Shown here: positions 1 to 53,340 of the stretch, one piece after another
Layout of the letters: every line of letters begins with the position of its first letter
How positions within the stretch are numbered: position 1 is the first letter of the stretch
Source of the DNA: Bacteroidota bacterium
GTDB taxonomy: Bacteria > Bacteroidota > Bacteroidia > Bacteroidales > GCA-2748055
Assembly (NCBI GenBank): GCA_024640885.1
Contig: JAHEEC010000020.1
Location: 1 to 53,340 of the forward strand
DNA: 53,340 nt
Reading direction: 5' to 3'
The notes under the pieces: generated by a model
Databases searched by the model: none
The model's input: only the letters and a program-made list of their open reading frames with translations
Told to the model about the DNA's origin: nothing
Position numbers and translations under genes: made by a program

Positions 1-387
1 CAGTCTGTGCGGAATGCACAGTATGAACAAAAGGATCCCCTGCTGATCTATAAATTCGAGGCATTTGAGCTTTTTACAGCCATGATCGAAAAGATCAACA
101 AGGATGTGGTCTCCACCCTGATGAAAGCGCACATTCCCCTCAGGGATCCCCAGAGTGTGAAGAGGGCTGAAGCACCGAAACGGATGGATCTGAGCAAATT
201 CGAGGCAAATAAGGATGAAATGCCCCGGTACAACGATCCCTCCGGGGGCGGACCTGGAAAGGATGGTCGCACCCAGGCCCATCAACCGGTCAGGGTAGAA
301 AAGAAGGTGGGAAGAAACGAACCCTGTCCCTGCGGAAGCGGGAAGAAATATAAGAATTGTCACGGGCGGCCCGGGGGTACCGCCTAG
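1..387 (+). CDS. secA: SecA preprotein translocase ATPase, C-terminal end (partial)
   Basis: The reading frame is open from base 1 and ends at TAG 385-387, so only the last 128 codons of the gene are here. SecA is the ATPase that drives unfolded preproteins through SecYEG at the inner membrane. What is visible is the helical tail ([22 protein letters not shown]), a proline/glycine-rich linker, and the C-terminal SEC-C zinc-binding motif [17 protein letters not shown] with its three Cys and one His, which in SecA binds zinc and contacts SecB or the ribosome. The ATPase core lies outside the window. The gene converges on dapA with only three bases between the stops. SEC-C motifs also occur in other proteins, but the preceding helices match the SecA scaffold end. 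Confidence 0.93.
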
Positions 388-390
388 GGA

Positions 391-1284
391 TCAGTCATGC
401 AACCTGCGGTCAAGCTGGGCGATCTCCTCGTATAACTTTTTGGTGGCGGGGATCAGGGGTAATCTGAGCACATTCCCGATCCAGCCCTGGATTTCCATGC
501 TGGCCTTTACCCCGGCCGGATTTCCCTCTTTAAAGATGGCTTTCATCATAGGTAAAAGCCTGTAGTGCAATTCACGGGCCTTTTCAAGGGCGTTTTCCAG
601 CGCAGCTGCCACCATGGTGGAGGTCAGTGCCGGGTAGGCATTCCCCAGCACGCTTACCACTCCATCTCCTCCTGCTGCAATCATGGGGAGGGTAATGGAG
701 TCGTCGCCCGACACCACAAGGAAACCTTCAGGGCGGTCACGTATGATCTCCATGATCTGTTCAAAATTTCCCGAAGCCTCTTTCACGGCCACGATGGTTC
801 CCTGAAAATCGCCCGCCAGCCGAAGGGTGGTCTCGGAGGAAATATTTGAGCCTGTCCGCCCCGGTACATTGTATAGCATCACGGGGACCCGGGCAACTGC
901 CCCAATGGCTGCAAAATGCTGGTACATCCCTTCCTGGGACGGTTTGTTGTAGTATGGTGCCACACAGAGCAATCCATCGATGCCGTTCAGATCCATTTTA
1001 GTGATGGATTCTACACTTGCGCGGGTATCGTTCCCGCTGGCCCCCACGATGACCGGTACCCTGCCTCCATTGGCTTCCACCACACAGCGGACCACGTCCG
1101 ATTTTTCTCCGGCCGAGAGGGTAGGGGTTTCAGCGGTTGTTCCCAGTGCAACCAGGTAATTGATCCCATTTTTAATGAGCCTGTCGGTATGCAATGCGAG
1201 TGTATCGAAATCTATTTCACCATTCTGACTGAATGGCGTAATCATTGCCACTCCTGTCCCTTTGAATTGAGTTGATATGGCCAT
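391..1284 (-). CDS. dapA: 4-hydroxy-tetrahydrodipicolinate synthase
   Basis: A 297-residue cytosolic enzyme that condenses pyruvate with aspartate semialdehyde, the first committed step to lysine and meso-diaminopimelate for peptidoglycan. The TIM-barrel family signatures are present: GTTAETPTL near residue 48, the catalytic Tyr138 in YNVPGRTG and the Schiff-base Lys168 in VAVKEASG. Length is normal for the family. Translation starts at ATG 1284. It lies five bases downstream of the DUF6913-like gene, which suggests co-transcription with it and perhaps with ligA. N-acetylneuraminate lyases share the fold, but the motifs and the ligA neighbourhood fit DapA. Confidence 0.96.
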   Translation of the reverse strand: MAISTQFKGTGVAMITPFSQNGEIDFDTLALHTDRLIKNGINYLVALGTTAETPTLSAGEKSDVVRCVVEANGGRVPVIVGASGNDTRASVESITKMDLNGIDGLLCVAPYYNKPSQEGMYQHFAAIGAVARVPVMLYNVPGRTGSNISSETTLRLAGDFQGTIVAVKEASGNFEQIMEIIRDRPEGFLVVSGDDSITLPMIAAGGDGVVSVLGNAYPALTSTMVAAALENALEKARELHYRLLPMMKAIFKEGNPAGVKASMEIQGWIGNVLRLPLIPATKKLYEEIAQLDRRLHD

Positions 1285-1289
1285 AGGGG

Positions 1290-1829
1290 TCAGTTTGAAG
1301 GATTTAACATGTGTATATAATGCTTGATTTGTTCAGCAAGGTACCCAATATCATGATTGTCAGTAAGTTTTATCATCAGGTCATAGTCGTTCTCCTCTTC
1401 TGTGAAGGAGCCGACCTTGAACCTTGCGGTTGATAGCTGGACCAGGAACTGGATCTCAAGGGGGAGATCCCTGGTGAAGTCCACCATAATATCGGGGTCT
1501 TTTGAATAAAACAGGTCCACGGCTTCGCCTGTGGGTTTCAGGTACCAGTTCAGGTCCTTTTTTGTGATAAATGAATAGTTTTTCCAGAAAAGCATCTGCT
1601 GGGGGATCTCCTTCTGCCGGACATAGCCGAAAGCTGCGCATTCGATGCCCTTGCCTTCGATAAATTTTCTGAAATCCTTGATCACATGAAATGAATCTGG
1701 TTGGCTGGCATCAAAGAGGATCACCACCGATTTTGCAGTTTCAAAATTATGCACATGCACTTCGCGCTGGATGCCTTTCTTTTTCTTTTTAAGCATCCGC
1801 TTTCCAATGTTTTCTCTTAGCCCTGCCAT
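1290..1829 (-). CDS. DUF6913-like conserved hypothetical protein
   Basis: A 179-residue soluble protein with a lysine-rich N-terminus (MLKKKKKG near residue 13) and an alpha/beta body. The stretch VVILFDASQPDSFHVIKDF followed by an FGYVRQKEIP strand looks like a small Rossmann-like unit. I believe this is the Bacteroidota family DUF6913, often found between dapA and ligA, but its function is unknown and nothing catalytic is visible. No signal peptide or membrane segment is present. The start at ATG 1829 lies just below a good -7 promoter box (1838-1845). The neighbours are a lysine-biosynthesis gene and a replication/repair gene, so context gives no clear functional hint. Confidence 0.8.
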   Translation of the reverse strand: MAGLRENIGKRMLKKKKKGIQREVHVHNFETAKSVVILFDASQPDSFHVIKDFRKFIEGKGIECAAFGYVRQKEIPQQMLFWKNYSFITKKDLNWYLKPTGEAVDLFYSKDPDIMVDFTRDLPLEIQFLVQLSTARFKVGSFTEEENDYDLMIKLTDNHDIGYLAEQIKHYIHMLNPSN

Positions 1830-1837
1830 AGTTCAAA

Positions 1838-1845
1838 CAAAAGTA
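1838..1845 (-). promoter_or_regulatory. -7 promoter box for the DUF6913-like gene and dapA
   Basis: Read on the minus strand this is TACTTTTG, an exact match to the Bacteroidota -7 consensus TAnnTTTG, eight bases before the ATG at 1829. No clear TTTG -33 box is seen at the right distance, and such a short leader would leave little room for a start site, so this rests on one box. Confidence 0.35.
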
Positions 1846-1864
1846 CAATTAAAAATGAATGTGG

Positions 1865-3919
<2,055 letters not shown>

Positions 3920-3964
3920 CTACTTTTAAGCCATCCGTGTTCCTTAAGAATTTCCTGGAAGCCC

Positions 3965-5665
3965 ATGAAGATCCGAACCATTCTGATATCCGCAGGTATA
4001 TTGTGGACCGCTTTGAGCTCCCAATTGGAAGGACAGGTTCAGTTTCCGGGTAAACCGGTGGGTGCATTCAGCCGTTTCAAAGCAGCGGATGTGATGTATG
4101 TGCTTCCTCCCCTGGACCCGCTGGAAACAGAGGCGAAAGTTATGGGGAACCTGGATCGCCAGAAAAAACCGCTGGAGTTTGCGCTGGTGCGCCCGGTGAC
4201 TCTCTCCCCCGAATCCAATGGCAGCTGGATCACCCAGGACCAGTTCCGCATCTGGCGCATCCATATTGTATCACCCGGGGCCTTTTCAATGGGTGTGGTG
4301 TTTAACCGCTATGCCCTGGAGCCAGGGGTGAAACTGTTTGTGTATGAGCCGGATATGATCGAAGTAAGGGGGGCATTTACCTCAGGGAACAACAAGACTT
4401 CCGGAATCCTGCCTGTATCGCAGGTGCCCGGTGATGAACTGATCATCGAGATGCAGGTACCCGTGGGTATGGCACGGTATGGCGAGCTTGCCGTTGAATC
4501 TGTTTCCCACGCGTTCCTGGATGTGAATCAACTCCCTGGAAACGCCGCCTGTCCTCCCGGCCAGTTCGGATGTTCCAAGGCATGCGAAATTGATATCAAC
4601 TGTTCCGAAGGGGATGACTGGCAGCTCACCAAGCGGTCGGTGGTTCGGATCTTTACAACCACCCAGTATTGTTCAGGGGTTCTGCTGAACAACACTGCAT
4701 ATGATGGAACCCCCTATGTGCTCACAGCTGAACATTGTATTAACAGGAGCGAAATCGCGGACCGTTCGGTATTTTTATTCAATTACGAGAGTCCCTCCTG
4801 TTTTGGCGGGAACGGGTCCACCGGCCAGTCCGTAGCGGGGAGTCTCTTCCTGGCTTCGGGTGACAGCCTGGACTTCGGCCTGGTGAAGCTTTCCAAGGCT
4901 CCTCCCGAATCCTATGATGTTTTTTTCGCAGGGTGGGACCGGAGCGATTTCCAGACCACGGGAACGGCCACCATCCACCATCCCTGGGGGGACGTGAAGA
5001 AGATATCCTTTGATTTTGAGAGCCCCTCCATTCCGGCCCAGCCCGGCGACGTGCCCTATACCGATCTGGATGATTACCACTACTTCGCATTCTGGTGGAT
5101 CCGGGGTTGGGATATGGGATCCACCGAAGGAGGATCTTCGGGCTCTCCGCTTTTCAATGCAGCCGGGAGGGTGATCGGCTCACTGAGCGGAGGGATTGCC
5201 AGGTGCGGCGACTCCATCGGGTATGATGCGGAAGCGGACCGGGTCATTTATAACAAGGCATTCAATTATGACGATTATTATACCCGGCTCAGGTATGCCT
5301 GGGACCATTCCGGGGCAGCCGGCTCTTCCCTGAAACCGTGGCTGGACCCGCAGAACACGGGGGCCACCACCATTGCAGGCTACCATCCCACCGCAACGGA
5401 ACCTCTGGGTATGGTGCCGGGATCCCGTTTCACCATCTTTCCCAACCCGGTCTCGGATCTTCTCCGGGTAACTTCCTCTTTCCCCAACGGGGGAAGAGTC
5501 TCATACCGCATCATCGATCTTGCGGGATCTACGAAGTCAATGGGCGTTTTGGACCCGGACGGATCGGGCAGCCTCAATACAGCTTCCCTGGCACCCGGGA
5601 TTTACCTGATCCACCTCAGTTCGGGGAACCATCAGGAGAATCATAAATTTATAGTTTCACGATGA
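3965..5665 (+). CDS. Secreted trypsin-like (S1) serine protease with T9SS sorting domain
   Basis: A 566-residue exported protease. The start at ATG 3965 gives a clear signal peptide (MKIRTILISAGILWTALSS); the frame is open further upstream, but that part is not protein-like. A beta-rich region precedes the peptidase domain. The catalytic triad can be read as His257 in VLTAEHC, Asp303 in SLDFGLVKL and Ser392 in GGSSGSPLF, resembling lysyl endopeptidase-like secreted S1 enzymes. Several Cys (ACPPGQFGCSKACEIDINC near residue 190) suggest disulfides. The last 75 residues, from FPNPVSDLLRV to HKFIVSR, are a type A T9SS C-terminal domain, so the product should cross the outer membrane by type IX secretion and be surface-attached or released. 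It overlaps the next gene by ATGA, which implies coupled translation with the importer genes. Cleavage specificity cannot be read. Confidence 0.88.
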   Translation: MKIRTILISAGILWTALSSQLEGQVQFPGKPVGAFSRFKAADVMYVLPPLDPLETEAKVMGNLDRQKKPLEFALVRPVTLSPESNGSWITQDQFRIWRIHIVSPGAFSMGVVFNRYALEPGVKLFVYEPDMIEVRGAFTSGNNKTSGILPVSQVPGDELIIEMQVPVGMARYGELAVESVSHAFLDVNQLPGNAACPPGQFGCSKACEIDINCSEGDDWQLTKRSVVRIFTTTQYCSGVLLNNTAYDGTPYVLTAEHCINRSEIADRSVFLFNYESPSCFGGNGSTGQSVAGSLFLASGDSLDFGLVKLSKAPPESYDVFFAGWDRSDFQTTGTATIHHPWGDVKKISFDFESPSIPAQPGDVPYTDLDDYHYFAFWWIRGWDMGSTEGGSSGSPLFNAAGRVIGSLSGGIARCGDSIGYDAEADRVIYNKAFNYDDYYTRLRYAWDHSGAAGSSLKPWLDPQNTGATTIAGYHPTATEPLGMVPGSRFTIFPNPVSDLLRVTSSFPNGGRVSYRIIDLAGSTKSMGVLDPDGSGSLNTASLAPGIYLIHLSSGNHQENHKFIVSR

Positions 5666-6804
5666 AGATCTGGACCCTCCCGGGCATAGCGTTCCTGCTC
5701 CTGGTTGGGTGCAACCGGGGTGGCCGCCATGCATCTTTTGCAGATCAGGCGGAAGGGAACTCCTACACCGCATATGCAAGTGGATTCGAAGTGGTGGAAC
5801 GGGAGCACTTTAAACTGATTAAGGTACATGATCCTTGGCAAAACAGCAGCAATGTGACCTTTTCATATGTGCTGGCAGAAGAAAGCAACCTGGTCCCCGA
5901 TTCCCTTTCCGATGCACTGTTTATTAAAACACCGGTGCGCCGTGTCATTACACTTTCCACCACCCACGTGGCCATGATCGGGCAGCTCGGGATGGAGGAG
6001 ACCATCGTGGGAGCATCGGGGACCGGATTTATATTCAACCCTGAAATCAGGAGGCGGATCAATGAAGGAAGCCTCCAGGAGGTGGGGTATGACCAGGGAC
6101 TCAGTTATGAAACTATCGTTACCCTTGAACCGGATGTCCTGTTCATGTACGGGGTGGAGGGGAGCGAGAGGGCCATCTCGGAAAAATTGGGGGAGCTGGG
6201 GGTTCCAGTGGTATTCTGTGGAGATTACCTGGAGCCCCATCCCCTGGGAAAGGCGGAATGGATCAGGTTCTTTGCACTCTTCTACGGAATGGAGAAGGAG
6301 TCAGACCTGTTTTTCCTTCAAATCGATTCCACTTACCGGGCCCTTTCAGCCAGGGCCTCCGAATGCAGCGACCGGCCGCGTGTGCTGACCGGGTTGCCCT
6401 GGAAGGATACATGGTATATGGCAGGGGGCAACAGTTTTGCAGCCCGGCTCATCGAGGATGCCGGCGGGGCATATCTCTGGAGTGACAATTCATCCGGGGA
6501 AGCCGTGCCCCTGGACCTTGAATCGGTCTTCGCCCGCGCCGTGGATGCAGAGGTCTGGATCAATCCAGGAGCCGCGGAAAACATGGCTGACCTGAACCGG
6601 TTCGATGAAAGGTTCAGTGCGCTTGACGTGGTGAAAAAGGGACGGGTCTACAACAACAACAAACGGATCTCCGCCAGAGGAGGAAACGACTACTGGGAAT
6701 CGGGCACACTCCGTCCCGACCTGGTACTGGCCGATCTCATATACGTGTTTCATCCTGATTTATTGACAGATCATGAGCTGTTTTATTACATGAAATTAAA
6801 ATAA
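5662..6804 (+). CDS. ABC importer substrate-binding lipoprotein (FecB/BtuF type)
   Basis: A 380-residue periplasmic binding protein for an iron chelate, heme or cobalamin. A lipoprotein signal peptide ends in LLVGCNRGG, with Cys18 as the lipidation site. The body follows the type III (helical-backbone) binding-protein plan: RRVITLSTTHVAMIGQLG starts the first lobe, ETIVTLEPDVLFMYG closes its substrate edge, GVPVVFCGDYLEPHPLGKAEW opens the linker, and the second lobe carries PWKDTWYMAGGNSFAARLI. The start overlaps the stop of the protease gene. The permease and ATPase genes follow after one small gene, so these make one importer. The ligand cannot be chosen from sequence; no cobalamin riboswitch or Fur box was recognised. 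Confidence 0.88.
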   Translation: MKIWTLPGIAFLLLVGCNRGGRHASFADQAEGNSYTAYASGFEVVEREHFKLIKVHDPWQNSSNVTFSYVLAEESNLVPDSLSDALFIKTPVRRVITLSTTHVAMIGQLGMEETIVGASGTGFIFNPEIRRRINEGSLQEVGYDQGLSYETIVTLEPDVLFMYGVEGSERAISEKLGELGVPVVFCGDYLEPHPLGKAEWIRFFALFYGMEKESDLFFLQIDSTYRALSARASECSDRPRVLTGLPWKDTWYMAGGNSFAARLIEDAGGAYLWSDNSSGEAVPLDLESVFARAVDAEVWINPGAAENMADLNRFDERFSALDVVKKGRVYNNNKRISARGGNDYWESGTLRPDLVLADLIYVFHPDLLTDHELFYYMKLK

Positions 6805-6832
6805 TCGTTACTTTTGATAGGAATCAAATCCC

Positions 6833-7111
6833 ATGATCATGGCTAGCATCAGGCTCTTAAAGAAGGATATCAATAAACTTGCGTTCGATCTGCTCCAGGA
6901 GTGCTTTTCCTACAGGCATTACTCTCAGGAGCTTTCTGAAGATAAATTCGATGAGGTCATTAAGAAAATAGTGCTTCTGAGGAATGAACTGATCCTGAGG
7001 GCAAACCATCCTGAAACCGATGCCGATGCCTCCTCCATGAAAGCGCACTACCAGCAGGTGCAGCTGGACCTGCTCAAGCTTGCCGAGGTCGTCGAAGAGC
7101 TAAAGCAGTAA
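6833..7111 (+). CDS. Small helical conserved hypothetical protein
   Basis: An 80-95 residue, highly charged, all-helical protein with no signal peptide or membrane segment. It begins MASIRLLKKDINKLAFDLLQ (if the second ATG, 6839, is used) and ends in a Leu/Glu/Lys helix, LLKLAEVVEELKQ, which may form a coiled coil. It lies between the binding protein (28 bases upstream) and the GTG-started permease (3 bases downstream), so it is very likely part of the importer operon. I believe similar short proteins occur at this position in other Bacteroidota, but I do not know a function. The two possible starts differ by two residues. Confidence 0.7.
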   Translation: MIMASIRLLKKDINKLAFDLLQECFSYRHYSQELSEDKFDEVIKKIVLLRNELILRANHPETDADASSMKAHYQQVQLDLLKLAEVVEELKQ

Positions 7112-7114
7112 GGT

Positions 7115-8131
7115 GTGAAGAGCCGGTCCAGGAGTATGTTGATCATGGGATTGTTGTTGCTGCTCCTGGTCATCCTTAGCCTGCTTGATATCCGGCTGGG
7201 CAGTGTAAGAATCACTTTTTCAGAGATGCTCCGGCACCTTGGCGGTTCAGCAACTTTATCAGAGCAAAAGTTAATCATACTTAGTAAATTCAGGCTTCCC
7301 AGGCTGGCTACGGCACTTCTTGCCGGTGCAGCTTTGCCTGTCTGCGGGCTCCAGATGCAGACCCTCTTTCGAAATCCCCTAGCAGGGCCTTACGTCCTGG
7401 GGATCAGCTCCGGGGCCAGTTTCGGCGCAGCAATGGTGGTGTTGGGTGCGGGTGCCACAGGGATCGTGGCCACATGGAACCTGGCTCTGGCTGCCTGGCT
7501 GGGGGCGGGTACAGTGATGCTCCTGCTCCTGTTTGTCTCTTTGAGGATCAGGGATGTGATGACCATCCTCATCCTTGGGATTATGTTTTCCAGCGGGCTG
7601 GGGGCGGTGATCAGCATCATGCAATACTTCAGTCAGGCCTCGGCCCTGAAGTCATTTGTAATCTGGAGCATGGGAAGCCTGGGGAACGTGACGGGATCCC
7701 AGCTGAATATAATGACCTGGGCCATCCTGCCCGTGCTGCTGATCTCCTTCACCTACGCCAAGGTTTTGAATGGACTGATGCTTGGAGAGGAATATGCGGT
7801 AACCATGGGGATCAGGATCCTGCGCACCAGGATCATTATTTTCGCAACAACCAGTATCCTGGCGGGTACGATCACCGCCTTTTGCGGGCCCATTGGATTC
7901 ATCGGGATTGCTGTGCCCCACGTGGCCCGATTTATCCTGCGTCAATCGGACCACAGGTTGCTGATCCCGTCCACCATGCTCACCGGAATGGTGGTGCTGG
8001 TGTTGAGTGATATTATATCCCAGCTGCCAGGGACCGAACGGGTTCTTCCCATCAATGCGGTCACTTCCCTGATCGGGATCCCGGTGGTGATCTGGCTGGT
8101 CATCCTCAACCGAAAGGCACATTCCGTGTGA
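7115..8131 (+). CDS. FecCD-family ABC transporter permease
   Basis: A 338-residue inner-membrane permease of the BtuC/FecCD/HmuU family with about ten hydrophobic segments. Family landmarks include SKFRLPRLATALLAGAALPVCG near residue 60, QTLFRNPLAGPYVLGISSGA near residue 85, and the conserved cytoplasmic coupling region with GPIGFIGIAVPHVARF near residue 255, which docks on the ATPase. Translation probably starts at GTG 7115, three bases after the previous stop; the next in-frame ATG at 7136 would cut into the first membrane segment. The stop overlaps the ATPase start as TGATG, so permease and ATPase are translationally coupled. Confidence 0.93.
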   Translation: MKSRSRSMLIMGLLLLLLVILSLLDIRLGSVRITFSEMLRHLGGSATLSEQKLIILSKFRLPRLATALLAGAALPVCGLQMQTLFRNPLAGPYVLGISSGASFGAAMVVLGAGATGIVATWNLALAAWLGAGTVMLLLLFVSLRIRDVMTILILGIMFSSGLGAVISIMQYFSQASALKSFVIWSMGSLGNVTGSQLNIMTWAILPVLLISFTYAKVLNGLMLGEEYAVTMGIRILRTRIIIFATTSILAGTITAFCGPIGFIGIAVPHVARFILRQSDHRLLIPSTMLTGMVVLVLSDIISQLPGTERVLPINAVTSLIGIPVVIWLVILNRKAHSV

Positions 8132-9135
8132 TGACTCAATCCAGGGGCGAACATATCATCTCACTGGAAAATATTTCCGTTGGTTACGGTGGGGAAGAGG
8201 CCCTCTTGCATGAAATAAACCTATCTGTGAATCAGGGAGAGATGGTTGCAGTCCTGGGCAGGAACGGGAGCGGAAAGAGTACTTTGTTGAAATCGTTGAT
8301 CGGCCTTCAACCTTGCCTGGAAGGCGCATGTTACCTGGGTAATGACACAGTTCAGAGCTATTCCCCCAGGAGGAGGGCACAGAGGGTCAGTTACGTCTCC
8401 TCCCTGCTCACCCAATTTCCGTCCATCTCTGTGCGGGAACTGGTTTCCCTGGGCAGGATGCCCTACACCGGCTGGACCGGGAGGATGGATGAATCAGACA
8501 GGCGGATCATTGATCGGGCCCTCCGCGAGGTGAGGTTGAATTCATTTGAGAATCGAAAGCTGGACCAGTTAAGTGACGGAGAAAGACAGAGGGCCATGAT
8601 TGCCCGCGCTTTCGTCCAGGATACACCACTCATGGTACTGGACGAACCAACCGCTTTCCTGGATATTCCAAATAAATACGAGCTGGTCCGTCTTCTGACG
8701 CGTTTTCGCGACGGCGGCAGGTCCGTGATCTATTCCACCCATGACCTCGAGACTGCCATGATCTGTGCTGATAAGCTATGGGTGATCCACGGGGGAAGGA
8801 TCGCTGAAGGTGCACCTGAGGATCTGGGTATCTCCGGGATATTCAATACCCTGTTTCAAAATACCGGGATAGCCTTTGACGAGGAGCATCACCGCTTTAA
8901 ATATACCGAAGCTGCAAAAGGAATCATTCAGTTGAAAGGTGAACCGGGAAATGTCCTGAACTGGACCCGCAGTGCACTGCAGCGAATGGGATTTGAGATT
9001 TCCGACGAGGGCGATTCTATCCTTTCTCTGACCCAAAATAAAGGGGGAGCGGTCTGGGAACTGTGGCAGAGGGGTGAGAAAAGAACTTTTCCAAACATTT
9101 ATAGTCTGGCTCGATTCTTGAAAAAGGTTAAATAA
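8131..9135 (+). CDS. ABC transporter ATP-binding protein with C-terminal extension
   Basis: A 334-residue ATPase that powers the upstream permease. ATG 8131 is preferred over the in-frame GTG 8128 because it forms a TGATG overlap with the permease stop. Walker A is GRNGSGKST at residues 43-51, the signature is LSDGE at 147-151, Walker B is MVLDEP with Asp171 and Glu172, and the H-loop is STHD near residue 208. The ABC domain proper ends near residue 240. About 90 further residues follow (from NTGIAFDEEHHRFK to ARFLKKVK), longer than the roughly 255-residue FecE/BtuD proteins. The extension has a helix-strand pattern (TRSALQRMGFEIS) and may be a regulatory domain. Confidence 0.94.
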   Translation: MTQSRGEHIISLENISVGYGGEEALLHEINLSVNQGEMVAVLGRNGSGKSTLLKSLIGLQPCLEGACYLGNDTVQSYSPRRRAQRVSYVSSLLTQFPSISVRELVSLGRMPYTGWTGRMDESDRRIIDRALREVRLNSFENRKLDQLSDGERQRAMIARAFVQDTPLMVLDEPTAFLDIPNKYELVRLLTRFRDGGRSVIYSTHDLETAMICADKLWVIHGGRIAEGAPEDLGISGIFNTLFQNTGIAFDEEHHRFKYTEAAKGIIQLKGEPGNVLNWTRSALQRMGFEISDEGDSILSLTQNKGGAVWELWQRGEKRTFPNIYSLARFLKKVK

Positions 9136-9173
9136 TTCTGTAATTTGAACCGGATTTTCTAAACTATCTTGAA

Positions 9174-9389
9174 ATGAGTGTAAAAAAGATCATTGCCTAT
9201 ACATTGTCAGTGCTGGTACTTCTCTTTTCAGTGGTGGCTATTCTCGGAATCTGGGACATTGTGGATATCGAAGACCTCATTGCCCGCATGTTTAAATCTT
9301 TAATGGTGATCCTGGCTGCTGCTGCGGTGGTTGTCCTTATCTTCTCCATCCTGGACAGGCCCGAACGAAAGGACGAAGGAGGCAGTTAA
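9174..9389 (+). CDS. Small two-pass membrane protein
   Basis: A 71-residue protein with two hydrophobic segments, about residues 5-25 (IIAYTLSVLVLLFSVVAIL) and 41-59 (SLMVILAAAAVVVLIFSI), and a charged C-terminus ending RPERKDEGGS. It starts at ATG 9174, 38 bases after the ATPase gene, and converges on the glycosyltransferase gene with a four-base overlap of the two ends. Its codon use and clean membrane topology support a real gene, but the family is not one I recognise. It may be read through from the importer operon. Confidence 0.65.
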   Translation: MSVKKIIAYTLSVLVLLFSVVAILGIWDIVDIEDLIARMFKSLMVILAAAAVVVLIFSILDRPERKDEGGS

Positions 9390-10549
9390 TCAATTAACCT
9401 GACAATTTTTTCGGCCCCGGTCCTGTTTGACAGCTCTCGCAGGGCCTTTTTCCTGTTCCTGATCTGCCCTTCATCAAAGGTCAGGACCATCAATCTGTCC
9501 AGTTGCCGGATAATTTCTTCGGTGGTATCGGCCACGGCGCACAGTACGTCGAGCCCTGTTCCTGTGACCATTTTGGAGTTTACCAGGCAGTGCCTCCCCG
9601 AATAGAGTGCATGGAGAAGTTTCAGTTTCGTGCCGGTGGCCTGTGAGGTGTGCAACAGGTTAACCTGCGCATTCCGGATGAGTTCATCCATCTCGCGCTC
9701 GGATGGGTTTGAAATTAACCTGACCCTGGCATGGCGGGCACATTTTCTCCGGAACCTTTCGGATGGATTTTTCCCGGCCACCACCACCGCATATTTGGTT
9801 TTGGAGAGTGATTTTGCGGCCAGTTCCAGGAATTTCTCCGAATTCTCAGAGACGCTGAGGTTCCCGTGGAACAGGATATATTCCCCCTTTCCCGGTGACG
9901 AGATTACCTCGTCGAAACGATGAAAAGGAGGGATGAAAAAGGCATTTCCATAAGTGTGGTTGAAATATTCGGTTTCATGCTTGGAGATCCCCAGGATGCA
10001 GTCGGCCTGATGCAGAATCTTTTCATAGCGTCTCAGCTTTGCTGATTCGGTGCGCAGGAAAATCTTACGGAACAGGTTGAATTCGCTTTTTGATAATTCC
10101 CTGTGGTACCGGTGTTCAATATTGTGTGCCCTCACAAGGATCTTCTTTTTTGCTTCTGCGCATTGCAACAGCACGCCTGTGGAGTGGAGGCCTTCAAATA
10201 ATACCGGAAAAGAGTCTCCAAGAAGGTTCATTGGCATGGAATTTGAACTTCTTGTACGGATGATGTATGGTTCGGATGAGAAAAAATATCGCACTCCGGA
10301 TTTTCGGGGATAATAATGGACTTTAAAGCATAGATCATCAAGTTCTTTGGGATTCTGACGGCCATACTCGAAACAGTGCAGGATCACCTGGACACCTGCC
10401 TGTTTAAGGGCTATCAGTTTATAAAAGATATCTATGACCCCCCCATAATCAGCCGGATAAGGGATGTTGAATGCAACGATATGAAGGAATTTTGCAGACA
10501 CAGCGGGGCGTGCGGGGTATTTTAAGTTAGAATGCCTAATATAGGTCAT
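9386..10549 (-). CDS. Glycosyltransferase, GT4-like GT-B fold
   Basis: A 387-residue cytosolic or membrane-associated glycosyltransferase. The N-terminal lobe opens with FLHIVAFNIPYPADYGGVID, the sugar-acceptor loop typical of group 1/GT4 enzymes. The second lobe begins near GEYILFHGNLSVSENSEKFL, a common GT4 turn into the nucleotide-sugar domain. The usual EX7E motif is weak: the segment VNLLHTSQATGTKLKLLHALYSGRHCLVN takes its place, with a Lys-rich helix instead of two Glu. ATG 10549 adds about 20 residues before the first strand. No other cell-surface polysaccharide genes adjoin it. Donor and acceptor are unknown. Confidence 0.78.
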   Translation of the reverse strand: MTYIRHSNLKYPARPAVSAKFLHIVAFNIPYPADYGGVIDIFYKLIALKQAGVQVILHCFEYGRQNPKELDDLCFKVHYYPRKSGVRYFFSSEPYIIRTRSSNSMPMNLLGDSFPVLFEGLHSTGVLLQCAEAKKKILVRAHNIEHRYHRELSKSEFNLFRKIFLRTESAKLRRYEKILHQADCILGISKHETEYFNHTYGNAFFIPPFHRFDEVISSPGKGEYILFHGNLSVSENSEKFLELAAKSLSKTKYAVVVAGKNPSERFRRKCARHARVRLISNPSEREMDELIRNAQVNLLHTSQATGTKLKLLHALYSGRHCLVNSKMVTGTGLDVLCAVADTTEEIIRQLDRLMVLTFDEGQIRNRKKALRELSNRTGAEKIVRLID

Positions 10550-10663
10550 TTAATATTAACATTTTTTAAAGGATTTTTTAAAAAATTAATGCAACATTTT
10601 AGTTATTTTGACGTTTAATATAGTGTAGAAAGTTTATTGATTATCAGTCAGATAATTTCGTTC

Positions 10664-10692
10664 TTTGTTCTACATTTCTTTTCATAGATTTA
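10664..10692 (+). promoter_or_regulatory. Bacteroidota-type promoter for a short terminated transcript
   Basis: TTTG at 10664-10667 is followed after 17 bases by TAGATTTA at 10685-10692, close to the consensus TTTG-N17-20-TAnnTTTG. Transcription starting about seven bases further on would meet the terminator at 10717-10747 within roughly 50 bases. Confidence 0.4.
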
Positions 10693-10716
10693 GTTTTAGG
10701 GTTAGTTTAGTTTTAG

Positions 10717-10747
10717 GTCCCTCTGCGCCAGCAGGGGGACTTTTTTT
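10717..10747 (+). terminator. Strong intrinsic terminator upstream of argS
   Basis: A ten-base-pair stem, 10717-10726 pairing with 10731-10740, has one G-U wobble and a GCCA loop, and is followed directly by seven T. No plus-strand gene lies upstream for more than 1.3 kb, so this ends either a small RNA or antisense read-through from the small membrane protein gene, or acts as an attenuator. Confidence 0.8.
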
Positions 10748-10784
10748 ATGGGAAACATAGGCGCGCTAAGTTCGCTTCATTTTC

Positions 10785-10792
10785 TATCTTTG
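10785..10792 (+). promoter_or_regulatory. -7 promoter box for argS
   Basis: TATCTTTG matches TAnnTTTG exactly and lies 18 bases before the argS ATG. It is downstream of the terminator, so argS can be transcribed independently of it. The -33 region is weak: only TTCG is seen nearby. Confidence 0.45.
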
Positions 10793-10810
10793 CAGCTCAA
10801 TTTACATGAA

Positions 10811-12592
10811 ATGCAACGCATCGATCAGATAATTAAATCTGTGGCCATTGAGGCTTTCAGAAGCACCTGGAAGGTTGACCTGCAGGAAGACCAGCTGCAG
10901 GTCCAGAAAACCCGCAGGGAGTTCCAGGGGGATTTTACATTGGTTGTCTTTCCCCTTTTAAAGCATTCGAAGTCCACCCCCGAAGAGACGGCCAATGCCC
11001 TTGGCAGCTATATGGTCGGCCACTCAGAGATGCTGTCGGGATATAATGTGATCAAGGGCTTCCTGAACCTGGAGGTCTCCTCAAAATACTGGAAAACCCT
11101 GGTGAACGGTGATCTTCGTTCCCCGAATTATGGCTTTACCGGCGTGGAAAAGAATTCTCCGCGGGTAATGATCGAGTTTTCCTCTCCAAATACCAATAAA
11201 CCACTGCACCTGGGGCATATCCGGAACAACCTGCTTGGGCATTCCATTTCCAGGATCATGGAAGCCACCGGCCACCGGGTGACCAGCGTAAACCTGGTGA
11301 ATGACCGTGGAATCCATATATGCAAATCAATGCTGGCCTGGCAGAAAGATGGTCAGGGTGAATCTCCGGAATCAGCCGGTATGAAAGGCGATCACCTGGT
11401 CGGGAAGTATTATGTGCAATTTGACAGGGTGTATAAGGCCCAGGTGGAAGAACAAGTGAGCCTGGGTAAATCAAGGAAGGAAGCTGAAGCAGAAGCATCC
11501 ATCCTGCTGGAAGCCAGGGAGATGCTCAGGAAATGGGAGGCCGGGGATCCCGAAGTGAGAAAACTCTGGGAAAGGATGAACGGTTGGGTTTACGAGGGAT
11601 TCGAAGAAACATACAGGCGCCTGGGGGTTAAATTTGACAGAACTTATTATGAATCCGAGACCTATAAGCTGGGAAAAGAGATTGTACTGAAAGGCGTTGC
11701 CGAAGGCATCCTTTATAAAAAAGAAGATGGTTCCATCTGGGCAAACCTGGAGGATGAAGGTTTGGATCACAAGTTATTGCTTCGCTCCGACGGGACCTCG
11801 GTGTATATGACCCAGGATGTGGGTACGGCCCACCAGCGGCATGAGGAGGTTGGTTTCGATTCACACATATACGTGGTCGGCAATGAGCAGAACTACCACT
11901 TCCAGGTGCTTGCCCTGGTGTTGAAAAAACTGGGATTTGCCTGGGCCGATAAGTTGTACCATCTCTCCTATGGCATGGTGGAACTACCGGAAGGAAAAAT
12001 GAAATCCCGGGAAGGGACCGTGGTGGATGCAGATGATCTGATGGATGAGATGATCAAAACAGCCAGGCAGATGTCAGAGGAGCTGGGAAAACTGGAAGGG
12101 TACGGGCAGGATGAGAAGGATCAGATCTACAGGCAGGTGGGGATGGGGGCACTGAAATACTTTATTCTCAAAGTGGATCCTAAGAAAAACATGACCTTTG
12201 ATCCCAGGGAGTCGGTTGATTTTAATGGCAATACCGGACCATTCATCCAGTATACCTATGCCCGGATTCAGAGCGTTTTGAGAAAGGGAGCGGAGGAAAG
12301 GTTGCCCATGGGGGACCTGGAGTTGAATGAGAAGGAGGTTTCCCTCATCCGCATGATGCATGAATACCCCGAAATCATCCAGGAGTCTTCAAGGACCCTG
12401 AACCCTTCACTCATCGCAAATTTCCTTTATGACCTGGCAAAAGAGTTTAACCAGTTCTACCACGATTACAGCATTCTGAGCGCCGAGTCTGAGGAACTTG
12501 TGGAACAGAGGTTGCTCCTGGTGGATGTGATTGGCAGGATCATCCGGTCGGGCATGGAATTGCTGGGAATCGAGGTCCCTGAGCGGATGTAA
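10811..12592 (+). CDS. argS: Arginyl-tRNA synthetase
   Basis: A 593-residue class I aminoacyl-tRNA synthetase that charges tRNA-Arg. The frame is open from 10748, but ATG 10811 is chosen because MQRIDQIIKSVAIEAF is the normal beginning and the upstream part contains the promoter and leader. The HIGH motif is HLGH at residues 133-136 in PNTNKPLHLGHIRNN; the KMSKS-equivalent loop is GKMKSREGTVV near residue 398; the anticodon-binding DALR-type helical domain forms the C-terminus (YDLAKEFNQFYHDYSIL). Length is normal. It is probably followed by the TPR gene in the same transcript. Confidence 0.97.
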   Translation: MQRIDQIIKSVAIEAFRSTWKVDLQEDQLQVQKTRREFQGDFTLVVFPLLKHSKSTPEETANALGSYMVGHSEMLSGYNVIKGFLNLEVSSKYWKTLVNGDLRSPNYGFTGVEKNSPRVMIEFSSPNTNKPLHLGHIRNNLLGHSISRIMEATGHRVTSVNLVNDRGIHICKSMLAWQKDGQGESPESAGMKGDHLVGKYYVQFDRVYKAQVEEQVSLGKSRKEAEAEASILLEAREMLRKWEAGDPEVRKLWERMNGWVYEGFEETYRRLGVKFDRTYYESETYKLGKEIVLKGVAEGILYKKEDGSIWANLEDEGLDHKLLLRSDGTSVYMTQDVGTAHQRHEEVGFDSHIYVVGNEQNYHFQVLALVLKKLGFAWADKLYHLSYGMVELPEGKMKSREGTVVDADDLMDEMIKTARQMSEELGKLEGYGQDEKDQIYRQVGMGALKYFILKVDPKKNMTFDPRESVDFNGNTGPFIQYTYARIQSVLRKGAEERLPMGDLELNEKEVSLIRMMHEYPEIIQESSRTLNPSLIANFLYDLAKEFNQFYHDYSILSAESEELVEQRLLLVDVIGRIIRSGMELLGIEVPERM

Positions 12593-12603
12593 ATGGAATG
12601 ATC

Positions 12604-13755
12604 ATGAAACGAATGCTTTTCTTCTTTGTGATGATGGGGGTGACTCTGGTGGCCAGTGGCCAGAAGAGCAGGGTTTTGTCAGTATTCCAGATGATCGAAT
12701 CAGGCAAGTATGAAGAGGCCAAGGAGGCCGTTGAACTGGCGGTATGGAATGACAAGACCTCCCGTTGGCACAGAACCTATTATGCAAAAGGATTGCTCTG
12801 CCAGGAAGCTTTCGAAGCGGGGTTTGAAAAAAATGATGCAAAAAAAACCGGCCTTTATCCCGATCAGCTTGTGGTTGCTTACAGTGCCTATGAGAAAGCG
12901 CTGGATCTTGATACAAGGGGACGGTTATCCCAGGCTGTCTCCATGCAATACTACGGCCTTGCCAATGATTTTCAGAAGCTGGGTCAGAGCTACTTTGCGA
13001 AGAGTGAGTATACCAGGGCGCTGGAAGCCTTTGAACATGCACTGATGGTGAGTAAAAGTGAGCTTATCTCTGTGCAAACAGACACAAACCTGGTATACAA
13101 TACCGCCATGGCTGCTTACGAGGCCAGGAAATGGGAGAAGGCAATCAGTTACCTGACAGGTCTGAATGATGATGGCTATTCCCCCAATACCGCATTGCTG
13201 CTCTATCATTCCCTGGTGCAGAGCGGTGATTCCACAGCAGCTGAACAGGTCCTTGTTGCAGGTGTGGAGAAGTATGACTACAATGAAAACATCATCCTTC
13301 AGCTGGTGGATCTGCTGGTGGGATCCAACCGACCGGACGAGGCGGTTGAACTCTTGACAGCTGCTTCAGGACGCCACGCGGACAATCATGTTTTCCCGTG
13401 GACCTGCGGATTGGTTTACCAGCGCATGAACCTTTTTGACCAGGCCATCGGGAGCCTGTCCCGGGCTGCCTCCATGGCACCGGAAGAGGAGGTGGGGATC
13501 TATTATAACCTTGGGATCTGTTACTATAACATCGGGGTGACCATCAATGAATCGGCCCGGATTATTAAAAGCAACCTGGAGTACAAGGCAGCGAAACAAC
13601 AGGCCATGGAAAAATTCCGTGAATCTGTGACCTGGCTGGAAAAAGCATTTGATCTTGATCCAACCGACCAGCAGACCATCTCAAAACTCTCCCAGCTTTA
13701 TTACCGGCTCCAGATGACCGAAAAGCAGAAGAACCTGGAGATGCTGGTGCAGTGA
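12604..13755 (+). CDS. Exported TPR-repeat protein
   Basis: A 383-residue periplasmic or outer-membrane-associated protein. ATG 12604 starts a signal peptide, MKRMLFFFVMMGVTLVASG, ending near GQKSRVL; another ATG lies two codons upstream. At least four tetratricopeptide-like helix pairs follow, for example YAKSEYTRALEAFEHALMVS-type and YYNLGICYYNIGVTINESAR-type units, with LEKAFDLDPTDQQTISKLS near the end. TPR arrays bind partner proteins, so an assembly or scaffold role is likely. It sits 11 bases after argS and converges on the DUF3078-like gene with no gap between stops. No partner can be named. Confidence 0.82.
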   Translation: MKRMLFFFVMMGVTLVASGQKSRVLSVFQMIESGKYEEAKEAVELAVWNDKTSRWHRTYYAKGLLCQEAFEAGFEKNDAKKTGLYPDQLVVAYSAYEKALDLDTRGRLSQAVSMQYYGLANDFQKLGQSYFAKSEYTRALEAFEHALMVSKSELISVQTDTNLVYNTAMAAYEARKWEKAISYLTGLNDDGYSPNTALLLYHSLVQSGDSTAAEQVLVAGVEKYDYNENIILQLVDLLVGSNRPDEAVELLTAASGRHADNHVFPWTCGLVYQRMNLFDQAIGSLSRAASMAPEEEVGIYYNLGICYYNIGVTINESARIIKSNLEYKAAKQQAMEKFRESVTWLEKAFDLDPTDQQTISKLSQLYYRLQMTEKQKNLEMLVQ

Positions 13756-15648
13756 TCAGAGCTTGAAGAGCATGGACAGCCCTACAAACTCCTTGAACTG
13801 ACTCCTTGCTACTTTCTTCTGGCTCCCGTCGGGCATCATGACCGGTTGGTCGTTTGAATCAAACAGGGGAAACCTGACATCATCGTCATAGATCAGGTGA
13901 AGGTTCAGCCTGATCGTAAAGAACCAGTTAATCTTTTTATCAAGGAGCATTTCCCAGTCCACATCAATATTCTCAGGGTGGTTCAGGTAGTTGGAAAATA
14001 GCCTGAGCCTGTTGGTAATGCTCAAATCCTCCATGGGGCTGAATGTATTGAACAGCACAACCTGGGTCCCGAGTTCCTGCTTGGCCTTTTTGGTACTGGC
14101 GATGCCGTGCCTGGTCTGGTCAACCAGTGCGGTATCAAGCACAAAGGTGTTTTTATAGGAGAGAGGGGCCAGGTTAAGGGTGGTATGCTTGAAGGGTTTG
14201 TATTCCACACCAAGACCAATGGTCAGGGAGGCCGGATTCAGGAATTTAGATTCAACCACCGAATCGTTGGGGTAATTATAGCCTTTGGCCACCTGGCTCT
14301 TCATATAAAAAGAGGCGCTCATCCCGATCTTGCCGGAAGCGTTCCTGTTAAATTTAGAATTGATCTCAAAAAGATCATTGTTTTTCCTGAACCCCTTCTC
14401 CTTGGTAGCCAGTGTCCCGAACTGCAACCTGATGCTGTTGATCCACTGGGTGTTCGCAGTGGTGTTGTTGTAAATGGCAAGCCCTGTAACATCAAACATG
14501 GTGGTGAGCGAGCTTTCGCCTCCCTTGGTCCAGTTTGAGAGGTAAGTCTGACTTAAGGAGAAGGCGCTTGTCAATTCTTTATCCCAGAAAATCGGAACAG
14601 GTTCCAGCATTGAAATCTCTGCAAGGGATTGATCCGGTTCACGCAGCTGCCGGGGAAGATGTTCCGTCTGGGCGATCATCATCCGGTTCACATCAATATC
14701 ATCCTCAAGGAGCAGGCTGATCTCATTGGGGGCGGGATTTCCGATCCAAAGGGTGATGGAATCATTTTTATAATTCTTGACCCAGAAACGGGTCGATTCC
14801 ATGTCCCCGGTGGTGACCCAGAACGGTGTTTTTCGCCCGTATATATCATCAATCATAAGCCTCGTGGAGTCCCTGCCCTCGGTAAATTCCAGGAGGGTTT
14901 CCACTGCGTATTGAAGTGAATCAAGGTGGAACCTGCCAGGCAGCAACAGGAAGGGAGAGTGATCCGCCGCAATCCAGCGGTATGAGGTATCCACAAAGAC
15001 CACATAGCCCATGTCCCTGGAAATGTATGATTTCCCATGGTATCCTTTGCTCCTCACAGGTGGTGAAATCCGGTTCCTTTGGTAGGAGTGCATTGAGATA
15101 TGCAGCGCCTCCAGCGCAAAGGTATCTATGCTGGTTACCAGCAGGGTATCTGCAATAAAAAGGGTCGAATCGAGCATTCCGTTTTCGTCAAGAATTGAAT
15201 CGGACAGGGTGAGGGTTGAGAAATCCACGGGGTATTTGAGTCGCATCTCCTCTTTCAAAATCAGTCCCAGGCTCCAGCCCACGGTATCCACAATAAATGT
15301 GGTATCATTCAGCCAGCGGATTTTCAGGGAGTCGCTGTACGGGACCTTCTCCAGAGACAAGGGAATGGATCTAAGATCCATCTGGTGCAGCAACGCAGTA
15401 ACCGAGTCATAGGGCTCTGCGGTTTGCCGGAGCAACCTGAGAAGGGCCTTCTGGTATTCATCTCCTTTTGATCGCCAGATGCTCCGGTCCATTGACACCT
15501 GTTGCACATAATTTATGGCCGATTCTAAAGTGAATACGGGAACCGTGTCCACAGTGCCTGACACGGGTAGCCCCGTTTCATCCCCGGTTTGCGCATGACA
15601 GATGGATGCAACCAACAGGGATGCAATAAAAAGGTACCTGCGTATCAT
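13756..15648 (-). CDS. DUF3078-like outer-membrane protein
   Basis: A 630-residue exported protein with signal peptide MIRRYLFIASLLVASICHAQ. The N-terminal 340 residues are Ser/Thr/Asp-rich with many beta strands. The C-terminal half, from LTSAFSLSQTYLSNWTKGGESS on, has the alternating strand pattern and the WTKGGESS-type turn of the Bacteroidota DUF3078 beta-barrel family, and ends in KEFVGLSMLFKL with a terminal aromatic-containing strand, as outer-membrane barrels do. DUF3078 proteins usually contain only the barrel part, so the long N-terminal extension is notable. Function is unknown. The gene lies upstream of nothing obvious and is separated from folD by 28 bases on the same strand, so it may be the last gene of an ffh-folD unit. 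Confidence 0.78.
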   Translation of the reverse strand: MIRRYLFIASLLVASICHAQTGDETGLPVSGTVDTVPVFTLESAINYVQQVSMDRSIWRSKGDEYQKALLRLLRQTAEPYDSVTALLHQMDLRSIPLSLEKVPYSDSLKIRWLNDTTFIVDTVGWSLGLILKEEMRLKYPVDFSTLTLSDSILDENGMLDSTLFIADTLLVTSIDTFALEALHISMHSYQRNRISPPVRSKGYHGKSYISRDMGYVVFVDTSYRWIAADHSPFLLLPGRFHLDSLQYAVETLLEFTEGRDSTRLMIDDIYGRKTPFWVTTGDMESTRFWVKNYKNDSITLWIGNPAPNEISLLLEDDIDVNRMMIAQTEHLPRQLREPDQSLAEISMLEPVPIFWDKELTSAFSLSQTYLSNWTKGGESSLTTMFDVTGLAIYNNTTANTQWINSIRLQFGTLATKEKGFRKNNDLFEINSKFNRNASGKIGMSASFYMKSQVAKGYNYPNDSVVESKFLNPASLTIGLGVEYKPFKHTTLNLAPLSYKNTFVLDTALVDQTRHGIASTKKAKQELGTQVVLFNTFSPMEDLSITNRLRLFSNYLNHPENIDVDWEMLLDKKINWFFTIRLNLHLIYDDDVRFPLFDSNDQPVMMPDGSQKKVARSQFKEFVGLSMLFKL

Positions 15649-15676
15649 AGGAGTGGATTTCTTCTGAAAACGGATA

Positions 15677-16552
15677 TTATCTCTGAATATTTCTTTTGGC
15701 GGCCTTCAGGGTATTTGAAAGCAGTGATACCCTCGTCATGGGACCCACGCCTCCCGGTACGGGGGTAATATAAGCGCATTTTGGTGCCACCTCCTCGTAA
15801 ACCACATCACCTTTCAGGCGAAATCCTGATTTTGTATCAGGGGCGGGGACCCTGGTGGTTCCCACATCAATAACCACCGCACCCTCTTTCACCATGGACG
15901 CCTTCACAAAGCCCGGGACCCCAAGGGCGGCAATCAGGATATCCGCAGAGGCACATAATTGCTCCAGATCCCTGGTCCGGCTGTGGGCAACCGTGACGGT
16001 GGCATTGATGGATTTTTGTGACATCAGGATGCTCATGGGTCTTCCGACGATATTGCTCCTTCCCAGCACCACGCAATGTTTTCCCGCAGTTTCGATGCCA
16101 TACCGTTTCAGCAGCTCAACAATGCCGCTGGGAGTGGCCGACACGAAGGAAGGAAGGCCGATGACGGTGCGGCCAACGTTCACGGGATGAAATCCATCCA
16201 CGTCCTTCTGAGGATCAATGGCCTCAATCACTTTCTGTTCGTCAATATGGTCCGGAAGGGGCAACTGGACAATGAATCCGTCCACCTGATCATCATTATT
16301 GAGCGCTTCGATCTTCGCAAGCAGCTCCTCCTCTTTCACATCATCTTCAAACCTGACCAGGGAAGATCTGAAACCAACCTCCTGGCAATCCTTGATCTTG
16401 AATGCCACATAAGTTTCACTGCCTCCGTCGTGACCTACAAGAATGGCAGCCAGGTGGGGATTCCTGTGACCGGAAGCGACCAGCGAATCCACCTCTTTTT
16501 TGATCTCATCTTTGATTGCACCTGCAGTGGCCTTTCCGTCAATAATTTGCAT
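15677..16552 (-). CDS. folD: Bifunctional methylenetetrahydrofolate dehydrogenase / methenyltetrahydrofolate cyclohydrolase
   Basis: A 291-residue cytosolic enzyme that interconverts 5,10-methylene-, 5,10-methenyl- and 10-formyl-tetrahydrofolate, supplying one-carbon units for purines and fMet. The catalytic pair Tyr48 and Lys52 lie in [10 protein letters not shown]; the second FolD signature is [11 protein letters not shown] near residue 108; the NADP-binding loop is [14 protein letters not shown] near residue 175; and [10 protein letters not shown] closes the protein. Length is normal. It starts at ATG 16552, 28 bases after ffh on the same strand, so co-transcription is likely. Confidence 0.97.
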
Positions 16553-16580
16553 GGATTCCTCTTTAAAATTTTTATCTGGA

Positions 16581-17903
16581 TCAGCGCATATTGGGGATCC
16601 GTGTCCTGCCTCCTTTTGCGGAGGTCATCACTTTCATCATTTTCCTGGTCTCATCGAACTGCTTGACCAGCCTGTTTACCTCAGGAACCGTGGTGCCACT
16701 GCCGTCAGCGATCCTTCTTCTCCTGTTCCCGTTCAAAATGGCCGGATTGGCCCGTTCGTCAGGGGTCATTGAATTGATGATGGCTTCAATGCTCTTAAAG
16801 GCATCATCATCCAGATCCAGGTTTTTCATGGCTTTGCCCATGCCGGGGATCATGCTTGCCAGGTCCTTGATGTTCCCCATTTTCTTAATCTGCTGGATCT
16901 GGGACATGAAGTCGGTAAAGTCAAACTGGTTCTTGGCTATTTTCTTCTGCAGTTTGCGGGCCTCTTCCTGGTCGTATTGTTCCTGTGCCTTCTCCACCAG
17001 GGAGACAATATCCCCCATTCCCAGGATCCGGTCGGCCATCCTTTTGGGATGGAAGGCATCCAGCGCATCCATTTTCTCACCTGTACCCACAAACTTGATG
17101 GGTTTGTCTACCACTGCCCTGATGGAGAGGGCGGCACCGCCGCGTGTATCCCCGTCAAGCTTGGTGAGTACGACACCATCATAATCCAGCCGCTCATTGA
17201 ATTCCCGCGCGGTGTTCACGGCATCCTGCCCAGTCATTGAATCCACCACAAAAAGAATCTCGTGGGGTGTAACGGCCTCCTTGACAGCGGCGATCTCGTT
17301 CATCATCGCTTCATCGATAGCCAGGCGTCCGGCCGTATCGATGATCACGGCATTATACCCCTTCATTTTGGCCTCCTTGACCGCGGCTTTTGCGATTTTC
17401 ACCGGGTTCATATTCCCCTCTTCCGTATAAACGGGTACTCCAACCTGCTCTCCGACGACCTTGAGCTGGTCAATGGCAGCCGGCCTGTACACGTCGCCAG
17501 CCACAAGCAAGGGATTCTTCCCCTGTTTATTTTTCAGGAGCGATGCCAGTTTTCCTGAGAATGTGGTCTTTCCCGAGCCCTGTAACCCGGCGATGAGAAT
17601 CACCGTGGGATTTCCCTGCATGTTCATGGCCTCATGCTCGCCACCCATAAGTTTGGCCAGGTGGTCATGCACGATTTTCACCATCATCTCCGAGGGCTTC
17701 ACGGCGGTGAGGATTTTCTGGCCCAGGGCCTCCTCCTTTACCTCCTCGGTGAATTGCTTGGCGATTTTGAAATTGACATCGGCGTCCAAAAGGGCGCGCC
17801 TCACATCTTTCAGGGTCTCCGCCACATTGATCTCCGTGATCCTGCCCTGTCCCTTAAGCATTTTAAAGGATCGATCGAGCCTTTCTGATAGATTTTCAAA
17901 CAT
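16581..17903 (-). CDS. ffh: Signal recognition particle GTPase
   Basis: A 440-residue protein that binds 4.5S RNA and signal sequences and delivers ribosomes to FtsY at the membrane. The N domain is followed by the P-loop GLQGSGKTT at residues 106-114, the G3 box DTAGR near residue 190 and the G4 box [10 protein letters not shown] near residue 247. The methionine-rich M domain carries the RNA-binding segment with [10 protein letters not shown] and [13 protein letters not shown] near residue 385. The tail ends [10 protein letters not shown] without the long glycine-rich end seen in some homologues. Starts at ATG 17903 below a TACTTTTG promoter box. Confidence 0.97.
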
Positions 17904-17929
17904 CTGCAGTAAATTGGAATTTCAATCTG

Positions 17930-17937
17930 CAAAAGTA
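17930..17937 (-). promoter_or_regulatory. -7 promoter box for ffh
   Basis: On the minus strand this reads TACTTTTG, an exact TAnnTTTG match 26 bases before the ffh ATG. A TTTA lies 18 bases further upstream and could serve as a weak -33 element. Confidence 0.45.
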
Positions 17938-17980
17938 GATAAAATCGATCAGAGATAAAAGGAGAAATCAGAAAGCACTC

Positions 17981-19270
17981 CTACTCCTCCACAGGTGCAA
18001 CCGGAATGGTGCCCAGGAGGGATATTTCCTGCAGGTTTGAGTAATCATAGATATAGAACCCGTCCTCCCCGATCATGAATAAGAATGAGGAAAGGGGGAT
18101 CACATCATGGGCATGGATCTCTTTGAACTCAGCAATCTTGTGGTTGGTGATATTGTATGGATCGGTGGCATCATAGACCTTTAGCCCATGGTCTCCCTCG
18201 CAAACAAACAGGATGCTCCCGTCAATCCCCAGTCCATAAGGATCCGACATGGCATAGGAGACCATGCTTTTGGGGTTGTATTTATCCGCAATGTTGATCA
18301 CTTCGAGAAGGTTTTGCGTTCCTCCGCAGGTATTGCCTGCACGAAGGGTCACATAGGCCAGGTTTCCGCTGACCACGACAGGGTCACAGGCGGTCACGTG
18401 CTGGTAAGTGGACAAAAAGTTGGGTACGGATGGTTCCAGGAGGCTGAGTATATGCATGCCGTTGGAGGTGCCTACATACATATATTCCCCGGAAATAAAT
18501 ATGGTTTCCACGTTTCCCCAGAGGTATTGTTCGTTTTTTAATTCCGGTTGGTCGGTATTGCTGATATCAATGGTCTTGAGCTTATATGTGCTTTCCAGCG
18601 CATAGAGATAATCGTCATAGGTGAGAAACCGGGCCATTGAGCCCCCCACTCCGTATGCACTTCCTGCACCTGGGGATCCTCCCATGGTTTTATTGTACCT
18701 CATATCACCGGATGCAAGGGAGACATAATCATAGTAGATGGGCCATGGGTAGGGATTGTGATAAACCTCCTTGGTGATCTCCTTGATCTCAAATTCAGTA
18801 ATTACGCCCAACTCCTGGTCAATTTCATCCAGGGGATAATCCCAGTCATACGTCGGGATCACATATTCAAACAGATCTTCGATGCGTTTAACTTCGCTTG
18901 GCTGCAAGGGATTGGAGATATCGATCAGGACCAGGTCCACATAGCTGTCGGCATAGAGCATATTGTCCTTGATAGCCATGTCCACGTTCCCTGGGATATT
19001 GATGAAGGCTTTCAGCGCCGGGTGGGCAGGATCGGAGAGATCGACCACATGAATCCCCTTGCCGTATTCGTTGATATACATGTACTGGTCCTTAAAATAG
19101 ATCTTTCCGGGTTTGACTAGCGCTTCACCGGTGGATACATTAAAGGAGGTTCGCAGCTCATCATAAGACATATATACGGGCACATTGGCCTTATAGGTCT
19201 GTAATTTCCTGTCCTCGCATGAGGTAACGGCAAGTGCCAGGAACAGGGCGAGGAAAATCGTTTGCTTCAT
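17981..19270 (-). CDS. LVIVD-repeat surface lipoprotein (predicted beta-propeller)
   Basis: A 429-residue lipoprotein. ATG 19270 gives MKQTIFLALFLALAVTSCED with Cys18 as the lipid site; the open frame extends to 19381, but that part overlaps two hairpins and is not protein-like. The body has repeated LVIVD-type blades such as GIHVVDLSDPAHPALKAF, LVLIDISNPLQPSEVKRI, LKTIDISNTDQPELKNEQ, LLEVINIADKYNPKSMV and LKVYDATDPYNITNHK, each a short strand followed by a Pro-containing turn, as in propeller proteins that fold like WD40 or YVTN domains. It probably sits in the outer membrane. Binding partner unknown. It is divergent from the gene at 19405. Confidence 0.82.
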   Translation of the reverse strand: MKQTIFLALFLALAVTSCEDRKLQTYKANVPVYMSYDELRTSFNVSTGEALVKPGKIYFKDQYMYINEYGKGIHVVDLSDPAHPALKAFINIPGNVDMAIKDNMLYADSYVDLVLIDISNPLQPSEVKRIEDLFEYVIPTYDWDYPLDEIDQELGVITEFEIKEITKEVYHNPYPWPIYYDYVSLASGDMRYNKTMGGSPGAGSAYGVGGSMARFLTYDDYLYALESTYKLKTIDISNTDQPELKNEQYLWGNVETIFISGEYMYVGTSNGMHILSLLEPSVPNFLSTYQHVTACDPVVVSGNLAYVTLRAGNTCGGTQNLLEVINIADKYNPKSMVSYAMSDPYGLGIDGSILFVCEGDHGLKVYDATDPYNITNHKIAEFKEIHAHDVIPLSSFLFMIGEDGFYIYDYSNLQEISLLGTIPVAPVEE

Positions 19271-19308
19271 CATCGGGCCTTTTAATTTCGGGTGGTTTGC
19301 ACATAGGA

Positions 19309-19352
19309 TGCAGGATGTGTCCTGCGGGTTGCGTGGGTGACGCAACCTTTTG
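19309..19352. other. Two adjacent hairpins, the second followed by a T run
   Basis: The first hairpin pairs 19310-19315 with 19321-19326 (GCAGGA/TCCTGC, loop of five). The second pairs 19328-19335 with 19341-19348 (GGTTGCGT/ACGCAACC, loop of five) and is followed by TTTT on the plus strand. They lie in the divergent gap between the LVIVD lipoprotein and the gene at 19405. They could be a structured leader for either gene or a short terminated RNA. I do not recognise a known riboswitch. Confidence 0.5.
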
Positions 19353-19404
19353 GCGACCTCCTCCATCCTGATGAAAAACAACCCCGAACCTAATCAAGGA
19401 ATCC

Positions 19405-20157
19405 ATGAATCGAACAAACCCTTTAAATGCTATCACGATCATCGCGCTGATCCTCTCCACAACCCTGCTCTCGGCACAGGAGGTGGACCATGTATACCTT
19501 AAGAACGGAAGCGTGATCCGCGGTAATATTCTGGAGGTTGAACCTGTGGATCATGTAAAGATCCAGGATTTGTCAGGGAATATCTGGTATTACCCGATCT
19601 CCGATGTAGAAAGGATCACTTCGGAACCCTTCAGAGATCAACCTTATGGTAAAAAAGAGCGCCTGGAATTCACTGCGGGATTTGTAAATATGACCTCCAT
19701 AGGATTCCTGGCCGGCTCCTCCAACAATGCACAACCTGCACCTTTTAGCCTGATCATGGTAAACGGATGGCGCAACACCGCGGGGCTCTTTACCGGCATA
19801 GGGCTCGGAGTTGAATTTCTCACCACCAACTACTTTCCCATTTTTGCGGATTTGAGATATGACCTGCCGGGAAAGGATGTGGTGCCCTATGTCATGGCCA
19901 AGGGAGGTTATTCACTGCCGCTCTCGGGTGACCGGGAAGAGTACGACATCACATACGATTACTCGGGCGGACCACTGGTGGGGGTGGGGATTGGATTGAA
20001 AATCAAATCCAGGGATCATTTTGCCTGGGATATCGGCCTGCTATACAGGTATCAACAAACCTCCTACATGGAAAAATATGATTGGAACAACCAGGAATAC
20101 ACCTATAAAGATATTTATAACCGAATCGAAATACGTCTGGGATTTTATATCGACTAA
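19405..20157 (+). CDS. Exported outer-membrane beta-barrel-like protein
   Basis: A 250-residue exported protein with signal peptide ending TTLLSAQEVD. Residues 28-75 (VYLKNGSVIRGNILEVEP, then WYYPISDVERI) form a small beta domain of the kind seen in Bacteroidota proteins that respond to, or tether, another component. From about residue 85 the strands GFVNMTSIGFLAG, NTAGLFTGIGLGVEFL, LRYDLPGKDVVPYVMAKGGY, PLVGVGIGLKIKS and the C-terminal IYNRIEIRLGFYID look like an eight-stranded outer-membrane barrel with a terminal aromatic residue pattern. Function unknown. A good intrinsic terminator follows at 20186. Confidence 0.75.
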   Translation: MNRTNPLNAITIIALILSTTLLSAQEVDHVYLKNGSVIRGNILEVEPVDHVKIQDLSGNIWYYPISDVERITSEPFRDQPYGKKERLEFTAGFVNMTSIGFLAGSSNNAQPAPFSLIMVNGWRNTAGLFTGIGLGVEFLTTNYFPIFADLRYDLPGKDVVPYVMAKGGYSLPLSGDREEYDITYDYSGGPLVGVGIGLKIKSRDHFAWDIGLLYRYQQTSYMEKYDWNNQEYTYKDIYNRIEIRLGFYID

Positions 20158-20185
20158 TCTGGCAATTGGATTAGGTTTTCCTCCC

Positions 20186-20220
20186 GGCCCACTTTTGCAT
20201 CGTCATCAGTGGGCCGTTTT
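20186..20220 (+). terminator. Intrinsic terminator after the outer-membrane protein gene
   Basis: GGCCCACT at 20186-20193 pairs perfectly with AGTGGGCC at 20208-20215, with a 14-base loop, followed by GTTTT. The opposite strand has no T run, so it works for the plus-strand gene only. Confidence 0.75.
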
Positions 20221-20247
20221 ATTGATCCGTGCTGCAGCGCTTCGCGG

Positions 20248-20829
20248 TCAGGTGGTTTGGACCACTTTTCTCGGGCGCCCCCTTTTGCCACTTTTGGGTT
20301 TACTCTTTTTAGGAGCCGAAGCTATCTTTGAAGCATACTCTTTTTTGATCTCACCGGGTTTTTCAAACCATCCTTTCAGGGCGATATATTTTTCCCTGGA
20401 ACCAATGGAAAAGGTGTCCAGTTTCTTATCCCGGTTCCTGAGCCTGAAGATCACATTCACAACGGCTTGCTTTGTGCTGGTTCTCTTTGAAGGTGGAAGT
20501 TTTGAAAATGCCAGGATCTCATCGGTAAGCTCATCGTAAGTGACTGGTTTGTCAAGCTGCCGGAGCCTTTTCATGATCAATAATTCCCATTTGGATTTTC
20601 TTCCGGTTCTCTTTTTTCGCTTTGCAACCGGGGAACTTTTAACAGGATCTGATCCAGCGGATTCGCCCTTTGCTTTCCTGGTTGAGATCTCCGGCGCTGG
20701 TTCCTCGACCCCAATGTGCTCCATGATGGTTTTGATGTGCTGCAGTCGCCTGGTAAGCCGTTCATATTCATCCTGGTAGAATTGTTTCATTTCGGCAATC
20801 TCCGATTGGGGCAGTTTAATGGTTTCCAT
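20248..20829 (-). CDS. DNA-binding protein with coiled coil, winged helix and C-terminal AT-hook
   Basis: A 193-residue basic protein not assigned to a named family. Residues 1-40 form an amphipathic coiled coil (IAEMKQFYQDEYERLTRRLQ). A Lys/Ser-rich linker follows (KRKKRTGRKSKW near 75). Residues 78-140 have a winged-helix pattern: LLIMKRLRQLDKPVTYDEL, then TKQAVVNVIFRLRNRDKKL as the recognition-like helix and FSIGSREKYIALKGW as the wing. The tail is Lys/Pro-rich and ends in an AT-hook, GKRGRPRKVVQTT, whose GRP core binds the minor groove of AT-rich DNA. A nucleoid-associated or regulatory role is inferred. It starts at ATG 20829 in a gap with no other gene. Confidence 0.7.
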   Translation of the reverse strand: METIKLPQSEIAEMKQFYQDEYERLTRRLQHIKTIMEHIGVEEPAPEISTRKAKGESAGSDPVKSSPVAKRKKRTGRKSKWELLIMKRLRQLDKPVTYDELTDEILAFSKLPPSKRTSTKQAVVNVIFRLRNRDKKLDTFSIGSREKYIALKGWFEKPGEIKKEYASKIASAPKKSKPKSGKRGRPRKVVQTT

Positions 20830-21026
20830 TATAATTTTAATTCTTTTGTGAAATCATTATGAGTATAATTCTCGACCTTAGAGATCAATGACATCCATAA
20901 GGGGTCAGGCTTCTAAAGGGCAATATCCAGGTGTTGACAAAAGGATTATTCTTTTAATTTGTTGCAATTACGCTCGCAAAATATAAAAACTAAAATTAAA
21001 AACTAAAATATAAAACATAATTATGA

Positions 21027-22325
21027 TTAATGATCCCGAGAATGGGCATCAAAGCCCTTTTTATAGGTCTCAAGGGCCCTTGATCGGGCGAACCGGTGAT
21101 CAATAAGAGGGGCTTTGTATGCAGCCGTCCCGTATTCAGGAACCCATTTGCGCACATAAACCAGCTCTTTATCAAATTTCCTGAGTTGTTCATGGGGATT
21201 AAAAATCCTGAAATAAGGGGCAGCGTCGCAGCCGGTACCTGCGGCCCACTGCCAGTTCCCGTTGTTTGATGAAAGTTCATAATCCAGCAGCTTTTCGGCA
21301 AAATAGGCCTCCCCCCAGCGCCAGTCTATGAGAAGATGCTTGCAGAGGAAACCAGCTGTCACCATTCTCACCCGGTTATGCATATACCCGGTTTGGTTCA
21401 GTTGCCGCATGCCGGCATCCACCAAGGGATAACCGGTTTCTCCTTTGCACCAGGTTTGAAACTCCTCCTCATTATTCCTCCATTCAATTCCGTTGTATTT
21501 CCGATTGAAGTTGTGATCCACAACCTGTGGGAAGTGGTGCAGGATCTGCATAAAAAATTCTCTCCAGATCAGTTCTCCAAGGAAAGTTTCATGGAATGGT
21601 CCCAGGGCATTCACCACCTGTCGGATCGAGATTGTTCCGAACCTGAGGTGGGGGGAGAGGTAACTGGTTGAATCCAGGGCGGGGAAATCCCTGGATTCAC
21701 TGTAATAATCAAGGTTGGAAATGTCATATGGCCTTACCCTGATGATGGAAGGCCTGAAACCCAGCTCTGACATCAGGGGGAACCTGTGGCTGGATCTCGA
21801 AAATGCAGACCCGGGAATCTTGGTTCGCGGTTCCGGTTCAATCCTCTGGAATTCCCACAGCCACTTTCTTTTAAAGGGGGTGAAGACCGTATAGGGTTTG
21901 CCGTCATTTTTCACGATTTCGCGCGCTTCGAAAATGACCTGGTCCTTGAAAATATGAAGGGGAATACCTTGGGATCGCAGCAATGCTTCGATCTTCCGGT
22001 CTCGTTCAACTGCATAGGGTTCATAATCCCTGTTCACATATACCGAATCGATTTCGTTGCTTGAAATGAGCGATTTCCAGATTTCATGCGGATCACCCTT
22101 CAGAACAAGCAGTGAACTGCCGTTGGAGCGCAGGTACCGGTGGATCAGTTCCAGTTGTTCATAAATGAAAAAGAACCTTGGGTCATCATCGGGTAACTCA
22201 TCCACGATATTCATGTCCACGATGAATATTGACATGACCGGTAACCCGGATCCAATGGCTTGTTGAAGCCCCCGGTTATCCACGGTCCTGAGGTCACGCC
22301 TGAACCAAAAAATCGTTTGTTTCAT
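21027..22325 (-). CDS. phrB: Class I deoxyribodipyrimidine photolyase
   Basis: A 432-residue light-driven flavoprotein that splits cyclobutane pyrimidine dimers. The N-terminal Rossmann domain begins TIFWFRRDLRTVDNRGL, the photolyase/cryptochrome opening. The FAD domain contains YLSPHLRFGTISIRQV near residue 225, HNRVRMVTAGFLCKHLLIDW near residue 328 and the signature GNWQWAAGTGCDAAPYFRIF near residue 365 that holds FAD and the Trp electron-transfer chain. Length is typical of class I CPD photolyases, without a DASH-type insertion. Its presence suggests an organism exposed to light at some stage. A cryptochrome function cannot be excluded from motifs alone. Confidence 0.93.
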   Translation of the reverse strand: MKQTIFWFRRDLRTVDNRGLQQAIGSGLPVMSIFIVDMNIVDELPDDDPRFFFIYEQLELIHRYLRSNGSSLLVLKGDPHEIWKSLISSNEIDSVYVNRDYEPYAVERDRKIEALLRSQGIPLHIFKDQVIFEAREIVKNDGKPYTVFTPFKRKWLWEFQRIEPEPRTKIPGSAFSRSSHRFPLMSELGFRPSIIRVRPYDISNLDYYSESRDFPALDSTSYLSPHLRFGTISIRQVVNALGPFHETFLGELIWREFFMQILHHFPQVVDHNFNRKYNGIEWRNNEEEFQTWCKGETGYPLVDAGMRQLNQTGYMHNRVRMVTAGFLCKHLLIDWRWGEAYFAEKLLDYELSSNNGNWQWAAGTGCDAAPYFRIFNPHEQLRKFDKELVYVRKWVPEYGTAAYKAPLIDHRFARSRALETYKKGFDAHSRDH

Positions 22326-22361
22326 CGCGTTGTAAAATAGCAGGTGGTTTCAGCTTCCTTA

Positions 22362-23675
22362 TTATCCAGTCTGATTTGCAGAGGGCTTCCTGGATGTAAA
22401 CCTTAATACCAGATAACCGCAGATGCCTGCAAGCAATGAAGCAATAAGGATCCCCACCTTGGCAGAGTCAAGGAGCTGGGCGTTATCGGGAAAAGCCAGG
22501 TTGGCCACAAAAATTGACATGGTGAAACCCACCCCTGCCAGAAGTGCCACTCCCACAATTTGCCCGTAGTTTACCTCCTCGGGTAATTCTGCCAATCCCA
22601 GCTTTACGCCGAGCCAGGAGAAGATGGTGATCCCCAGGAGTTTACCGGCTACAAGGCCGGTCACGATGGTTATTCCCAGTGAACCGTCCAGGTCCATGCC
22701 GCCACCCAGTGCAACCCCGGCATTGGAAAATGCAAAGAGGGGCATGATAAAAAAAGCCACCCAGTTGTGCAATTTATGCTCCAGGTGCTGAAGCGGGGAT
22801 TGAAATTTTTCGGTCCAGTCTTCCAGTTCGTCAATCTCCTCGATCTGCTCCCTGGAAAGAAGGGGGGCTTTGCGGTCCCCGGATTCCTGAATACCCGCCA
22901 CAATTTCGCAGAGTTTCTCAATGTAGGTTTCCGTGTTGATCTTCCGACGAATGGGCACGGTCAGTGCCACCAGAACTCCTGCAATGGTGGGATGGATCCC
23001 GGCTTTCAGAAAGAGGTACCAGATGATGATCCCTGTGAACATGGTAAGGTACCTGGAGTAAATGTTCCGCCGGGAAAGAATGAACAATAGTCCCAGCAGG
23101 GCCAGGGCCGCCAGAACCAGGGTCCATTTGATGGCTGAGCTGTAGAAAATAGCGATTACCAGCACGGCCCCGAGGTCATCCACAATGGCGAAGGCGGTCA
23201 GAAAAACTTTCAGTCCCAGGGGGATCCTGTTTCCCAGCAACCGCAGGATGGCCAGTGAAAAGGCGATATCAGTGGCCATGGGAATCCCCCAGGCACCAGC
23301 GGTTTCGGGATTCTTGTTCAACAATAGGTAAAGGGATACCGGGAGAAGCATTCCGCCGATGGCGGCAAAGACCGGGAATGAGGCTTTTTTTACTGAATTG
23401 AGTTCGCCGATGAGCAGTTCCCTCTTTATCTCAAGCCCAATGAGGAAAAAGAAGACCGCCATCAGTCCATCATTGATCCACAGGATCAGGGGTTTAACCA
23501 GTTGAAAACCCGAAGAGTCAAACCCCATTTTATATTGCCAGAGCGACTGGAACTGATCACTGAAAACACTGTTTGCCAGCAAAAGAGCCAACAATGTGGC
23601 ACCAAACAGCAGGATCCCGCTTAAACTTTCAATCCTGACAAATTTCTGAAAAGGGGTTACCAATAACTTGACCAT
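22362..23675 (-). CDS. nhaA: Na+/H+ antiporter NhaA
   Basis: A 437-residue, 12-segment inner-membrane antiporter that exports Na+ in exchange for protons. Typical pieces are INDGLMAVFFFLIGLEIKRE near residue 70, GGMLLPVSLYLLLN near residue 108, the discontinuous-helix motif IPMATDIAFSLAILRLLG with the conserved TD pair near residue 135, and AFAIVDDLGAVLVIAIFYS, whose adjacent Asp residues form the ion site. About 50 hydrophilic residues (ESGDRKAPLLSREQIEEIDE) separate two segments, making it longer than the 388-residue E. coli protein; many environmental NhaA share this. It starts at ATG 23675. Confidence 0.96.
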   Translation of the reverse strand: MVKLLVTPFQKFVRIESLSGILLFGATLLALLLANSVFSDQFQSLWQYKMGFDSSGFQLVKPLILWINDGLMAVFFFLIGLEIKRELLIGELNSVKKASFPVFAAIGGMLLPVSLYLLLNKNPETAGAWGIPMATDIAFSLAILRLLGNRIPLGLKVFLTAFAIVDDLGAVLVIAIFYSSAIKWTLVLAALALLGLLFILSRRNIYSRYLTMFTGIIIWYLFLKAGIHPTIAGVLVALTVPIRRKINTETYIEKLCEIVAGIQESGDRKAPLLSREQIEEIDELEDWTEKFQSPLQHLEHKLHNWVAFFIMPLFAFSNAGVALGGGMDLDGSLGITIVTGLVAGKLLGITIFSWLGVKLGLAELPEEVNYGQIVGVALLAGVGFTMSIFVANLAFPDNAQLLDSAKVGILIASLLAGICGYLVLRFTSRKPSANQTG

Positions 23676-23739
23676 GGGATGAGATGTAATCTGTTATTAA
23701 AAAAGTCTTACCACACTAACATATTAATCCGATTTCAGT

Positions 23740-24513
23740 TCAATTGAGTTGAAGATACTTATCCCGGTTCCAAACAAACCTGATCTTTATGGCATCCCTG
23801 TGGCATGCATCCACGCACCTGCCACATATTGTGCATTCCGAATGGGTAACCAGCCCCTGTTTTCGTTCCAGGTAATCCGTGATGGGAATATTGACCAGGC
23901 ATACAGTTTCACATTTATTGCACCTGTTGCAATGGTTAGTGTCAATCACAGGGAGCAACCTTGCAAAGGTGGAGCCGAGGGATGAAAGGGAACCCATGAA
24001 ACAAAGATTCCTGCAGGCCCACCTTTTTTCAAGCAAAATACCGAGCAACAATGCCCCAACGGTATCATAGATCCAGATATGCTGGTAATGGGTATTAAGC
24101 TCTGTGCTGAAAAAGGCCGGGATAAAACGGAGCCCTTCAATGGCACCGCTTTCCCGTCTAAGGAAAAAAAAAGTAATTGAAGAACCAAAAAAAGCCACCG
24201 GCATGAGCATCTTGAGCCAGATATTGGATCTCCTTTTCCTGAGCTTAAAAAGGGCATAACCAAAGGGGAGGTCCTGTGTGGTCCCTGCAAAGCAGAACCA
24301 GCCGCATCCGATTCGGCCAAAAAGGGGGGAGATGATCAGGAAAAACATCCAGATCATCACCACAAAAGAGATGACCCCCCAGTATACAGAGTGCCATATG
24401 AACCCAACGTTGAAAATCCTGAAAAATGCCGGGGTGAGTAAAAGAAAAAGGATCCGGCTCAATGTGTTCCAGAAAGAGAGTCTTCCCATCATATGCCGAC
24501 GCCGATTATCCAT
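23740..24513 (-). CDS. NapH/NosR-type membrane polyferredoxin
   Basis: A 257-residue inner-membrane iron-sulfur protein. ATG 24513 is preferred to the in-frame TTG 24519. About five membrane segments are followed by two cytosolic ferredoxin motifs: CNRCNKCETVC then CLVNIP, and CTICGRCVDACHRDAI, giving two [4Fe-4S] sites. Two CxxxC pairs lie at membrane edges, CGWFC near residue 71 and CRNLC near residue 165; relatives usually have a Pro after the second Cys, here replaced by Phe. Such proteins pass electrons from quinol to periplasmic reductases or to flavin-binding partners. No reductase gene is nearby, so its partner is unknown. It follows the VOC gene by 15 bases. Confidence 0.82.
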   Translation of the reverse strand: MDNRRRHMMGRLSFWNTLSRILFLLLTPAFFRIFNVGFIWHSVYWGVISFVVMIWMFFLIISPLFGRIGCGWFCFAGTTQDLPFGYALFKLRKRRSNIWLKMLMPVAFFGSSITFFFLRRESGAIEGLRFIPAFFSTELNTHYQHIWIYDTVGALLLGILLEKRWACRNLCFMGSLSSLGSTFARLLPVIDTNHCNRCNKCETVCLVNIPITDYLERKQGLVTHSECTICGRCVDACHRDAIKIRFVWNRDKYLQLN

Positions 24514-24528
24514 AGGCAATCATTAGGT

Positions 24529-24930
24529 TCAGATGTTCCTTGTGGTAACCTCCAGCCTGTTGCCGTCCGGGTCACAGGTTGCAAATTCATAATACCCGTC
24601 CCCGGTGATCCTCGGGCCGTCCAGGATACGGAAACCTTCATTTCTCAGTGCTTCGGCCATCTCATCCACCTCCCCCCTGGTTCCTGCTTCAAATGCTAGA
24701 TGGATGATGCCCAGGTGCTGCTTTTCAAGGGTATCGTTCAGGTTCGCCGGGATACCCGGTGCCGTCATGAGTTCCAGCCGTGCACCCGATTCAAATGTGA
24801 TGAAGTAGCTTTTGTACTGTTTTATTCGGTTGTGGTATATTTTTCCCGGTACGCCCCCAAAATGGAAGCAATAGTAATCTTTCAGTGTTTCCAGGCGGTT
24901 TGTCCAGATGGCGACATGTTCTATTTTCAT
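24529..24930 (-). CDS. VOC-superfamily (glyoxalase/bleomycin-resistance fold) protein
   Basis: A 133-residue cytosolic protein. ATG 24930 gives MKIEHVAIWTNRLETLKDYY, the usual first beta-alpha unit; longer in-frame extension is not convincing. The second beta-alpha-beta repeat begins GIIHLAFEAGTRGEVDEMAE, and the protein ends with DPDGNRLEVT, the standard VOC closing strand carrying a metal-binding Glu. Metal ligands can be read as His5, Glu (RLELMT strand), His (IIHLAF) and the C-terminal Glu. Substrate unknown; relatives include glyoxalase I and dioxygenases. Possibly one transcript with the polyferredoxin gene. Confidence 0.87.
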   Translation of the reverse strand: MKIEHVAIWTNRLETLKDYYCFHFGGVPGKIYHNRIKQYKSYFITFESGARLELMTAPGIPANLNDTLEKQHLGIIHLAFEAGTRGEVDEMAEALRNEGFRILDGPRITGDGYYEFATCDPDGNRLEVTTRNI

Positions 24931-25024
24931 AAAATGTGGGCGAATATGAAGGTTTAGAATCCTCAAGTTAAATATTTCTGGCGGAAACACCCTCCTGCGG
25001 AACCGGGGAATTCAAAGGGGTATC

Positions 25025-26563
25025 TCACCCGGGAAGGGTATAGTGGATCCCGGCGTCCGGTCCAAGGGGAATCCCGATCAGCAACCAGGCCACCAACAGC
25101 AGGATCCAGACCACCAGGAATGCCATGGAATAGGGTACCATGGTGGCAATGATGGTACCGATCCCGGCCTTTGGTTCATATTTCTGAAAAAATGCGATGA
25201 TCAGTGCAAAGAAACTCATCATGGGTGAGATCACGTTGGTCACACTGTCCCCGATGCGGTAGACCACCTGTGACAATTCGGGGGAGTATCCCATGATCAT
25301 GAACATGGGAATGAAAACAGGCGCCAGGATGGCCCACTTGGCCGACGCACTTCCCATAAGCATGTTGATGGCTGCAGAGAGCAGGATAAACAGGATCATC
25401 AGCGGGATCAGCCCCATATTTATGGACATCAGCATGTTGGCGCCTTTCACGGCCAGGATGATCCCCAGGTTGCTCCATTTGAAGTAAGCCACGAACTGGG
25501 CAGCGAAAAAGACCAGCACAAGGTAGGTGGCCAGGGTCTTCATGGAAGAGGCCATTCCCGTGACCACATCGGAATCATTCCTGTAGGTGCCCGTGGCGAA
25601 TCCGTAAGCCAGGCCCATGCCGCCGGCGGTGATGAACAACATGGCTACCACCCCTCGGATCAGGGGAGAGCTCAGCAATCCACCATCGCCTCCCCGGAAG
25701 AATCCGTTTTCCGGGATTACTCCCATAAGGGTGACAGCCACGATTACCAGCAGGGTGCCCAACGCCACCAGGAGCCCTTTTTTTTCCCTTCGTGAGAGTT
25801 TATCGAACGAATGATCGGTTTGCGATCCCTGGCCGCCATATTTTCCCAGCCTCGGTTCCACGATCCTCTCAGTGACAAACGTCCCGGCCAGGGCGATTAC
25901 GAAAGTGGAAGCTACCATAAAATAGTAGTTGGCCGTGGGATTCACCTCGTAAGCAGGATCCAGGATCCGGGCTGCTTCTGTGCTAAGTCCTGCCAGCAAT
26001 GGATCGACGGTCCCCAGTGCCAGGTTGGCGCTGAACCCACCCGATACACCGGCAAAGGCGGCCGCCATTCCTGTCACAGGATGCCGACCGACCGCCATAA
26101 AGATCACCCCTGCAAGGGGGATCAAAAGTACATAACCTACATCGGCGGCCACATTGGAGAGAATTCCGGTAAATACCACCACAAAGGTCAGCAGTTTTCC
26201 GGGGGCATTAAGCACCAACAAGCGAATGATTGCATGGATCAGACCGCTGTGTTCGGCTATACCGATGCCCAGCATGGCAACCAGGACGATGCCAAGGGGC
26301 GCAAACCCGGTAAAATTATCCACCATTTCAAGGAGGATCCGATGGATTCCCTGGTGTGATAACAGATTGACAGGTTTCACCAACGCTCCAGTTCCTGGGT
26401 GGATCACCTCCCAGTTAAGAAAATACCCGAGGGCGGATAACAGAAGGGTGGCCAGGGCGAACAGGGCGAACAGGGTTGCCGGGTGGGGGAGGGCGTTCCC
26501 GGCCTTTTCGGTCCAGTTCAATGCCCTTTGTAAAATGCCAGTACGTTGATTCGATTGCACCAT
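25025..26563 (-). CDS. AbgT-family transporter
   Basis: A 512-residue inner-membrane protein with about 12 hydrophobic segments, of the AbgT family (p-aminobenzoyl-glutamate importers and MtrF-type sulfonamide efflux pumps). Characteristic parts are LNWTEKAGNALPHPATLFAL at the N-terminus, AGVSGGFSANLALGTVDPLLAG near residue 172 and SSAINMLMGSASAKWAILAPVF-like text near residue 405, where the conserved Gly/Ser/Ala-rich loop lies; the C-terminus ends in GIPLGPDAGIHYTLPG. A good ribosome-binding site (GGAG about five bases before ATG 26563) supports the start. Direction and substrate cannot be told from sequence. Confidence 0.93.
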   Translation of the reverse strand: MVQSNQRTGILQRALNWTEKAGNALPHPATLFALFALATLLLSALGYFLNWEVIHPGTGALVKPVNLLSHQGIHRILLEMVDNFTGFAPLGIVLVAMLGIGIAEHSGLIHAIIRLLVLNAPGKLLTFVVVFTGILSNVAADVGYVLLIPLAGVIFMAVGRHPVTGMAAAFAGVSGGFSANLALGTVDPLLAGLSTEAARILDPAYEVNPTANYYFMVASTFVIALAGTFVTERIVEPRLGKYGGQGSQTDHSFDKLSRREKKGLLVALGTLLVIVAVTLMGVIPENGFFRGGDGGLLSSPLIRGVVAMLFITAGGMGLAYGFATGTYRNDSDVVTGMASSMKTLATYLVLVFFAAQFVAYFKWSNLGIILAVKGANMLMSINMGLIPLMILFILLSAAINMLMGSASAKWAILAPVFIPMFMIMGYSPELSQVVYRIGDSVTNVISPMMSFFALIIAFFQKYEPKAGIGTIIATMVPYSMAFLVVWILLLVAWLLIGIPLGPDAGIHYTLPG

Positions 26564-26684
26564 GCTGCTCCTTTGGGGGGGCCAATGAGCAGGTGAAAAT
26601 AGGAAAAGTTTTTTAACTATGCGTATAAAGCATCATAAGAATTACTATAAGTTGAAATTATTATAATTTTCCAATTTGGAGAGG

Positions 26685-27263
26685 TTACAGACCTTTTCTC
26701 ATGCATTTCCGAACCACATAATGATCCTCCTGTTCGGCAGCAATCTCAAAGCCATACCTCAAATAGAGATCAAGCGGACCCTTGTAGAGTCCTTCGCAGG
26801 TGCGCACCCCTTTGCCGGGATAGGCCTCGATCCAATCAATATCCAAGGATCTGTAGTCTTGTATGATTTGATCCAGGAGCTTCCCGGAGACCCCACGGCG
26901 CCTGTACCCGGGATGGACCAGGAAACAGACGATGGAGCAGGTCCTATTATTTTGCGGCTCCATCAATTCATGCAGCTTGACCAGGCGCTGATAATTCAAA
27001 CGGTTATTCACATTGCACCATCCCACCGGTGTACCCTGGTGATATGCCAGGTATCCCTTCATCTGGTTCAAACTGACAAGCCTTCTGACCGCCGAACGGT
27101 TGTTTTCGCGGTTCCATTGAGCAGCAGGGCCCGTGAAATGAAAGGAATAGCAATAACAAACCGACCAGTGGGGGTGCTCTTTGAACTCAACACTTTCAAA
27201 AAATGCAAAGAAATCCTCCAGGGTTTCTTCAGAGAGTTGCCTGATAACCAGATCAATGCTCAT
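26685..27263 (-). CDS. GNAT-family N-acetyltransferase
   Basis: A 192-residue cytosolic acetyltransferase. The acetyl-CoA-binding motif A is CFLVHPGYRRRGVSGKLLDQ near residue 108, with the R/Q-x-x-G-x-G/A pattern RRRGVSG. Before it lie VRRLVSLNQMKGYLAYHQGTPVGWCNV, the strand-turn pair that holds the substrate, and after it YRSLDIDWIEAYPGK. The tail contains YGFEIAAEQEDHYVVRKCM, a common GNAT ending. Substrate unknown. It starts at ATG 27263, downstream of the NUDIX regulator gene by 30 bases on the same strand, so the two may be co-transcribed. Confidence 0.9.
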   Translation of the reverse strand: MSIDLVIRQLSEETLEDFFAFFESVEFKEHPHWSVCYCYSFHFTGPAAQWNRENNRSAVRRLVSLNQMKGYLAYHQGTPVGWCNVNNRLNYQRLVKLHELMEPQNNRTCSIVCFLVHPGYRRRGVSGKLLDQIIQDYRSLDIDWIEAYPGKGVRTCEGLYKGPLDLYLRYGFEIAAEQEDHYVVRKCMRKGL

Positions 27264-27293
27264 TTACATTATACATTTTAGTGCAACACCAAA

Positions 27294-28064
27294 TCATAGA
27301 AACCCGAGCCCCTGCCCGAGGAGTTGGTTGTACTTATCACCATCAAAAGAATAGAGAAAGGGCGCCTTGTGCGCTTCTCCTGTCATCTTTTTTTCATGTC
27401 GATTCAGGTAACCCAGCCTGAGGATCTTTTTCTGAAAATTGGAGCGTTCCAGCGCTCTTTCAAGGATGGATTCATAGAGCGACTGCAACTCCCTCATGGT
27501 AAATTTTTCCGGCAGCAGGTTGATGCCCACTGGCATGTAATTGATCTGGTTCCTGATCTCCGCGATGGCTGTTTGGACGATTTGCCGGTGATCGAACATC
27601 AAATCAGGCAGGTCATTCAAGGGTTTCCAAAGGCAGCGTTCCGTCAGGAAATCAGGGGTGGGCATGCTCTCTTTCATATTGACCAGGGATAAATATCCGG
27701 TGGTAATAAACCGTTGTGTGAGCCATTGAATAATTGGCGAGGAGCGCCCCGGTAACATGTCGGCTTCCACCAACTCCGCGTTGAAATTTCCCCGGTCAAC
27801 TTTTCCGAAGGTGTGGAACTGTTTCAGGTAGGGCAGCTTCAGTCCGGTCCGTTCCTCTAGGACCCTGACGGCCGCCGCATCCATATCCTCACCGATACCG
27901 ATAAACCCGCCTGGCAGGATCCAGCCTGCCATACCTTTCCATTTTAATACCAGGATGTGCAGGCCCATCTCGTTGTACCCGATGATCACACAATCGATGG
28001 ATTGACCCGGTACCAGGAAAGATGGATCAAAATTTTTTAAGGCATCTTGGGATTGATTAACCAT
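27294..28064 (-). CDS. NUDIX-domain transcription regulator (NrtR/AraR type) with degenerate Nudix box
   Basis: A 256-residue DNA-binding regulator. ATG 28064 is chosen (MVNQSQDALKNFDPSF); the frame extends to 28130 but would run through the operator. Residues about 25-160 form a NUDIX domain. Its Nudix box is GFIGIGE followed by RVLEERTGL, so the GX5EX7REUXEEXGU pattern is broken: Glu after Arg is Val, and the second Glu of EE is Arg. Loss of these metal ligands implies no hydrolase activity, as in Bacteroidota AraR/NrtR regulators. Residues 175-256 are a winged helix (FTMRELQSLYESILERALER, NFQKKILRLGYL). It is divergent from the GH3 gene with an inverted repeat between them. The effector is probably a sugar or nucleotide-sugar derivative. 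Confidence 0.85.
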   Translation of the reverse strand: MVNQSQDALKNFDPSFLVPGQSIDCVIIGYNEMGLHILVLKWKGMAGWILPGGFIGIGEDMDAAAVRVLEERTGLKLPYLKQFHTFGKVDRGNFNAELVEADMLPGRSSPIIQWLTQRFITTGYLSLVNMKESMPTPDFLTERCLWKPLNDLPDLMFDHRQIVQTAIAEIRNQINYMPVGINLLPEKFTMRELQSLYESILERALERSNFQKKILRLGYLNRHEKKMTGEAHKAPFLYSFDGDKYNQLLGQGLGFL

Positions 28065-28083
28065 ATACCAAATATATGAAATA

Positions 28084-28110
28084 TTTATTGTGTAATTTGC
28101 ACACAATAAA
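28084..28110. promoter_or_regulatory. Operator: 10-bp perfect inverted repeat for the NUDIX regulator
   Basis: TTTATTGTGT at 28084-28093 and ACACAATAAA at 28101-28110 are exact reverse complements separated by seven bases. The repeat lies 20 bases upstream of the regulator start and 43 bases upstream of the GH3 start. The spacer contains TTTG (28096-28099), the predicted -33 box of the GH3 promoter, so a bound repressor would block it. Confidence 0.72.
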
Positions 28111-28127
28111 GAAAAAGTATAATATTG
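28096..28127 (+). promoter_or_regulatory. Predicted promoter of the GH3 gene
   Basis: TTTG at 28096-28099, a 20-base spacer and TAATATTG at 28120-28127 match the Bacteroidota pattern TTTG-N17-20-TAnnTTTG. It is embedded in the operator and leaves a leader of about 20 bases before ATG 28153. Confidence 0.55.
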
Positions 28128-28152
28128 CACCTTAATTCAAATCCCACTGTAC

Positions 28153-30117
28153 ATGAAAAAAGTCCTCAAAATAAGCGGAATTGTAATTGGAACGATTGTA
28201 GTGCTAATCTTCTTGATTTTCGAGATCATTTCGGTTACCAAATCTTCAAAGGCAAAAAAGATCTATGCCACACTGGGAGAGGAGGCGCCGGTGATCACCC
28301 TGAATGGAAAGGCATACAGGGATCTGAATAAAAATGGTCTGCTGGATGTGTACGAGGATCCTGACGCCGGAATCGAAGAACGGGTCGGTGACCTGCTGGG
28401 TCAGATGACCCTTGAAGAGAAGGCAGGCACCATGTTCGTGTCAATGATCGGCATGACCTCCAGGGGTGAGCCCTTTGATAAACCGATCCTTTCTACGGAT
28501 CCATTCGATCTGCTGATCACCTTGATGGTTCCGCCTTCCTCTGAGTTACTTGTCACCAAAAAACTCAACAGCATCAACATTCTCAATTCCTATGATCCGG
28601 TTATCATGGCGCGGTTCAACAACAATGTGCAGAAAATTGCTGAGCGGATGCGCCTTGGCATTCCAGTGACCATCGCCACGGATCCCAGGCACCAGGCCGA
28701 TAACAATCCGGGGGCCTCTATTCTTACCACCTCTTTTTCCCAGTGGCCAAACCAGCTCGGACTGGCTGCCACAAGGGATACCCTTCTGGTGCGGGAATTC
28801 GGTGATATCGCCAGGCAGGAGTACCGGGCAGTGGGGATCACCGTGGCCCTTCATCCCATGGCAGACCTGGCCACAGAGCCAAGGTGGGCGAGGATCAACG
28901 GAACCTTCGGGGAGGATGCAGAACTTTCTGCCATGATGACAAAAGCCTATGTGCTGGGATTCCAGGGCGACTCGCTAAACGAAACAAGCGTGGCGTGCAT
29001 GACCAAACATTTTTCAGGAGGAGGGCCACAGATGGACGGGGATGATGCACACTTTGCATATGGCCGCGAACAGGTCTACCCGGGGAACAATTTTGACTAC
29101 CATCTGATCCCGTTTACAAGGGGTGCCTTTCCGGCAAAGACGGCCCAGATCATGCCATATTACGGGATTCCCATGGATCAGACCGGTGAAAATGTGGGTT
29201 TTGCCTTTAACAGGGAAATCATTACAGGACTGCTGCGGGATTCTCTTGGATTTGAGGGAGTGGTTTGTACCGACTGGAACATTATCACCGATGGACCCAT
29301 GGGTGGAGCACGGGCATGGGGAATGGAAGAATTCACCCCGCTGTTAAGGGTCAAGAAGGTGATCGATGCGGGTTGTGACCAGTTCGGCGGGGAGTATGTG
29401 CCCGAACTGATTGTTGAGCTGGTGGAATCGGGCCAGCTCTCCGAAGACCGCATTGATCAGTCTGTGAGGCGGATCCTGAGGGATAAATTCAGGCTCGGAC
29501 TGTTTGAAAATCCCTATGTGGACGAGGGAAGGGCTTCGGAAATTGCAGGAAATCCCCAATTCGTTGAGAAAGGGCAGGAGGCCCAGGCCAAATCCATGGT
29601 CCTGCTTAAAAATGACGGCCTGCTGCCCTTAAAAAATGGAGCGAAGATCTATGCAGAAGGAATGACCAATCCCGGTGCCATAGGCAAATATGGTGAACTG
29701 GTGAAAGATCCTTCTGAGGCTGATGTGATCCTCCTGCGAATCGCCACACCTTATAGCAAACCCAAGGGAAAGAGTATGATCGAAAGATTCTTTCGCCAGG
29801 GACAGCTTTATTACAACCAGGAGGAACTCCAAGAGATCATTGGTCTCATCGAGCAAAAGCCTTCGGTAGTAGTGGCAAATCTTTACCGCCCGGCCATCTT
29901 AACCGAGATCAATGAAAAGTGCGATGCGCTGATGGCCGATTTTGATGCATCCGACGAGGTGGTTGTGGATGTATTATTCGGGAGCAAACCTCCCCATGGG
30001 AAGTTGCCCTTTGAGCTGCCCTCATCCTGGGAGGCTGTGGAAAAGCAGCTGGAAGATGTTCCTTATGATTCGGAGGATCCCCTGTATGAATTTGGATATG
30101 GGCTCTCTTACCAGTAG
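28153..30117 (+). CDS. GH3 family glycoside hydrolase, membrane-anchored
   Basis: A 654-residue beta-glycosidase-like enzyme. Residues 1-30 (MKKVLKISGIVIGTIVVLIF) form an uncleaved N-terminal membrane anchor. The text YRDLNKNGLLDVYEDPDAG then VGDLLGQMTLEEKAGTMF is the usual GH3 entry. The nucleophile is Asp374 in GVVCTDWN. Substrate-binding parts include IPVTIATDPRHQADN near residue 175, KHFSGGGPQMDGDDAH near residue 290, and the second alpha/beta domain with QEAQAKSMVLLKNDGLLPL. The last residues, DPLYEFGYGLSYQ, are the common GH3 end. A fibronectin III domain is missing, which is normal for shorter members. Likely beta-glucosidase or xylosidase; exact sugar not decidable. Regulation by the divergent NUDIX repressor is inferred. 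Confidence 0.92.
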   Translation: MKKVLKISGIVIGTIVVLIFLIFEIISVTKSSKAKKIYATLGEEAPVITLNGKAYRDLNKNGLLDVYEDPDAGIEERVGDLLGQMTLEEKAGTMFVSMIGMTSRGEPFDKPILSTDPFDLLITLMVPPSSELLVTKKLNSINILNSYDPVIMARFNNNVQKIAERMRLGIPVTIATDPRHQADNNPGASILTTSFSQWPNQLGLAATRDTLLVREFGDIARQEYRAVGITVALHPMADLATEPRWARINGTFGEDAELSAMMTKAYVLGFQGDSLNETSVACMTKHFSGGGPQMDGDDAHFAYGREQVYPGNNFDYHLIPFTRGAFPAKTAQIMPYYGIPMDQTGENVGFAFNREIITGLLRDSLGFEGVVCTDWNIITDGPMGGARAWGMEEFTPLLRVKKVIDAGCDQFGGEYVPELIVELVESGQLSEDRIDQSVRRILRDKFRLGLFENPYVDEGRASEIAGNPQFVEKGQEAQAKSMVLLKNDGLLPLKNGAKIYAEGMTNPGAIGKYGELVKDPSEADVILLRIATPYSKPKGKSMIERFFRQGQLYYNQEELQEIIGLIEQKPSVVVANLYRPAILTEINEKCDALMADFDASDEVVVDVLFGSKPPHGKLPFELPSSWEAVEKQLEDVPYDSEDPLYEFGYGLSYQ

Positions 30118-30144
30118 GTTCTGGTCAGGCCGGGGCCGGGATCA

Positions 30145-30609
30145 TTATTTAAACTGGTAAAGGAAGACGACCACCCCTTTGTAGGCCGGTTTCTTGCTGT
30201 CCCTGATCTCCATGACCACTTCAACTTCTGCCTTTGCCGTCCCCCTGAGGTTAATGAGTGATTTCAGGACCGTTTTGATCCTTACCTCGCTCTCCACCAC
30301 AACGGGCTGACCGAATTTAAGGGTTTCGATCCCGTAATTCACCAGCATGGTGATGTTGTTCACCTCAATGATCTGGTCCCACAAATAGGGCAGGACGGAG
30401 ATGCTCAGGTATCCGTGAGCAATGGTTGCACCATATGGACTCTCCTTCTTGGCCCGTGCTTCATCCACATGGATCCACTGGTGATCCAGGGTGGCGTCGG
30501 CAAACTGGTCGATCTGTTGCTGGGTGATTTTATGGTAATCCGAAATTCCCAGCTCTTTTCCTACATGAGTTTCAAACTCATCATAACTGTTGATTACTAG
30601 TTTTCCCAT
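30145..30609 (-). CDS. MaoC-like (R)-specific enoyl-CoA hydratase family protein
   Basis: A 154-residue single hot-dog domain. The hydratase motif with catalytic Asp and His is readable in QFADATLDHQWIHVDEARAK near residue 34, where D-x4-H pairs with the following SPYGATIAHGYLSIS segment near residue 57. Such proteins hydrate enoyl-CoA thioesters or bind acyl chains. A ribosome-binding site (AAGGAG about nine bases before ATG 30609) supports the start. It stands alone between GH3 and the SusC gene; no beta-oxidation or polyhydroxyalkanoate genes are near, so its pathway is unclear. Confidence 0.9.
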   Translation of the reverse strand: MGKLVINSYDEFETHVGKELGISDYHKITQQQIDQFADATLDHQWIHVDEARAKKESPYGATIAHGYLSISVLPYLWDQIIEVNNITMLVNYGIETLKFGQPVVVESEVRIKTVLKSLINLRGTAKAEVEVVMEIRDSKKPAYKGVVVFLYQFK

Positions 30610-30937
30610 CGATAAGACTCCTTATATATATATGTACGGTGGCAAAAATAACCAATTCTTTTGTTTTTATTTTTAAATGTTCACACGGGTCACTGGTCGA
30701 CTATTGGATCAATAGAATTATTGAATTAGCCATTTATATATTTAATTCATAATCAGATATACCTCCCCGGGCCTCCGATTCCTCTGAAAGCCTCCCCTAT
30801 AAAAGGCTGAGTTGTGAACAATCCCAATGGTACAAAGGGATGGAACATTTTAACATTTGTTTGGCAATTCCCATTTAAATGCTATTTTTATGACACTAAA
30901 CTCCTACATCCAAATACTAACTAAAACTAACTTGATT
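30610..30937. other. Intergenic region upstream of susC
   Basis: This 328-base AT-rich gap carries the MaoC ribosome-binding site at its left end and the susC promoter at its right end. A short imperfect palindrome, CTATTG-GAT-CAATAG at 30701-30715, lies between them but is weak. The last 45 bases before susC are A/C-rich and unstructured, a usual susC leader. No gene or RNA could be supported inside. Confidence 0.55.
30860..30890 (+). promoter_or_regulatory. Predicted promoter of the susCD operon
   Basis: TTTG at 30860-30863, a 19-base spacer and TATTTTTA at 30883-30890 fit TTTG-N19-TAnnTTTG apart from the last base. A transcript start near 30897 would give a leader of about 40 bases. No extracytoplasmic sigma or hybrid two-component gene lies nearby. 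Confidence 0.45.
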
Positions 30938-33910
30938 ATGCGCAAATCTAGCATTTGGAAAAGTGGCCTATTGTCACTTCTCCTTATTGGCTTCGCATTC
31001 AGCCTGGCCAGCGCTCAGCAACGAACGGTTACAGGTCAGGTATCCTCCGATGCGGAGGGTCCAATCCCGGGGGTCAACATTGTGATCCAGGGAACAGTAC
31101 AGGGAGCCGTGAGCGATGTAAACGGAAATTTCAGTCTCGTTGTTCCGGGACCGGAATCGGTTCTGGTTTTTTCCTCTATCGGCTATTCGACCCAGGCCAT
31201 TACAGTGGGTGACCAGTCCACAATTAATATTTCACTGGTCGCCGATGTAACTTCACTTGATGAGATCGTGGTCATCGGGTATGGAACTCAGAAGAAGAAA
31301 GAGCTGACCAGTGCCATCGCCAACGTTAAATCTGATGATTTTGTGAAGGGTAACGTAAACAATCCTGCCCAGTTGATTCAGGGTAAGGTGGCCGGTCTCT
31401 CCATAAGCAAACCGGGCGGTAACCCCAATGAAGGATACACCATGCGCCTCAGGGGTATGAGTACCATCGGGGCCAACACCCAGCCACTGGTCGTGATCGA
31501 CGGTGTGGTCGGGGGATCACTTGATAACGTGGATCCCAGCGACATTGAATCCATCGATGTGTTGAAAGATGGTTCAGCTGCAGCCATTTATGGTACCAGG
31601 GGATCCAGCGGTGTGATCATCGTGACCACCAAGAAAGGTCGAAGGGGTACCGCACAGGTTGAATATAACGGATATGTGACCGCCGAATCGGTGGCCAAAT
31701 ATCCCAATGTAATGGATCCGGCTGAGTGGAGGGCGCTCTCAGAAGAGACCGACCTGGGGACCGATTTTGGAGCCAACACCAACTGGTTCGAGGAGACCAC
31801 CCAGACCGCCATTTCACAGGTGCATAACCTCTCCATGTCGGGCGGCACGGAACAGACTACCTACAGGGCCTCCTTTAACATACGCGACGGGGAAGGCGCA
31901 ATTATCAACACCGGGTTCAACCAGCTGAACGGAAGGCTGAACCTGAGGCAAAAAGCCATTAACGACAGGCTCACCGTTGAACTGAATATCGGGGCCACCC
32001 AGCGGGAATCCCAGTATGGATTTAACGAAGCGTTCCGGTATGCCTCCATCTATAACCCGACGGCACCGGTCAGAAGCTCTGACCCGGCCTACGAGATTTA
32101 TGATGGTTATTTCCAACAGGTGCTCTTCGATTATTACAATCCGGTCCAGATCCTTGAGGAGAATCACAATGACGGGAAGGATAAACGCTTAAACGTGGCG
32201 CTGAAAGGAGCCTTTGAGATCATTGACGGATTGACTGTGGATGCATTCTATTCTGTACAGACCCAGAGCTTCCTTAGGGGACGTTACTATGACAAGAACA
32301 GCTACTGGGTCGGTATGGACCGCAACGGACTGGCAGCAAGAAGCCAGGCTGATGACTTCAACCGCCTTTTTGAATCCACCGCGCACTATACTGGTAAGGT
32401 TGGCCAGGCCAATTTCACTTTGCTGGGAGGATACTCTTACCAGGAATTTACCTGGGAAGGTTTCAATGCAGAGGGGGGTGACTTTATCACCGATGCTTTT
32501 AATTACAACAACCTCAGCGCCGCACTCGATTTCAACAATGGGAAAGGTGATGTGGACAGCTACAAGAGCTCTGCCAAACTGATCGCCTTTTTCGGCCGTT
32601 TGAACCTGAATGTGACCGAGAGCTGGTTCCTTACTGCCAGTGCTAGGTACGAGGGCTCATCCCGGTTTGGTGAGGAGAACAAGTGGGGTTTCTTCCCGGC
32701 CGTGGGTGCCGGTGTGGAACTGGCCAACTTCCTTGATGTGGCCGCCATGGATAACCTGAAACTGAGGGCTAGCTTCGGGGTGACCGGGAACCAGCCGCGT
32801 GACAGCTACCTGTCGCTGCTTCGTCTGGGACCCCAGGGCAACTTCTTCTACAACGGAGAGTTCGTCCCGGGTTATGCCCCGGTTAGCAATGCCAACCAGG
32901 ACCTGGGCTGGGAAAAGAAGGCTGAGATCGATGTGGGACTCGACTTCTCATTTTTCGACGGCTCCCTGTTTGGTTCCTTTGACTTCTATACCAGGACCAC
33001 CACCGACCTCCTGTTCGAGTACGAAGTACCGGTTCCGCCGAACCTCTATACACAGGCATGGCTGAACCTTGGGGAGATCAGGAACAGCGGTCTTGAACTG
33101 AACCTGAACTGGAGAGCTGTCCAGACCGGTGATTTCTCTTACAGCCTCTCCATTACGCCTACCTATTACCTGAAGAACGAGCTGGTCTCCCTTTCGGGAA
33201 CATATAATGGTGCTGAGCTCTCATACGGGGTCCGTGACCTCGGTGGGATGGGAGCACCCGGTATGAGCGATGTGCCGTTGGTCAGGGCCGAAGAGGGTCA
33301 ACCCATCGGTCAGCTCTGGGCACTGGTATTCGAAGAAATAGACGAGTCCGGCAACCTGATCCTGAAGGATATCAATGAGGACGGAACTGTGGATCCCCAG
33401 GACCGCCAGGTGGTTGGGAATGGCCTCCCGGATGCAGAATTCGGTTTCGCCAACGTGTTCAGGTATAAGAACCTGGACCTGAACATCACCTTCCGCGGGG
33501 TACTCGGACACGATATCAACAACACCTACCGTGCATTTTACGAGGTGCCGCTGATGATCGGATCCTATAACCTTCCCCGAACGGCTACCGACATGAGGAA
33601 TTCCAGCACCGGTGCCCTGCTGAATAACTCATCAGGGGTATTGTCCGACTATCACATTGAGAGTGGTTCATTCGTATCACTGGACAATGCAAGCCTGGGT
33701 TACAATTTTGATATGTCGGGAAGTTCAGCTTTCAGGAACATCAGGGTATATGTGGCCGGGAACAGGCTTTTCTATATCACCGGCTACAAGGGAGTTGATC
33801 CCGAGCCAAGGTATGAAGATGACGGGAACCCGCTTATCCCTGGCATAGACAGGAGGAATACCTGGTTCAGGACCAGGTCAGTTTCCCTTGGTGTAAACAT
33901 TAGTTTTTAA
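30938..33910 (+). CDS. SusC-like TonB-dependent outer-membrane receptor
   Basis: A 990-residue outer-membrane importer that, with its SusD partner, takes up oligosaccharides or other large nutrients. ATG 30938 gives a signal peptide ending AFSLASAQQ. Domains in order: a carboxypeptidase-like beta-sandwich (TVTGQVSSDAEGPIPGVNIV, residues about 27-110), the TonB-box/SusC linker (LDEIVVIGYGTQKKKELTSA near 114), the plug with GKVAGLSISKPGGNPNE and VLKDGSAAAIYGTRGSSGVI, then the 22-strand barrel ending SVSLGVNISF. It belongs to the shorter class without an N-terminal STN domain. SusD follows after 43 bases. The substrate cannot be read from sequence, and no polysaccharide lyase or hydrolase is in the operon. 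Confidence 0.96.
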   Translation: MRKSSIWKSGLLSLLLIGFAFSLASAQQRTVTGQVSSDAEGPIPGVNIVIQGTVQGAVSDVNGNFSLVVPGPESVLVFSSIGYSTQAITVGDQSTINISLVADVTSLDEIVVIGYGTQKKKELTSAIANVKSDDFVKGNVNNPAQLIQGKVAGLSISKPGGNPNEGYTMRLRGMSTIGANTQPLVVIDGVVGGSLDNVDPSDIESIDVLKDGSAAAIYGTRGSSGVIIVTTKKGRRGTAQVEYNGYVTAESVAKYPNVMDPAEWRALSEETDLGTDFGANTNWFEETTQTAISQVHNLSMSGGTEQTTYRASFNIRDGEGAIINTGFNQLNGRLNLRQKAINDRLTVELNIGATQRESQYGFNEAFRYASIYNPTAPVRSSDPAYEIYDGYFQQVLFDYYNPVQILEENHNDGKDKRLNVALKGAFEIIDGLTVDAFYSVQTQSFLRGRYYDKNSYWVGMDRNGLAARSQADDFNRLFESTAHYTGKVGQANFTLLGGYSYQEFTWEGFNAEGGDFITDAFNYNNLSAALDFNNGKGDVDSYKSSAKLIAFFGRLNLNVTESWFLTASARYEGSSRFGEENKWGFFPAVGAGVELANFLDVAAMDNLKLRASFGVTGNQPRDSYLSLLRLGPQGNFFYNGEFVPGYAPVSNANQDLGWEKKAEIDVGLDFSFFDGSLFGSFDFYTRTTTDLLFEYEVPVPPNLYTQAWLNLGEIRNSGLELNLNWRAVQTGDFSYSLSITPTYYLKNELVSLSGTYNGAELSYGVRDLGGMGAPGMSDVPLVRAEEGQPIGQLWALVFEEIDESGNLILKDINEDGTVDPQDRQVVGNGLPDAEFGFANVFRYKNLDLNITFRGVLGHDINNTYRAFYEVPLMIGSYNLPRTATDMRNSSTGALLNNSSGVLSDYHIESGSFVSLDNASLGYNFDMSGSSAFRNIRVYVAGNRLFYITGYKGVDPEPRYEDDGNPLIPGIDRRNTWFRTRSVSLGVNISF

Positions 33911-33953
33911 TCCTGAAAATGAAGACGATATGAAAGCTAAAGAAAAATATAAC

Positions 33954-35651
33954 ATGAAAAAATCAATATTTCTTATCAAAGGAATACTGATTGTGTTGAT
34001 CATGGCAGGATTTAACCAGTCATGCACCAACCTGGACGAAGAACTCTACGACGCGGTTACACCGGATAACTTTTTCAACACAGAGGAGGAATATGTATCT
34101 GCACTTGGTGCAGCTTACACCCAATTCGGAGATTTTGCCTCCAATGATCCCTTTTCACTTCAGTGTGTTTCCACCGATGAGATGGTGGTCCCCACGCGTG
34201 GACAGGACTGGGATGACGGCGGTGAATGGAGAAGGCTGCACCTGCACTCATGGACCTACGAGGACGGGTATACCAATGGCGGCTGGAACTTTGGTTTCGG
34301 TGGTGTCAATACGGCCAACCGGCTGATCTACCAGTTCACCACCCTCGTAGAGAGCGGACAGGTGGAGCAGGCCACTGCGGATGCATTCATCGCTGAATTA
34401 AAGACGGTCCGGGGCTTCTTTTACTGGCAACTGATCGACCTCTATGGCAATGTGCCCCTGGTCCTTGACTTTGCCACCGCGGAAGCCACACCACCCACGG
34501 TTGACCGGGCACAGGTCTATGCTGCCATTATCAGCGACCTGGAAGAGTCCGTTCCCAAATTATCGGATGCAGTGGACGGAACCACCTACGGCAGGATGAA
34601 CTTTTATGCAGGACAGACCTTGCTGGCAAAAATGTACCTCAATGCAGAGGTTTATACGGGAACTGCCCAGTGGGGCAAGGTGGTCACGGCCTGCGACGAA
34701 GTCATTGATGGCAATCAATATGGGCTTGAGAGCAACTATTTTGCCAACTTTAATGAGGACAATTCAGGATCCGGCGAATTTATCTTTGCCATTCCTTACG
34801 ACCAGGTATTCTTCGGGGGGTTTAACCTTGCCACCCGTACACTGCACTACGGAAGCCAGCAGACTTATAACCTGACCCAGCAGCCCTGGAACGGATTCTG
34901 CACCCTGGAGGAGTTCTACAACTCATACGACGATGCAGATCTGCGAAAGGGAGATGTGGGTACAGTGGATGGTCCCGCAATTAGAAGGGGCAATTTTATC
35001 GCCGGGTATCAGTACAAAGCCGACGGTGATATGGTGACCGATGACGGATTTGAGTCACCCAAGCCTGACAGGCAACCTGCTCCACTGCTTGGAGATCCCG
35101 ATGGTCTGCCCCTCAATTTCGGGAACATCGGTTCGACGCAACCTACCATCAATGAACTGGGCCCCCAGGCTTACCGCCAATCGGGTGTCCGGATCGGGAA
35201 ATGGGAATTTGGCATGGGATCTGATCCCGGAGCCATGAGCAACGATTATGCGGTCTTCAGGTATGCCGATGTGCTCCTGATGAAAGCGGAAGCGCTCTTT
35301 CACCTGGGACAGGCCTCAGAGGCTCTGGTCCTCGTCAACCTGGTCAGAGCACGTGCCGGGCTTGGTGATCTTGTTTCGCTGGACGGTCCCCTCAGCTTTG
35401 ACGTCGCTGCAGGTGATGTACTAGGTGGAGAACTGTTCAACGAGATCGGGCGCGAAATGTTCTCAGAGAACCACAGGAGACAGGATCTCATCCGTTGGGG
35501 ATTCTTCACCGATGTGGACAAATGGGTGCTGCCCTTCTACAATGCCGGTGATGTGTTGACCACCAGCGGGCATACCACTTTATTCCCTGTACACCGGGAT
35601 AAACTGGATGCCAACAAGAACCTGGTTCAGAACCCTGGTTACACACAGTAA
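33954..35651 (+). CDS. SusD/RagB-like nutrient-binding lipoprotein
   Basis: A 565-residue surface lipoprotein that forms the lid on the SusC barrel. ATG 33954 gives MKKSIFLIKGILIVLIMAGF ending NQSCTNLDEE, with Cys24 lipidated; an in-frame ATG at 33930 would add eight residues. Family text includes LYDAVTPDNFFNTEEEYVSA, FIAELKTVRGFFYWQLIDLY near residue 146, which is the SusD TPR-like helix pair, and VFRYADVLLMKAEALFHLGQ near residue 430; the end HRDKLDANKNLVQNPGY is the usual SusD close. The ligand is unknown. A strong terminator follows. Confidence 0.96.
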   Translation: MKKSIFLIKGILIVLIMAGFNQSCTNLDEELYDAVTPDNFFNTEEEYVSALGAAYTQFGDFASNDPFSLQCVSTDEMVVPTRGQDWDDGGEWRRLHLHSWTYEDGYTNGGWNFGFGGVNTANRLIYQFTTLVESGQVEQATADAFIAELKTVRGFFYWQLIDLYGNVPLVLDFATAEATPPTVDRAQVYAAIISDLEESVPKLSDAVDGTTYGRMNFYAGQTLLAKMYLNAEVYTGTAQWGKVVTACDEVIDGNQYGLESNYFANFNEDNSGSGEFIFAIPYDQVFFGGFNLATRTLHYGSQQTYNLTQQPWNGFCTLEEFYNSYDDADLRKGDVGTVDGPAIRRGNFIAGYQYKADGDMVTDDGFESPKPDRQPAPLLGDPDGLPLNFGNIGSTQPTINELGPQAYRQSGVRIGKWEFGMGSDPGAMSNDYAVFRYADVLLMKAEALFHLGQASEALVLVNLVRARAGLGDLVSLDGPLSFDVAAGDVLGGELFNEIGREMFSENHRRQDLIRWGFFTDVDKWVLPFYNAGDVLTTSGHTTLFPVHRDKLDANKNLVQNPGYTQ

Positions 35652-35677
35652 GGATTTATAGATAATTATTTTTTGGG

Positions 35678-35712
35678 AAGCAGGCAATTGAAAAATTGCT
35701 TGCTTTCTTTTT
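35678..35712 (+). terminator. Intrinsic terminator after susD
   Basis: A 12-base-pair stem, 35678-35689 with 35694-35705, has one G-U pair and a GAAA tetraloop, followed by TCTTTTT. It ends the susCD transcript 26 bases after the susD stop. The TTG at 35700-35702, inside the right arm, stands 20 bases before TAATATTG (35723-35730), so a promoter for the next gene may overlap the terminator. Confidence 0.78.
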
Positions 35713-35730
35713 GGGTAAAGCTTAATATTG
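35700..35730 (+). promoter_or_regulatory. Possible promoter for the tandem FG-GAP gene run
   Basis: TTG at 35700-35702, 20 bases, then TAATATTG at 35723-35730, the same -7 octamer as the GH3 promoter. It lies seven bases before ATG 35738 but 55 bases before ATG 35786, which supports the second start. Confidence 0.4.
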
Positions 35731-35785
35731 CCCCACGATGGGAAGCAGAGTTTATTTTGAGACAAATAACGGATTTCAGGGTATT

Positions 35786-38700
35786 ATGGCCGCCCTGGTG
35801 CTGATCGCCGCCTCCCTTGCTTTCTCCTGCAACCGGGGAGCCTCCGGTTCAGAACCCGCTTCCCTGTTTACACTTCTCCCCGGGGATCGAACCGGGATCA
35901 CTTTCCTGAACCAGGTGGATTATACCGAAGAGTATAACACCTATACCTACAGGAACTTTTACAATGGCGCGGGAGTGGGACTGGGTGATTTTAACAATGA
36001 CGGATTCATTGATATCTATTTCTGCGGCAATATCACGGACAACAAGCTATACATCAACAAAGGCGAATTTGTTTTTGAGGATGTCACGGAGCATGCGGGG
36101 GTGGCCTGCAGTGATGTATGGTGCACCGGGGTGAGCATTGCCGATGTGAACGGGGATGGATGGCAGGACATCTATGTCTGCAAGTCGGGAGATCCCGAAG
36201 CTCCGAACCGCCACAATGAATTATTCATCAACAACGGTGACCTGACCTTTACCGAACAGGCGCGCGAATACGGGATCGCTGATATGGGATTGTCCACCCA
36301 TGCCTCTTTTTTTGATTATGACCGGGACGGGGACCTGGACTGTTACCTGTTGAACAATTCGTTTCAGTCGGTAACCCAGTTTGACTTCAAGCCGGAGGAG
36401 CGCTGGAAGCGGGATACCCTGGGAGGAAACAAACTTTATCGGAACGACGGGGGGAGCTTTTCGGATGTGAGCGAGACGGCCGGGATCTATGGGAGCAAGA
36501 TCGGGTTTGGACTGGGGGTGAGTGTGGGTGATGTGAACAGGGATGGATGGATCGATCTCTATATTTCCAACGATTTCTTTGAACGGGATTACCTCTACAT
36601 CAATAAAGGAGATGGCACATTCAGCGAGTCGCTGGAAGAGCAGATGACCGAAATCAGCCTTGGAGCCATGGGGGCCGATGTGGGGGATATCAACAACGAC
36701 ACCTATCCGGACATCTTCGTGACCGAGATGACCGCTGAAGGCGACAGGCGGCTGAAAACAAAGGTTCTCTTCGACAGCTGGGAAACCTATCAGACAAAAG
36801 TGGCCGGTGGCTATCACCACCAGTTTGCCCGGAACGTGCTTCAGCTTAACAACAGGAACGGGTCATACAGTGAAATTGGCCGGTTGAGCGGGGTCTCAGC
36901 CACTGACTGGAGCTGGGGGGCTCTCATCATGGACCTGGATAACGATGGGTGGAAAGATATTTTTGTGGCCAACGGGATCTATAAGGACCTGCTGGACCGT
37001 GATTTTCTGGACCTTTACTCAGATCCCTCGGTGATGAGGACCATGATCCGGACAGAGGAGAGCGCCATATTGAGCATCATTGATCAGATCCCCTCTGAAA
37101 GGATCCCAAATTATGCTTTTCACAACAACGGGGACCTGACCTTTACGAACCTTGCAGCTCCGTGGGGGCTCGCTACGCCCTCCTTTTCCAATGGAGCGGC
37201 CTATGGGGATCTGGATAACGACGGGGACCTTGACCTTGTGGTCAACAACGTCAATATGCCCTCATTTATCTACAGGAATGAGACGCCCCCGGGAGAGAAC
37301 CAGAACTTCCTTACAGTGCAACTCCGGGGATCAGGGGCGAATACTGGGGCCATTGGCGCCGGGGTCACCCTGTTTTATTCAGGAAAGATGCTTTACCAGG
37401 AGCAGGTTCCCATGCGTGGATTCAAATCTTGTGTGGACCACCGGCTTCATTTTGGCCTCGGTCCGTGCAACCTTATTGACTCTCTGATCGTGCAGTGGCC
37501 GGATGGGAGCACAACCCTTACCAGTGACATCCCGGTTAATCAGTTCCTGGAGATGGATCAGCAAAATGAAATGGTCAGGGAAAGGCCGGTGGGTGAAATT
37601 GAATCCCGGCCACTGTTCAGTCCCAAGGATTCCCCGTCGTCGCCGGAATATACCCATGTGGAAGATGAATATTCGGATTTCGATCGTGAAAGCCTTTTGT
37701 TTACCATGTTATCCAACGAGGGTCCACACATGGCAGTGGGGGATGTAAATGGTGACGGATGGGAGGATCTCTATATTTGCGGAGCCAGGGGCACTCCCGG
37801 CACCCTCTTCGTCCAGCTGGGGGGTAAACGCTTCAGAGCGACCAACGAAGCGCTATTCGGGGCCGACAGGATTTCAGAGGAGACCGACTGTGCTTTCTTT
37901 GATGCCGATGGAGATAGTGACCTGGATCTTTATGTCGCCTGTGGTGGAAATGAGTTCTCTTCGAGTTCTTCGGCACTTCTTGACCGGTTGTACCTGAACA
38001 ACGGTCAGGGGGTCTTTTCTAAATCCGGACAACTGCTCCCTGCGGGAAAATATGAAAGCACATCCTGCGTCACTCCTGCTGATTTTGACGGGGACGGGGA
38101 TTTGGACCTGTTCGTGGGCATTCGTTTAACGCCCTTCCAGTATGGAGTTCCGGTCAATGGTTACCTGCTTGAGAATGACGGGAAGGGAAGCTTCTCCAAT
38201 GTATCTGACTCAAACGCACCCGGCCTGAAAGGGATCGGGATGGTCACAGATATGACATGGGCCGATGTGGACAGGGACGGGGACCCGGACATGGCCATCG
38301 TAGGGGACTGGATGCCTGTAAAACTTTTTATAAATAACAACGGAATATTCTCGGACGAATCCCTGCAATTTGGCCTTTCCGGCACCCAAGGGTGGTGGAA
38401 CGTGATTGTGGCCCTGGACCTGGACGGGGATGGTTTTCCGGATTTTGCGCTTGGGAACCATGGCCTTAATTCCCGTTTTAAAGCCTCGGCAGAAAAACCC
38501 GTGACCATGTATGTGAATGACTTTGACCTGAACGGGAGGGTGGAGCAGATCATTTGCACCTATGAGGGTGACCGTTCCTTCCCCCTGGTAATGAAGGATG
38601 AACTTGTCAGACAGATCCCCGTGCTTGAGAAGAAGTATCCCACCTATGACAGTTATAAGGAGCAGACCATGGAGGATATTTTTTCAGCAGAGGTCCTGGA

Positions 38701-39091
38701 AAGGTCTGTCAGGCTGGAATCCCGGATCATGGCCAGTTGCCTGGCTATTAACAGCGGTTCGGGATCATTCAGGCTAACCCCGCTGCCCCTGGAAGCACAG
38801 TTCTCACCGGTCTACGCACTGGTTGCCAACGATTTTGACGGTGACGGCAACTGTGACCTGCTACTGGGGGGTAACCAGACCAGGGCCAAGCCGGAAACAG
38901 GGATTTATAATGCAGGATTCGGCCTCTTCTTAAAAGGGAACAAAGATGGAGCGATGGATGCAGTTCCTTCCGAAATATCAGGTATTTTTGTGAAAGGCGA
39001 GATCCGCGACCTGGAGCTCATGAGTGCAGCGGGCAAGCGGGTCATTGCGGTGGCAAGGAACAACGAACCATTATTATTTTTCAATTATTGA
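35786..39091 (+). CDS. FG-GAP/VCBS-repeat lipoprotein with central ASPIC/UnbV domain, copy 1
   Basis: A 1,101-residue exported lipoprotein. ATG 35786 gives MAALVLIAASLAFSC with Cys15 lipidated; the in-frame ATG 35738 would add 16 residues not typical of a signal peptide. It holds 14 calcium-loop-like repeats of the form DxNxDGxxD. Seven come first (DFNNDGFID, DVNGDGWQD, DYDRDGDLD, DVNRDGWID, DINNDTYPD, DLDNDGWKD, DLDNDGDLD), then an ASPIC/UnbV domain at about nt 37340-37560 with VDHRLHFGLG and DSLIVQWPDG, then seven more (DVNGDGWED to DFDGDGNCD). Two seven-bladed propellers are inferred. Cell-surface location and Ca2+ binding are inferred; the ligand is unknown. It follows SusCD and leads a run of three paralogues. 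Confidence 0.88.
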   Translation: MAALVLIAASLAFSCNRGASGSEPASLFTLLPGDRTGITFLNQVDYTEEYNTYTYRNFYNGAGVGLGDFNNDGFIDIYFCGNITDNKLYINKGEFVFEDVTEHAGVACSDVWCTGVSIADVNGDGWQDIYVCKSGDPEAPNRHNELFINNGDLTFTEQAREYGIADMGLSTHASFFDYDRDGDLDCYLLNNSFQSVTQFDFKPEERWKRDTLGGNKLYRNDGGSFSDVSETAGIYGSKIGFGLGVSVGDVNRDGWIDLYISNDFFERDYLYINKGDGTFSESLEEQMTEISLGAMGADVGDINNDTYPDIFVTEMTAEGDRRLKTKVLFDSWETYQTKVAGGYHHQFARNVLQLNNRNGSYSEIGRLSGVSATDWSWGALIMDLDNDGWKDIFVANGIYKDLLDRDFLDLYSDPSVMRTMIRTEESAILSIIDQIPSERIPNYAFHNNGDLTFTNLAAPWGLATPSFSNGAAYGDLDNDGDLDLVVNNVNMPSFIYRNETPPGENQNFLTVQLRGSGANTGAIGAGVTLFYSGKMLYQEQVPMRGFKSCVDHRLHFGLGPCNLIDSLIVQWPDGSTTLTSDIPVNQFLEMDQQNEMVRERPVGEIESRPLFSPKDSPSSPEYTHVEDEYSDFDRESLLFTMLSNEGPHMAVGDVNGDGWEDLYICGARGTPGTLFVQLGGKRFRATNEALFGADRISEETDCAFFDADGDSDLDLYVACGGNEFSSSSSALLDRLYLNNGQGVFSKSGQLLPAGKYESTSCVTPADFDGDGDLDLFVGIRLTPFQYGVPVNGYLLENDGKGSFSNVSDSNAPGLKGIGMVTDMTWADVDRDGDPDMAIVGDWMPVKLFINNNGIFSDESLQFGLSGTQGWWNVIVALDLDGDGFPDFALGNHGLNSRFKASAEKPVTMYVNDFDLNGRVEQIICTYEGDRSFPLVMKDELVRQIPVLEKKYPTYDSYKEQTMEDIFSAEVLERSVRLESRIMASCLAINSGSGSFRLTPLPLEAQFSPVYALVANDFDGDGNCDLLLGGNQTRAKPETGIYNAGFGLFLKGNKDGAMDAVPSEISGIFVKGEIRDLELMSAAGKRVIAVARNNEPLLFFNY

Positions 39092-39097
39092 TTGGGC

Positions 39098-39727
39098 ATG
39101 AGAATGAGATTAAGTATTTGGATGATCCTGGTTTCAATGGCCGGATTCATCCTGGGGGGATGCACACCCGGAGCATCCTATGAGCGGAAGTTAAAAAAGG
39201 AGCTTGCCAGCGGGGTGAGGTATGATTCTTTATTCATGGGAATTTACCTGGGGATGAGCGATAAGGATTTTTACACCCATTGTTGGGAGTTGAACAGGCA
39301 GGGTGTGATCAAACAGGGATCAAAGAACATGTCGGTAGAACATGGGCTGAAAGCCGAGCTGAACCATCCTGCCACCATGAACTTCTATCCCGAGTTCATT
39401 CAGGGGAAAATCGCCGAAATGCCGGTACAGTTTATATACAACGGGTGGGCGCCCTGGAATAAAGGGCTCTCTTCGGATAGCCTGCTGCTGGATGTGGTCC
39501 GGTGGTACGAACAGGTATACGGCAACGGTTTCATCGTCGTGGAACATCCCCAGCGGGGAAAGGCCTATGTGAAGATCAACGGGAACAGGCGCATCACCCT
39601 GTTCAAAAAAGATGACATGTATGTGTGGGCAATTTTCAGGGACATGCTGGTTGAAGAGGGGGCCGGTGATACAACCAATAACGCTGGGGTAATTAAAGAT
39701 GATTTTGGTGCGAAAATTGAAAATTAG
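39098..39727 (+). CDS. Unrecognised lipoprotein inside the FG-GAP cluster
   Basis: A 209-residue protein with lipoprotein signal MRMRLSIWMILVSMAGFILG followed by GCTPGAS, so Cys22 is the lipid site. ATG 39098 is used rather than TTG 39092. The mature part is alpha/beta: YDSLFMGIYLGMSDKDFYTH near residue 44, MNFYPEFIQGKIAEMPVQFI near residue 95, a helix LLLDVVRWYEQVYGNGF, then strands RRITLFKKDDMYVWAIF. The MGIYLGMSDKDFYTH text recalls SmpA/OmlA-like small outer-membrane lipoproteins, but only weakly. I do not recognise the family. It starts six bases after copy 1 and its last 29 bases overlap copy 2 in another frame, so it is surely co-expressed with them. Confidence 0.72.
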   Translation: MRMRLSIWMILVSMAGFILGGCTPGASYERKLKKELASGVRYDSLFMGIYLGMSDKDFYTHCWELNRQGVIKQGSKNMSVEHGLKAELNHPATMNFYPEFIQGKIAEMPVQFIYNGWAPWNKGLSSDSLLLDVVRWYEQVYGNGFIVVEHPQRGKAYVKINGNRRITLFKKDDMYVWAIFRDMLVEEGAGDTTNNAGVIKDDFGAKIEN

Positions 39728-42700
39728 AATTCTGCAGGGGCTCTTCTGGGCATCGGTTCCGTTCATATTTTACGCATGTGGAAAGAAGGCTGAGGCTCCC
39801 GCAGGTGATCCGCTGTTCATGCTGATGCCAGCCAGTGTGACCCATACCGATTTCATCAATCACCTGGATTACGATGAACAACTGAAGAAGAAATTCAATA
39901 TTTATACTTACCGGAATTTTTACAATGGCGGCGGCGTTGGGTTGGGTGACGTGAACAACGACGGCCTGGTCGATATCTTTATGACCAGCAATATGGGTTC
40001 CAACGTGCTCTACCTTAACAAAGGGGATTTTGAGTTCGAGGACATCTCACAGAAGGCGGGAATTGCTGGAAAAGGGGAGTGGTCCACCGGCGTGAGCCTG
40101 GCGGATGTAAACGGGGACGGTTGGATCGATATATACGTCTGCAATTCGGGAAATGTGGCTGGAGATGAAAAGCACAATGAATTGTATATCAACAACGGGG
40201 ACCTGACCTTTTCCGAGCGGGCGGCAGAATATGGGATCAATGACCAGGGCTATTCCACCCACGGGGCTTTTTTCGATTACGACCGGGACGGGGACCTGGA
40301 CCTCTATTTGCTGAACAACTCCTTCAAGGCCATTGGCAGTTTTGACCATACCAGGAGTCTGCGGGAAACCAGGGACCCCATCGGGGGTGACAAACTTTAC
40401 CGGAACGAGGGCGGCATATTTAAGGATGTCAGCCTCCAGGCGGGCATTTACGGCAGTGAGATCGGGTTTGGACTGGGTGTGACCGTAGGGGATATTGACC
40501 AGGATGGCTGGATGGATATCTACGTCTCCAATGATTTTTTTGAACGGGATTACATCTATATGAACAACCGGAACGGAACGTTCCGGGAGGTGCTTACCGG
40601 GATGATGAGGAGCATCTCCGCAGCGTCCATGGGGGCTGATATGGCCGACCTGAACAATGATCACTACCCCGAGATATTCGTGACCGATATGATCCCCGAG
40701 CACGATGACCGGCTCAAGACAAAGACCACCTTCGACAACTGGGACAGTTACAGTGCCAGTGTTGAAAAGGGCTATCACCACCAGTTCACACGCAACATGC
40801 TGCATCTGAATAATGCAGACGGCACTTTCAGTGAAATAGGAAGGCTTGCAGGCGTCTATGCCACCGACTGGTCGTGGGGCGCATTGATCATGGACATGGA
40901 CAATGACGGGTTGAAGGATATTTTCGTGGCCAATGGTATATACCAGGACCTGACAGATCAGGATTATATCCAGTTTTTCTCGAACCGGGATATGGTCATG
41001 TCCATCGTATCGGGCAAAAACGTGGATTACAAGACCCTGATCGATGCCATACCTTCGGTAAAGATTCCCAGCTACGCTTTCAGGAATACGGGCAACCTTG
41101 GATTCACAAATATGGCGCTCCCCTGGGGATTGGCCGAGCCCAGCCACTCCAATGGCTCCGCTTACGGGGACCTGGACAATGACGGGGACCTGGACCTGGT
41201 GGTCAATAATGTAAACATGCCCATGTTTGTGTATCGCAACCAGACCACCGAGCAATTGCCCGACCACCATTTCCTGAAGGTCATCCTTAAGGGCGAGCCT
41301 GGCAACACCGACGCCATTGGTGCCAAGGTGACAGTCAAGCACCTGGGTAAAATGTTCTACCTGGAGCAGATGCCGGTCCGGGGATTCAAGTCCACGGTGG
41401 ATGCACGTCCCAACCTGGGGCTGGGCAACCTGACCATGGTTGATTCCCTCATCATCCAGTGGCCCGATGACCGGGTTACTGTGACTACCAATGTGCCCAC
41501 GAATCAGACATTGACCTTTTACCAGAAAGAGGCAATGGAGCTGTCCCTGGATCCGGGCGGCTCAGTTTCCCAGGCTGGTTCTCCCCAACCCGGAGGTGCC
41601 CTGTTTGAGGATCTGGGGAGCCGGAGCCCGTTACACTTTATCCATCAGGAGAGTGATTATAATGATTTCATGCGGGAAAGCTTGATCTATCATATGATGT
41701 CGACCGAGGGTCCCCGCATGTGCACGGGGGATGTGAACGGTGACGGAAGGGAAGATCTTTATGTGGGGGGAGCTGAGGGATACCCCGGAAGCCTGTTGGT
41801 TCAACTGGCCAATGGAACATTTCAACCCGTCGCGCTGGCCCTGTTTGAACAGGATAAAGCATCTGAAGATATTGACTGTGCCATGTTTGATGCAGACGGG
41901 GACGGGGATACAGACCTTTATGTGGCCAGTGGAGGGAATGAATTCAATTCAAGTTCGTCGGTGCTGAAAGACCGCCTTTACCTGAATGACGGCAGGGCAC
42001 ATTTCACAAAGTCCCCCCAGGTCCTGCCGGGGGGGAAGTATGAGAGTTCTTCCTGCGTGAGGAGTGCTGACTACGATCATGACGGCGACATGGACCTGTT
42101 CGTGGGAATCCGGCTAAGGCCCTTCCTTTACGGAGTCCCTGTGAAGGGGTATCTGCTGCAAAATGACGGGAAGGGGAATTTTACCAATGTGACTCCGGAG
42201 GTGGCACCCGGACTGATTGACCTGGGGATGATCCGGGACATGCGCTGGGCAGATGTAAACGGGGATGGAAATGAGGACATGATCGTGGCAGGTGACTGGA
42301 TGCCCGTGAAGATCTTTCTTAACGAAAATGCCATTTTCAGGGAGCACCAGGGGGCCTTTGGTTCTGAAAAAACATCAGGCTGGTGGAACTGCCTGGCAGT
42401 GGGTGATATTGATTCGGACGGGGACGTGGATTTTGTCGGGGGCAACCACGGGCTGAATTCACGCTTCAGGGCATCGGCGGAAAGACCCGTAAGCATGTAT
42501 GTGAATGATTTTGACCTCAATGGCTCCGCCGAACAGATCATTTGCACCTTTGACGGGGATACCTCTTATCCGCTCGCCCTGAAACATGACCTGATCAGGC
42601 AGCTGCCCGGACTGGAGAAGAAATACCCGAAATACGAAATGTACAGTGGCCAGCAAATCACTGATATTTTTACGGAAGCGCAGTTGAAGAATTGTATCTA

Positions 42701-43088
42701 CCTGGAAGTGAATGAACTGAAGACCTCCCTGTTCCTCAATGATGGGGCCGGCAACTTCACCGTGAGCCCGCTGCCTGTGGAGGCCCAGTTCTCCCCTGTA
42801 TTTGCAGTGCAGGTGGGGGATTACAACAGTGACGGCCACCCCGATCTGCTGCTGGGCGGTAACCTGTACAATGTTAAGCCCGAGGTGGGGCGTTATGATG
42901 CAAGCTGCGGATCCACGCTGCTGGGGGACGGGAAGGGCGGTTTTCGAAGCGTTCCTTCCAAATTCACAGGGTTCCGTCTGGAGGGGGAGATCCGGGATTT
43001 CACCGAGGTCAGCACCCCCCTCGGGGATCTTTTGGTCGTGGCCCGGAGCAATGGCCCGTTGCAGGTTTTTAAAGTGCTGGACCCCTGA
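39699..43088 (+). CDS. FG-GAP/VCBS-repeat lipoprotein with central ASPIC/UnbV domain, copy 2
   Basis: A 1,129-residue paralogue of copy 1. A signal segment (LQGLFWASVPFIFYACGKK) gives a lipidation Cys at about residue 27. The start is ATG 39699, inside the end of the previous gene by 29 bases; GTG 39708 is possible. Again 14 repeats are found: seven before (DVNNDGLVD, DVNGDGWID, DYDRDGDLD, DIDQDGWMD, DLNNDHYPE, DMDNDGLKD, DLDNDGDLD) and seven after (DVNGDGRED to DYNSDGHPD) the ASPIC/UnbV domain at about nt 41300-41520 (VDARPNLGLG, DSLIIQWPDD). It is closer to copy 1 than to copy 3, sharing the segment NIYTYRNFYNGGGVGLGD near residue 67. Function unknown; probable surface binding protein. Confidence 0.88.
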   Translation: MILVRKLKIRILQGLFWASVPFIFYACGKKAEAPAGDPLFMLMPASVTHTDFINHLDYDEQLKKKFNIYTYRNFYNGGGVGLGDVNNDGLVDIFMTSNMGSNVLYLNKGDFEFEDISQKAGIAGKGEWSTGVSLADVNGDGWIDIYVCNSGNVAGDEKHNELYINNGDLTFSERAAEYGINDQGYSTHGAFFDYDRDGDLDLYLLNNSFKAIGSFDHTRSLRETRDPIGGDKLYRNEGGIFKDVSLQAGIYGSEIGFGLGVTVGDIDQDGWMDIYVSNDFFERDYIYMNNRNGTFREVLTGMMRSISAASMGADMADLNNDHYPEIFVTDMIPEHDDRLKTKTTFDNWDSYSASVEKGYHHQFTRNMLHLNNADGTFSEIGRLAGVYATDWSWGALIMDMDNDGLKDIFVANGIYQDLTDQDYIQFFSNRDMVMSIVSGKNVDYKTLIDAIPSVKIPSYAFRNTGNLGFTNMALPWGLAEPSHSNGSAYGDLDNDGDLDLVVNNVNMPMFVYRNQTTEQLPDHHFLKVILKGEPGNTDAIGAKVTVKHLGKMFYLEQMPVRGFKSTVDARPNLGLGNLTMVDSLIIQWPDDRVTVTTNVPTNQTLTFYQKEAMELSLDPGGSVSQAGSPQPGGALFEDLGSRSPLHFIHQESDYNDFMRESLIYHMMSTEGPRMCTGDVNGDGREDLYVGGAEGYPGSLLVQLANGTFQPVALALFEQDKASEDIDCAMFDADGDGDTDLYVASGGNEFNSSSSVLKDRLYLNDGRAHFTKSPQVLPGGKYESSSCVRSADYDHDGDMDLFVGIRLRPFLYGVPVKGYLLQNDGKGNFTNVTPEVAPGLIDLGMIRDMRWADVNGDGNEDMIVAGDWMPVKIFLNENAIFREHQGAFGSEKTSGWWNCLAVGDIDSDGDVDFVGGNHGLNSRFRASAERPVSMYVNDFDLNGSAEQIICTFDGDTSYPLALKHDLIRQLPGLEKKYPKYEMYSGQQITDIFTEAQLKNCIYLEVNELKTSLFLNDGAGNFTVSPLPVEAQFSPVFAVQVGDYNSDGHPDLLLGGNLYNVKPEVGRYDASCGSTLLGDGKGGFRSVPSKFTGFRLEGEIRDFTEVSTPLGDLLVVARSNGPLQVFKVLDP

Positions 43089-43097
43089 GGCATTGCT

Positions 43098-46000
43098 ATG
43101 AAAAATCTGGTCCTTCTTCCGGTGATGGCATGTTTGGTTTTTTCCTGTAAAAAAGGGAAGATGGAGCCGGGGACCCTGTTTACAGAGCTCACAGGGAAAA
43201 CCACCCGGGTGGATTTTGCAAACAACCTTTCCGAAAACGAGCAGAACAACATCATCGAATACCTCTATTTCAACAACGGGGGAGGGGTTGCGGCAGGAGA
43301 CATCAACAATGATGGCCTGGCGGACCTCTATTTCACTGCAAACCAGGAATCCAACAGACTCTACCTGAACAGGGGAGGTCTCAGGTTTGAGGATATCACC
43401 CACGAAGCGGGGGTGGGAGGGAGTGGTGACTGGAAGACCGGGGTGACCATGGCCGACCTGAACGGGGACGGTTTCCTTGATATCTACGTTTGCCAGGTGG
43501 GTAATTACAAGGGGTTCCAGGGGAGGAACCAGCTCTATGTGAATCAGGGTGACATGACATTCAAGGAAGAAGGCCGGAAATATGGCCTTGATTTCCAGGG
43601 ATTTTCCACCCAGTCGGCATTCTTTGACTATGACCTGGACGGGGATCTGGATATGTACCTGCTGAATCATTCGGTGCATACGTCCCGAAGCTATGGAGGT
43701 GCTGAACTCAGGTATGGCCAGGATCAGCGTGCCGGGGACCGGCTCTACCGCAACGACGAGGTGGATGGGAATAGGGTGTTTCATGACGTGACTTCACAGG
43801 CGGGGATCTACAGCAGCCAGATCGGGTATGGCCTTGGGGTAAGTATAGCTGACCTCACCAATGACGGGTTCCCCGATATCTATGTGTCAAACGATTTCCA
43901 TGAAAATGATTACCTCTACATAAACAACGGGGACGGGACCTTCAGCGAGCAACTGACCGAAATGATCGCCCAGACCAGCAGGTCCTCCATGGGCAACGAT
44001 GTGGGGGATATTAACAACGACGGGCTGCTGGATGTGGTGGTGCTGGATATGCTCCCCGATGAGGAGCGGATACTCAAGCAATCGGGAGGGGAGGATGACT
44101 ACGAGTTGTTCAATATAAAACTGGGATTTGGATATCATCACCAGTATGTGCGAAACACCCTGCAGATGAACCTGGGTGAAGGTAAATTCAGCGAAATTGG
44201 GAGGTTGGCCGGGATCCAGGCCACGGACTGGAGCTGGGCACCCCTGTTCTGCGATCTGGACAACGATGGCTGGAAAGATCTGTTTATCACCAATGGAATT
44301 TACCGCAGGGCCAATGACCTGGATTACGTGCAGTTCCTGACAGGGGGAAGCAGGTATTCATCACCGGGGGACAACCGCGGCCTCACCAACAGGGAGTTGT
44401 ATGAAAAGATGCCCCTTTACCCAAATGTCAATTATCTCTACAAGAACAACGGTGACCTGACATTTACCAATATGTCTCCTTCCTGGGGCATCATCACGAG
44501 GTCCTTCTCCAACGGTTCAGCCTATGCGGATCTTGACAATGACGGAGACCTGGACCTGGTGGTCAACAACATCAATGCTCCGGCTGTGATCTACAGGAAC
44601 AATACCTCCGACATGCTGGATAACCACTATTTTTCTGTGATCCTCAGGGGGGAAGGCCTGAATTCGTATGGTACGGGGACCCGGGTCACCCTGTTCTCCG
44701 GCGGATCCGCCAGGGTTGGGGAGCAGTTTACCACCCGGGGATTTCTCTCATCCTCTTCAGATGCATTGCATTTTGGCCTTGGGACGGCAGGAACAGTGGA
44801 TTCCTTATGGGTATGCTGGCCCGACCGGTCGATCCAGAGATTCTACGGGTTGACTGCCGACCAGCAATTCTCAATCGAACATCCCGCCAGCGGAAACCAA
44901 TGTACAATCGATCCCCGGGAGGAGCACGGAGCTCAGCTTTTTTCCCGGCAACACCTTCAGGGACTGGTCTTCAGACACCGGGAAGATCCCTATGTGGACA
45001 TGATCAGGGAAAGACTGATCCCGCATAATCTTTCATCGGAAGGTCCCCCGCTGGCCGTTGGGGATGTGAACGGGGATGGATTGGAGGATCTCTTTGCGGG
45101 CGGAGCCGCGGGCCAACCTGCCATGCTCTTCATGCAGGGGAAGACCGGGGTATTCATTCCTTCGAAAGTGAGCCAGTTCCTGAATGACCGCTACACTGAA
45201 GATACGGGGGCATCCTTTTTTGATGCAGACGGGGACGGGGATCTGGATCTGTACATTGTAAGGGGAGGCAACGAGCTGCCCGCCGGAAATCCTATGCTGC
45301 TGGACAGGCTCCTGGTGAACAATGGCACGGGCGAATTTTCCAGGTGCAGCCAGGGGGCATTGCCCTTTATTGCAGCCAACGGTTCATGCGTGAAGCCGGG
45401 CGATTATGACGGGGACGGGGACCTGGACCTTTTTGTGGGATCAAGGTCCGTTCCCGGAGCCTACGGGATCACCCCCGACCATTTTCTCCTGGAGAATGAT
45501 GGAAAAGGATGGTTCAGGGAGGTCACTGCCGAGCGAATTGAAGGGATCAGGGAGGCAGGGATGGTGACCGATGCTGAGTGGGTGGATTATGACCTGGATG
45601 GAGACCCGGACCTGGTGACCGTGGGTGAATGGAGCCGGGTCTGTATCTACAGGAATGACGGGGGGTATTTGAAACCGGCCACCACCGAGGCGGGTCTTGC
45701 CGGCACCTCGGGCTGGTGGAACTGCGTGAAAGCCGTGGACATTGATCAGGACGGTGATGCGGACCTGGTGGCAGGGAACCTGGGCCTTAATTCCATGCTT
45801 AGGGCTTCAGAAAGGGAGCCTTTGGAGATGTACCTCAATGATTTTGATAACAATGGGTCCCTCGACCAGGTGATTTGCACATTCAGGGAGGGGAAGAGTT
45901 ACCCCATAGCCACCCTGGATGAACTGGCGTTGCAGGTTGCAGGAATGAAGGAGCGGTATCCGGGTTACTCTGATTTTGCAGGAAAGAACACAGCGGAGAT

Positions 46001-46412
46001 CTTTGGAGCGGAGAGCCTGGGACGATCGGTCAGAAAAGAGGCAGCACTCCTTGAAAGTTGCGTCTTTATCAACGGTGGAGACGGGACCTTTGCACGTGTC
46101 AGGCTTCCTAACCTGGCCCAATCCTCTCCTGTGCGGGATGTGGTGGTCAGTGACTTTGACAGGGATGGCCACACTGACCTGCTCCTGGTGGGGAACGACT
46201 ATTCGGCCAGGCCTTCCCTGGGGCGCTATGATGCCAGTGTTGGCTGGTACCTGCAGGGACAACCTGACCATCGGTTCAGGGCATTGATGCCATCTGAAAG
46301 CGGATTGAGGGTGAACGGCGACGCCCGCAAAATACTGCCCATCAAGATCATGGGAAATCCTTGCCTGGCAGTGGCAGTGAATGACGGGGATCTCCAGGTG
46401 ATCCGCTACTGA
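43098..46412 (+). CDS. FG-GAP/VCBS-repeat lipoprotein with central ASPIC/UnbV domain, copy 3
   Basis: A 1,104-residue paralogue. Signal peptide MKNLVLLPVMACLVFSCKKG gives Cys17. It starts at ATG 43098, nine bases after copy 2. The architecture is the same: seven repeats (DINNDGLAD, DLNGDGFLD, DYDLDGDLD, DLTNDGFPD, DINNDGLLD, DLDNDGWKD, DLDNDGDLD), an ASPIC/UnbV domain at about nt 44650-44870 (SDALHFGLG, VDSLWVCWPD), and seven more (DVNGDGLED to DFDRDGHTD). It is the most diverged copy: the first blade reads IEYLYFNNGGGVAAGD instead of YTYRNFYNG, and the YNDFM-like text after UnbV is YVDMIRERLIP. This suggests an older split from the ancestor of copies 1 and 2. The gene converges on the GH130 gene. 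Confidence 0.88.
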   Translation: MKNLVLLPVMACLVFSCKKGKMEPGTLFTELTGKTTRVDFANNLSENEQNNIIEYLYFNNGGGVAAGDINNDGLADLYFTANQESNRLYLNRGGLRFEDITHEAGVGGSGDWKTGVTMADLNGDGFLDIYVCQVGNYKGFQGRNQLYVNQGDMTFKEEGRKYGLDFQGFSTQSAFFDYDLDGDLDMYLLNHSVHTSRSYGGAELRYGQDQRAGDRLYRNDEVDGNRVFHDVTSQAGIYSSQIGYGLGVSIADLTNDGFPDIYVSNDFHENDYLYINNGDGTFSEQLTEMIAQTSRSSMGNDVGDINNDGLLDVVVLDMLPDEERILKQSGGEDDYELFNIKLGFGYHHQYVRNTLQMNLGEGKFSEIGRLAGIQATDWSWAPLFCDLDNDGWKDLFITNGIYRRANDLDYVQFLTGGSRYSSPGDNRGLTNRELYEKMPLYPNVNYLYKNNGDLTFTNMSPSWGIITRSFSNGSAYADLDNDGDLDLVVNNINAPAVIYRNNTSDMLDNHYFSVILRGEGLNSYGTGTRVTLFSGGSARVGEQFTTRGFLSSSSDALHFGLGTAGTVDSLWVCWPDRSIQRFYGLTADQQFSIEHPASGNQCTIDPREEHGAQLFSRQHLQGLVFRHREDPYVDMIRERLIPHNLSSEGPPLAVGDVNGDGLEDLFAGGAAGQPAMLFMQGKTGVFIPSKVSQFLNDRYTEDTGASFFDADGDGDLDLYIVRGGNELPAGNPMLLDRLLVNNGTGEFSRCSQGALPFIAANGSCVKPGDYDGDGDLDLFVGSRSVPGAYGITPDHFLLENDGKGWFREVTAERIEGIREAGMVTDAEWVDYDLDGDPDLVTVGEWSRVCIYRNDGGYLKPATTEAGLAGTSGWWNCVKAVDIDQDGDADLVAGNLGLNSMLRASEREPLEMYLNDFDNNGSLDQVICTFREGKSYPIATLDELALQVAGMKERYPGYSDFAGKNTAEIFGAESLGRSVRKEAALLESCVFINGGDGTFARVRLPNLAQSSPVRDVVVSDFDRDGHTDLLLVGNDYSARPSLGRYDASVGWYLQGQPDHRFRALMPSESGLRVNGDARKILPIKIMGNPCLAVAVNDGDLQVIRY

Positions 46413-46438
46413 GCCAAAATCTCCTTCACAGCGACTTT

Positions 46439-47530
46439 TTATTCAGAAATAGCTACACCCACGTAGGAATCTGCGGTTCCGTAATAGAGAAACCATTTGG
46501 AATGGAAATAAACCAGGCCTTCTGCAAAGGTGGTACCGGATTCATACTGCCCGGTGATCTCGTGGGGTAGGGTAGGCCTCAGTAAAAAACTGTCGCTCCT
46601 GTAGATGACCCTCTCCGGGTCGTTCTTGTCAAATACGATCTTTCCCACCGAATACATTCCCCTGGGCAGGCCAGGATCCGCATCATCAAAATCCGAATTT
46701 TTGCCATTGTAGAACAGCACGATCCCCTCATCAGTAATGATGGCAGGGGGACCGCATTCGGTGAGCTGGCTGTCGAATTTATGGCTTCTGGGTTCAGCCA
46801 CCGCCTTCAGGTTGCCCGCTTCATCCAGCAACGGGTACCAGTCATGCAAATTCTCGGACCAGGCCAGGTTGATAATGTTCTCGCCCCAGTACATCCAGTA
46901 TTTACCATCCAGTTGGGCCAGGATCTGCCTGGATCCTTCCATTTTTGTGATCATGGACCCTGATTTGGACCATTGATCCAGGAATCTCCCCTCATGGGCC
47001 CTGGCGAATGCAGGACCCTTTTTGTCCCAGTGAACCAGGTCTGTGGAAAAGGCGATGCTGAGCCTTGCAATATCCCGGTTCCATGCGGTATAGGCCATTA
47101 CATAGACCCCATCCCCGGTCTCTGCCACCCTTGGATCCTCGCAGCCCCCCGGGTAATCATATTGCATAAATTCCCCGCTGTCGGGATATAGGACAGGCTC
47201 CGCACGGGTTGTGAAGTGGATGCCGTCTTCACTGGAGGCGAGCCCGATCCTGGAGGTTCTCCACCCCAGGATGGCATCGGGATTATCCTCGCTCCTGACC
47301 AGAAGATAAACCCTGCCATCCCTGACAACGGCACCCGGGTTGAATACATCTGCCTTTTGCCATTTCACCTCTTCATTCTTTACCGGGCAGATGAAGGTCA
47401 GCGTGGAATCTGCCCTGATGATGGGATTTTCATCGGGTTTGTAAAAACTTTGAAAATCCCACTCAAATGCAGGGTTTGAATTGCATCCAAGGAAGATCAG
47501 CGGAACCATGTAAAACAATAATTTTTTCAT
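46439..47530 (-). CDS. GH130-family lipoprotein (mannoside phosphorylase/hydrolase-like)
   Basis: A 363-residue, five-bladed propeller enzyme attached to a membrane by lipid: signal MKKLLFYMVPLIFLGC with Cys16. The family core reads FNPGAVVRDGRVYLLVRSED near residue 63, GGCEDPRVAETGDG near residue 128 with proposed catalytic Asp132, YTAWNRDIARLSIAFSTDL near 150, then the strands with QLTECGPPAIITDEGIVLFY and FAEGLVYFHSKWFLYYGTAD. GH130 contains mannoside phosphorylases and beta-1,2-mannosidases; the lipoprotein form suggests a periplasmic or surface hydrolase rather than a cytosolic phosphorylase, by analogy only. It converges on the FG-GAP run and follows a methyltransferase gene. Confidence 0.86.
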   Translation of the reverse strand: MKKLLFYMVPLIFLGCNSNPAFEWDFQSFYKPDENPIIRADSTLTFICPVKNEEVKWQKADVFNPGAVVRDGRVYLLVRSEDNPDAILGWRTSRIGLASSEDGIHFTTRAEPVLYPDSGEFMQYDYPGGCEDPRVAETGDGVYVMAYTAWNRDIARLSIAFSTDLVHWDKKGPAFARAHEGRFLDQWSKSGSMITKMEGSRQILAQLDGKYWMYWGENIINLAWSENLHDWYPLLDEAGNLKAVAEPRSHKFDSQLTECGPPAIITDEGIVLFYNGKNSDFDDADPGLPRGMYSVGKIVFDKNDPERVIYRSDSFLLRPTLPHEITGQYESGTTFAEGLVYFHSKWFLYYGTADSYVGVAISE

Positions 47531-47542
47531 TTGCGGCGAATA

Positions 47543-48547
47543 TTAATCGGGTTTAAGAATATAAAGCACATGGGATGACTGGTTGAACATGCCCGCAGTA
47601 AATCCGTTGATCCTGATCTCCTCCACCTGGTAGCCACTTTCTGAAAAGAGTTCGCCCCATTCGACGATGGATTTAAATCCGAAGGGGAATGCCATCTGAT
47701 GAACTCCCATCACCAGCGAATTTCCCAGGACGTCGATGATGGTCAGGACACTCAGTTGCTCTTCCCTGGTCATCATCGCAAAGTCCCCGAAAAGGAATTG
47801 CTCCTGAGCCCGCCCTGCCACCTGCATCTGAAGATCTTCGCGGGTTCCAATTTCATGCCGTGGAAGAATTACATCCTCCTCGATGATGAGCCTGCCATGA
47901 TCATGAAGGGCGCTGCGCAGGTTTCGCAGGAAGATGCTCCGTGATTCATCTGTGGAACCCACATGATGCAGCACCGCAATGCATGTGGCAAGGTCGTAGC
48001 GCTGCTGGCTTACAGATCCTTCCTTTGAGAAATCCAATACCTGGAAACCGATCTCATTCTTCAGGCCCTCGGTCCGCCAATCCAGTACATCAATGCCCGC
48101 GTATTCCCTGAACTGCGGGTGCTCCTTTTTCAGGTAAGCCACCAGGTCCCCACCGCCGCACCCTATATCACAGTAAGATCCTCCCCGAAGGTAGGGACCA
48201 AGCTGCTCCGCCTTCTTTTTTAATTTTCCCCCGTGCTTATATGCTTCATAGGCACTGTCGAATGCATCGAACCATATGGGAGAGTGGCCGGGACCATTCC
48301 GCGCCATTTTATTTAACAGGGGGGTCAACAACCGGGGATCTCCCCGGATGTGCGCTATCTCTCTGAAAATGGTACGGCAAAGGGTGCTGCACTGCAAATG
48401 GATTTTATCTGCGTCAAGACCATGGCACTCGGGGTGATGCTCCAGGATGGCTTCCGCATAATTGTGGATCATCATGCGTTCCACCAGTTCCCTGGCCCTG
48501 TCAATCCTGAAGGCAGATAGAAATTTCGCGGATTCCTCTATATTCAT
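47543..48547 (-). CDS. Class I SAM-dependent methyltransferase
   Basis: A 334-residue enzyme. ATG 48547 is preferred to the in-frame GTG 48646 because it forms an ATGA overlap with the preceding ORF. An alpha-helical N-terminal cap (residues 1-130) precedes the Rossmann core. SAM-binding motif I is GSYCDIGCGGGDLVAYLKKE near residue 138, followed by YAGIDVLDWR (motif II), LATCIAVLHHVGSTDESR (post-I/post-II) and RLIIEEDVILPRHEIGT. The C-terminal part, FKSIVEWGELFSESGYQVEE, is a common methyltransferase ending. Substrate unknown. It could act on a surface sugar or lipid, judged from its neighbours. Confidence 0.8.
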   Translation of the reverse strand: MNIEESAKFLSAFRIDRARELVERMMIHNYAEAILEHHPECHGLDADKIHLQCSTLCRTIFREIAHIRGDPRLLTPLLNKMARNGPGHSPIWFDAFDSAYEAYKHGGKLKKKAEQLGPYLRGGSYCDIGCGGGDLVAYLKKEHPQFREYAGIDVLDWRTEGLKNEIGFQVLDFSKEGSVSQQRYDLATCIAVLHHVGSTDESRSIFLRNLRSALHDHGRLIIEEDVILPRHEIGTREDLQMQVAGRAQEQFLFGDFAMMTREEQLSVLTIIDVLGNSLVMGVHQMAFPFGFKSIVEWGELFSESGYQVEEIRINGFTAGMFNQSSHVLYILKPD

Positions 48548-48813
48548 CGTTCTGGTATTGAACCCTTGAATGAGTTCATGTGATGCCAGGCTTGACCATG
48601 CCTTGCCGCATTCAAACCGGGGCTTCCCCGTTTCGCGCTGAGACACCAGCTGCCAGAGACGGAGATAGCTCCGTAAAATGGACGGTCCACCCTCTTCACG
48701 ATTTCAGTGATCAACCCGGCATCGGAACTGAAGAGGACATGGGAAGCCAGTGGTGACATCGAAAGGGCAGCGCGGCCCGCAGTTGCATTTCTTAATAAAG
48801 TTCTTCTTTTCAT
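48544..48813 (-). CDS. Short ORF with Tat signal, possible remnant
   Basis: An 89-residue ORF that begins MKRRTLLRNATAGRAALSMS and then PLASHVLFSSDAGLITEIV, a typical Tat signal of Bacteroidota oxidoreductases (twin Arg, then a hydrophobic alanine-rich stretch, here interrupted by Arg). After residue 45 the protein loses any recognisable domain and ends in KGSIPER. Its stop overlaps the methyltransferase start as ATGA, and it starts 16 bases after the FkbM gene. It may be the deleted remains of a longer Tat-exported enzyme, or a small exported protein. Note that the methyltransferase frame is also open here, so the reading is not exclusive. Confidence 0.35.
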   Translation of the reverse strand: MKRRTLLRNATAGRAALSMSPLASHVLFSSDAGLITEIVKRVDRPFYGAISVSGSWCLSAKRGSPGLNAARHGQAWHHMNSFKGSIPER

Positions 48814-48829
48814 AAGGGTGATTGGACTC

Positions 48830-49771
48830 TTATTTGCTAAAGATCTTTCGGGGGATCGTTTCCAGGTGCCGGCCGGTAAAGCAATAGATGTTATCGTGTG
48901 CGGGCAGCTCTGACCGATGATGGATCTCAACAAGCCTGGAGACCTTGCTTTTATCAATTCTCGATTTGAAAAGCCGGTAGTTTCCCAATGACATTAAATA
49001 GTCGTATAGGGCGCCTGTTCCGACCCCGTTCAGGTTATCCCTCAGTTCCGAACACTCGATAATCAGCATGGGGGAGGGCTCCCCGGCCAGGATTTCATGC
49101 GCACCCCTGAGTGCCTCCAGCTCGTATCCTTCAATATCCACCTTGATCAGCGCCACGCGTGGTTCATCCTTCAGGAAGGCCGAGAGGGTGGTGATGGTTA
49201 CCTCCTGTCCGACCGATTGGCTGGAGGGTTTAATCAGGGAGGCGCCACCCCTGTTCATGTCACTGCTTTCATAGATCTTTCCGTGCCCACGGCGGCTGCC
49301 CACGGCGCAATCCGAAGTTTCAATGTTTTGAATATTATTTAATTCAATGTTCTGCTTCAGGATGGCCATGGTTTCCCGGCCGGGTTCGAATGCAATAACC
49401 CTGCCGGTGTTCCCGACGATCAAGGAGGCAAAGAGGTAGATCAATCCAATATTGGCCCCCACATCCACGAACAGGTCACCTTCATTCAGAATTTTATTGA
49501 TAATGAAAAGGGTTCCTTTTTCATAGGTGCCCGTATAATAGATGCTTTCCTCTACTCCATGGTCCCTCACGGGATCGATGATCATGGGGAAGCCGTACAG
49601 GGTCCTGATGGTGATTGCTCCCCCGGGGTTTGGGATCAATATCTTCGGCAGGTGATGGGCCAGTTTCCGCACCCCCCTGATGTCCACATCCCGGAGCGAG
49701 GAGATGAGTTTATGGCGAAGCCTGAAGCTTTTTATCCTGGACAACTTACCCTGATTTTTTAATTCGTACAA
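48830..49771 (-). CDS. FkbM-family methyltransferase
   Basis: A 313-residue SAM-dependent O-methyltransferase of the FkbM kind, often acting on glycans. Motif I is LFVDVGANIGLIYLFASLIV near residue 100, motif post-I is VIAFEPGRETMAILKQNI, and the FkbM signature KVDIEGYELEALRGAHEIL lies near residue 210. No ATG exists near the 5' end; TTG 49771 is the nearest start, and the frame stays open upstream into the end of the DUF1080 gene, so the true start is uncertain. The first clear ATG would cut the domain. It shares its strand with the DUF1080 gene upstream and the other methyltransferase downstream. Confidence 0.85.
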   Translation of the reverse strand: MYELKNQGKLSRIKSFRLRHKLISSLRDVDIRGVRKLAHHLPKILIPNPGGAITIRTLYGFPMIIDPVRDHGVEESIYYTGTYEKGTLFIINKILNEGDLFVDVGANIGLIYLFASLIVGNTGRVIAFEPGRETMAILKQNIELNNIQNIETSDCAVGSRRGHGKIYESSDMNRGGASLIKPSSQSVGQEVTITTLSAFLKDEPRVALIKVDIEGYELEALRGAHEILAGEPSPMLIIECSELRDNLNGVGTGALYDYLMSLGNYRLFKSRIDKSKVSRLVEIHHRSELPAHDNIYCFTGRHLETIPRKIFSK

Positions 49772-49797
49772 TTTCAGACCCGCAGCCTGCAGGAATT

Positions 49798-50646
49798 TTA
49801 GGGGTGTGAGGATGTTCCCGGTTCAAGGGGCGTCAGATCCACTCTACGGATGAATACTTCAGCGCTTTCAGACTGGATCTGGATACGGCCCATGGCCGGT
49901 CTGACCCCGGTTGCCCTGTTAACGACGGTTCCATTCAGTAAGACGGTGATCTGGTCGCCCGCCGCCACGCATTCAAGGGTGTTCCACTCCCCATGGGGAC
50001 GTTCAATGTCATTATTTCCCCGAAAACCCAGCTCGTCCTTCCATCCCGGATCCCTGCCGTACCAGTTGATGCGACCCTCCCGGATGGTCTCCCGGTCTCC
50101 CTCCGGTTGAAAGACGAATGACTCGCCCTGTTTCTCGGGGGCCACCGTACAGGTGATCTGGAACCGTTCGCTTCCGTCACCCACCACAATGAAATCACCG
50201 GTGCCTCCTTCGATCATCTGGCACTCAATGGAGTTCATCCAGATCCCCTGCGAACTGCCATCTTCGCCCTGGGAATGCAGCAACAGGCCGCTGTCCCTTG
50301 CATTTTGTTTTCTGGGTTCATGGTTTATTTCACCCCATTTGAATTCCACCACGATCCTGTAATCCTTGAATTCCTTATGGGTGGTAATGCAGCCCCACTC
50401 CTCACCGGAGATCCTGATCATTCCATCCCTAACCGTGAAGACACCCTTCGGGTCCGCATCCCGTCCACGGGGTTTAAGAAAAGTATACCAGCCCTCCAGG
50501 TTCTCCCCGTTGAATAACCTGATGGTCTGGCTGCCTTCCCGGGTCCAGGGATCCTGCCGGGGCCTGGCAGGTTGTCCGAAAACCAGGGCTCCCTGGATTA
50601 TCAGGAGGATCAATGTATGGATGGATAACTGGCGGCTATTTTTCAT
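49798..50646 (-). CDS. DUF1080 (3-keto-disaccharide hydrolase domain) exported protein
   Basis: A 282-residue exported protein. ATG 50646 gives a signal peptide (LSIHTLILLIIQGALVFGQ); GTG 50664 would add six residues. The DUF1080 fold opens with IRLFNGENLEGWYTFLKPRG near residue 45 and has the conserved GVFTVRDGMIRISGEEWGCI and YRIVVEFKWGE strands, then HSQGEDGSSQGIWMNSIECQ near residue 125 and EWNTLECVAAGDQITVLLNG near residue 220. The fold is a concanavalin-like jelly roll, associated in Bacteroidota with 3-keto-glycoside breakdown. No 3-keto oxidoreductase lies beside it, unless the Tat remnant was one. Confidence 0.9.
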   Translation of the reverse strand: MKNSRQLSIHTLILLIIQGALVFGQPARPRQDPWTREGSQTIRLFNGENLEGWYTFLKPRGRDADPKGVFTVRDGMIRISGEEWGCITTHKEFKDYRIVVEFKWGEINHEPRKQNARDSGLLLHSQGEDGSSQGIWMNSIECQMIEGGTGDFIVVGDGSERFQITCTVAPEKQGESFVFQPEGDRETIREGRINWYGRDPGWKDELGFRGNNDIERPHGEWNTLECVAAGDQITVLLNGTVVNRATGVRPAMGRIQIQSESAEVFIRRVDLTPLEPGTSSHP

Positions 50647-50690
50647 GGTATTCTGGTTTTTCACAAATTATTAAATTCAATCCACAAATC

Positions 50691-50718
50691 AATTGTGAAC
50701 CCGGATAAACTCACAATT
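50691..50718. promoter_or_regulatory. 8-bp perfect inverted repeat between the DUF1080 and CotH genes
   Basis: AATTGTGA at 50691-50698 and TCACAATT at 50711-50718 are exact complements with 12 bases between them, so the half-sites are 20 bases apart, two helical turns. It lies in the divergent gap and upstream of a TATATTTA -7-like box (50733-50740) for CotH. The half-site resembles CRP's TGTGA but the spacing does not. Confidence 0.42.
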
Positions 50719-50747
50719 AAAAAACAATCAGCTATATTTATCGCCCC

Positions 50748-52190
50748 ATGAAAAGGTACGCCCCTATATTGCTGCTGTTTTTTCTTTTCGCCTGCCAGAG
50801 GGATCCCGTTGATGAGCCCATGGACGAAAATCCTTTTGATGTGGAGACAGGCACCAGTGAAATCCCTTATATCATCATTGAAACCGGGGGTGTTGATATC
50901 CTGAATGAGCCTAAAATACCTGCAGAGATGAAGCTCTATCTGCAGAAGGCTGAAGTCCAGCACGCCCGGATCGGGATCGAGTACAGGGGCTCCACCTCCT
51001 TCAGACTTTCAGATAAAAAATCCTATGGCATCGAAACCCGGGACATGGATGGCAATGATGTGGATGTCTCCTTTTTCGGATTCCCGCTGGAGGAGGACTG
51101 GATCCTCATGGGACATATTGTCAATCTGGGGCAGGGTTATATTTTTGACCGTACACTCATGTACCACTACCTGGGTTATGAACTCTTCCGCAAGATGGGA
51201 AGGTATGCCAGCCGCTCCGAATTCGTTGAACTGGAACTGAACGGAGAATACCAGGGTGTATACATATTCATGGAGAAGCTCAAACAGGACAGGAACCGGA
51301 TCGATGTGTCGGATCTCGGGCCCGCGGACATCACCCCCGATGCAATTTCCGGGGGTTATATCCTGAAGATTGACAAGACTGCCGGAGGGGACCTGAACAT
51401 TGACCAGCCCCTGGAATACTTTGAAAACAACTGGGATGATGATGCCCGGTACAGCCCCGATATCAGTTTCCGGTCCCGGTACGATATATACGGAAGGGTG
51501 CTGGGATTTGAACCCTTCGGACCTCCATACCATTCCAACCAGTACCTGGAAACCTATTTTCTCTATGAATACCCGAAGTCTAAAGATATAACCGATGCAC
51601 AAAAGGCCTATATCCAGGGTTATATTGATGATTTTGAGAGTGCGCTGCTGTCGGATGACTTTGATGCCGAAACCAGGACCTACACCGATTATATAGACCT
51701 CGGCACATTTGTGGATTTCTTCATCATCAATGAGCTTTGCCGGAATGTGGACGGCTACAGGTTAAGTACCTACCTCTACAAGGACAGGGGAGGGAAGCTT
51801 TCCATGGGGCCCATATGGGACCTGAACATCGGGTATGATTCGGGGGACCGGGTACCCTTTGACGACTGGGTCATCAACTACAACAATTACGTGAGCCAGG
51901 ACGCCTGGATGATGCCCTTCTGGTGGCCCAGGCTAATGGAGGATCCCATTTTCAGAAGTGCACTGAAGGTGCGCTGGGAAGAGTTGCGCGCAGGTGTTTT
52001 AAGTACCCAGGAGCTGCTCGGGCTGGTGGACCGGACCGCCGGTTACCTGAAGGACAACGGGGCGGTGAGGAGAAACTACAACCTGTGGGATGCAGGTTTG
52101 ATGGTGGATTACGATGCCAGCATCGGAAGCCTTAAATCATTCCTGGAACAGCGCGCCGGCTGGATGGACGGAGAGATCTCCTCTTTCTGA
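50748..52190 (+). CDS. CotH kinase-family lipoprotein
   Basis: A 480-residue lipoprotein: MKRYAPILLLFFLFACQRDP, lipidated Cys16. The kinase-like CotH fold is recognised from HARIGIEYRGSTSFRLSDKKS near residue 65, where the family binds its substrate strand, GHIVNLGQGYIFDRTLMYHY near residue 122, the RYASRSEFVELELNGEYQGVYI-type segment near residue 151, ISGGYILKIDK near residue 200 and the acidic GPIWDLNIGYDSGDR motif near residue 352, similar to the metal-binding end of the site. In bacilli CotH phosphorylates spore coat proteins; here the target is unknown but should be at the cell surface. A predicted promoter and inverted repeat precede it. Confidence 0.88.
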   Translation: MKRYAPILLLFFLFACQRDPVDEPMDENPFDVETGTSEIPYIIIETGGVDILNEPKIPAEMKLYLQKAEVQHARIGIEYRGSTSFRLSDKKSYGIETRDMDGNDVDVSFFGFPLEEDWILMGHIVNLGQGYIFDRTLMYHYLGYELFRKMGRYASRSEFVELELNGEYQGVYIFMEKLKQDRNRIDVSDLGPADITPDAISGGYILKIDKTAGGDLNIDQPLEYFENNWDDDARYSPDISFRSRYDIYGRVLGFEPFGPPYHSNQYLETYFLYEYPKSKDITDAQKAYIQGYIDDFESALLSDDFDAETRTYTDYIDLGTFVDFFIINELCRNVDGYRLSTYLYKDRGGKLSMGPIWDLNIGYDSGDRVPFDDWVINYNNYVSQDAWMMPFWWPRLMEDPIFRSALKVRWEELRAGVLSTQELLGLVDRTAGYLKDNGAVRRNYNLWDAGLMVDYDASIGSLKSFLEQRAGWMDGEISSF

Positions 52191-52243
52191 AGCTCCCGAA
52201 CCACTTTCTCCTTCGGTGTGGCCAGAAATCCTTATTACCTGGA

Positions 52244-53143
52244 TCACAGGTGTTGCAGGGCACCTTCCAGATCGGGGTATTGAAACCTGAATCCCGAAGC
52301 CAGGAGCTTTTCTGAAGATACCCTGCTTCCCTCCAGGATCATCACGGATAATTCGCCGAAGGCCAATCTTAGGGCAAATGCGGGGATACGGGGAAACCAG
52401 AAAGGTCTGTGCAGATGCCTTGCCAGAATCCTAGTAAAGTCATAATTGGTAATGTGTTCCGGCGCAACCGCATTGTATGCCCCGGAAAATTCTGAGTCCA
52501 CAATCGCCCTCTCATAGATATTGCATAAATCCTCCATATGGATCCATGGCATATACTGGCGACCATCTCCAAGGGCAGATCCAATACCCAGTTTTACAGG
52601 CAAAGAGATCCTTGACAGGGCTCCTCCCTTCGCGGTAAGTACAATTCCCGTGCGTATTTTCACGGTCCTAATCCCCAATTCACCGATGCGGTCCGCCACT
52701 GCTTCCCATTTCCGGCAGGTATCACCCAGGAAATCACCGGCCGGAGGATCTGTCTCCTTGAAAATATTTTCAGAACTATGAGCTCCGTAATAGCCTATAG
52801 CAGAGGCTGTAATAAAAACTTTTGGCCTGGAGTCAAGCTTCTTCAGATGATTGAATAATAGATCTCCTGATTTAACCCTGCTTTCCTGGATCTGGAGCTT
52901 CCTTTCTGCGGTCCATCTTTTCTCGCCGATGTTGACCCCCGCCAGGTGGATGATTGCATTGGATGAGCGCAGGGCATCCTCATCAATCATATCTTTCCCG
53001 GGATCCCAGAAATATGCTTCTACGGGACCATTTGTACTTTTTTTCCTGGTCAGGACCGCCACCTCGTAATCCTTATCCTGCAGGTGCCGGGCAAGATGCC
53101 GGCCGATGAGCCCGCTTCCCCCTGTAATCAGCACTTTAGTCAT
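52244..53143 (-). CDS. TIGR01777-family epimerase/oxidoreductase (YfcH-like)
   Basis: A 299-residue cytosolic short-chain-dehydrogenase-like protein. The dinucleotide-binding loop is VLITGGSGLIGRHLARHL at residues 4-21. Other family segments are AIIHLAGVNIGEKRWTAERK near residue 63, FITASAIGYYGAHSSE near residue 107 with the Tyr of the Yx3K pair altered (YYGA), VKIRTGIVLTAKGGALSRIS near residue 160 and MPWIHMEDLCNIYERAIVDS near residue 195; the C-terminal DUF1731 part begins FRFQYPDLEGAL. Function is not established in most bacteria. It starts at ATG 53143 and stands alone after the CotH gene, which is on the other strand. Confidence 0.92.
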   Translation of the reverse strand: MTKVLITGGSGLIGRHLARHLQDKDYEVAVLTRKKSTNGPVEAYFWDPGKDMIDEDALRSSNAIIHLAGVNIGEKRWTAERKLQIQESRVKSGDLLFNHLKKLDSRPKVFITASAIGYYGAHSSENIFKETDPPAGDFLGDTCRKWEAVADRIGELGIRTVKIRTGIVLTAKGGALSRISLPVKLGIGSALGDGRQYMPWIHMEDLCNIYERAIVDSEFSGAYNAVAPEHITNYDFTRILARHLHRPFWFPRIPAFALRLAFGELSVMILEGSRVSSEKLLASGFRFQYPDLEGALQHL

Positions 53144-53189
53144 TTTTCCTTAAATTTAGATGCCTGCAGACTGACTGCAAACAGGGTTG

Positions 53190-53340
53190 CTACCCCCCGG
53201 TGGAGGTTCCTATAAGATAACCGATACCAAAGGTAATGGCCGCCGCCGCCAGGCCAAAGATCACCTGCCTGAACCCCGAAACCCATACATTCCTCCCGGT
53301 GAATAACGTGATCGCTGCACCAATTAAAAACAGGCCGGCT
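53190..53340 (-). CDS. VIT1/CCC1-family transporter, C-terminal end (partial)
   Basis: On the minus strand an open frame runs from the window edge to a TAG at 53190-53192. It reads GLFLIGAAITLFTGRNVWVS then GFRQVIFGLAAAAITFGIGYLIGTSTGG. Two hydrophobic segments joined by an Arg-containing loop, ending in GIGYLIG, match the last two membrane helices of VIT1/CCC1 Fe2+/Mn2+ transporters. Only about 50 residues are present; the start lies outside the window. The family call rests on this short stretch. Confidence 0.6.
   Translation of the reverse strand, partial: AGLFLIGAAITLFTGRNVWVSGFRQVIFGLAAAAITFGIGYLIGTSTGG

Follow-up and report, generated by a model that had tools for sequence, protein, structure and literature searches.

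A Conserved SusCD-Linked Gene Cluster of Bacteroidota Encoding Three Predicted Twin-Propeller Lipoproteins and a Small Lipoprotein

Introduction

Three adjacent genes in a genome of the Bacteroidales encode lipoproteins of 1,101, 1,129, and 1,104 residues, stand downstream of a SusC-SusD pair, and enclose a small lipoprotein gene between the first and the second. This arrangement raises the question of whether the three giant lipoproteins belong with the transporter and the small lipoprotein as one system and, if so, on which side of the outer membrane and on what kind of substrate such a system would act. The locus lies in a stretch of 53,340 nucleotides (assembly GCA_024640885.1, contig JAHEEC010000020.1, positions 1 to 53,340 of the forward strand), here called the window. 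A first-pass annotation had been made from its sequence alone; we followed it up by profile searches, structure prediction, phylogenetic trees, and comparison of gene order across genomes.

Results

The genes of the locus, here called V1, V2, and V3 for the three giant lipoproteins, are arranged on one strand as follows.

30857..33910, plus strand: SusC-like TonB-linked outer-membrane transporter (TIGR04056, E 1.5e-216; likely start at an ATG near 30938)
33930..35651, plus strand: SusD-like lipoprotein (PF07980, E 7.7e-31) with an acidic export signal, TNLDEE, directly after the cysteine (signal analysis)
35675..35708, plus strand: terminator-like hairpin in the SusD-V1 gap, a 15-bp stem followed by a T run; probable attenuator
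35786..39091, plus strand: V1 (copy 1), predicted FG-GAP lipoprotein of 1,101 aa with two seven-bladed propellers and UnbV (a second possible ATG is at 35738)
39092..39727, plus strand: interposed small lipoprotein, about 209 aa from the ATG at 39098
39699..43088, plus strand: V2 (copy 2), predicted twin-propeller lipoprotein with UnbV, 1,129 aa, of the copy-2 ortholog group
43098..46412, plus strand: V3 (copy 3), predicted twin-propeller lipoprotein with UnbV, 1,104 aa, of the copy-3 ortholog group

The three giant lipoprotein genes named in the first-pass annotation are intact open reading frames at these positions, each with a lipobox cysteine, and profile matches confirmed the SusCD pair that it had placed upstream of them. 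The SusC match to TIGR04056 scored 722 bits against a cut-off of 368, and the adjoining of a SusC/RagA-family TonB-linked barrel and a SusD-family lipoprotein identifies the pair as a SusCD (RagAB) importer. From V1 through V3, neighboring genes overlap or lie at most 10 bases apart, the last 29 nt of the small lipoprotein gene being shared with V2. On the other side of SusC, the window carries a MaoC-like gene (30145-30609, minus strand) between SusC and a GH3 gene (28153-30117, plus strand), and an NrtR/AraR-type Nudix regulator gene (27294-28130, minus strand) is divergent from the GH3 gene.

V1, V2, and V3 are related from end to end, with identities of 57% for V1/V2, 46% for V1/V3, and 44% for V2/V3. 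The profile searches proposed as a check found FG-GAP repeats (PF13517/PF01839) in all three copies with E values of 1e-82 to 1e-86 and 10-11 FG-GAP_3 stretches per protein, together with one PF07593 UnbV/ASPIC domain in each (E 1e-17 to 1e-19). Seven DxNxDGxxD motifs had been reported on either side of UnbV. This 7 + UnbV + 7 plan holds for the relaxed motif Dx[DN]x[DN]xxx[DE], which occurs seven times before and seven times after UnbV at matching positions in V1, V2, and V3, copy 1 having one additional chance match; the literal form is present just four to five times per protein. All 14 motif sites are kept in 23/30 copy-1 and in 23/30 copy-2 orthologs, while copy-3 orthologs keep 11-14 of them, V3 being the least well kept.

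An AlphaFold2 model of V1, computed with 77 homologues as input, reached a mean pLDDT of 92.3 and a pTM of 0.92. Its residues 25-600, a propeller plus UnbV, resemble cartilage acidic protein 1 (CRTAC1; 9etn) with a Z score of 39.5 (2.3 Å over 460 residues, 23% identity), and hmmsearch with the 77-row profile recovered 9etn at an E value of 2e-25. Residues 606-1101 form a second complete seven-bladed propeller, with matches that include the LGI1 EPTP domain (Z 31.4), Ski8, RACK1, and G-beta. The 7 + 7 calcium-type motifs and the predicted fold identify integrin-type FG-GAP beta-propellers, and PF07593 directly after a propeller, with the CRTAC1 fold predicted, marks the first half as CRTAC1-like. 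V1 is thus predicted with high confidence to consist of two separate seven-bladed propellers, as the first-pass annotation had proposed, so that the outcome named there as refuting it, a number of propellers other than two, did not arise; the same fold is expected for V2 and V3 because of their 57% and 46% full-length identity to V1. The proposal that UnbV joins the two propellers needs refinement: UnbV is not a symmetric joint and in the predicted fold belongs to propeller 1, as in CRTAC1, with the linker to propeller 2 coming after it. CRTAC1 shares with V1 an FG-GAP seven-bladed propeller followed by ASPIC/UnbV; it differs in having a single propeller and in not being an outer-membrane lipoprotein of bacteria encoded beside SusCD. 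A 2011 survey (PMC3192720) already described proteins of bacteria that have 14 signatures and a tandem pair of seven-bladed propellers, so the twin-propeller architecture itself is not new; the main text of that survey, however, has no UnbV, ASPIC, TonB, or SusCD cluster.

A scan of 84,980 species genomes yielded 80 loci, a sample biased to relatives of the query. Among the 68 complete gene runs, the number of V copies was three in 26, two in 20, one in 21, and five in 1. UnbV was present in 34 genomes (33 besides the window's own) of a phylum sample of 80, in which at least two tandem copies of about 1,100 residues were found in 14 of the 33 others (counted by eye from the table) and three tandem copies were read, likewise by eye, in G073, G089, and G116. 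The triplicate had been taken to be unusual, which these counts do not support: among the complete runs, three is the commonest copy number. SusCD directly precedes the first V copy in 43/68 complete runs, which is a lower bound, as the probe missed some divergent SusD genes; judged from sequence rather than by the scan, one five-locus cluster encodes a SusD-like protein that the probe did not recognize. The exact order SusC-SusD-V1-small lipoprotein-V2-V3 has 16 complete occurrences, with hosts that include Maribacter, Flaviramulus, Muricauda, Roseivirga, Algoriphagus, Marinoscillum, Saprospiraceae, and Aureispira, and it recurs over much of the phylum, in Bacteroidales, Flavobacteriia, Cytophagia, and Saprospiria. 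This order, or a variant of it, begins with SusCD in 20/22 complete runs that hold the small lipoprotein. Nine other searched genomes of the window's genus carry the same locus, with the small lipoprotein likewise between V1 and V2. Some relatives (e.g., L032, L035, L048, L070, and L072) have V genes but no SusC within reach.

Further UnbV arrays were seen in the course of the comparison. At four loci of the same genus (L087, L091, L092, and L097), a second SusC-SusD-V unit (V4) comes immediately after V3. The window's genome has that unit on another contig (C111, L082), and its V3 is followed by a GH130 gene instead. Contig C269 of the same genome (L081) holds an array of three neighboring open frames of 1127, 574, and 1242 residues. 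In another family of the class, contig C55 of G085 (7374-20539) has five genes on the same strand for UnbV proteins of about 840-900 residues, with a spacing of 2.6-2.8 kb among four of them.

The relationship among the copies was read from a tree of 82 proteins, all from small-lipoprotein loci and each labeled by its position relative to the small lipoprotein (before it, after it, or next). The labels split the tree with 2 changes, the minimum for three groups; the V2 group and the V3 group each form one side of a branch with an SH-aLRT support of 100, and a wider tree of 198 proteins has the same position pattern. Copies 1, 2, and 3 are, by these trees, three ortholog groups. It follows that the triplication predates the window's genus and that the order has been retained; a recent local triplication was ruled out, as the copy groups are older than the genus. 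Outside the calcium motifs, positions with at least 95% identity in all three groups number 56/382 in propeller 1, with many invariant polar residues, and 16/398 in propeller 2. The SusC genes of small-lipoprotein loci cluster in the SusC tree: their 26 rows require 2 changes, compared with a mean of 22.4 after shuffling. Furthermore, the distance matrices of all six genes correlate across 17 loci (r 0.32-0.84, every pair above 500 permutations); shared vertical descent accounts for part of this correlation, which therefore demonstrates joint inheritance and not contact. Gene order, SusC clustering, and co-divergence support the view, already put forward from the window alone, that the trio, SusCD, and the interposed lipoprotein belong to a single system.

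The small lipoprotein has no Pfam or NCBIfam match. Its structural model is a confident one (pLDDT 88.9), but a fold search gave a best PDB Z score of 7.1 and no Foldseek E value under 0.001; since the matches were middling and generic and no family model exists in either database, assignment to a known family was dropped. An alignment-based search of 392 genomes of the phylum found it in 27, in exactly one copy each. V genes stand on both flanks in 22 of these 27 matches, and a V2-type gene starts downstream in 26/27; G062 has an intervening 270-residue open reading frame. Partial modules (L011; L157 and L159) retain the small lipoprotein together with V2, and for this reason it looks like the partner of V2.

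A terminator-like hairpin is present in the gap between SusD and the first V gene in 45/54 loci, against 14.2 expected from mononucleotide shuffles. Its place is conserved across these gaps, and its sequence varies. The hairpin is likely to act by attenuation, providing more SusCD than V1-V3; because it separates SusCD from the remaining genes, an equal level of transcription is not required.

Surface lipoproteins of Bacteroidota carry an acidic export signal after the lipid cysteine (PMC5080379; PMC6222051). In the SusD proteins of these loci, the six residues after the cysteine have a mean net charge of -2.56, and at least two of them are acidic in 65/71 (92%). In contrast, the mean net charge of the same six residues is -0.17 in V1, 0.07 in V2, 0.50 in V3, and 0.14 in the small lipoprotein, and at least two acidic residues are found in 33%, 40%, 36%, and 19%, respectively. 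An acidic pair at positions +2 to +6 occurs in 46% of SusD proteins, 13% of V1, 3% of V2, 18% of V3, and 3% of small lipoproteins, compared with 24% of the other putative lipoproteins of these loci. In the window, the cysteine is followed by NRGASG in V1, GKKAEA in V2, KKGKME in V3, and TPGASY in the small lipoprotein, none of which is an export signal, so these four proteins do not classify as surface lipoproteins carrying that signal. The description of the run as a surface system is therefore not established, the trio and the small lipoprotein mostly lacking the signal that the SusD of their own operon carries, and the amino-terminal sequences lean, and only lean, toward the periplasmic face. 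The export-signal rule is an imperfect prediction rule: K/E-rich starts occur in some flavobacterial copies, and large surface lipoproteins without the classic signal may exist.

Clues to the substrate come from the neighbors of the loci. LacI-family regulators lie near 18/80 loci, in most cases immediately upstream of SusC and divergent from it, and some loci have sugar genes nearby (GH127, GH65, 3-keto-disaccharide hydrolase, and Gfo/Idh/MocA). Together these favor a sugar-type substrate, and a sugar or glycoconjugate is our best guess. No CAZyme has a constant place next to the module in the loci compared; with no enzyme fixed in the module, no specific sugar is named. The CAZyme neighbors in the window, on which a reading as a polysaccharide utilization locus would draw, are the GH3 gene upstream and a convergent GH130 gene downstream (46439-47530, minus strand), which runs toward V3 and whose product is related to the beta-1,2-mannosidase BT3780 (487.7 bits, which is below the 550-bit cut-off). 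A glycan assignment from this enzyme was dropped, as the gene is convergent, was otherwise met only in L006 (8723-9814), and is replaced in same-genus relatives by the second SusCD-V unit. A homologue of a vanadium-dependent haloperoxidase of solved structure (4cit, E 1e-143) lies near 39/80 loci, L016 (3814-5163) among them; 10 of the 39 hold the small lipoprotein, and in many the homologue comes right behind the last V gene. It was not found in the window's genome, in a search run without a positive control, and on these two counts was not adopted as a core member. A 3-keto-disaccharide hydrolase gene (PF06439; 49798-50664, minus strand) also lies near the module in the window; relatives are near the module in L001, L019, L027, L028, and L039, and four of these five loci have Gfo/Idh/MocA oxidoreductases nearby as well.

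Discussion

The reading that we prefer, with a confidence about evenly balanced between yes and no, is that the six genes encode an outer-membrane import module in which SusCD is joined by four accessory lipoproteins dedicated to handling the substrate, possibly at the periplasmic face. Uptake would be the task of SusC, with SusD as its lid; V1-V3, which would be non-redundant, and the small lipoprotein paired with V2 would bind it and pass it on, or hold the transporter complex together, all module proteins acting together. The stronger conservation of propeller 1 suggests that it may carry a shared site, and the less conserved propeller 2 could give each copy its own partner or ligand. The hairpin would keep SusCD in excess over V1-V3.

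Where the accessory proteins sit admits more than one answer. Integrin-type propellers are usually extracellular binding domains, and every accessory protein of the module is a lipoprotein. Both points would fit V1-V3 and the small lipoprotein standing outside on SusCD as substrate binders, like the surface glycan-binding proteins (SGBPs) of the levan and dextran utilisomes. Stable complexes of SusCD with accessory lipoproteins are an established pattern (PMC7618045), and bacterial relatives of the integrin-type propellers have been described (PMC3192720); however, the acidic signal that SusD has in the same operons is mostly missing from V1-V3 and the small lipoprotein, and we regard this arrangement as possible but on the unlikely side. 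We hold it doubtful, too, that the module is a phylum-wide system whose three ortholog-distinct 14-blade lipoproteins and small lipoprotein are on the periplasmic side and accept or process the substrate once it has passed SusC. Should that reading be true, it would point to a step in SusCD transport that has yet to be described.

That the propeller proteins are enzymes, for example on oxidized or halogenated sugars, and the operon a degradation pathway, appears improbable. Propeller 2 of V1 has a weak fold likeness to aldos-2-ulose dehydratase (4a7y; Z 29, 8% identity), propeller 1 has many invariant polar residues, and Gfo/Idh/MocA oxidoreductases, 3-keto-disaccharide hydrolases, and the haloperoxidase homologue stand beside some loci; however, matches of this strength are generic among propellers, catalytic residues could not be mapped, and these neighbors are not fixed across loci. 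Adhesion or matrix proteins with only incidental proximity to SusCD, as the integrin-like propellers and the V genes without SusC in reach might suggest, are very improbable in view of the persistent order, the SusC clustering, and the co-divergence of six genes.

As in the SusCD utilisomes of B. thetaiotaomicron (PMC7618045), SusC, SusD, and accessory outer-membrane lipoproteins are encoded together in the module; in those utilisomes the accessory proteins are SGBPs and glycoside hydrolases, whereas the module has three twin-propeller paralogues and a small lipoprotein of no known class, from which the export signal is mostly absent. Other SusCD-linked VCBS/UnbV arrays of Bacteroidota likewise have two to three tandem copies of about 1,100 residues after SusCD, often with a vanadium haloperoxidase homologue next; many of them, unlike the module, lack the small lipoprotein and V1. 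No description of the six-gene cluster was found in the open-access literature on VCBS, UnbV, FG-GAP, or CRTAC1 with SusC, SusD, TonB, or PUL. The propeller architecture and the linkage to SusCD are of kinds already known. What is new is that the three ortholog groups occur as a fixed set, that the small lipoprotein belongs to an unclassified family, that the hairpin is conserved, and that the accessory lipoproteins mostly lack the export signal.

Environmental Bacteroidota abound in proteins whose annotation goes no further than FG-GAP or UnbV repeats and to which no role has been assigned. Three such proteins and an unclassified lipoprotein family now form a defined six-gene module with orthologous slots. 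Because the module occurs in the cultured genera Maribacter, Algoriphagus, Marinoscillum, Roseivirga, and Muricauda, localization, complex formation, and substrate can be tested genetically, and with them the question, which the module raises, of whether large SusCD-linked lipoproteins can work without an export signal.
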